From assembly GCA_023701385.1 (NCBI GenBank), contig JAMPXC010000032.1, positions 1-32,580 of the forward strand: DNA of 32,580 bases, given 5' to 3'. Position numbers and translations under genes: made by a program. Shown one piece after another: positions 1-32,580 of this stretch (its first letter is position 1; each line of letters opens with the position of its first letter). The DNA is from Pseudobdellovibrio sp. (GTDB taxonomy: Bacteria > Bdellovibrionota > Bdellovibrionia > Bdellovibrionales > Bdellovibrionaceae). The notes beneath the pieces are model-generated. The model made no database searches. It was not told the origin of the DNA and was given only the letters and a program-made list of their open reading frames with translations.

Positions 1-287
1 AAGAATTTTGTGCGCGCTACAGTGCCTGAAATTTCAAGATCCATTTCATGAATCGTGAAAAACACCTTGTGGCCAACCAGAGCATCTAAATTTAAATTCG
101 AGCGTAATTCTTTTTTAATAAAGTCTTCACGCTTGAAGTTAATTAGAATCCCTGATGCCGAAGCCTCAATGATCTCACCATACTTCGCAATCTTCTCTAA
201 ACTTTCCAATGAAGAAAAAGCGTCCAATGTTAATGGAACGACTTCTTTGCGAGGGGCCTGTCTGAATTTTCTTTGTGATGCACCCAT
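1..287 (-). CDS. PilZ-like domain protein (3' end cut by window edge)
   Basis: The reading frame opens at ATG 287 and continues through the left edge, giving 95 visible residues. The N-terminus is basic (GASQRKFRQAPRKEVV) and contains an R-x3-R pattern at residues 9-13. About 35 residues on, EASASG fits the [D/N/E]-x-S-x-x-G part of a PilZ c-di-GMP-binding site, and beta-rich sequence follows (VGHKVFFTIHEMDLEISGTV). Many Bdellovibrio PilZ proteins are short and stand alone, so a c-di-GMP receptor is a reasonable reading, but Glu instead of Asp/Asn and the missing C-terminus make it provisional. No good Shine-Dalgarno precedes the ATG. A perfect 6-bp hairpin (CCAGCC-TGC-GGCTGG, 300-314) sits just upstream and could affect its expression. 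It is the last visible gene of the minus-strand dnaX-to-PPTase run, 122 bp after the PPTase stop. Confidence 0.55.
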   Translation of the reverse strand, partial: MGASQRKFRQAPRKEVVPLTLDAFSSLESLEKIAKYGEIIEASASGILINFKREDFIKKELRSNLNLDALVGHKVFFTIHEMDLEISGTVARTKF

Positions 288-409
288 ATTATATTCTGGC
301 CAGCCTGCGGCTGGACATCCTCCGCTGTTAATAAACTATCTAAGGAACTCATCGGGGAATACTGGACGTAGGTTTAGGGCCGGAATGTTAAAAAAAATTT
401 ATAGGTCTA

Positions 410-991
410 CTAGAAAAAAAAGATCGTCCAATTGTGATCCAAAATTCGCTGTGAATAGCCCAAATTGTGTTTCAACTTGAGACCATTTGGCGCTATCGCC
501 TGAAATTTGAAGGTATTTTCAAACGACGTTGGTTGCCATTGGCCGACAACCGCTTGCGACATCACTTCAAGAGATAAAGCTTTAAAGACAGCTTCTTTAG
601 CGGTCCATAAGTAATCAGGGCCTGGTGCTTCAGCCATTTCTTTTTCGCTTGCTACACGCTGGATAATGCGGCGTTGAACACGTTCGCTGCGTTCGATATC
701 CATTCCTAGGATTTGATCTGACTGAATATAGCCGCCCACTTTATCAGAGTGTGAAATTGAAAAATTCCAATCCTTTGTTTTTGGACGTTTATTTAAATCT
801 AAAAGAGCATCATTTTCTTCTTTTGTTAAAACATTACTTTCAACAATACCCATACGAATATTTAAACGGTGTACGGGATTTTGAGAGCTGAATTCTTCTA
901 AGATAAGACCAGAAGCCATAAGCTTGCTATCACGTTCAACAAACGCTGCAAATTGATTAAATAGATCAGTAAACGAAGGATGATTACCCAT
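410..991 (-). CDS. 4'-phosphopantetheinyl transferase superfamily protein
   Basis: Predicted 193-residue enzyme that would transfer the 4'-phosphopantetheine arm of coenzyme A to a serine on an acyl or peptidyl carrier protein in the cytoplasm. Visible family motifs are SISHS (78-82), the Mg-binding GMDIE (96-100) and WTAKEAVFKAL (129-139), in the order and spacing of Sfp/AcpT-type transferases. The length suits a compact Sfp-like protein rather than the 120-residue AcpS type. The ATG lies inside the end of nadA (8-base overlap, frame shifted), so translation is probably coupled. The reading frame ends with three Phe codons in a T-rich stretch. Whether it serves the fatty-acid carrier protein or a secondary pathway cannot be told from the window. 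Confidence 0.85.
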   Translation of the reverse strand: MGNHPSFTDLFNQFAAFVERDSKLMASGLILEEFSSQNPVHRLNIRMGIVESNVLTKEENDALLDLNKRPKTKDWNFSISHSDKVGGYIQSDQILGMDIERSERVQRRIIQRVASEKEMAEAPGPDYLWTAKEAVFKALSLEVMSQAVVGQWQPTSFENTFKFQAIAPNGLKLKHNLGYSQRILDHNWTIFFF

Positions 992-1955
992 TAAACTGCG
1001 CAGGCCATTCCACAGGTTTGTTGCTTGTGATTTTCATCATGCGATCTAAAGACGCGTAAGCTTTGTGTCGAAGCGCCTCATCAAGTGTAACTTCTGGTTT
1101 GAAAGTTAAAAGGGCACGGTGAATTTTTTCTAAGTTATTCATCTTCATAAACGGGCAGTCGTTACACATACAGTTTTCATCAACCACCGGAGCTTGAATT
1201 AATTCAGCATCAGGGCGAAGTTTCTGCATCTGGTGAAAGATACCTGTTTCAGTCGCTACGATAAATTTCTTATAAGATTTATTCTTTTCAACTTCTTCTA
1301 ACAATCGAGAAGTTGAACCGATGACTGTCGCGTATTTTAAAATTTCATCGTCACATTCAGGATGGGCAATCACTAAAGCGTCTTGATTTTCATCGATTAA
1401 CGCTTTTAAACGGCCAGCATTAAATAAAATATGAACCTGACAAGCGCCTGGCCATAAGATGAATTCACGGTTTAATTGTTTTGATAACCATTTACCTAAA
1501 TGCTGATCTGGTCCAAATAAGATGTGGCGATCTTTAGGAATTGATTCAACAATTTGTTTGGCATTGCTTGAAGTAATAATCACATCAGAGATTGATTTCA
1601 CTTCAGCTGAAGAGTTAATGTAAGTTACACAAATCGCATCAGGGTACTGTCTGCGCCAAGCTAAATATTTGTCGTAAGGTGCGCCTTCAACAAGCGAACA
1701 GCCGGCAGCCATATCAGGAACTAAAACAGTTTTTTCCGGATTTAAAATCTTCACACTTTCAGCCATAAAAACAACGCCGGCTAAAAGAATGTTTTTGTTG
1801 GGTACTTGCTGACCCATTTTAGAAAGATAGAAGCTATCACCCACGTAATCGGCAAGATCTTGAATCACGCCATCTTCGTAATAGTGAGCTAAAAGAGCCA
1901 CGTCTTTTTCTTTTTTTAATTTATTAATTTCTAAACTTAACTGAGCATCGTTCAT
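984..1955 (-). CDS. nadA: quinolinate synthase NadA
   Basis: Condenses iminoaspartate with dihydroxyacetone phosphate to quinolinate in de novo NAD synthesis. It is a cytoplasmic [4Fe-4S] enzyme. The 323-residue product has the three cluster-binding regions expected of NadA: DMAAGCSL (C86), WPGACQVH (C172) and ENCMCNDCPFM (C262/C264/C267, one of which is the third ligand). The N-terminal LAHYYEDGVIQDLADYVGDS is also diagnostic. An AGGGAAA Shine-Dalgarno precedes ATG 1955. nadB and nadC are not in the window. It sits between mglA and the PPTase gene and overlaps the latter by 8 bases. A long hairpin lies in the upstream gap and may tune its expression separately from mglA. Confidence 0.96.
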   Translation of the reverse strand: MNDAQLSLEINKLKKEKDVALLAHYYEDGVIQDLADYVGDSFYLSKMGQQVPNKNILLAGVVFMAESVKILNPEKTVLVPDMAAGCSLVEGAPYDKYLAWRRQYPDAICVTYINSSAEVKSISDVIITSSNAKQIVESIPKDRHILFGPDQHLGKWLSKQLNREFILWPGACQVHILFNAGRLKALIDENQDALVIAHPECDDEILKYATVIGSTSRLLEEVEKNKSYKKFIVATETGIFHQMQKLRPDAELIQAPVVDENCMCNDCPFMKMNNLEKIHRALLTFKPEVTLDEALRHKAYASLDRMMKITSNKPVEWPAQFNG

Positions 1956-1973
1956 ATCGGCTGTATTTCCCTA

Positions 1974-2028
1974 ACCAATTGGTCTGACGACGTTGTCTAA
2001 TATCTGCTTTCAGCAGAATGTCGTCAGA
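1974..2028. repeat. nested inverted repeat in the mglA-nadA gap
   Basis: A 9-bp perfect inverted repeat (TCTGACGAC 1983-1991 with GTCGTCAGA 2020-2028) encloses a second stem, TCTGCT (2003-2008) with AGCAGA (2012-2017) and a TTC loop. The 10-bp palindrome ACCAATTGGT (1974-1983) abuts it. Read on the minus strand it lies just upstream of the nadA ribosome binding site. No T-tract follows, so it is not a simple intrinsic terminator. It could be an RNA-stability hairpin, an attenuator-like element or an operator. Confidence 0.5.
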
Positions 2029-2053
2029 AGCTTCACCAGGATGGGAGCTTCGT

Positions 2054-2647
2054 TTATACCGTTGCTCCGCCCTTTAGAGTTTGAATAATCGACTTCGACA
2101 TCATCTTGAAGCTTTCAAGTACACCTTTACCTTCAAAGGCACAAGCTTCGATTTCCTGAGCGTTAAAACGATTTAAATGTTTGCGAAGTTCACTGATGGG
2201 TAACGCTGTTGGAAGATCACGTTTATTATACTGTAAAAGTAACGGAATGTCTTTGATGTCGTACCCTTGCTGAATCAGATTTTTCTCTAAATTATCAAGA
2301 GCTTGTAGATTTTCATCTAAACGGTCAGCCTGTGAGTCGGCCACGAAGATAATACCATCAATACCTTGTAGAATAAGCTTGCGGGTAGCATCGTAAACAA
2401 TTTGTCCTGGAACGCTGTAAACATGAAATCGTGTTTTAAAACCACGAATTTCGCCGATATCCAGCGGTAAAAAATCAAATAACAAAGTTCTTTCAACTTC
2501 AGTGTTTAAAGCCATTAACTTTGATTTTTGGTCTTGCGCTAAAGATTGGTACATCCATTGGATATTTGTTGTTTTACCGCCCAATGATGGACCGTAATAA
2601 ACAATCTTGCAGTGAATTTCTTTAGCATTGTAATTAAATAAAGACAT
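2054..2647 (-). CDS. mglA: MglA-like small Ras-superfamily GTPase
   Basis: A 197-residue GTPase of the MglA (gliding/polarity) family, which sets cell polarity and localises motility machinery by cycling between GTP and GDP states. Visible motifs are the P-loop GPSLGGKT (19-26), the family signature ERTLLFDFLPLDIG (52-65), PGQ (80-82, switch II) and NKRD (141-144, guanine specificity). The length matches MglA. In Bdellovibrio an MglA homologue is linked to prey invasion and pili, and in Myxococcus to gliding reversals. No MglB partner is seen here. The ATG follows the recR stop codon without a gap, so the two are co-translated, and nadA lies 98 bp downstream. Paralogues of this family exist, so equivalence to the studied MglA rests on synteny and motifs. 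Confidence 0.88.
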   Translation of the reverse strand: MSLFNYNAKEIHCKIVYYGPSLGGKTTNIQWMYQSLAQDQKSKLMALNTEVERTLLFDFLPLDIGEIRGFKTRFHVYSVPGQIVYDATRKLILQGIDGIIFVADSQADRLDENLQALDNLEKNLIQQGYDIKDIPLLLQYNKRDLPTALPISELRKHLNRFNAQEIEACAFEGKGVLESFKMMSKSIIQTLKGGATV

Positions 2648-3262
2648 TTAGAGTGCAATCCTGTTCTCTAAAGCGCGGCCCATAGTGCGGTCATCAACGA
2701 AATCAATATCAGCACCTAATGGAATTCCGTGCGCAATACGAGAAAGTTTAACGCCTTTACCTTGTAAGATTTTAGCAAGGTATAAAGCTGTTGTATCGCC
2801 TTCAAGGTCTGCATCTAACGCTAAGATAATTTCTTTGATCTCAGGACCTTCACCATCAAGACCTTTTTGGATCTTGTTTACGAGCTCTTGAATTTTTAAA
2901 TCTTTAGCTGTGATACCTTCTAACGGCGAAATTACGCCGTGAAGAACATGGTATCTGCCGCGGAAGGCTCCTGAAGATTCGATACGGAAAATATCTGAAG
3001 GTTCTTCAACCAAACAGATTGAATCATTACCACGGTGAGCATCTTCGCAGAATTTGCAAAGTTCGCGGTCTGTGTAGTTAAAACATTCCGGGCAAGAATG
3101 CACTTCAGTTTGAACGCGCATTAAAGCTTCAGATAATTTTTCTGGGTAAGATTCTTTGCTTTTTAAAATATAGAACGCCAAACGTTGGGCCGTCTTAGGG
3201 CCAACGCCTGGTAAGCGTGAAAGCTCGTGTACTAATTTCTCCAAAGCGGGGATATGTAACAT
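2648..3262 (-). CDS. recR: recombination mediator RecR
   Basis: A 204-residue DNA-binding clamp of the RecF pathway, which helps load RecA on gapped DNA with RecO. The protein has the usual order: N-terminal helix-hairpin-helix (LPGVGPKTAQRLAF, residues 17-30), a C4 zinc finger with C57, C60, C69 and C72, and a Toprim domain containing EEPSD and ALDADLEGDTTALYLAK. The family length is about 200. It lies three bases from the end of ybaB and directly against mglA, in the widely conserved dnaX-ybaB-recR order. Confidence 0.96.
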   Translation of the reverse strand: MLHIPALEKLVHELSRLPGVGPKTAQRLAFYILKSKESYPEKLSEALMRVQTEVHSCPECFNYTDRELCKFCEDAHRGNDSICLVEEPSDIFRIESSGAFRGRYHVLHGVISPLEGITAKDLKIQELVNKIQKGLDGEGPEIKEIILALDADLEGDTTALYLAKILQGKGVKLSRIAHGIPLGADIDFVDDRTMGRALENRIAL

Positions 3263-3265
3263 CGA

Positions 3266-3595
3266 CTAGAACATTCCTGGAATATTCATGCCGCCAGTGA
3301 TTTTAGACATCTCTTTTGAAGATTCATCTTTGGCTGTTTTTAAAGCGTCGTTAACAGCTGCTGTTACTAAGTCTTGTAACATTTCAGCATCGCCAGATTT
3401 GATAACATCAGGATTGATTGTTAACGCTAAGATTTTGTTTTCGCCGTTAACTTTAGCTGTTACTGCGCCACCACCGGCTGTGCCAGTGAATTCACGAGTT
3501 GCTAATTCTTCTTGAAGCTTTTTCATTTTCATTTGCATTTGGTTAGCTTGTTTCATTAAGCCAGCCATGCCGTTCATTCCGCCGAAACCTTTCAT
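3266..3595 (-). CDS. ybaB: YbaB/EbfC family nucleoid-associated protein
   Basis: A 109-residue DNA-binding protein of the YbaB/EbfC family, thought to act as a dimer in nucleoid organisation. The N-terminus is glycine/methionine-rich (MKGFGGMNGMAGLMKQANQM), followed by the conserved KKLQEELA helix, the central GGGAVTAKVNG strand region and LVTAAVNDALKTAKDES. Its position between dnaX and recR is the standard arrangement. A weak AGGAA precedes the ATG. Confidence 0.94.
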   Translation of the reverse strand: MKGFGGMNGMAGLMKQANQMQMKMKKLQEELATREFTGTAGGGAVTAKVNGENKILALTINPDVIKSGDAEMLQDLVTAAVNDALKTAKDESSKEMSKITGGMNIPGMF

Positions 3596-3625
3596 AAGTT
3601 GTTCCTTCCACCTGTCTTCGACAGG

Positions 3626-5266
3626 CTACTCCTTGTTCGAAATAATTTTTGCTTGAGCTTTGAAGACTCGTTGGGCTGCTTGCACACGTGGGTCTTGCAT
3701 AATCTCAGTTGTTATTTTGTCTTCAGTTTCTTTTTCGATTTTTTGATTCATGCTTTTGGCAGAATCCCCTGAAGCAACTTTTGCCTTAACAACAGTAAAA
3801 GTGTAGCTCTCTCCAAAGAACGAATCAATAAAACCTTGTAATTTTTGGTGAGTTTCTGTCTGACTCATTTGGTCTGCTAAAAACGAAAATTGAGCGGCGG
3901 CTTGCAGGGTTAAATGCTTCTCATTTAGGCCAGCGAACACGATATTATCTAACTTCGCCGCTAAGAATGCATTTTCTTGTTTAAGGTAAGCTACAAACTT
4001 CATCCAACCTTCAGAATTCAGAGAAGGTTTTACCACTTTCACCGGTTCAGGTTTAGCGGTTGGCTGAGGTATGGACTCAGATTTAGCGAGTCCCTGAAAC
4101 TTTGGGGCGGCAACTGCCTGACTGCCGGTTTGAGGTGCTACCTGAACTCCAGAAAGTAAATTTTGAATATCAGCAATTCTTGGCGCTTGCGCCATACGAA
4201 GTAAACAAACTTCAAAAACCATGAACGGGTCAGTGGCACGCACTAAATCCGATAATGATTTTAACGCCATATCAAAAAGCATGTGCAGATCAGAATCTGA
4301 CTGTGATTTGGCAAACTCTTTTAAAACTTGTGACTCTTCGATCGGTAAATCGATTAACGATTCATTTTCAGGCGCCGTTTTTAAAACGATGGTGTGACGT
4401 AATAGTTGAATAAGCTCTTCAAAAAACAGTGAAGGGCTTGTTCCCATCGTGTGAGCTTTTTCAAGATCAGCGATGATCGCTTTTGGGTTACGTTCAATTA
4501 GATGTGAGAACACATCGTAAATTAAACCACGGTCAGTTAAACCTAAAACACCGGCTACGTTTTGTTCCGATAATTTTCCTGTTGTGAAGTTCACAACTTG
4601 GTCTAACAAGCTTAAAGAATCACGGGCCGAACCATCACCTTGGCGGGCGATCAGCCATAGGGCTTTTTCGTCAGCTTCGATATTTTCAAGGTCACAGATT
4701 TTTTTAAGTAAACCTGTTAATTGTTTGAAAGGAATGCGGCGTAAATCAAAACGTTGGCAACGAGATAAAATTGTCTGAGGAATTTTATGAACCTCAGTTG
4801 TTGCCATCATGAAGATCACGTGGGCTGGTGGTTCTTCTAAAGTTTTAAGTAAAGCATTAAAAGCCGAAGTCGATAACATGTGAACTTCGTCGATAATAAA
4901 AATTTTGTATTTGCCTGATGTCGGCATGAACATCACATTGTCGCGAAGATCGCGAATCGCATCGACACCATTGTTCGAAGCACCATCGATTTCGATAATA
5001 TCAACAGCACGACCGCTGTTGGCTTCAACACACGAATTACAAACATTGCACGGAGCAAAGTTCACAGGGTTTTCACAACGTAATGTTTTAGCTAAGATAC
5101 GCGCTGAAGTTGTTTTTCCAGTTCCGCGAAGACCGGTAAATAAAATCGCGTGCGGTACGCGACCAGATTTTAGGGCGTTAATCAAAGTTTGCGAAATATG
5201 ACTTTGTCCAACCATTTGGTCGAACGTTTGTGGTCGATATTTGCGGGCAAAAACTTGATATGACAG
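3626..5266 (-). CDS. dnaX: DNA polymerase III subunit gamma/tau, probable CTG start
   Basis: Clamp-loader ATPase subunit of the replicative polymerase, 546 residues if started at CTG 5266. The first ATG in frame (5215) would remove the conserved N-terminal block. The codons before it read SYQVFARKYRPQTFDQ, which aligns with the near-universal MSYQVLARKYRPQTF of DnaX. The only codon available immediately before Ser is CTG, five bases after a GAGGGG Shine-Dalgarno, and an in-frame TGA lies three codons further up. Other landmarks are Walker A GLRGTGKTT (45-53), a C4 zinc module (C64, C73, C76, C79), DEVH (126-129) and LSRCQRF with the arginine finger. The C-terminal third is a diverged tau region. 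The SRP RNA gene lies 36 bp upstream on the same strand. Confidence 0.94.
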   Translation of the reverse strand: MSYQVFARKYRPQTFDQMVGQSHISQTLINALKSGRVPHAILFTGLRGTGKTTSARILAKTLRCENPVNFAPCNVCNSCVEANSGRAVDIIEIDGASNNGVDAIRDLRDNVMFMPTSGKYKIFIIDEVHMLSTSAFNALLKTLEEPPAHVIFMMATTEVHKIPQTILSRCQRFDLRRIPFKQLTGLLKKICDLENIEADEKALWLIARQGDGSARDSLSLLDQVVNFTTGKLSEQNVAGVLGLTDRGLIYDVFSHLIERNPKAIIADLEKAHTMGTSPSLFFEELIQLLRHTIVLKTAPENESLIDLPIEESQVLKEFAKSQSDSDLHMLFDMALKSLSDLVRATDPFMVFEVCLLRMAQAPRIADIQNLLSGVQVAPQTGSQAVAAPKFQGLAKSESIPQPTAKPEPVKVVKPSLNSEGWMKFVAYLKQENAFLAAKLDNIVFAGLNEKHLTLQAAAQFSFLADQMSQTETHQKLQGFIDSFFGESYTFTVVKAKVASGDSAKSMNQKIEKETEDKITTEIMQDPRVQAAQRVFKAQAKIISNKE

Positions 5267-5302
5267 AAGAACCCCTCAATTTGTTTTTCTTAACAAAATA
5301 AA

Positions 5303-5401
5303 AGAGCTGGGCACCCCATATCGCAAAGCTCTTTAAACACCGTTGCTTCCTTCCGGACCTAGCGGAATTCATTAAAGAGTCAATCGTATGGGACCCAGCC
5401 A
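5303..5401 (-). ncRNA. ffs: bacterial small signal recognition particle RNA (4.5S type)
   Basis: The minus strand carries GGTCCGGAAGGAAGCAAC (complement of about 5343-5360), the invariant apical loop of 4.5S/SRP RNA that binds Ffh. The flanks can fold into the single long hairpin: GCTGGGTCCCATA near the 5' end pairs with TATGGGGTGCCCAGC near the 3' end. The 3' side runs into CTCTTTTATTTTG, a likely terminator tail. Its position just upstream of dnaX-ybaB-recR matches synteny seen in other bacteria. Ends are estimated from pairing and may be off by a few bases. Confidence 0.93.
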
Positions 5402-5589
5402 TTGTTGGGTTTAACTGAAATCCCCTCTGGGAGCAGTGATTAACACTCCTGGTCAGACAGATTATTTTGGGAGCGCGACCAGATTGTTACTTTGTAGATT
5501 TTGTTTCTAGTTTTGAGGCGTCAGAACCCATAAATGCGAGCTGAAACTGGCGTTCAGTTCGCTAAAGAAACTCCGGTTGAGGACGTCGC

Positions 5590-5667
5590 ATGAAAACAAA
5601 TTTCAAATTGGTTACTTTATTAGCTAATTTGCTAAGTTTTATGGCGACTTCCGGCCGTGTCTATTAA
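5590..5667 (+). CDS. possible small hydrophobic peptide
   Basis: A 25-residue frame, MKTNFKLVTLLANLLSFMAT and a further five residues, begins at ATG 5590 with a GAGGA-type Shine-Dalgarno about seven bases upstream. The composition, Lys near the start followed by a hydrophobic run, looks like a signal peptide or a small membrane peptide. Its stop codon falls inside a short tandem repeat. It could equally be a chance frame or a leader for the gene at 5872. No homologue is recognised. Confidence 0.22.
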   Translation: MKTNFKLVTLLANLLSFMATSGRVY

Positions 5668-5683
5668 TAACTATTAATAACTA
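5661..5683. repeat. 10-bp tandem repeat
   Basis: CTATTAATAA occurs twice in direct succession (5661-5670, 5671-5680) and is followed by a third partial copy, CTA. It overlaps the end of the possible small frame and lies about 190 bases before the lipoprotein gene. Its function is unknown, and it may simply be slippage in AT-rich DNA. Confidence 0.6.
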
Positions 5684-5871
5684 TTTTTGTTTTTGCCTGT
5701 TAGGAATTTCGACAGTGATCGTGTCTCACTTTGAGAAAATCACGGCGTAAAAATCATTAAAACCACTTTTTAAGTCTTAAAACAAATTTAACAGCAGTTG
5801 GCACAGTTGGACTGCTTCTTGAACTACATAGGCTTGTTACAGAAGTTTTTAACTTTTAGGAGAACAGGTAT

Positions 5872-7362
5872 ATGAAAAAGTCGATTGGTTTATTATCAGC
5901 TTTAGTTGTTTCAACAACGTTTATCGTTAATTGTCAAAAAGCTCCAGATAAAAGACGTGTTCGTCCTTCAGGTGGTTCAGGTTCAGGCGCACAAACAGAT
6001 GTCGTTGGCGAAAAAGCCAAATTACCTACAAAAGTGTGTAGCCCAGAAGTGTTAGATTTATATAAAGCTTATTACAAAAACAAAGAAACTGTTAAAAAGA
6101 CAGTGATCTCTGAAACTTCAACTGATGCAGAAAAAGAAGCTTTCAGAAAACTTGGAGTTGAGACTTTAGGTAAATGTGATGACATCATCAGTGCATTAAA
6201 ACAAGAGACTAATGCAGGTTGTTTTATGGATAACGGCGTTAAAGACCTGAGCAATGCTTTAATGGCTGAAAACATGCAAGGTGAATGTAATGCCCTTGGT
6301 AAAAAATTAAAAAATACAGTAGAGCTTGATAGCACTTATGCTGATGCAGCTAAAGAAAAAGAAAAACAAGCAGAAGATAATAAAAAAGTGGAAGATAAAT
6401 TTATCGGTGGCGAAAAATCTTTCAAAATTTCTGAGCAAGCTTTAAATATGATGTATGAAGGTAGCACTAATCTTGGTCAGTTCATCATTGATGGCGAGAT
6501 TAAATCTTCTCAAACAACATTAGAAACAGCTTTAGTAGCTTCTAAAACAGTGTGTACAGCTCTTGGTGATGGTATTGCCAAAGATCAAACTTTAACAGGT
6601 ACGACTCTTAAATTTACTTCATTCGAAAAAGCAGATCAGTCAAACTTATCTGAATTAGCTTTAGATTTTAAAGGTGAAGCTACAATGGTAAACTTTGTTC
6701 TTCACTCTGAAGGTGAAATCACAACGACAGGTGCATTACTTTGCTTAAACCTAGATGCAGCAAAATTATCTGTAGAAAAATTAGAAGCAGTTTTAGGAAG
6801 CGCCATCACTTTAGCTCCAACTAAAGTAACGACTGAAGTAACTGGCGGAACTTCTGAGACAGCGGTAGTATCAACACCTGCAGCCTCTTCAGCCTCAGCG
6901 ACAGCATCTTCAACAACACACGCTTCAGATAAAGTGGCGGCTCAACCAGAAGGTTCTCCACAACAAAAATTATTAGACGAAGCTTTAACTCCATCAGTAG
7001 ATAAAGAAGCTGAACAAAAAGCTAAAGAAGAAGCTGCTGCCAAAGAAGAAAAACAAGCAGCTGCTCCTGCGGCTTCTGCAACAGTAACTGTAGCTCCAGC
7101 ACAAGCGGCTTCTAGCCCAGCTCAAGCTGAAGAAAAAGTTGCTGAGACAGAATTTGTAGCATTAAAAGAAAAAGCTGCGCGTTTAGAACAAGAAGCTAAA
7201 GATGCTGAAGCTGAAGTAAAAAAATTAGAAACTGAAAAAGCTAAAGCTGACGACATAACTCAAGCTAAAACAAAAGCTCGCATCATTCGTGAACAAGCAA
7301 ACGACGCGATGAAAGAATTAAACTCAGCTGCTAAAGCTGCTGGTTTTTCTAAATATATCTAA
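5872..7362 (+). CDS. predicted lipoprotein with Ala/Glu/Lys-rich coiled-coil C-terminus
   Basis: A 496-residue exported protein of unknown function. The N-terminus is a type II signal peptide (MKKSIGLLSALVVSTTFIVNC) with the lipid-attached Cys at residue 21, followed by a basic, Gly/Ser-rich linker. The middle (about 45-330) has paired cysteines and no domain I recognise. From about 335 the protein becomes Ala/Ser/Thr-rich low-complexity sequence, then a charged helical stretch (430-485) of Glu, Lys and Ala heptads likely to form a coiled coil. This layout suits a periplasmic or outer-membrane tethered structural protein. A good Shine-Dalgarno (AGGAGAACAG) precedes ATG 5872. It converges on srkA with a 4-base overlap of the stop codons. 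Confidence 0.8.
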   Translation: MKKSIGLLSALVVSTTFIVNCQKAPDKRRVRPSGGSGSGAQTDVVGEKAKLPTKVCSPEVLDLYKAYYKNKETVKKTVISETSTDAEKEAFRKLGVETLGKCDDIISALKQETNAGCFMDNGVKDLSNALMAENMQGECNALGKKLKNTVELDSTYADAAKEKEKQAEDNKKVEDKFIGGEKSFKISEQALNMMYEGSTNLGQFIIDGEIKSSQTTLETALVASKTVCTALGDGIAKDQTLTGTTLKFTSFEKADQSNLSELALDFKGEATMVNFVLHSEGEITTTGALLCLNLDAAKLSVEKLEAVLGSAITLAPTKVTTEVTGGTSETAVVSTPAASSASATASSTTHASDKVAAQPEGSPQQKLLDEALTPSVDKEAEQKAKEEAAAKEEKQAAAPAASATVTVAPAQAASSPAQAEEKVAETEFVALKEKAARLEQEAKDAEAEVKKLETEKAKADDITQAKTKARIIREQANDAMKELNSAAKAAGFSKYI

Positions 7363-8324
7363 TCTTTAATAATCTTGCGGAGGGAATCAAACTCCTCCGC
7401 CCAATATCTGTAAGTGTTAAATTCAGGAAATATCTTCGGAAAGCTCGGATCATTCCAGCGATTCAAAATCCAACCCGCATAACAAATCACACGATAAGCT
7501 CTTAAATATGGAACCAGTTGTAACTGACGCTCATCAAAGTGACGAAGTGTCTCGTAGCCTTTTAAAAATAATTCGAACTCTTTAGTTGGCGCAAAATCTT
7601 GATCTGGAAAAATCATCCAGAAATCCTGAACCACAGGCCCGTTGATAAAATCATCGAAATCCACAATTGTGATATCGTCTTTACCGTTATCTAATAAATT
7701 ACCACGGTGTAAATCGCCATGAATGCGTATAAAGCCTTGGGGATCAAGTTTTTCATCAAGGCTATTGAACACGTGATCCGCTAATTCCATGTACTGGGGG
7801 CGAATCTCAGGCGCAATAACCTCATTTAACTGATCAAGCACAACCCATTTATTATCTTGCGTGGGCCCGAAGAAATTACGGTTGTAGGCTTCTTTTTTTT
7901 CGCCGGTATTGTGAAGCTGTGCTGTGAGTGATCCCAATTTTTCAAACTGATGCAGTAGAACTTCTTGCATCATGCGGCCACGCACTTTTTCATAGAAGCA
8001 ATAAAGAATACCATTCGCATCAAAAACAGTTTCGTTGTTTTTAGCTCGTAAAGGTAAACCCACTGACAAACCATCCGCGTGTAAATCAAAACAGAATTCA
8101 TGCTCATCTTCGATGGTTTGTTTAGACCAGCGTTGCGGGCGAAAGAACTTAGCAATGACAGATTTGCCGTCTTCTAGTTTGATTTCAAAAACACGGTTTT
8201 CATAGGAGTTTAATTGGTGAATTTCGCCAGTTGGCGTATAGCCGTTGAGATCAGCGCACTTTAAGATTAAGTGCGGATCTAAGTTAAAAAACTGATCTGT
8301 CGTAGCTTTCAAATTAGCTGTCAT
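7359..8324 (-). CDS. srkA: SrkA/YihE-type stress-response Ser/Thr kinase
   Basis: A 321-residue cytoplasmic kinase of the aminoglycoside-phosphotransferase-like fold, matching the stress-response kinase A (YihE/RdoA) family by length and motifs. Visible features are the N-lobe lysine in VIAKFFRPQRWS (K59), the catalytic loop HGDLHRGN (202-209) and the metal-binding DFDD (222-225), followed by the GPVVQDFWMI segment typical of this family. In E. coli SrkA counters stress-induced death and acts near the Cpx/DsbA system. Whether that applies here is unknown. It is transcribed alone, convergent with one lipoprotein gene and divergent from another. Confidence 0.88.
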   Translation of the reverse strand: MTANLKATTDQFFNLDPHLILKCADLNGYTPTGEIHQLNSYENRVFEIKLEDGKSVIAKFFRPQRWSKQTIEDEHEFCFDLHADGLSVGLPLRAKNNETVFDANGILYCFYEKVRGRMMQEVLLHQFEKLGSLTAQLHNTGEKKEAYNRNFFGPTQDNKWVVLDQLNEVIAPEIRPQYMELADHVFNSLDEKLDPQGFIRIHGDLHRGNLLDNGKDDITIVDFDDFINGPVVQDFWMIFPDQDFAPTKEFELFLKGYETLRHFDERQLQLVPYLRAYRVICYAGWILNRWNDPSFPKIFPEFNTYRYWAEEFDSLRKIIKD

Positions 8325-8474
8325 TGATCAAATCACCCTTGCATATCTTACAATGAAAAACCCATGTTTTGGCCTACAGTAGCGATATATTCGTTTTAAG
8401 GCTAGTGAATTGTGGTCTCTGGCTTGCTTTAATTTCACCTTGATAGGTTTTAATTTTAGGACGTGGAGGCTTCA

Positions 8475-9797
8475 ATGTTGAACCAAAAATCACTTTTAAT
8501 TTCATTAGCAGTGCTGGCGGCATTTACAATCACAGCAACAGGTTGTGGTAAAAGTAAAGAATCACGCAGCGATGTTCGCGGAACTACAGTTACGCAACAA
8601 GGTGATGCCGAAAACGTTGATCAATTACCTGACCAACTTGCAGAAGGTGAAGACCAAGCGGGTATCGGCCAACTTCCTCCAACAGTTATTGATGGTGTTA
8701 AAGAATTACCTAAAGCAGCTGATAGTAGCGGAAACTTAGCTGGCGAAGGCGGTACTCTAAATCCACTTCCTAAATCTGGCGAAGATAAAGGTTCAGTTGA
8801 TTTACCTCAAACAGGTAAAGGTAATAAAAAATCAAACAGCGCCGTGAGTGCAAAATTTGATGAAGCTGAAGCTGTAAAAACAGGTGGTAAACTTGAAGCT
8901 TTAAATTTCACGAGCTCTGGTAACGATGGTTTAATGACTGAATTTCGCAGCTACAATAATAAAGTAGCGGCCGAACAAAAAACAAAAAACTTAAACGTAG
9001 CTAAAGCCGTGCTAAACGCTAAACTTAAACGTTCAACAAGCGCCGGTAGTTTATTAGTTGATTTAACTTTAGATGAATCAATGGATGGCGTTAAGAAAAT
9101 CACGTCATACAGACTTCAAGGTAATCCATCACAAGCGGGTGATCGCCAAATTTTAAAACAAGTAAACACGAATGGTGATTTAGAATACCAAGGTGGATTT
9201 TTAAAATGTATCGATGCTGACGGTGGTTGTGAAAACGCTTACATCAAAATTAAATTATCTGGAGCTTACGTACGTATTATCTTTAGAAACTCCTACGCAG
9301 ACCGTTTCTTTATCTTAGAACAAGGTTCGCAAGGTTCTTCGTTCGATTTATGGAAAACATATTTAATGAACACAACAAATATGTCTACAACTTCACAAAA
9401 GTTAGAAAGCATCAGAACATCGGCTTTCGAAGTTGTTAATGGCAGAGCAGCGATGGGTGTTTTAATTAAGGCTGAAGATAATGAAATGGTGGGCTTAAGC
9501 GTTCCGTTATTAGCTGCTGATAAAGGAACAACTGCGGGTTCAAATATTTCTAAAGTTAATGATATTTCTAAAAATTATGATTTAGCTTCTTCAGCGAATG
9601 CTTCACAAAACTTAGCGCAAGCGATTCGTGAAGCTAAGTTAGTTAATAACAACGGTAAAGGTGATATCCGTATCCGCTTAGATTTATCAGCGGGAACTCA
9701 AAAAGGTGCCATGTGGGTAACATTGTCTTCGTTACAAAAAGCCACAATGTCGACTGCTGAAATTTCGAGCTTTGAAAGTAAAATCCCTAACTTCTAA
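8475..9797 (+). CDS. predicted lipoprotein
   Basis: A 440-residue predicted lipoprotein. An in-frame GTG exists at 8463, but ATG 8475 has GGAGG at the right distance and gives a clean signal peptide (MLNQKSLLISLAVLAAFTIT, then ATGC) with the lipidated Cys at residue 24. Residues 30-125 are an acidic, Gly/Pro/Asp-rich linker of low complexity. The remainder (about 130-440) is probably a folded beta-containing domain with one Cys pair (KCIDADGGC). No known family is recognised. It shares the lipobox-plus-disordered-linker plan of the lipoprotein at 5872, but I see no clear sequence repeat between them. A strong terminator follows the stop codon. Confidence 0.8.
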   Translation: MLNQKSLLISLAVLAAFTITATGCGKSKESRSDVRGTTVTQQGDAENVDQLPDQLAEGEDQAGIGQLPPTVIDGVKELPKAADSSGNLAGEGGTLNPLPKSGEDKGSVDLPQTGKGNKKSNSAVSAKFDEAEAVKTGGKLEALNFTSSGNDGLMTEFRSYNNKVAAEQKTKNLNVAKAVLNAKLKRSTSAGSLLVDLTLDESMDGVKKITSYRLQGNPSQAGDRQILKQVNTNGDLEYQGGFLKCIDADGGCENAYIKIKLSGAYVRIIFRNSYADRFFILEQGSQGSSFDLWKTYLMNTTNMSTTSQKLESIRTSAFEVVNGRAAMGVLIKAEDNEMVGLSVPLLAADKGTTAGSNISKVNDISKNYDLASSANASQNLAQAIREAKLVNNNGKGDIRIRLDLSAGTQKGAMWVTLSSLQKATMSTAEISSFESKIPNF

Positions 9798-9835
9798 TTG
9801 ATTAACCGATTTTCTCAACTCAAGAGTCTTATATA

Positions 9836-9864
9836 AATCAGGGCCATCTTTGCCCTGATTTTTT
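9836..9864 (+). terminator. intrinsic terminator after the lipoprotein gene
   Basis: A 9-bp perfect stem (AATCAGGGC 9836-9844 with GCCCTGATT 9852-9860) closes a 7-base loop and is followed by six T residues (9859-9864). It lies 39 bases past the stop codon at 9797. Confidence 0.93.
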
Positions 9865-9914
9865 AGGCCCAGCCTTTGCTCTTTACCCCTGTTGTACAAA
9901 TAACAGGGGGACAA

Positions 9915-10895
9915 ATGTTATCTAATTCATTTAAAAGAACGTTATTAGCGGTATTAGCAGTGGCTTCGGTGTCAAATGCAGACCAATTCGGTATTCAACC
10001 AGGCGATGGTTTTCACGGTGACCAGCACTCAATGTGCGACAACCCATACGATCCAAACTGCCAACCCGGTTACCCCGGACAGCCCGATGTGCCAGATTAT
10101 CCAAACTTACCAGGTTATGATGATAGCGATGATCAATCAGACACGCGTTCGATCTATTTAGGTCGTTCAGTAAATAACGAAGTTTTAGATTTACGCCGTT
10201 TAGCAGGTTTAGGTACTCAATACCGTGGATGGGAAGTTGTTTCTGTTCGTGGTAAAACTCGCCCGAACTCTCCGTACACAACAACTGTTCAGTTATTAGC
10301 TGACGGTCGCAATGTAGCAACTCAAGTAAATCCAGGTAAACGTATTAACTTACAGCCTTCGCAACGTATTGTTTTAGGTTCAACGCGTGAACTTGAAATG
10401 TATATCGATGGTTCAACTTTTGTTGACGAGATCGTAATCGAACTTCGCCAATCTTCTGGAAGCCATCCACAACCTCCGCAATACCCTGACTATCCAGGTC
10501 AACCCCACGAACCGCCTCCATACCCAGGTCAACCAGGTAACCCGTACCCAGGTAATCCGGGTTATGGCCAACAAAACTTAGATCTTTGGATCAACCGTTC
10601 AACTTACGGTAACGACCGCATTGATTTAGGCATGTACTTCAACATGCACCAATACCGTGGCTACCGTATTGAACAAGTGATCGTACACGCTCAAGCGCAA
10701 AACAACGTAGCGTTAGCCGATCTATTAATTAACGGTTTCAACCAAGGTACTTTACAATTTGACCGTTACTCTGGGTCACAATCTTTATGGTTAAACCAAC
10801 GCCCTGAGATCGGTGTTCAAGCGAGCAGCCTAGTTCTTTACACTCGCGGTAACATGAATGTTCAACGTGTGACGTTAGTTTTAAGCCGATACTAG
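9915..10895 (+). CDS. secreted protein with two related beta-rich domains
   Basis: A 326-residue exported protein started at ATG 9915, with an AGGGGG Shine-Dalgarno four bases upstream. An upstream in-frame TTG at 9876 lacks one. A signal peptide with likely cleavage at SNA|DQ (residues 22/23) is followed by an acidic Pro/Gly/Tyr segment. Domain A (about 78-178) and domain B (about 221-326) look like a duplication. Both open with an I-x-R/GRS strand, then D-L, then QYRGW or QYRGYRIEQV, and both end with a VDEIVIELRQ or VQRVTLVLSRY strand. They are joined by a YPGQP/NPYPG-repeat linker (about 185-219). It is a plausible surface or periplasmic binding protein, and the family is not recognised. 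Terminators bracket the gene, so it is monocistronic. Confidence 0.8.
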   Translation: MLSNSFKRTLLAVLAVASVSNADQFGIQPGDGFHGDQHSMCDNPYDPNCQPGYPGQPDVPDYPNLPGYDDSDDQSDTRSIYLGRSVNNEVLDLRRLAGLGTQYRGWEVVSVRGKTRPNSPYTTTVQLLADGRNVATQVNPGKRINLQPSQRIVLGSTRELEMYIDGSTFVDEIVIELRQSSGSHPQPPQYPDYPGQPHEPPPYPGQPGNPYPGNPGYGQQNLDLWINRSTYGNDRIDLGMYFNMHQYRGYRIEQVIVHAQAQNNVALADLLINGFNQGTLQFDRYSGSQSLWLNQRPEIGVQASSLVLYTRGNMNVQRVTLVLSRY

Positions 10896-10921
10896 TTTTT
10901 AGCTAAAAATTATTGTCAACT

Positions 10922-10959
10922 AAAGGGCCACATGAGATGAATTTTCATGGGGCCTTTTT
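10922..10959 (+). terminator. intrinsic terminator after the two-domain secreted protein
   Basis: AAAGGGCCACATGA and TCATGGGGCCTTTTT form an imperfect stem of about 12 pairs ending in five T residues. It lies between the stop at 10895 and the next start at 10972. Confidence 0.82.
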
Positions 10960-10971
10960 CTTGGGAGAAAT

Positions 10972-11895
10972 ATGGAAAATCAAGCAACTCAGTTAAGTCA
11001 AAATCCTGCAATATCAACTACTTCGGTTTTAGCGCCGATTCTATCAGATTACATGGATTTTCGTTTGTTTTTAGCTGATTTTTACCAGTTTAAAAAAGAA
11101 TCGACCAAGCGCTCTTTACGCCCTTACAACTACGCGATTTTCTCTGCAGCAGCGGATATTAAATCTCCAAATTATTTAAAAATGATCATCGAAGGTAAAA
11201 GAAATCTATCGATGGACATGGTCGCAAAGTTTGCGAAAGCTTGCGGTTTAAATAAGGCTCAATCTGATGAATTCAAATTATTAGTGACGTTCAACCAAGC
11301 TGAAGACCCGGCTGATCGTAACTATGCTTTAAAACAATTATCTGAATACCGTGTTCAGCAAAAACTTAAACATGGTGAATTTGACCGTAAAGTGTTTGAA
11401 AAAGTTCCGAACTGGATCGGCTGGATCATCTATGCTTTAGTAGATCAAGAAGGCGTGACATTCGAAACTGCAAAACTAAAAGAACTTTTACGCGGTAAAG
11501 CTTCTGAATCTGAAATTGACCAAGCTCTTAAGAACTTATTAATGAGCGGTGAATTACAAAAAGATCCAGCAACAGGTGTGATTTCAAAAGGTAAACCTTC
11601 TGAAGCTCCTGAAGAAATTCCTTCGGCGTTAATTCGTCAGTTACAAATGCAATTAATGTATTTAGGTCTTGAGTCTTTATACCAAGATGCTCCGACTGAG
11701 CGTGAATTCGGTTCGTTGACGTTATCGTTAACACAAGCTGAGTTTGAAGAATTAAAGTTTAAATTACGCCAAATGCGTAAGTCTCTTCATAAAGATAACA
11801 GCATTGCACGTACACAAGGAAAAGGCGAAAGAGTTTACCAACTTAATCTTCAGCTTTTCCCGGTTTCTAACGCTTCTAAAAAATTAGACGCTTAA
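10972..11895 (+). CDS. TIGR02147 family protein (putative regulator)
   Basis: A 307-residue protein of the TIGR02147/DUF4423 family, which is common in Fibrobacter and Bdellovibrio. The hallmarks are the opening YMDFRLFLADFYQFKK, the helix-turn-helix-like segment SPNYLKMIIEGKRNLSMDMVAKFAKACGL split by a few residues (about 64-93), and a C-terminal block ending in RVYQLNLQLFPVS. Family members are expanded in Bdellovibrio and often sit beside exported-protein genes. A regulatory role is inferred and no target is known. A GGGAGAAAT Shine-Dalgarno precedes ATG 10972. The gene converges on the cbb3 operon with a 4-base overlap of stop codons, so antisense interference between the two transcripts is possible. 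Confidence 0.85.
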   Translation: MENQATQLSQNPAISTTSVLAPILSDYMDFRLFLADFYQFKKESTKRSLRPYNYAIFSAAADIKSPNYLKMIIEGKRNLSMDMVAKFAKACGLNKAQSDEFKLLVTFNQAEDPADRNYALKQLSEYRVQQKLKHGEFDRKVFEKVPNWIGWIIYALVDQEGVTFETAKLKELLRGKASESEIDQALKNLLMSGELQKDPATGVISKGKPSEAPEEIPSALIRQLQMQLMYLGLESLYQDAPTEREFGSLTLSLTQAEFEELKFKLRQMRKSLHKDNSIARTQGKGERVYQLNLQLFPVSNASKKLDA

Positions 11896-12494
11896 TGAAG
11901 TAAAAATCCCCAAAGGCTGAACAAGCTTGCGCTTAATAAAACAAGAGAAGCAATCTTCTGTCGTTTTAAATCATTGATATCGATTAATTTTTTTAAAAAC
12001 ACCTGTGCGATAGATAAAGCGGGTAGTGATGATAACCAAAACATCAACATCACCAGGCCGCCAGCGAGCGGCGATCTTGCAGCTAAAGCTGAAAGTATAA
12101 AACTATAAAGCCAACCGCACGGAAGCGCTAAACTTAAAGCTCCCAGTAAGAATGGGTTATTACGTTTTTGCCAGTAGATGTTTTTTATAAACCCTGGCAT
12201 CTGAATTTTTTCTGTTTTCGTAAAAAAAGTGATGATTAGTAAAATTGAAATAACTACGACCGAGACAGTCTTTAGCCAATTGTAAGATTCGATTAATAAT
12301 GAAGAAACGGTTCCAGCAAATACTCCGGCGCCGACGTAAGAAATAAGTCGGCCCAGTTGATAACTGACTAATTGTTTTTTTGAAGCCAGCAAACAAGTCA
12401 TTGGCCCGCACATCACAGCACAGTGCCAGCTTCCGATAAAGCCGGCTACAAAAAAACCAGTTAATAATGAGATCAGCTGAAAATCACCATTCAT
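11892..12494 (-). CDS. TauE/SafE (DsbD_2-like) membrane protein of the cbb3 locus
   Basis: A 200-residue inner-membrane protein with about six hydrophobic segments. The signature GSWHCAVMCGPM (21-32) and the repeated PCGWLYSFILSALAARSPLAGG region belong to the sulfite-exporter TauE/SafE-like, DsbD_2 group that accompanies cco genes in many bacteria. The Cys and His in the first helix are candidate copper ligands, and a role in copper handling or oxidase maturation is the usual inference. It is the last gene of the cco operon, starting 4 bases inside the end of ccoG. It occupies the position where ccoH often lies but is not a CcoH by sequence. Confidence 0.85.
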   Translation of the reverse strand: MNGDFQLISLLTGFFVAGFIGSWHCAVMCGPMTCLLASKKQLVSYQLGRLISYVGAGVFAGTVSSLLIESYNWLKTVSVVVISILLIITFFTKTEKIQMPGFIKNIYWQKRNNPFLLGALSLALPCGWLYSFILSALAARSPLAGGLVMLMFWLSSLPALSIAQVFLKKLIDINDLKRQKIASLVLLSASLFSLWGFLLH

Positions 12495-13837
12495 AAATTA
12501 GGCCCTAAAAACTGAATGCTGAATTCTTTTTTAAACTGTTCAGGATCAGTGGCATCGCTAATTTTAACTTGCAATGTAATTGATGGGCTTACTTTGCTTT
12601 GTGGAAGAGTCACAAAGAAGTGCCAATCAAAGCTCGCTTTACTTTCTAAAGTTAACAAATCAAATTGCGAAGTAATTTTTGCGTCTGGATTATTTAAAAT
12701 TTCAATTTTATATTTTTTCACATCGCGGCTTTGATTGGTTACATGCAGGCGAAACTGATTCATTACAAAATTCACACCATTTTCTTGGCGTAAAGTGTAC
12801 GGAGTTGTCAGAGATCGTAAAATAAAAGCTTCTGAATGTTGAAATGATAAAATACCGTACAGTAAACCGATCACACAAATACCAATACCAATCAGGTAAA
12901 CGATTGAACGGGGAGTTAACCATTTAATTTTTGTATCGCTGATATTACCGTATTTAACTAAACCTTTTGGTTTATGCACTTTCTCCATGATTTCATCGCA
13001 AGCATCAATACAGGCTGTGCAGGCGATGCATTCCATCTGTAAGCCATTTCTGATATCAATACCAATCGGACAGGCGTTAACACAGCGGTTGCAGTTTACG
13101 CAGTCATCGCGTTTTTCATCATAGACGACATTCATTGAATTGTTATCTAACAATAAGCCCTGAATACGGCCGTAAGGGCACATGATGGTGCAGAACTGTT
13201 CGCGAAACCAACCGAAATCAAACAATAGGGCTAAAGTTAAAATTTGTGAGAAAATAAATAAGTTAAAATGGCTTTCAGGTCCATTTTTCATGATCTGAAT
13301 AAAAGAATAAGAACCTACAAAGTACGCCAAAGCACTGTGTGCGATAAAAGCTGAGGCGAAATAATATAGAACCCATTTAATAGATTTACGCACAAAAAGA
13401 TTTGTCGTCATGGGTTCAATTGCCTGGCGGCGACGGGCGATATAATTGCCTTCGATAAAATATTCAATTCTACGAAAAACACCATCGATAAAAACGGTTT
13501 GCGGGCAAGCCCAGCCGCACCACACGCGGCCCCAGATCGCAGTCACAAAAGCTAAACTTAAAGCTCCACCTAAAATCAGAAACAACAACAGCGGGGCATT
13601 ATGTGCTTTAAACATCAGCCCGAAAAAATAAAATTCGCGGGCTGGAATATCCAGTAAAATACTTTGATAGCCGCCGATATTAATCCACGGTAAAGTTAAA
13701 AAAAACACGATCAAAATATTTTGTACCCAAGTTCTTCGAGTACGAAAATACCCGCTGACTTCAGCGGGGTGTAATCCAATGCGATTTCCGTACTCGTCAA
13801 TACTTGTAATATGTTCGCTGGATAGTTTTGGCTTCAT
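12491..13837 (-). CDS. ccoG: cytochrome c oxidase accessory protein CcoG
   Basis: A 448-residue membrane ferredoxin-like protein (RdxA/FixG family) proposed to reduce copper during cbb3 oxidase assembly. Visible features are the N-terminal cytosolic segment, TM helices from about residue 40, the conserved GRVWCGWACPQTVFIDGVFRR motif split across 108-128, two ferredoxin-type clusters (CVNCNRCVNACP and CIACTACIDACD) and a C-terminal periplasmic Ig-like domain of about 110 residues. The length is usual for the family. The ATG overlaps the ccoP stop by one base and the gene ends 4 bases into the TauE/SafE gene, so expression is tightly coupled. Confidence 0.95.
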   Translation of the reverse strand: MKPKLSSEHITSIDEYGNRIGLHPAEVSGYFRTRRTWVQNILIVFFLTLPWINIGGYQSILLDIPAREFYFFGLMFKAHNAPLLLFLILGGALSLAFVTAIWGRVWCGWACPQTVFIDGVFRRIEYFIEGNYIARRRQAIEPMTTNLFVRKSIKWVLYYFASAFIAHSALAYFVGSYSFIQIMKNGPESHFNLFIFSQILTLALLFDFGWFREQFCTIMCPYGRIQGLLLDNNSMNVVYDEKRDDCVNCNRCVNACPIGIDIRNGLQMECIACTACIDACDEIMEKVHKPKGLVKYGNISDTKIKWLTPRSIVYLIGIGICVIGLLYGILSFQHSEAFILRSLTTPYTLRQENGVNFVMNQFRLHVTNQSRDVKKYKIEILNNPDAKITSQFDLLTLESKASFDWHFFVTLPQSKVSPSITLQVKISDATDPEQFKKEFSIQFLGPNL

Positions 13838-14364
13838 TACATACCTTTTGCTTTGATCAACGCAACTACGCCAAAAATTTCTTCGGCGTTAAGTAGGCCT
13901 TCCCAGGCGGGCATTCCTTTAGCTGAAACACCTTGTCTGACTGTTTTTACAACTTCAGAACTTTTTCCACCATGCAACCAGACTTTATCTATTAAGTTTG
14001 GCCCGATTTTACCTTCTAGGTTGTCGCCGTGGCACATGGCACATTTACCTTGAAAAATACCTACGCCCATTTTTACTAGATTTGGGTCTTTTAATTTGGT
14101 TTCAAGTTCGTCTTCAGACAGAGTTGGGAACTTATTTGCAGCTGCTGTTTGCAATTCTTTAAGTTCCTTCATTGAAACGGCTAATTCTTGAGTTAATGTT
14201 GGGCCTTGTTTTGTTAGCTCATAATGCACGTAATAGTGAAACGCAAATATAATCGCTAAGATAAACGACCACACCCACCATGTCGGCATGGGGTTATTGT
14301 GTTCATCAATACCATCGTATGTATGAGTTACATCAGCGGGGTTTTGTTGTTCATTATTTTCCAT
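13837..14364 (-). CDS. ccoP: cbb3 oxidase subunit CcoP, single-haem form
   Basis: A 175-residue membrane-anchored c-type cytochrome that feeds electrons to the CcoN/CcoO core. ATG 14364 is chosen over an earlier in-frame start (14397) because GGAGA lies six bases upstream and the protein then begins MENNEQQNP. The CcoP-like YDGIDEHNNPMPTWW segment (16-30) leads into one TM helix, and a periplasmic haem c domain carries CAMCH (108-112) and the distal GMPAWEG methionine. Canonical proteobacterial CcoP has two CxxCH motifs and about 300 residues. Here only one is present, so the second haem domain is missing by family comparison and not by any visible frameshift. The start lies within the end of ccoQ (11-base overlap). 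Confidence 0.92.
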   Translation of the reverse strand: MENNEQQNPADVTHTYDGIDEHNNPMPTWWVWSFILAIIFAFHYYVHYELTKQGPTLTQELAVSMKELKELQTAAANKFPTLSEDELETKLKDPNLVKMGVGIFQGKCAMCHGDNLEGKIGPNLIDKVWLHGGKSSEVVKTVRQGVSAKGMPAWEGLLNAEEIFGVVALIKAKGM

Positions 14365-14527
14365 GGTCTTCTCCGTTAGAAAATGGAATATGGGCAAATT
14401 CGTTGATTTGTTTTTTCGGTGTTCGTAAAGCGTTTACAGTCACATAAATGAAATACGAAAAGAAAATTAAAAACCCAATGATTGTTAAGTAAGTGTCTGT
14501 AAAAAATTTTAAGCCTTCTTGTTTCAT
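14354..14527 (-). CDS. ccoQ: cbb3 oxidase small subunit CcoQ
   Basis: A 57-residue protein read from ATG 14527 to TAA 14354: MKQEGLKFFTDTYLTIIGFL and on through one TM helix (about 13-34), then a short basic tail (RTPKKQINEFAHIPFSNGED). Size, topology and position between ccoNO and ccoP are those of CcoQ, which stabilises the oxidase. An AGGAA Shine-Dalgarno precedes the ATG. CcoQ sequences are poorly conserved, so the call leans on context. Confidence 0.85.
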   Translation of the reverse strand: MKQEGLKFFTDTYLTIIGFLIFFSYFIYVTVNALRTPKKQINEFAHIPFSNGEDHGK

Positions 14528-14538
14528 AAAATTCCTCG

Positions 14539-16692
14539 TTATTTATTTTCTGCAGTTTCAGTTGTTACTGCTTTTTGGCCAAGGGCCTGTAAGTACGCAA
14601 TTAAGGCTACAATTTGTTTTTTCTCTAAGCCTTTTGGAGCACCTTGTTTTTCAAGCTCTTCAGCAATCATTTTGGCTTGTTTTTGAGCCACGATGTCAGC
14701 ATTAGCAATCGTGTCTTGGTCATACGGAACGCCTAAGTCTTTCATCACTGAAAATTCGCGGCGTAGAGAAAGAAAATCAGTATTTTTTTCTAATAACCAC
14801 GGGTAGTTCGGCATGATTGAATTTGGTGTGATCGCACGTGGGTTGATCATGTGTTGAAAGTGCCACATATCAGGATACTTTTTACCAACGCGGGCTAAGT
14901 CAGGGCCTGTACGTTTTGATCCCCATTGATGTGGACGATCCCACATTGATTCTTCAATTGTCGAAGCTGGTCCGTAACGAAGCACTTCGGCAGCAATTGG
15001 CCTGATTTGTTGAGAGTGGCAAACATAACAACCTTCAGCTACATAAACGCCGCGGCCGGCAATTTCTAAAGCTGAAAATGGTGTCGTTGTTTGCGCTGGG
15101 TTTACATATTTATGTAAAGAAAGTGTTGGATAAATTTCAATCACTGAACCTACAAGCACAGCAATAAAAGTTAAAACTGAAAATGCTAAACCCATACCTT
15201 CAAGTTGACGGTGTGGTTCATGTGATTTTTCGCTCCAACCAGTGCGAGTCACTTTCACAACAACAGGTTCAGTCGCTTCTTTCGGAGCTAACTTAATTGT
15301 TTTGTACATGTTGTAGATAAAGATCAGATATCCAGTAACGAATAACGCTCCACCAATCGCACGTACCCAGTAAAGCGGAACGATTTTAGTCACTGTTTCA
15401 ACGAAGTCAGGGTACATTAATTTACCTTCGCCGTTGATGCCGTTTAACATTAAACCTTGAGTGATTCCGGCTACCGTCATTGAAACGTAGTAAAATAAAA
15501 CACCAGTTAAAGAAATCCAGAATGAATTTTCAGCAAGCTTTGTAGAATATAATTCAGTTTTCCAAAGACGCGGAACCATCCATAACATCATCCCCATGAT
15601 TAGCATTCCATTCCAACCAAGAGCGCCAGAGTGAACGTGACCAACGATCCAATCAGTGTAGTGGCCTAAAGCTGATACTGATTTAATAGATAACAGCGGT
15701 CCTTCGAAAGTCGCCATACCGTAGAAAGTTAAAGCGGCTACGAAAAATTTAATCACTGGATTTTGAATTAATTCTTTAAACGCTCCTTTAAGAGTCATTA
15801 AACCGTTAATCATTCCGCCCCAAGATGGAGCCCATAACATCAGTGAAAAAACCATTCCTAATGATTGCGCCCAGTCTGGAAGTGAAGTGTAAAGTAAGTG
15901 ATGTGGCCCTGCCCAGATGTAAATAAAAACTAAAGCCCAAAAGTGAATGATCGATAGGCGGTAAGAATATACCGGACGATTCGCCGCTTTCGGCACGAAG
16001 TAATACATCAAACCTAAAAACGGAGTCGTTAAGAAAAACGCCACCGCATTATGACCGTACCACCATTGTACTAAAGCATCTTGAATCCCACCCCACACAG
16101 GTAAAGATTTAAGTGGAGAAATTGGAATTTCGATAGAGTTCACGATGTGCAACATCGCGACTGTAATAATTGTCGCAATGTAAAACCAAATACCAACGTA
16201 AAGATGTTTTTCGCGGCGGTTTTTAATCGTCATGAAAAAGTTGATGGCAAAAATTACCCACACAAGAGCGATTAAAATATCAATCGGCCATTCTAATTCA
16301 GCGTATTCTTTAGATTGTGAATAACCCAATGGCAAAGTCACAGCCGCACAAAGAATAACAAATTGCCAACCCCAGAAGTGAATCTTAGATAAAAAATCTG
16401 AAAACAAACGCGCTTTTAATAAACGTTGTGTTGAATAGTACATTCCGGCAAAGATCGCATTACCTGCAAAAGCAAAAATGGCTGCATTTGTGTGTAATGG
16501 ACGTAAACGACCGAAAGTGATCCATTCCATATTCATATTCATTGGCCAGTAGGCAAGTTGCAAAGCCGCAATCAAACCAAATAATAAAGCAGCAATCCCC
16601 CAGCCGAATGTGGCTAAGGTAAAATACTTAACGATTTGATCGTCGTAGACTATGTTTTCAGTTTGAGAATTATGATCAGCGTGTGCGGTCAT
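14539..16692 (-). CDS. ccoNO: fused cbb3 oxidase subunits CcoN and CcoO
   Basis: One uninterrupted 717-residue frame joins the catalytic haem-copper subunit CcoN (about 1-475) to the monohaem subunit CcoO (about 495-717). CcoN landmarks include the YGHNAVAFF helix (H214, copper ligand), GPHHLLY (H264/H265) and GHVHSGALGWNG (H352/H354). CcoO landmarks are the TM anchor at about 500-520, GCYVCHSQQIRP (CYVCH at 555-559), WGSKRTGPDLARVG and the methionine in SIMPNYPW. Most proteobacteria encode the two as separate genes. Fused forms are known in some other lineages. ATG 16692 has AAAGG seven bases upstream. An alternative ATG at 16707 overlaps the ccoS stop as ATGA and would add five residues. 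Confidence 0.96.
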   Translation of the reverse strand: MTAHADHNSQTENIVYDDQIVKYFTLATFGWGIAALLFGLIAALQLAYWPMNMNMEWITFGRLRPLHTNAAIFAFAGNAIFAGMYYSTQRLLKARLFSDFLSKIHFWGWQFVILCAAVTLPLGYSQSKEYAELEWPIDILIALVWVIFAINFFMTIKNRREKHLYVGIWFYIATIITVAMLHIVNSIEIPISPLKSLPVWGGIQDALVQWWYGHNAVAFFLTTPFLGLMYYFVPKAANRPVYSYRLSIIHFWALVFIYIWAGPHHLLYTSLPDWAQSLGMVFSLMLWAPSWGGMINGLMTLKGAFKELIQNPVIKFFVAALTFYGMATFEGPLLSIKSVSALGHYTDWIVGHVHSGALGWNGMLIMGMMLWMVPRLWKTELYSTKLAENSFWISLTGVLFYYVSMTVAGITQGLMLNGINGEGKLMYPDFVETVTKIVPLYWVRAIGGALFVTGYLIFIYNMYKTIKLAPKEATEPVVVKVTRTGWSEKSHEPHRQLEGMGLAFSVLTFIAVLVGSVIEIYPTLSLHKYVNPAQTTTPFSALEIAGRGVYVAEGCYVCHSQQIRPIAAEVLRYGPASTIEESMWDRPHQWGSKRTGPDLARVGKKYPDMWHFQHMINPRAITPNSIMPNYPWLLEKNTDFLSLRREFSVMKDLGVPYDQDTIANADIVAQKQAKMIAEELEKQGAPKGLEKKQIVALIAYLQALGQKAVTTETAENK

Positions 16693-16703
16693 AAGAGAGC
16701 CTT

Positions 16704-16859
16704 TCATTGTTTTGGTTGTCTTTGATTATCATTTAAAATGCGGTGTGCCGGGGTTTCGAGATCGTCTAACTGGCCATTACTTGCGGCCCAGAAAAAAATG
16801 CCGACGAAAACGATTCCTAATATTAAAGCCATGGGTATCATTAAAAATAAGATATTCAT
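16704..16859 (-). CDS. ccoS: cbb3 oxidase assembly protein CcoS
   Basis: A 51-residue protein from ATG 16859 to TGA 16704. It has one N-terminal TM helix (MNILFLMIPMALILGIVFVG) followed by the family signature FFWAASNGQLDDLETPAHRI. CcoS is needed for cofactor insertion into CcoN. It overlaps ccoI at its start (ATGA) and, if the longer start is used, the ccoN reading frame at its end, showing tight translational coupling. Confidence 0.93.
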   Translation of the reverse strand: MNILFLMIPMALILGIVFVGIFFWAASNGQLDDLETPAHRILNDNQRQPKQ

Positions 16860-19141
16860 TCTCTAAATCCCCATAATGTTGAAAATAAAATAATAAGTGA
16901 GCTTACCGGCATTAGCACTGCAGCCCAAAGTGGATTGATAAAACCAAATACCGCTAAAGTTCCAGCGATGGCGTTATAAGCCAGTGACAGACTTAAATTT
17001 CTTTTTAAAGTTTGGTGAATGCGTTTATTTACTTTAAAAAGTTCGACGAGTGGATTTAATCCTGAGCGTAGAAAGAAAATATCAGAGCTCGCTAAAGCGA
17101 TTTCAGCGCTGCCTTTAATCGCGATGCTGATTTGGCTGCTGCTCATAGCTAGAGTGTCGTTCACACCATCGCCAATCATTAAGCTGTGCGGGTATTTAAT
17201 GATAATTTCTTTTTTATCTTCAGGGTATAATTCTGAATAAATGTGATCGCGTTTAAGGCCACATTTTTCGCCGATTGATAAAGCCTTACGTTTTTTATCA
17301 CCTGAAATCAGGTAGCAGTTTTTTCCTTCGGCTTGAAGTTGTGCAATAATATCACAGGCTTCTTCGCGGATTTGATCTTGTAAATAAATGCGGCTAATGA
17401 CTTCTTTGTTTTTATAGAGAGCAATCGCGATATCGATACTTTCATCATAGAGGTTTGAAGATAGAGTTTTAAGTTCATAAAGGTCATTATTTAAATAACC
17501 TCTTACGCCACTGCCAAAGATTTCGCTGTGCTCAGCAAAGTGAATGTCGTTTTTCCAGTTTTTAAAGTGCGCGCGTAAAGCGAAAGCTACGGGGTGATAA
17601 GAGATCTTTTCTAGACTTACAAGTGCATCAATAGTTTCGGCATTTAAATTTTCTGGCCAAGTTTCACAGACTTGCAATTGGCCGTAAGTTAATGTGCCGG
17701 TTTTATCAAAAAAGATATTTTGAATCTGGCTCATTTTTTCAAACACATTAGCATTGCGAACTGAAATTCCTTTTTTCTGTGATTTACGAAATGCCATAGC
17801 CATTGTCAGCGGGCTTCCAAACGCTAAAGCACAAGGGCACGCAACCACGATTAATGCTAAAGCACGGTGAAATGATTCAGTAAAATCAATCATGAAACCT
17901 AAACCAACAAAAACGAAAGTCGCTAAGATAAAAACATAAAGAATCAGTTTTTCAGATAGACGATCAGCCAAAGTTAAATAGCTGTTTTTAGATAATAGAT
18001 TTTCCTGGCTTTTACTTAACAGATCAGCGATACGAGTTTGATTAATCGGTTTTTCGCAAACCATTGAAATAGAAGCTGATAGCAATTTATAGCCAGCAAA
18101 AAGATGCATGCCTTTTGTGAAAGTGTACGGAATATTTTCACCAGACATAAATGACGTATCAACTAGGGCCATGTCAGAAAGTAAAACGCCATCTACTGGG
18201 ATCGCCTGATCTTGGCTTACTTTAAAAATTTGGCCTTGTTTAATATTTTCAGTAATCACTGTTGATGAGTTATCAGCCAAAGCGTAAGTTTCAGTGCGAA
18301 TTTGTGAATGTATATTTTGCGGTGATAAAAAACGGTGCTGCGCTTTTTTAACAAAGAAGCGCGCGACTAAGATTAGAAAGATAAAGCTAGCTGTTGAGTC
18401 AAAGTAAAATTGGTCGCCACCAGTAAGTAGACTATATATAGACAAGCTTGAGCTTGTGATTAAGGCGATCACGATCGGTAAATCGATATGCACCTTTTGC
18501 ATTTTTAAACTACCCCAGGCGCCGCGATAGAAGGGAGTAGCTACGTAAAACAAAATAGGTAAAAACAGAATTAAATTAAGCCACTTAAAAATTGTCAGTA
18601 ATGTGCCAGTGGCACCAGTGTAAATCGCGATAGAAAAAAGCATGATGTTGCCAGCCAAAGCTCCAGCTAAGGCAATGCGTTTTAATTCTTGGCGAGTTTC
18701 AAGATGTAATTTTTCATCGCTATTTTCAGAGGATTTAATTACAGAAAAGTCATAACCCATAGCTTTAATTAACGAGGCGATATCAGAAAGTTTTCCTTCT
18801 GAATCAAGTTCGATAAATAATTCAGAATTACTGATATTTAAACGTGATTCTTTACAGTGGGAATTCATCTCTGCGATTTGTTCTAAGAGATGAACACAGC
18901 TTGAACATTGAATGCCGTGAATGAAAAATTTAAATCTGCGGCGATTGTCTTTTAATTGATAAAGTTTTTGATTTTCAGGTAAGTCTAAATAAGCGTATTG
19001 TGCTTCACTCTGTGAAGCTTTGTTCACTAGTTCAGAAAATCCGCCATCGAGCATTTCACAAGCGTGGCAGCAGTACATACTTAAAGACAAAGTCCCGCAG
19101 TATTTACATGGATTTTTAGTTCTGACCAGATCGAAAGACAT
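16856..19141 (-). CDS. ccoI: copper-transporting P1B-type ATPase CcoI
   Basis: A 761-residue ATPase that supplies copper for CcoN maturation. The order of parts is: a Cys-rich N-terminal module (CKYCG at 12-16, CCHAC at 24-28), a heavy-metal-associated domain with CSSC (79-82), eight expected TM helices, the actuator loop with SGEN where most relatives have TGE (333-336), the transmembrane CPC (435-437), the phosphorylation site DKTGTL (479-484), an HP motif (YHPVAFAL) and GDGVNDTLA. The N-terminal Cys module is typical of FixI/CcoI rather than CopA. An AAAGGA Shine-Dalgarno precedes ATG 19141, and two FNR-like boxes lie just upstream. It is the first gene of the cco operon. Confidence 0.95.
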   Translation of the reverse strand: MSFDLVRTKNPCKYCGTLSLSMYCCHACEMLDGGFSELVNKASQSEAQYAYLDLPENQKLYQLKDNRRRFKFFIHGIQCSSCVHLLEQIAEMNSHCKESRLNISNSELFIELDSEGKLSDIASLIKAMGYDFSVIKSSENSDEKLHLETRQELKRIALAGALAGNIMLFSIAIYTGATGTLLTIFKWLNLILFLPILFYVATPFYRGAWGSLKMQKVHIDLPIVIALITSSSLSIYSLLTGGDQFYFDSTASFIFLILVARFFVKKAQHRFLSPQNIHSQIRTETYALADNSSTVITENIKQGQIFKVSQDQAIPVDGVLLSDMALVDTSFMSGENIPYTFTKGMHLFAGYKLLSASISMVCEKPINQTRIADLLSKSQENLLSKNSYLTLADRLSEKLILYVFILATFVFVGLGFMIDFTESFHRALALIVVACPCALAFGSPLTMAMAFRKSQKKGISVRNANVFEKMSQIQNIFFDKTGTLTYGQLQVCETWPENLNAETIDALVSLEKISYHPVAFALRAHFKNWKNDIHFAEHSEIFGSGVRGYLNNDLYELKTLSSNLYDESIDIAIALYKNKEVISRIYLQDQIREEACDIIAQLQAEGKNCYLISGDKKRKALSIGEKCGLKRDHIYSELYPEDKKEIIIKYPHSLMIGDGVNDTLAMSSSQISIAIKGSAEIALASSDIFFLRSGLNPLVELFKVNKRIHQTLKRNLSLSLAYNAIAGTLAVFGFINPLWAAVLMPVSSLIILFSTLWGFRE

Positions 19142-19173
19142 TTATTCTTTTCCTTTATAAGAAAAGAATAACC

Positions 19174-19207
19174 TTGAAGGTGGTCAAACGATCATGATCC
19201 ACATCAT
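19174..19207 (-). promoter_or_regulatory. two FNR/CRP-like boxes upstream of ccoI
   Basis: TTGAAGGTGGTCAA (19174-19187) has the TTGA-N6-TCAA core of an FNR/Anr box, and ATGATCCACATCAT (19194-19207) matches 8 of the 10 defined positions of TTGAT-N4-ATCAA. Their centres are 20 bp apart (about two helical turns). They lie between the FNR-type gene and ccoI, 33-66 bases before the ccoI start. An AT-rich segment with TATTCT/TATAAA between them and the gene could supply the -10 element. Regulation by the neighbouring FNR-type protein is inferred. Confidence 0.6.
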
Positions 19208-19221
19208 GTTTTGAAAACTAA

Positions 19222-19950
19222 TTAATAAGCGCCGTGCAGTTTTTCTATTAACTTTTGTTTGTTAATAAGCTTAATCACGCGGCCTTGGGATTGGTCGATA
19301 TAGCCTTCTTTTTCAAATTGAGCCAGTGTACGGATCACTGTTTCAGGAGTTGTTCCGGCCCATTCAGCGATTTCTTTACGTGTCCAATTTTGATGCGAGA
19401 AGTGTTCTTGTAAGAAAATTAAAGCTTCAGCGATGCGCTCTGAAGCATCTTTGTCTATTTGCGATGTCCATTTTTCTTCGGCAATTCGTAAGTCTTTAGA
19501 AAGAGCTTCAAGAATTTTAATAGTTACTTCGGGATAGTTTTTAAAAATATCCATCACAACATTTTTAGGAATAAAGCAAATCTCTGATGTTTCAACCGCA
19601 ACAGCTGTAGCTTGATATTGTTCATTCGAGAATAAAGAACGGTAACCTAAGGCTGATCCGGGGCCTAAATAGCGCAGCGTGTGCGTTTGGCCGTGTTCAC
19701 TGGTCATTTCTAATTTTACTAAACCCGCAGAAATCGTGAATAGACCTAAAGGTTCATTGCCTTGATAGAAAATCGTCTGTTGTGGTTTAAAGGTTGTTTT
19801 TTGCTTTGTTGTCTCAACAAGGCGCCATACCTCAGGTGATGTTGAGCAGATAATATTCGATAAACGATACATGCAGTTTTCACACAGATTTTTATCGTGT
19901 GAATGACATGGATTTGCATCTTCCAATGGTTTTTTAACAGCTCTTAACAT
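19222..19950 (-). CDS. CRP/FNR family regulator, FNR-type with N-terminal cysteines
   Basis: A 242-residue regulator from ATG 19950. A GTG two codons upstream is possible but less well placed. The N-terminus carries C15, C23, C26 and C35, and C125 lies in SEICFIP at the place of the internal cluster ligand of FNR, so an oxygen-labile [4Fe-4S] cluster is likely although the spacing differs from C-x2-C-x5-C. A cyclic-nucleotide-binding-like barrel (about 50-130), dimer helix and winged helix follow. The recognition helix reads TTPETVIRTL, keeping the E and R of the FNR E-x-x-S-R motif but with Ile for Ser. It lies on the same strand just upstream of the cco operon, which it probably controls. 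Confidence 0.9.
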   Translation of the reverse strand: MLRAVKKPLEDANPCHSHDKNLCENCMYRLSNIICSTSPEVWRLVETTKQKTTFKPQQTIFYQGNEPLGLFTISAGLVKLEMTSEHGQTHTLRYLGPGSALGYRSLFSNEQYQATAVAVETSEICFIPKNVVMDIFKNYPEVTIKILEALSKDLRIAEEKWTSQIDKDASERIAEALIFLQEHFSHQNWTRKEIAEWAGTTPETVIRTLAQFEKEGYIDQSQGRVIKLINKQKLIEKLHGAY

Positions 19951-20438
19951 AACCACATCTTAACATTTTTTTGCTCAAAGTTTTATGTAAATATCTACAA
20001 ACCTAGTTACACTGAGGCTGTTATATTGCTTATTATTTGATCTGGACCATGAAAAACTGAAATTTTCTGAAATTGTTTTTCGGGGTCATATTGACGCTGG
20101 AAAAACCTGTGTTTTGTGGAAAACTCTGTGGATTTAGTTGATAACTCACTCTCAAAAACGAATATATAACTAAAGATTCGTTTACGCGCAAAGAAAATTA
20201 CGCAACGTGTAATCAGAAAGTGACTGTTCGACACCACGACAGTTTCTAACAAATTTCAGATAAAAAATGAAATTTCATGACAGGTTTAGGGTGAAAACTC
20301 TAATTAAATAATGCCCTATTTTTTGTCATAAATCAGGCTGATTTTGGTAACCAAATTTTATAAATAAACATACGAAAATAGCTACGTGGTAATTTCAAAA
20401 TGTTTGGTATAGAATGTTTTACGTACACATCTTTTAGT
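19951..20438. other. AT-rich region between the FNR-type gene and ssrA
   Basis: About 490 bases with no gene I can support. Short frames here are AT-rich and lack ribosome sites. It should hold the promoter of the FNR-type gene (minus) and that of ssrA (plus). A TATAGAAT element at about 20408-20415 is a candidate -10 for the tmRNA precursor. It also holds a DnaA-box-like pair (20115-20135) and the 12-bp palindrome ATGAAATTTCAT (20267-20278). Confidence 0.5.
20115..20135 (-). promoter_or_regulatory. pair of DnaA-box-like sites
   Basis: TGTGGAAAA (20115-20123) and TGTGGATTT (20127-20135) are TTTTCCACA and AAATCCACA on the minus strand, both fitting a TCCACA-core DnaA box preceded by A or T. 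Two sites 12 bp apart in an AT-rich gap is more than expected by chance, but no other oriC hallmark or dnaA gene is present. They could mark DnaA control of a neighbouring promoter. Confidence 0.35.
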
Positions 20439-20789
20439 GGGGGTGTACTGGCTTCGACGTGGGAAGTGAAGCAAAGGGAGCATACAGGGGCGCATGTGGA
20501 CCTCTTTAAAAACGTGCATTTATTAGTTGCAAACAACGACTATCAATTAGCAGCTTAGTTCTGCTACGGTTTACAAGTTGATCGACGGTGTCGATAGGTA
20601 AACCGACGATAATGCCGTCTCGGACTTCGCTGGTTTCTCTGGAGTGAAGTCTTAATAGTTATCCAGGGGATTTTCTTTTGAAACTTTGTTCGTAGAGGTT
20701 CTTAAGATTTAATAAAATACGAACTAAGTATGTAGCGCCTTTCTGTCGATCTCTTGCGGACCCGGGTTCAATTCCCGGCACCTCCACCA
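20439..20789 (+). ncRNA. ssrA: transfer-messenger RNA (tmRNA)
   Basis: Rescues ribosomes stalled on broken mRNAs by acting first as an alanine tRNA and then as a short message. The 5' end GGGGGTGTACTGGCTTCGACG and the 3' end GGGTTCAATTCCCGGCACCT-CCACCA are diagnostic. The 7-bp acceptor stem pairs with one G-U, and the 3' CCA is encoded. The tag frame starts at GCA 20529 and ends at TAG 20556-20558, encoding ANNDYQLAA, a normal LAA-ending proteolysis tag. Length is 351 bases. The 3' end is a common insertion target for genomic islands, and gene content changes immediately after it. Confidence 0.97.
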
Positions 20790-20804
20790 ATTACTCAGTT
20801 TTAG

Positions 20805-20843
20805 AACCCGAGCGTCCGCGTAGGATTTTCGGGTTTCTTTTTT
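20805..20843 (+). terminator. intrinsic terminator after ssrA
   Basis: AACCCGA (20805-20811) pairs with TCGGGTT (20829-20835) and is followed by a T-rich run (TTCTTTTTT). It lies 16 bases past the tmRNA CCA end, so it may be native to ssrA or carried by the island end. Confidence 0.75.
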
Positions 20844-20878
20844 CAAACAAAATCACTGATTTTAATGAGTTATCTTCG

Positions 20879-20897
20879 ATCAGGGGATTGCCCTGAT
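20879..20897. repeat. perfect 7-bp inverted repeat
   Basis: ATCAGGG (20879-20885) and CCCTGAT (20891-20897) flank the 5-base spacer GATTG. It lies just inside the island and could be an operator or recombinase site. No T-tract follows, so termination is unlikely. Confidence 0.45.
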
Positions 20898-20934
20898 GAT
20901 GAGTCATGCGCTTAGCCTTGAGCCATATAAAGCG

Positions 20935-20989
20935 CGTCCGCAGAGGTTTTCATGCTGTTTTTACGGTGCCGAATAGATGCCTGCGGACG
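20935..20989. repeat. 9-bp inverted repeat upstream of the first island regulator
   Basis: CGTCCGCAG (20935-20943) and CTGCGGACG (20981-20989) are perfect inverted copies 37 bases apart, 42 bases before the GTG start at 21032. The core GCGTCCGC also occurs once in the ssrA terminator loop (about 20812-20819). It may be an operator pair, a recombinase arm site or a leader hairpin. Confidence 0.5.
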
Positions 20990-21031
20990 TATCTAAGAAC
21001 TTAGACCGAAAATCTGACTAAGGAGTAAAAA

Positions 21032-21403
21032 GTGATCATCAGTGGGACAAGAAAATATCGAACTAAAAAGCGCAGTGATCGGATTGTGATGACTCCGGCT
21101 GCGAGGCTTCTTAAGTTGCTGCGTAATGAATCCGGCTTATCGATGATAAATGCAGCGGCATTGATAGGAGTGTCTGATAGTTACATTGCACATATTGAAA
21201 CTGGTCGGATGGATGTGCCAAGTGGTGAGAAATTGAAGCGGCTTGTTCATGTCTATGGAGTTCGGTCCACAACTTATTTTGAACGGCTCAGTAAGTTTAG
21301 TGAAAAGCCTGATCCAAGAGTTGAACTTGGGGAGTTGCTGAAGCGGATGCGCGATAAAGAAGTTGAAACGGTACTAGCGGTAGCGCGTGGGCTGTTATCT
21401 TAA
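21032..21403 (+). CDS. XRE-family helix-turn-helix regulator
   Basis: A 123-residue DNA-binding protein started at GTG 21032, six bases after AAGGAG. Residues 20-75 form the HTH_3 fold: TPAARLLKLLRNESGLSMIN, then AAALIGVSDSYIAHIETGRM, the latter containing the recognition helix. The remaining residues are helical and probably form a dimer interface. It is the first gene of the island after ssrA and converges on the DUF4062-baseplate gene with a 4-base overlap, so the two may be functionally paired. A long inverted repeat lies upstream. Confidence 0.85.
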   Translation: MIISGTRKYRTKKRSDRIVMTPAARLLKLLRNESGLSMINAAALIGVSDSYIAHIETGRMDVPSGEKLKRLVHVYGVRSTTYFERLSKFSEKPDPRVELGELLKRMRDKEVETVLAVARGLLS

Positions 21404-22653
21404 CTTTCTTGATCCTCAAAGTTCCATTTTACAGTAGTTGAACACTCAATAGGTTCAGCTAATCCTTGCATGAAAAGTAATAAGTTTAAATCAACACTGA
21501 TTCTTTTTATGTTTGAAATTGACTTAATTTCAACATGATCGAGACACGGCAGAGAAGGCCACTTATTGCCCTGTTTACCATCTATCGGTCGAGTTAAAGT
21601 TTCAATTACGTCGAATTTTATAAGTAACTCAGCCAGCTCTGGTGAATCAGCATAGGCATTTAAAATGTTATAAAGGTTGCTTCCCATCTCCGGGCGGAAT
21701 ATCCATTCGCCGCGATTACAATTTAAATTCATTTTTAAAACCTGCGGTAATCGTTCGACACCGGAGACCATCATAAGGTCTCCATTTTTCACAAGCATAT
21801 CGCCAGTGGCATCCATTCGAATGTCTTTAAGCTGACTCCACTGAGGCCAAGGCATTCGAGGAGTAGAAGGTTGTGTTAAGAATTGAGCTTCGATCTTCCA
21901 TAATGTACTAGCCTCTTTGCTAACGAGAATTTCATCGACAATAAGATCTTCACGGCGACCATCGCCTAGATCAATAAAGCTTACAGCATCTCCTTTGCTA
22001 AATTGTTTAATGTAACCAATTACAGAAGAGTTTGTTGTTGAGAAATTAACAGAAAGAGTTGAGGTTGTGGTTTTATAACCTGAAGGTAAAATTAAATCAC
22101 CTAGCATAATCCAATTCATGCCAATGCGAAGGGTATGATTTTTAATAAAGCTCTCAACAGCGGTTATCATATTAACTTCATTTTCAAATGGACTAACGGT
22201 GTGCTTACTCTTCCATTTGCTTATCAATGTGGTGACCTTATCTTCTTTTGGTTCGGCTTTACTTGTGAGTAAACACAATTCATGGTTCCAAGAAATTGCA
22301 TGATTATATTCATCTTCAGTGGCTGAGCAGTCTGCAATTATGTCTGGGCCGTAGCTTTTATCTAGTATGCCACAGTAAACTTTCGATTTTTTAAGGGCAT
22401 CAAGATAGACTTCACGGGGTTGTCTTTTCTGTGAGCTGCCGAATGTCTCGCCTACCTCCCATCCCATGATGGGGTATCCATACTCTTGAAATTTCTCGGC
22501 CACAAGTTTTCTAAGCTGTTCCATTCCCGTAAAACGCGAACTTAAAAATACAGGATGATGTGCAGTTGTCTTTTTGAGAAATTCAAAGGGAATGTCAGTA
22601 GGCTTAGAGTACTCGATTATTTTAGGATAAGGTAAAGTGGTGGGTTTTCTCAT
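21400..22653 (-). CDS. DUF4062 domain fused to phage baseplate gp25/W-like domain
   Basis: A 417-residue protein from ATG 22653, chosen because AGGAG lies five bases upstream. An earlier in-frame ATG at 22689 falls inside a palindrome. Residues 34-130 resemble DUF4062, a TIR/Rossmann-like domain: VFLSSRFTGMEQLRKLVAEK, SKVYCGILDKSYG, then the acidic TEDEYNHAI motif and a hydrophobic strand. Residues 190-265 are an unassigned beta-rich middle. Residues 277-330 read DIRMDATGDMLVKNGDLMMV, SGVERLPQVLKMNL, RGEWIFRPEMG. This is the D-x-G-D...GDL...G-x-x-x-x-x-Q...GEW...G pattern of gp25/GPW (or DUF2634) baseplate wedge proteins. No other tail genes are nearby, so it is not part of a visible prophage. 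I infer a defence or phage-interference role and do not recognise an exact family. Confidence 0.6.
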   Translation of the reverse strand: MRKPTTLPYPKIIEYSKPTDIPFEFLKKTTAHHPVFLSSRFTGMEQLRKLVAEKFQEYGYPIMGWEVGETFGSSQKRQPREVYLDALKKSKVYCGILDKSYGPDIIADCSATEDEYNHAISWNHELCLLTSKAEPKEDKVTTLISKWKSKHTVSPFENEVNMITAVESFIKNHTLRIGMNWIMLGDLILPSGYKTTTSTLSVNFSTTNSSVIGYIKQFSKGDAVSFIDLGDGRREDLIVDEILVSKEASTLWKIEAQFLTQPSTPRMPWPQWSQLKDIRMDATGDMLVKNGDLMMVSGVERLPQVLKMNLNCNRGEWIFRPEMGSNLYNILNAYADSPELAELLIKFDVIETLTRPIDGKQGNKWPSLPCLDHVEIKSISNIKRISVDLNLLLFMQGLAEPIECSTTVKWNFEDQES

Positions 22654-22673
22654 ATAGACTCCTGACATGAGTA

Positions 22674-22700
22674 TATAGTGGTTCAGCATGAACCGCTATA
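22674..22700. promoter_or_regulatory. long palindrome (candidate operator)
   Basis: TATAGTGGTTCA (22674-22685) and TGAACCGCTATA (22689-22700) are inverted copies with one mismatch (11 of 12) and a 3-base centre. The site lies 21 bases upstream of the DUF4062-fusion start, in the gap shared with the divergent XRE gene at 22817. Size and symmetry are typical of a dimeric HTH repressor operator. Confidence 0.65.
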
Positions 22701-22727
22701 GTGCTAATTAAAAATATATCATAGAAA

Positions 22728-22770
22728 ATCAGAAGAACCGGATCAATCCGCACAACCGGATTTTTCTGAT
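22728..22770. promoter_or_regulatory. cluster of CCGGAT repeats in the divergent promoter
   Basis: AACCGGAT occurs twice in direct orientation (22736-22743, 22754-22761), exactly 18 bases apart. The first overlaps the palindrome CGGAT-CA-ATCCG (22739-22750), and the whole block is framed by ATCAGAA (22728-22734) and TTCTGAT (22764-22770). It lies 47 bases before the XRE gene and is a probable autoregulatory operator array. Confidence 0.5.
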
Positions 22771-22816
22771 GGTCGGTTTGATTTGAGCCGATTGGTCTGG
22801 GTGGAGGAGTTCACTC

Positions 22817-23164
22817 GTGATCAAACCAGCTCGTAAAAAACACCAAAGCCCTTTTGCAAAGAATCTTAAAGCGATCCTTGCTGAGCGGGGCATCTCACAA
22901 AAAATTGCAGCACAGATGGCAGGAACGACAACCTCAACGGTTAATGATTGGATTGCTGGGTCTCAGCCAGCGGATTTAATTTCAGTACAGAAGTTAAGTC
23001 GTGCTTTAAAAATCGACTTTGAATACTTGCTGACCAGCTCACAGAGCCGCATCAATCTGCAAGAGCTTTCGATGACCGAACTATTTGATTCTGAACCTGA
23101 TCCATCATTTAGCGGCATCTTTGAAATTACCGCTAAAAGACTTCGCAGAAAGAAAAAGGAGTAG
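22817..23164 (+). CDS. XRE-family helix-turn-helix regulator
   Basis: A 115-residue repressor-like protein from GTG 22817, with GGAGGAG seven bases upstream. The HTH spans about 10-66: SPFAKNLKAILAERGISQKI, then AAQMAGTTTSTVNDWIAGSQ. The tail is acidic then basic (SEPDPSFSGIFEITAKRLRR). Only three bases separate it from the next gene, so it leads an operon with two exported proteins and a secreted nuclease, and it is divergent from the DUF4062-fusion gene. It may be a switch that keeps both units in check. Confidence 0.85.
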   Translation: MIKPARKKHQSPFAKNLKAILAERGISQKIAAQMAGTTTSTVNDWIAGSQPADLISVQKLSRALKIDFEYLLTSSQSRINLQELSMTELFDSEPDPSFSGIFEITAKRLRRKKKE

Positions 23165-23167
23165 CCA

Positions 23168-23590
23168 ATGAAAGCAGTTTTTCTAATTATGATATTCATA
23201 TCATCGACCGTTTTCGCTGGCGGCAAATACAAGACGGTGATTATTGATGAAAAGAAAGTCGAAGCACAAAAACCGACTTCAAATCCATTAAAAGAGTACG
23301 CACAAAAAATTAAATCACTATTGAGGCAAGAATTAAAATCAGTCGACGTGCATTTAGAGGATCAAGGTTCGCTTAAATGGTTGTTTGTAACTACTCGCTA
23401 TCAAGAGTGGCGATCATTAAGTAAAGACAGTCGTAAAGAGCTTGTAGAGCTTCTCTTGCGTCACATGAAAAAGAATTATCCTGATAATGGTCTTAAGGTT
23501 TCTGTAGGTGTTGATGCCGATCAACCATTAGCCGAAGGCGATTGGTCACAATTAGCTGATGGTCCAAGCGTAAAGCTTACCGGAGAATAA
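23168..23590 (+). CDS. small exported protein of unknown function
   Basis: A 140-residue protein with a clear signal peptide (MKAVFLIMIFISSTVFA, cleavage before GG), leaving about 123 mature residues. The mature part is mixed alpha/beta without cysteines and contains KWLFVTTRYQEWRSLSKDSR and HMKKNYPDNGLKVSVGVDAD. No family is recognised. It is the second gene of the XRE-led operon and sits directly before the nuclease gene (1-base gap), so a periplasmic or extracellular role linked to the nuclease is possible. Confidence 0.7.
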   Translation: MKAVFLIMIFISSTVFAGGKYKTVIIDEKKVEAQKPTSNPLKEYAQKIKSLLRQELKSVDVHLEDQGSLKWLFVTTRYQEWRSLSKDSRKELVELLLRHMKKNYPDNGLKVSVGVDADQPLAEGDWSQLADGPSVKLTGE

Positions 23591-23591
23591 G

Positions 23592-24095
23592 ATGAGCCGT
23601 TGGTTTGCTATCATCATACTACTATCCGGCAATGCCTTTGCTAAACTTGATGAGACTTTAGCTCCATCTAAAACTTGCGAGCATGATGCCCTAAACTTCC
23701 GTTGCGTAAAGTTCATTAAAAACTACGATGCAGATACGGTTACATTCTTTATTCCAAATGTTCACCCGTTACTTGGTGAAAAGATCTCAGTTCGGGTTCG
23801 GGGCATTGATACCGCTGAAAAAAAAGGTAAGCACCCCTGTGAAAAAGATCAGGCATTTCAAGCACAAGAGCTAGTCGGCAAAACCCTTGAGGCAGCTAAA
23901 AGAATCGATCTAGTAAATGTGGACCGAGACAAATACTTCCGCATCCTTGCCGACATTCAAGCCGATGGCAGATCAATTAAAGACATCTTAGAAGAAGCTG
24001 ACCTCGGATATAGCTACAACGGTGGATCCAAGCAAAATGTTAACTGGTGTGAGTTTGGTAAGAAGCGAGTTCCAACTTCAAAGGATAGCCCATGA
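23592..24095 (+). CDS. exported thermonuclease-like (SNase) nuclease
   Basis: A 167-residue member of the staphylococcal-nuclease fold with a signal peptide (cleavage near NAFA|KL), so it is predicted to act in the periplasm or outside the cell on DNA or RNA. The catalytic layout is preserved: calcium-binding Asp in NYDADTVTF (D46/D48), R68 and D73/E76 in RVRGIDTAEKKGK, and R117 in DKYFRILADIQADG. Added cysteines (C29, C38, C83, C153) probably form disulphides. It follows the small exported gene with no gap and overlaps the next gene by 4 bases (ATGA). In a predatory host it could help digest prey nucleic acid. On an island it could instead degrade incoming DNA. Confidence 0.88.
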   Translation: MSRWFAIIILLSGNAFAKLDETLAPSKTCEHDALNFRCVKFIKNYDADTVTFFIPNVHPLLGEKISVRVRGIDTAEKKGKHPCEKDQAFQAQELVGKTLEAAKRIDLVNVDRDKYFRILADIQADGRSIKDILEEADLGYSYNGGSKQNVNWCEFGKKRVPTSKDSP

Positions 24096-24850
24096 GATAC
24101 TTAATCTTGATTGCGTTATTATCCGTAGGTTGTTCAACAATTAAATTAGGTGGTCATAAGTTTACAAAAGCCGAACCAAATGAATTGGCAAATCTACCTG
24201 AACACGGTTTTATTCGATCTGATAAAACTCAAGATATCTGCGGCGATGATTCAACGGTAACAGGTGGCTATTACGTTATCCCAAGAAAGCCAAGAGCTGG
24301 AGAAACCGAATCCGAATATCAAAAGTATCTAGCCGCCGAACACATAAGAGCTAAGGTTTGTGCGCGGTCAAGTTTATCGTGCTCAACAGAATTAAATTTA
24401 TTTTGCAAAGCTGATGATAAAGATTGTATGGAGAAGAACGCTTACTCAAGCAAAAGATCAAACTGTAAAATCAAACCAGAAAGCACGGTAGATGGCTCAT
24501 TGAGTCCGATCTTAGACAATAACATTGAAGACCGACAGATCGTATGCGGCACAGCTCAAGATGAATATATCAGTTCTCTTGCGTGGTTAACCGCAACCAG
24601 CAAGGCTTTTATTAAAGATAAAAATCAATGGATGAAGTTCTGCCAGAAGCACAGACCAGCTGATGAATGTAATGCCATCATCAAAGAGCGAGAAACTAAC
24701 TCGTACTTAATCGAACCCAATGCTGGAAGATGGGCCGTAGAATCGGTAACAACAGATGAACCAACAGTAGCCGAAGATGATGGGACTATTTATTCAACGA
24801 TCAAAATCGATCTAAAGCCCGTATGCGAAATGATGGAGAATCGGCACTAA
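24092..24850 (+). CDS. predicted lipoprotein of the nuclease operon
   Basis: A 252-residue protein with an N-terminal hydrophobic segment ending LLSVGC (C14), a slightly atypical lipobox, so outer-membrane or periplasmic anchoring is likely. The mature part is Cys-rich (about 13 Cys, including KVCARSSLSCSTELNLFC and CQKHRPADEC), suggesting several disulphides. No known family is recognised. Its ATG overlaps the nuclease stop as ATGA, so the two are coupled and it could retain or inhibit the nuclease at the envelope. It is the last gene of the operon. Confidence 0.7.
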   Translation: MRYLILIALLSVGCSTIKLGGHKFTKAEPNELANLPEHGFIRSDKTQDICGDDSTVTGGYYVIPRKPRAGETESEYQKYLAAEHIRAKVCARSSLSCSTELNLFCKADDKDCMEKNAYSSKRSNCKIKPESTVDGSLSPILDNNIEDRQIVCGTAQDEYISSLAWLTATSKAFIKDKNQWMKFCQKHRPADECNAIIKERETNSYLIEPNAGRWAVESVTTDEPTVAEDDGTIYSTIKIDLKPVCEMMENRH

Positions 24851-25127
24851 GGCACCACTATAAACCGCAGATTTACCCATTACCACATTGGCCTAAAACC
24901 ACGCTTAAAATAGCTCGGTTACGCTTTTTCACTTATCTGATAACATACATAACAAGTATCTGAAATCACTATGCTTCTGCAGTGTATATGCTAGAATTTT
25001 ACTAAGACAGCTAGCACGGTATTTAGCACAGTTGAAATACCCGGGAACTCGCCCATGTCCTTGCGGTATTGGGTAAAAAATCAAATGTATGGTGGACTTA
25101 ACATAGCCCCGAAGAAAGGGTGTAATA
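24851..25127. other. intergenic region with an inverted repeat
   Basis: 277 bases without a gene. GGTATTT (25018-25024) and AAATACC (25035-25041) form a perfect 7-bp inverted repeat followed by CGGGAACTCGCCC. TAGCAC occurs twice nearby (25013-25018 starts partly within it and again at 25024). It is a candidate operator for the XRE gene at 25128. No T-tract terminator for the upstream operon is obvious. Confidence 0.4.
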
Positions 25128-25445
25128 ATGAAGAAGTATCCGAATAAATTAGCTCAAGTTCGTTCAGGTCTTAACGTTCAACTATATAACAAAGATCAAC
25201 CGCCTTTAACTCAAGAAGCTCTCGCTAGTAAATGTGAAGTAACCAGACAAACGATAGCAGCCATTGAAAATGAAATGCAGATGCCATCATACCCATTAGC
25301 TTTAAGAATATATATGCTCTTAACTAAATATAAAGCCAGTGTGGGTTACACCCTAGATTTTAAATTACAAGAGCTATTCCCGATTCCACCTTTAAAGAGA
25401 GACCTAATTAAAAGCGCAGAGATAGCGCATCCTGAAACGATCTGA
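25128..25445 (+). CDS. XRE-family helix-turn-helix regulator
   Basis: A 105-residue protein from ATG 25128 with AAAGGG upstream. The HTH covers about 8-62: LTQEALASKCEVTRQTIAAI followed by ENEMQMPSYPLALRI. The E-N-x-x-x-x-P-S-Y-P-L-A-L-x-I pattern is like the short YgzD/Xre regulators with a fixed N-terminal HTH. The last 40 residues are uncharacterised. It stands alone, 157 bases before the resolvase gene. Confidence 0.85.
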   Translation: MKKYPNKLAQVRSGLNVQLYNKDQPPLTQEALASKCEVTRQTIAAIENEMQMPSYPLALRIYMLLTKYKASVGYTLDFKLQELFPIPPLKRDLIKSAEIAHPETI

Positions 25446-25491
25446 GCCAGCCACTCGTTGCACAGTGATCTGTAGTCTTTTTAATTTAAAC

Positions 25492-25554
25492 AACCATTTA
25501 AACGGTTCAATTTTAACCGAAGTATCGGTCACATAACGTTCGTTTTGAGAACGT
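25492..25554. promoter_or_regulatory. palindrome array upstream of the resolvase (candidate res site)
   Basis: Three inverted repeats are packed into 63 bases: AACCATTT/AAACGGTT (25492-25507, 7 of 8), CGGTT-N7-AACCG (25503-25519) and ACGTTC-N7-GAACGT (25536-25554, perfect). Serine resolvases typically bind several dimer sites just upstream of their own gene. The placement 49 bases before the resolvase start fits, but subsite structure has not been matched to any known res. Confidence 0.45.
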
Positions 25555-25602
25555 GGCTGTTTCGACGGTGCTGCCGTTCACTAAACGGGAGAATATAGGG
25601 AT

Positions 25603-26148
25603 ATGGCACAATATGTTTATGCGAGGGTCTCGACGCAAAATCAAGAGACAGAAAACCAAATTATTCATCTTAGACGAATTTATCCCGAAGCGGCTTTTAT
25701 CTCCGAGACAGCGAGTGGCGCAAAGTCACGACCGGAGCTTGATGCACTTGTTGCAAAACTTCAGCGGGGCGATGAACTGATTGTAAGTAGTTTGGATCGC
25801 TTAGGTCGTAAGACGAGCGAGATTTTGGTTCTTATCGAATCGCTTGAAAAGCGTGGCGTGATTTTGAAGTCATTGAGAGAAGGTTTAGACTACTCAACAG
25901 TATCAGGAAGATTGGTTACGCAAATTTTAATTAGTGTTTCTGAGCTAGAAAGATCCCTAATTAGTATGAGGACTAAAGTTGCACTAGCAGCAAAGCGCGA
26001 GAAAGGTATTTTTGGTGGTCGCCCTCGAGTTCATGGTGATGCGATAATAGCAAAAGCCCGTGAACTAAGATCGCAGGGCAAGTCATTAACGGCAATAGCA
26101 AGTGAGACAGGAGTTTCAAAGACACGTCTTCATCAGCTTCTTAAATAA
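25603..26148 (+). CDS. small serine recombinase (resolvase/invertase family)
   Basis: A 181-residue site-specific recombinase that makes a phosphoserine link to DNA. The catalytic serine is in YVYARVSTQNQ (S10). The invariant motifs ETASGAKSRPELDALVAKLQ, DELIVSSLDRLGRKT and the long E-helix (LVTQILISVSELERSLISMR) follow, and a C-terminal HTH lies at about 150-180 (KSLTAIASETGVSKTRLHQL). Size matches Pin/Tn3-type enzymes. It may resolve dimers of the element or invert a segment. A palindrome-rich stretch lies directly upstream. Confidence 0.93.
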   Translation: MAQYVYARVSTQNQETENQIIHLRRIYPEAAFISETASGAKSRPELDALVAKLQRGDELIVSSLDRLGRKTSEILVLIESLEKRGVILKSLREGLDYSTVSGRLVTQILISVSELERSLISMRTKVALAAKREKGIFGGRPRVHGDAIIAKARELRSQGKSLTAIASETGVSKTRLHQLLK

Positions 26149-26314
26149 GATAGCCGGGTATCGTTTTTTCAGATAGAGAATTGCGTATTTTTACCCTCTC
26201 TGGTCAGATATTAGTCTGCAAAATTTTTATAAAGAGCAAAATAAACGGAACTTTAGTTAGTTGTGCTTGATGAGAGAGAGTGGGAGCAGTAATACCTCGA
26301 TGGGGGATTGTTGC

Positions 26315-26986
26315 GTGAAAGAATTTTTCAAGACTCTTGCGGGACTCAAAGTAGATTTACCGTACTCAGGTAAAGTCAGAGGACTTGAAGCTCAACTGAT
26401 CTGGCAGTTCCTTAGATACAATCAAAAATACAGAGCAGGTTACGACAAATTAAAAGTCGAAGCTGCGAACGATGACTCTGGTGAATTACCAATGTTTTTT
26501 GCAAAGGCATGGTGTTTATCAACAGCAGTCGATTACAATCTTGAAACTTTACCAATCGAGCTTGACGACGATGGAGTTGACCTGTCGCCGTACTTTGATT
26601 ACCAGGCTGTGTGGCGGTTACCTAAATGGAAGTATCTAAAAGATTGGGGTGAGATTCTTTTGCCTGAAGAGCAACAGATTGAAATGTTGAATCCTCATGC
26701 TCCTGCAGATCAAGTGTTGCGTTATTTTACTAGCCAAAAACCAACAGCATCAACAAGCACATTCCGCAGCTCTCGAGCAAAACTGCTAGTCGAATACATT
26801 GTTTGTCATCATTATTTAGAGACTCTTAGTATGGGGCCAACGGAGTTTAGCCCGATCTATCATGAGATATTTGTGACCGGTAGGAATGACGTGCTTCAAT
26901 CAAAAGGCCTAAAAGAAAAAGTAAATGGCTTTAATGAGGTGGTGGCTCTAGCCCCGTGGTGTTTTTTTACTCCACCGCATCAATGA
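26315..26986 (+). CDS. DUF6499-like element protein (function unknown)
   Basis: A 223-residue protein from GTG 26315, where GGGGGA lies seven bases upstream. Longer in-frame starts at 26261, 26270 and 26300 have poor ribosome sites. Residues 22-41 (GLEAQLIWQFLRYNQKYRAG) match the W-x-F-L-R-x-N-x-x-Y-R signature of a small domain found in regulatory proteins of integrative elements, often annotated DUF6499 or transcriptional-regulator-like. The remainder is acidic then Ser/Thr-rich and lacks known motifs. The fixed stop falls inside a 10-bp palindrome that probably ends the transcript. Confidence 0.55.
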   Translation: MKEFFKTLAGLKVDLPYSGKVRGLEAQLIWQFLRYNQKYRAGYDKLKVEAANDDSGELPMFFAKAWCLSTAVDYNLETLPIELDDDGVDLSPYFDYQAVWRLPKWKYLKDWGEILLPEEQQIEMLNPHAPADQVLRYFTSQKPTASTSTFRSSRAKLLVEYIVCHHYLETLSMGPTEFSPIYHEIFVTGRNDVLQSKGLKEKVNGFNEVVALAPWCFFTPPHQ

Positions 26987-27013
26987 TCTAGAGATTCTCT
27001 AGATCAATTTTCT
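26984..27013 (+). terminator. intrinsic terminator spanning the stop codon
   Basis: TGATCTAGAG (26984-26993) and CTCTAGATCA (26997-27006) form a perfect 10-bp stem with an ATT loop, followed by ATTTTCTT. The TGA stop of the preceding gene is the first three bases of the stem. Confidence 0.75.
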
Positions 27014-27038
27014 TAAGATTTAGTTTTACGGCATACGG

Positions 27039-27058
27039 ATAATAACAGGAGTTATTAT
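27039..27058 (+). promoter_or_regulatory. Shine-Dalgarno displayed in a hairpin tetraloop
   Basis: ATAATAAC (27039-27046) and GTTATTAT (27051-27058) are perfect 8-bp inverted repeats around AGGA (27047-27050), and the ATG of the rep-like gene follows at 27061. The loop is the only good Shine-Dalgarno for that gene, so the stem could gate translation of the initiator. Confidence 0.55.
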
Positions 27059-27060
27059 TT

Positions 27061-28125
27061 ATGAACGCAGAACAAAACCAATCAAATACTAATGTAAGTA
27101 TCATCTTGGCGGTGGTAAGAAGCCTCACCGGGCTTAAATTCAAGAGTGCTGAACGACATATGAAGCCAGAAACCTCAGTCAACGTACAGATCAGCCCTAG
27201 AGTGATAGAGGCATTATACACTGACGTGAACGCAGTGAACAGGCAGGGAGGCATCGACAAAGCCGATTGTCGACTGTGTGAGCGCGTAGCTGTTGAAGCT
27301 ATAAAGGCAAGAGCCAAGGAGCTTGGCTTGCCGCTTAGGCATATGAAAATTGGTAAAAATAAAAAGCAGGTGCTGAGGATAGGCGATCCGGAAGGAGAGC
27401 ATATCTACCTTGAGCTTAGACACATAAACGCTGAGTTTAGTCGGACTATTTTGACAAATCCGAATAAGTTTTTCTCTGCTGAAAGGTACTTTGCATTTCT
27501 AGTTAATCTCTTCGGAATCAATCAGTTCCAGTACATGAAGCTTTTGCGATTAGATCTTAATGTTGATCTTCCAGAACATTTTCAGGCTCTTCGTGAGATG
27601 CTCAGGGTTAAGTTCAAACAGCTCAATGCGCGGCACGAGGGCCGCAATAGCCACATCACCGGACTTTATTTTGGTGGCGGTGACGAGCGGCTTTGCGCCT
27701 ATAATAAAGCGTTTCAAGTTTCAAAAAGTAATGCATCTGATGAAAAGCCAAGATCAAGAATTGAAGTGAGATTAAAAGGCAAACGTTTGCCGGTTACATA
27801 TATTCACGAACTCCCCTTACTAATCAAAAGCAATAACTATGGCCGACTATTTAAGCCATTTCATTTTTTATACCTTGAGCCTTTTACTTTGATTGATGAG
27901 AGTTTAATTACCGATCAAAAAAAATTGCGTAGGCTCATCCGTTTAAAAGGTCTTATTGAAGCCAGTGGCTTGGATTATGCCATTCGAGTATTAAATAAAA
28001 ATGGCAATTTTGCTCGTGATTATAAAGGACTTATTGAGTTCCATGAATCACCCTACGACTTGGATGATATTTTATTAAACGGTCTTTTTGATTTTTTCGG
28101 TAAGCGAAGACCAGTTCAACTCTAA
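27061..28125 (+). CDS. Rep_trans-like replication initiation protein
   Basis: A 354-residue protein that resembles rolling-circle type initiators of the Rep_trans/phage-Rep group. LLRLDLNVDL (161-170) corresponds to the metal-site strand, YFGGGDERLCAYNKAFQ (203-219) to the family G-x-x-x-S-x-x-x-x-x-Y-x-K block with the candidate nicking Tyr at 214, and RSRIEVRLKG (231-240) to the following R-x-E-x-R strand. The region before residue 110 is helical and may bind DNA. If correct it nicks an origin on the element so that it can replicate or transfer. It starts with a hairpin-presented Shine-Dalgarno. The call rests on motif pattern, not close similarity. Confidence 0.5.
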   Translation: MNAEQNQSNTNVSIILAVVRSLTGLKFKSAERHMKPETSVNVQISPRVIEALYTDVNAVNRQGGIDKADCRLCERVAVEAIKARAKELGLPLRHMKIGKNKKQVLRIGDPEGEHIYLELRHINAEFSRTILTNPNKFFSAERYFAFLVNLFGINQFQYMKLLRLDLNVDLPEHFQALREMLRVKFKQLNARHEGRNSHITGLYFGGGDERLCAYNKAFQVSKSNASDEKPRSRIEVRLKGKRLPVTYIHELPLLIKSNNYGRLFKPFHFLYLEPFTLIDESLITDQKKLRRLIRLKGLIEASGLDYAIRVLNKNGNFARDYKGLIEFHESPYDLDDILLNGLFDFFGKRRPVQL

Positions 28126-28218
28126 TTATATTAAGTATAAATTTTGTAGGGGCCGCTATCAATACTCACCTAACTACAGTGGGACGGTCAAATACGCTAT
28201 TAAGGAGAGGGCGCATCT

Positions 28219-28230
28219 ATGGATAAATGA
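28219..28230 (+). CDS. possible minimal leader frame (Met-Asp-Lys-stop)
   Basis: ATG GAT AAA TGA follows a strong purine-rich ribosome site (AAGGAGAGGG, 28202-28211) and overlaps the next gene start by ATGA. Its short length leaves open whether it is translated. It could couple initiation to the zinc-ribbon gene. Confidence 0.3.
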   Translation: MDK

Positions 28231-28529
28231 TTTCTGAAGTTTCACAGTGCCAACCCGGTAAAGCTGGGGATATCAAAGCGATTGATAAAGTTTGCCACTG
28301 CTGCGGGCGTAGTAAGCCTCTGGCGGACTTTCATCTGAATAAGTCAAAGCAGGACGGGCGTGATACTCAATGTAAGCAATGTGTGAATGATCGAAAGAAA
28401 GCAAAGAGAAGGCGTAGCCGCGAACGAGAAGACATCGAGCTGAACATCACAGTAACGCGATCAAAAAAATTCTCTGCGGCGATGGATGGAATACTAAGTT
28501 TGATTTGCAAAGAGATGATGGGGGGCTAA
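28227..28529 (+). CDS. small zinc-ribbon protein
   Basis: A 100-residue basic protein. Residues 22-58 form a CxxC...CxxC zinc ribbon (C23/C26 and C49/C52): VCHCCGRSKPLADFHLNKSK then DGRDTQCKQC, resembling the Cys-rich modules found in phage and mobile-element proteins and beside HNH nucleases. A Lys/Arg-rich stretch (KKAKRRRSRERE) follows, suggesting nucleic-acid binding. No catalytic HNH histidines are present. Its stop codon overlaps the start of the large serine recombinase by one base, so it may be an accessory or excision factor for that recombinase, by context only. Confidence 0.6.
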   Translation: MISEVSQCQPGKAGDIKAIDKVCHCCGRSKPLADFHLNKSKQDGRDTQCKQCVNDRKKAKRRRSREREDIELNITVTRSKKFSAAMDGILSLICKEMMGG

Positions 28530-30367
28530 TGTCAAAGGATGCAGTACAATACTTAAATTGGCCTACGGTTAAGCCAACTATTCATGCGGCCATATACGCC
28601 CGATATTCATCTCAGCTTCAAAGTGCTGAGTCTGCTAATGATCAGGTTGACGGCGTTTTGTACCGTCTGAATCGTAATCTGCTTCCACTTATTAAGTTCC
28701 CTATTGATAAATACAACATCGTAGTCCCGCCTCATCTTATTTTCAAAGACGAAGCTAAGAGCGGACGGACGGCAAGCCGTACCGGGTATGAACGATTTTG
28801 GGAGGCTCTTAAAAGTGGTGAGGCGCAAATTGGTTTGGTTGATGACCTGTCAAGAATCATCAGAGAATTAGGTGAGCAGATTGATAAGTATCGATTGCTT
28901 AAAATAATAGGAGCTGAGCTTTACAGTATTCGTGATAACACTAGCTCCGAAGGTCCTAATTCCAAGGCTTTTTTTCAGATCAAGGGACTTGTAAATGAGC
29001 TAAGCAACGATATTCATGCACAGCGAACTCGGCGTGGTCAGGAAGCTCGTGTGCTTAAGGGTTACAGTACCGGGGATATTTGTTACGGCTATCATTCTGA
29101 AGCAACTCAGATTCAAAAAATTGGATCAATGGAAGTTAAGTCACATTTTAAAATCTGTATTAACCCAGATGAGGCTAAGATTGTTAATTTGATCTTCGAT
29201 CTTAAAATTAAAGGATTGGGACTATCAGCTATCGCCAAAGAGCTTAATAAAAGAAAAATCCCCTCAACTTCGCGTGGTCAGAAGATCACCGGACGCGAAG
29301 TTAATTGGTCGTCATCACTTATTCGAAAAATCTTAACTCGTGAAAAGTATGTTGGAACGTGGTCTTGGGGTAGGACAAGTCGGCTTCTACATCCAGAGAC
29401 AAAAAAATTTGTAATGCAAGACCAACCAAAAGAGCGATGGCTTACCCATCTTGAGGGGGCTGATGTTAGAGATGATCTAGTGATTGTACCTATTGAAAAA
29501 TGGCAACAGGTACAACAAATGCTTGCAAAGACCACAGCTAAGTTTCGTGAAGCTCGAAATAATATGGAAGCTGTCAGATCGGTAAAAAATGTTGGTTCAA
29601 AAAGTGAAACTCTTTTGGCAGGGGTGTTGATATGCGGTGAGTGCGGTTCGCAGATGCTTCAAATCACGGGACAAAAAGGCGGATACTACGGCTGTATCAT
29701 ACACCACCGAAAAGATAAAACTCGTTGCAGTAATAATAGGTTACTTAGTCGTAAAAAAGCTGAATCAAAAATTATAGATTTATTAAAGTCAGTCCTTCTT
29801 CAGCCGCAGTATTTAGATGCTGCTACGAAACGGGCCAATGAAATTATTAAGACCAGTCTTCGAGCCGCACCGGAAGTGATCAAAGCATTAGAAATAAAAA
29901 GGCGTGATGCTGCACGCGAGATTCAGAATCTTATTAAGTTTGTTGCTCTTCACGGTGATGTATCAGCAACGGTTAAAGATAATTTAGCTAGCAAAGAACA
30001 CGAGCTTGCATTTTACACTGAGCACATTAAAGCGCTGAAGGTAACTAATGTGGATAAGATGTTGTTAACTCCATTTGCTCTTAAAGCAAAGTTTGAGAAG
30101 CTTGCGGAGTATTTTGAAAAAGACGCGGTCCTTGCCAATGCGTATCTTAGGCAGCTACTTCCGCAGGGGCTTAAGTGTGTGCCGGTGCAAAGGACTTTTA
30201 AAAAAAATCATAATCAAAACAATAGCTTTTGGTCGATTGCGGGGACAATGTTGGTTGATGAGTTTTTGTGTTTACCTAAAATTACTTACACGCAACAGCG
30301 GTCCGATATTCAGAGCGATATGCCATGTAACGATTTAGCATTGCTAATAGGACCAATGACTAAATAA
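28529..30367 (+). CDS. large serine recombinase
   Basis: A 612-residue recombinase from ATG 28529 (GGGGGG upstream, one-base overlap with the previous stop). The N-terminal resolvase domain has the catalytic serine in YARYSS (S27), DEAKSGRTASRTGYERFWEA and DDLSRIIREL. The central Recombinase domain runs about 185-330 (RRGQEARVLKGYSTGDICYG, LSAIAKELNKRKIPS). A zinc beta-ribbon (CGECGSQ...YYGCIIHHRKDKTRCSN) lies at about 365-400, followed by a coiled-coil segment. This layout is that of phage-integrase-type large serine recombinases, which integrate or excise elements at att sites. It is the best integrase candidate for the island, although ssrA 3' insertion is more usual for tyrosine integrases. 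Confidence 0.93.
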   Translation: MSKDAVQYLNWPTVKPTIHAAIYARYSSQLQSAESANDQVDGVLYRLNRNLLPLIKFPIDKYNIVVPPHLIFKDEAKSGRTASRTGYERFWEALKSGEAQIGLVDDLSRIIRELGEQIDKYRLLKIIGAELYSIRDNTSSEGPNSKAFFQIKGLVNELSNDIHAQRTRRGQEARVLKGYSTGDICYGYHSEATQIQKIGSMEVKSHFKICINPDEAKIVNLIFDLKIKGLGLSAIAKELNKRKIPSTSRGQKITGREVNWSSSLIRKILTREKYVGTWSWGRTSRLLHPETKKFVMQDQPKERWLTHLEGADVRDDLVIVPIEKWQQVQQMLAKTTAKFREARNNMEAVRSVKNVGSKSETLLAGVLICGECGSQMLQITGQKGGYYGCIIHHRKDKTRCSNNRLLSRKKAESKIIDLLKSVLLQPQYLDAATKRANEIIKTSLRAAPEVIKALEIKRRDAAREIQNLIKFVALHGDVSATVKDNLASKEHELAFYTEHIKALKVTNVDKMLLTPFALKAKFEKLAEYFEKDAVLANAYLRQLLPQGLKCVPVQRTFKKNHNQNNSFWSIAGTMLVDEFLCLPKITYTQQRSDIQSDMPCNDLALLIGPMTK

Positions 30368-30452
30368 AAAAATACCTATTTTTTTTAAGATCTTGTCATA
30401 AGGCTAGCAAGATTTGGGACTAAATCGCCGATATTTGTTTAGGGTAAACATC

Positions 30453-31025
30453 ATGGGAACATCAGTATCACATCCTTCACCAAGTGGCGTTGAGTGGAAG
30501 GAAGCAAAAGAATCTATAAAAGAAGGGGCACAGCCTCATAATATCGTTCAAAATGTACTTGTAGCATTTGGTGCTGAGTATGGGGCTGAGGCTCAAAAAG
30601 TTCTTGTTGATGCCGGAGTAAAAAAAGTAGCAGAAATTTTAGATGCTAAACTCCAAGGTGCAGTAATAAGAAACGAAATGCTTGTTGCAACCTTTATCAA
30701 TGATGCAAGACGCGAATTAGCACTATCTCAAAGTAACTCATTTTTTGCCGAGCTTGCGCTGTCAGCAGCTTCAAAAGCAATTCTGCAAGGTGGAGAAGCT
30801 CCATCAAAATCATTCGCTGCCGACTTTGCATCTAAAGTTATTGATTATGTAGTTTCTCGTGATCTTCCTTCTACAATAGGCTCGAAAGGTCTCACTAATC
30901 TTGAATCGGTTAAAAGACTGTTGAATTCGGTTTCAGAAAATTTCAAAGCTCGTGCGGAAGCAGGAACAGATACTAATTCGATTCGTATTCTTGAAAGCTT
31001 ATTAGCTATACCTCGGAGACCATAA
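30453..31025 (+). CDS. QatB-like small protein of a QueC-associated defence pair
   Basis: A 190-residue protein whose ATG 30453 follows TAGGGT. An upstream in-frame TTG at 30414 is less likely. The N-terminus is MGTSVSHPSPSG, and the MGTS start followed by a Ser/Pro/Gly stretch is a hallmark of QatB proteins. The rest is mainly helical (NVLVAFGAEYGAEAQKVLVD, FFAELALSAASKAILQGG) with Ala-rich segments. The stop codon overlaps the start of the QueC-like gene by one base, so the two are co-translated. In characterised Qat systems QatB works with the QueC-like QatC, the ATPase QatA and the nuclease QatD. Reports that QatC-type enzymes modify the QatB N-terminus with a deazaguanine group would make the Gly2 end functional. 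Only modest similarity is visible, so this remains a context-supported call. Confidence 0.55.
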   Translation: MGTSVSHPSPSGVEWKEAKESIKEGAQPHNIVQNVLVAFGAEYGAEAQKVLVDAGVKKVAEILDAKLQGAVIRNEMLVATFINDARRELALSQSNSFFAELALSAASKAILQGGEAPSKSFAADFASKVIDYVVSRDLPSTIGSKGLTNLESVKRLLNSVSENFKARAEAGTDTNSIRILESLLAIPRRP

Positions 31026-32580
31026 TGAATGAGTTTATCGTCTCTGTAGATAGAAATCGAAGTGAGTTGAGGGTGACGACTACCGGTCGAGTGCATCTAC
31101 CGTATGGTCGTGAAGGACAACTATGGAATGACATTGAACGGCCGTCGAAGTCTGCACCCGATGGTCAGTTGTCTGCCGAAGCTCAAGATTTAATTGATTT
31201 TGCAACAGCCATTTTTCATCTAGATAAAATTTGTCTTCGAGGTGAACGTGAACAATGGGTTAGAAAGATTCATTTAAAGATTGGGCTAAGAAATCCTGCT
31301 CGATTCAATCTTGTTGCAGATGATCTTAAATGGGCTCTTTCGATTCTTGGTGGGGATAATTTTACTTTTGAAGTTACAGCAATACGTCATGTACCACGTG
31401 AATCAATTAGAACACCAAAGCGTGTGAGAGATTGGGGGCAACTTACTGATGTTGCCTTGTTGTCAGGTGGTCAAGACAGTTATGCGGGCGCAGCTAGAAT
31501 TCTTGAAGATCAAAGAAGCAACCCACTTTTAGTGCGTGTGAACACAAGAGATAAATCAAATCTCCAAGAAATTATTGGGAGATTCAGACAAAAATTTAAT
31601 CGGCAGCCTGCATTTTATTCGCAAACGGTGGCATCTCCAAAGGATGTAAATCAAACGAATAAAGAACGAGAGACTACCCAAAGATTACGTTCTTTTTACT
31701 TTTTAGCTATAGGATCAGTCCTTGGACAGGCTCATAATGTTAACAGACTTCATATCAATGAGAATGGTATAATGGCGATTCATTTACCACTTGATGCGGC
31801 TCGCTCTTCGACTTTTTCTACTCGTACAGCTTACCCGCAGTTTCTAAATCTATTTCAAGGAATTGTAAGAAGATGGTTGGGACATCAAATTGAAATTCGT
31901 AACGCCTTTGCTCTAAATACTAAAACAGAAGTGTTGCAAGAGTGTAGTCGTGTAGGTGTACAGCGTGGCCTCGGACATACAGTTTCATGTGCTCATTCAG
32001 CTACTATTCAACAAACGGTTAAGCGTCAATCTTCCAAAGACCATCTGATGGCCGATGAGGCTCCAGATCTTCATTGTGGCTACTGCTTCCCATGTCTTCT
32101 TCGACGTATTTCAATGTGGAGAGCTGGCTTAGCTAACGATGATGTTGAATATGCTACAGATCCTTTTAAAGTTTTAATTGATGGATCAGCAGATAATTAT
32201 GAGTTCGTCTATGAAGCTAGTTCTGCGGTGCTTGGGTTAATAAGATTGACGATTAAATTCGAGAATCCTGACTTTATATCAATGCTGTCGGAGTATCCGC
32301 AGATTGCCGAATGTGCAACTGTTCTTGGTGAGGGATCTATGAATGCAATAATAGATTTACACAAAAGATTTGCACAAGATGTGAGAGCTTATATCGCAGC
32401 AAATGCTTCATATCTTGAATTTTTCTTTGATCAACAAAGATCGAGACAGTTAGAGCAACAAGTAGCCGCGATAGCTTCAGATCAAGTATTAGATGCTGCA
32501 CTTCAAAAAGCTGAAGTAGATGCTTCAGACGCTTTCTATAAACAAATGAGTAAACTTTTTGATACTTTACGTTTGCGAGT
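31025..32580 (+). CDS. QatC-like QueC-family enzyme (3' end outside window)
   Basis: The frame runs open from ATG 31025 through the right edge (518 complete codons). ALLSGGQDSYAGAARIL (145-160) is the PP-loop ATP-binding site S-G-G-x-D-S of 7-cyano-7-deazaguanine synthase (QueC) relatives. LRSFYFLAIG (221-230), HINENGIMAIHLPLDAARSS (243-262) and STRTAYPQFL (265-274) are blocks typical of the defence-type QueC-like proteins. CGYCFPCLLRR (351-361) with C322 makes the C4 zinc site. The N-terminal 135 residues precede the catalytic domain as in QatC. The visible part already exceeds the usual QatC length of about 430, with an extra helical/coiled-coil tail from about 440. The rest of the gene and any qatA/qatD genes are not in the window. 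Confidence 0.75.
   Translation, partial: MNEFIVSVDRNRSELRVTTTGRVHLPYGREGQLWNDIERPSKSAPDGQLSAEAQDLIDFATAIFHLDKICLRGEREQWVRKIHLKIGLRNPARFNLVADDLKWALSILGGDNFTFEVTAIRHVPRESIRTPKRVRDWGQLTDVALLSGGQDSYAGAARILEDQRSNPLLVRVNTRDKSNLQEIIGRFRQKFNRQPAFYSQTVASPKDVNQTNKERETTQRLRSFYFLAIGSVLGQAHNVNRLHINENGIMAIHLPLDAARSSTFSTRTAYPQFLNLFQGIVRRWLGHQIEIRNAFALNTKTEVLQECSRVGVQRGLGHTVSCAHSATIQQTVKRQSSKDHLMADEAPDLHCGYCFPCLLRRISMWRAGLANDDVEYATDPFKVLIDGSADNYEFVYEASSAVLGLIRLTIKFENPDFISMLSEYPQIAECATVLGEGSMNAIIDLHKRFAQDVRAYIAANASYLEFFFDQQRSRQLEQQVAAIASDQVLDAALQKAEVDASDAFYKQMSKLFDTLRLR

Follow-up and report, generated by a model that had tools for sequence, protein, structure and literature searches.

The protein studied here joins a DUF4062 domain, a beta-barrel and a domain resembling the sheath initiators of contractile phage tails. 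We incline, with modest confidence, to the view that it is a Swarozyc-like single-protein abortive-infection system, in which a mimic of the tail baseplate would act as sensor and the assembling tail of an infecting phage as trigger. The gene lies on a genomic island of Pseudobdellovibrio sp., within a stretch of 32,580 nucleotides (the window), together with the following features:

20439..20789, plus strand: tmRNA gene (ssrA), left edge of the island (ARAGORN).
21032..21403, plus strand: XRE-type regulator, tail-to-tail with the fusion gene with a 4-base overlap (PF13560, 2.2e-13).
21400..22653, minus strand: fusion protein of 417 aa, DUF4062 plus beta-barrel plus gp25/sheath-initiator-like domain (open reading frame, ribosome site, Pfam and PHROG matches).
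21454..21834, minus strand: gp25/sheath-initiator-like domain, about residues 274-400 (phrog_120, hhalign, PDB sheath initiators).
21850..22140, minus strand: middle beta-barrel, about residues 172-268 (region homologous in HNH relatives; Cupriavidus model).
22297..22551, minus strand: DUF4062 (TIR-like NADase) domain, residues 35-119 (PF13271, E 1e-11).
22315..22317, minus strand: Glu113, predicted catalytic residue in SATEDEY (aligned with the T-E of KpSwz SFTEKAF).
22817..23164, plus strand: XRE-type regulator, divergent from the fusion gene (PF01381, 3.7e-10).
28505..30367, plus strand: large serine recombinase (PF07508/PF00239; phrog_95, 9e-58).
31025..32578, plus strand: QatC homologue, second defence gene of the island, cut by the contig end (PADLOC QatC, E 6.8e-52).

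At its longest the open frame spans 21400-22689 on the minus strand. The ATG at 22653, which has an AGGAG-like ribosome site before it, is the likely start and gives the 417-aa form; the longest open frame obtained by chance in 100 shuffles of the island was 199 codons. A first-pass annotation, made from the letters alone, had described a DUF4062 domain and a gp25-like domain fused in one frame, and this was borne out by profile comparison of both ends (PF13271 at 1e-11; hhalign probability 98).

The N-terminal domain of the 417-aa form scores 45.3 bits against PF13271, above the curated cut-off of 24.7, and a profile built from this domain and one Deinococcus protein finds KpSwz (PDB 10wc) at 1.1e-8, the match being confined to 10wc residues 7-98. 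T112-E113 of the fusion protein aligns with the T-E of KpSwz, the Glu of which lies at 10wc chain position 82; we infer that this is E97, assuming that the chain starts at residue 16 (a 15-residue construct offset), and the alignment predicts that the catalytic Glu is conserved in the fusion protein as E113. A 2026 preprint describes DUF4062 as a TIR-like NADase, Swarozyc, and reports that KpSwz depletes NAD+ to give abortive infection, that E97 is required, and that binding of the phage portal by the C-terminal auxiliary domain is the trigger (PMC13174449). By analogy with KpSwz the fusion protein is probably an NADase, and the link to immunity that had been suggested for its TIR-like N-terminus gains support from this published abortive-infection role. 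The Deinococcus DUF4062 protein (L005 4908-6155) matches the fusion protein over the NADase part and the linker, and its C-terminus gave no match to the gp25-type module (hhalign probability 0.2). It has a His at the expected position of the catalytic Glu (SATHIEY), and transposase genes stand on either side of its gene.

The C-terminus of the fusion protein matches two baseplate wedge families (phrog_120 at 1.3e-9 and phrog_975 at 1.8e-6), as well as Sheath_initiator/DUF2634 (PF10934) at 3.5e-4, in this case with 21.1 bits, under the curated cut-off of 32.9. Compared with real sheath initiators by hhalign, the family profile gives a probability of 98 and an E-value of 2e-13, and solved sheath initiators in the PDB match it at about 1e-5. 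As judged from these profiles, the kinship of the C-terminus with sheath initiators is firm, in agreement with the gp25-like pattern first read from the letters. No tail genes were found within the window, and PF04965 (GPW_gp25), Baseplate_J and Phage_sheath_1 had no match anywhere in the host genome, a profile search of which also places the fusion gene outside any tail or injection-machine cluster; the description of the fusion as stand-alone therefore holds. Since the host genome is without a recognisable gp25, baseplate-J or sheath gene, the gp25-like domain is not a component of any resident tail. A search of 369 genomes of the phylum brought up no further copy of the module. One further match in the phylum (6e-4) is an ordinary gp25 from genome G363 (L022 1408-1821), the gene for which seems to sit in a contractile injection or tail operon.

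The C-terminal ~245 aa of the fusion protein are homologous end to end with a family found in P2-like prophages, plasmids and chromosomes (phrog_34329; match at 5.4e-9 over residues 156-377 of the 417-aa form), the members of which begin with an HNH domain, the N-terminus of the fusion protein being DUF4062 and not HNH. In tblastn the C-terminal half matches the 'lysogenic conversion protein' ORF2 of P2-EC46 at 5e-6, and ORF2 is laid out as an HNH nuclease followed by a middle region and a gp25-like domain, both homologous to the fusion protein. The HNH part is of the CBASS/SAVED-HNH effector type (PADLOC Effector 2e-20, SAVED_HNH 5e-18). HNH members occur in Yersinia P2-like phages, on plasmids of Rhizobium, Bradyrhizobium, Aureispira and Pseudoalteromonas, and in genomes of Pantoea, Cupriavidus, Martelella, Ensifer and Rhizobium (seven loci in a genome scan with an HNH-only alignment), and most copies of the module are on plasmids or islands. 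Invariant positions are common to the fusion protein and to proteins of three classes and Bacteroidota. By homology, then, one C-terminal module is joined to two unrelated effector domains, DUF4062 and HNH, and a module with two unrelated effectors is the usual pattern of immune receptors. The DUF4062-gp25 combination itself is a single case, no second such protein having been found among phages, plasmids, viral contigs or the 369 genomes of the phylum; the two-domain architecture that had been proposed for a search of other genomes thus did not recur as such, while its C-terminal module did, fused to HNH.

In E. coli the HNH-gp25 gene is present in 5 of 5,426 genomes. The copy inspected (P2-EC46) is in a cargo locus, with the P2 sheath gene on one side and the tail-fibre-assembly gene on the other; it runs opposite to the tail genes and has its own annotated promoter; P2-EC46 retains its own W gene. 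Homologues encoded as normal baseplate parts of tail operons, the arrangement that the first-pass annotation had named as telling against its own reading, were accordingly not what we found, and its other such condition, a predicted structure that speaks against a gp25-like C-terminus, was not encountered either. It had also pointed to defence genes around homologues as worth scoring, and such genes are present beside the HNH members (Lit, bSEFIR, Abi, CD-NTase). Lit adjoins the gene in E. coli P2, bSEFIR is located 23 bp downstream of it in Cupriavidus, and a CD-NTase cyclase and Abi_2 (AbiD)/PD-T4-5-like genes are near it in Ensifer, the cyclase lying about 3 kb upstream in Ensifer L028 and a nucleotidyltransferase occupying the equivalent place in R. 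leguminosarum. Matching loci on Rhizobium plasmids have Abi genes, and in Bosea ABC-three-component (ABC-3C) genes stand beside a truncated copy.

Several features of these loci were recorded in passing. The HNH-gp25 gene of the Yersinia P2-like phage is annotated too short, with homology beginning upstream of the annotated start, and another cargo spot of this phage (L003 856-3005) encodes an AriA-like ATPase and a DUF4435 protein, a PARIS-like pair. The copy in Ensifer aridi (L029 7635-8905) is frameshifted into overlapping frames. On plasmids of Sphingomonas and Rhizobium (L017 7914-9251; L018 about 8001-9200) the same HNH domain is joined to an ATP-binding domain of the AAA type, and these proteins are another type of HNH receptor.

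The resemblance to three sister genomes breaks off at 20791-20817, and we therefore place the beginning of the island at the 3' end of ssrA. The setting originally described for the fusion gene, between two XRE genes in an ssrA island, is correct (PF01381, PF13560, ARAGORN), and the divergent regulator at 22817..23164 is a possible repressor of the fusion gene. Two serine recombinases are encoded on the island, as is a Rep of the rolling-circle type (weak PF02486). The large serine recombinase is likely the integrase of the island, and the series of resolvase, weak Rep_trans initiator and large serine recombinase (25603-28529) suggests that the island is carried by an integrated plasmid or phage-like element. 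A second ssrA-end repeat was not found in the host genome; the contig ends with the window. Before QatC (region 30414-32578) a 203-aa ORF without a match in PADLOC occupies the position expected for qatB; upstream of QatC there is a serine recombinase, and QatA was not seen there. Elsewhere in the window, a small protein at 23592-24095, one of three small exported-looking proteins in a row, begins with a signal-like segment and shows a weak likeness to staphylococcal nuclease (2.5e-4). A block at 11884-20056, including genes for cytochrome oxidase (CcoG, CcoNO), a metal ATPase and Crp, is missing at the same place in the sister genome G046, where its flanks are nearly adjacent (L043 3356 and 3496).

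The full-length AlphaFold model of the fusion protein, made from a 10-sequence alignment, has a pLDDT of 36. The module of the Cupriavidus relative (253 aa) was modelled at pLDDT 64 overall, with residues 1-90 at 81-90. VIA-align gives T6SS Hcp as the best match to the barrel of this model (Z 6.6, rmsd 2.5, 84 aligned), along with PilZ barrels (5.9), lambda tail tube V (5.8) and T4 gp19 (5.0), all of these Z values falling in the tool's own non-decisive range. Sequence searches found no relatives of the middle domain outside its own family, and from the model we tentatively assign it a tail-tube/Hcp-like fold. The second half of the model follows the helix-helix-three-strand order expected of the gp25 fold, at low confidence (pLDDT mostly 35-65). 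With the module model Foldseek returned nothing below 0.001 in the PDB or BFVD; gp25-like proteins appear in the BFVD list as weak matches at ranks 14, 16, 22 and 26, weak because the gp25 half of the model is poor.

In the mechanism that we propose, the DUF4062 TIR-like NADase, an activity presumed from KpSwz, would stay inactive before the trigger, and the C-terminal module would mimic the site of a contractile tail where tube, baseplate and sheath meet. Late in infection the module may dock on the tail or baseplate that the incoming phage is building, or co-assemble into it. Several copies would then gather, and the clustered TIR-like domains would destroy NAD+, killing the cell before phage release; in the HNH relatives crowding on the tail would switch on the HNH nuclease instead. 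The sequence comparisons support the domain identities, the catalytic Glu, the module in common with HNH nucleases, the defence context and the lack of a resident tail, and from these we infer the tail as the trigger and oligomerization or clustering as the switch. Precedents for such triggers are the portal in the case of KpSwz (PMC13174449), a phage tail tube protein in that of DSR2 (PMC11290490) and a capsid protein that triggers another bacterial immune system (PMC9712102). The first-pass annotation had thought of sensing or poisoning of tail assembly, or of a decoy wedge, and of these a sensing role seems to us preferable to decoy or poison. What stands of its interpretation is the fusion, the link to immunity and the lack of tail genes; the modular fusion seen in the HNH relatives, the extra beta-barrel and the published NADase/abortive-infection role of DUF4062 are added here.

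The main rivals to a tail-triggered sensor are a non-tail trigger and a direct block of tail assembly. The trigger could be something other than the tail, e.g. another late protein, the module sensing this or a general infection cue with a gp25 fold reused without tail contact. Gp25-like folds do exist outside tails (IraD/gp25-like naming occurs among the PDB matches), and KpSwz employs a different auxiliary domain for the portal (PMC13174449); however, the domain has its closest relatives among phage sheath initiators and the barrel that precedes it is also most tail-like by VIA-align, and we consider this reading fairly unlikely. Slightly less probable still is a poison of tail assembly, in which the module would enter the phage baseplate and block completion of sheath or tail, the N-terminal enzyme being secondary. 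The resemblance of the module to tail parts (gp25 by hhalign, the barrel by VIA-align) would suit such a role, as would the example of Tab, a prophage protein that protects the population by blocking tail assembly (PMC10884400), but the fusion of the same module to two unrelated effector types and the retention of the catalytic Glu count against a pure poison, which would need neither.

It is very improbable that the module is a SAVED-like second-messenger receptor for a CBASS cyclase. In its favour are the CBASS SAVED-HNH character of the HNH domain, the cyclase near the gene in Ensifer L028 and the nucleotidyltransferase at the equivalent place in R. leguminosarum; against it, neither the window nor the E. 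coli P2 prophage nor the Yersinia phage stretch showed a cyclase, and the homology of the module is to a tail protein rather than to SAVED. We give hardly any credence to the idea of a tail-associated enzyme that virions or an injection machine would package and carry to target cells: several HNH relatives do reside in P2-like prophages, but genes for gp25, baseplate-J and sheath are lacking from the host genome, copies are mostly on plasmids or islands, and the P2-EC46 gene is a cargo gene with its own annotated promoter, opposite in strand to the tail genes. No more credible is an accidental fusion or decaying tail-gene remnant without function, for which the single known DUF4062 member and the frameshifted HNH copy (L029) might speak, against the intact 417-aa frame with its ribosome site and the invariant positions common to three classes and Bacteroidota.

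Beyond the tail-triggered abortive-infection reading of this one protein, we raise as a possibility, to be held more loosely, a new class of modular anti-phage receptors that would use a captured tube-to-sheath junction of contractile tails as sensor and become built into or onto the tail of the invader, the ring symmetry of the tail activating the attached effector, NADase or HNH. Neither the NADase type nor the HNH effector is new, nor is the sensing of phage structural proteins. The literature searched yielded no receptor with a sheath-initiator-like sensor common to two effector classes and no paper on DUF4062 with gp25 or DUF2634 with HNH, and a receptor with such a sensor is absent from PADLOC 2.0. 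If the idea is true, contractile-tail assembly would join portal, capsid and tail-tube proteins among the structures recognized by immunity, here via a mimic of the tail, and the DUF4062 NADases, themselves described only recently, would gain a new auxiliary domain. With the two-effector family a test is within immediate reach, since E. coli P2 prophages already carry the HNH version beside Lit.

Among known proteins, phage sheath initiators (gp25/W, PF04965; DUF2634, PF10934) have in common with the fusion protein a core of hairpin, helix and GE(x)nP(x)nG segment, but they are usually single-domain proteins of about 110-140 aa within tail operons, whereas the fusion protein is enzyme-linked in a genome without tail genes. 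The P2-EC46 ORF2 family (phrog_34329; 'DUF2634' or 'GPW/gp25 family' protein in RefSeq), no description of whose function was found in the literature searched, shares the barrel, the gp25-like domain and defence-gene neighbours, and differs in carrying a CBASS-type HNH nuclease where the fusion protein has DUF4062. CBASS SAVED-HNH effectors (Cap5 type) have an HNH domain of the same type as these relatives but a SAVED receptor in place of the tail-like module, and DUF4062 replaces HNH in the fusion protein. DSR2, a SIR2 NADase, resembles the fusion protein in the proposed logic, by which a tail component triggers NAD+ loss, while its enzyme and sensor are unrelated to those of the fusion protein. 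We know of no tail-like domain in DSR2. Closest is Swarozyc (KpSwz, PDB 10wc), which like the fusion protein has an N-terminal DUF4062 with the catalytic T-E, places effector before sensor in one protein, and occurs in defence islands (PMC13174449); its auxiliary domain is an HTH/winged, portal-binding one, where the fusion protein instead has the beta-barrel and gp25-like domain of the phrog_34329 module.
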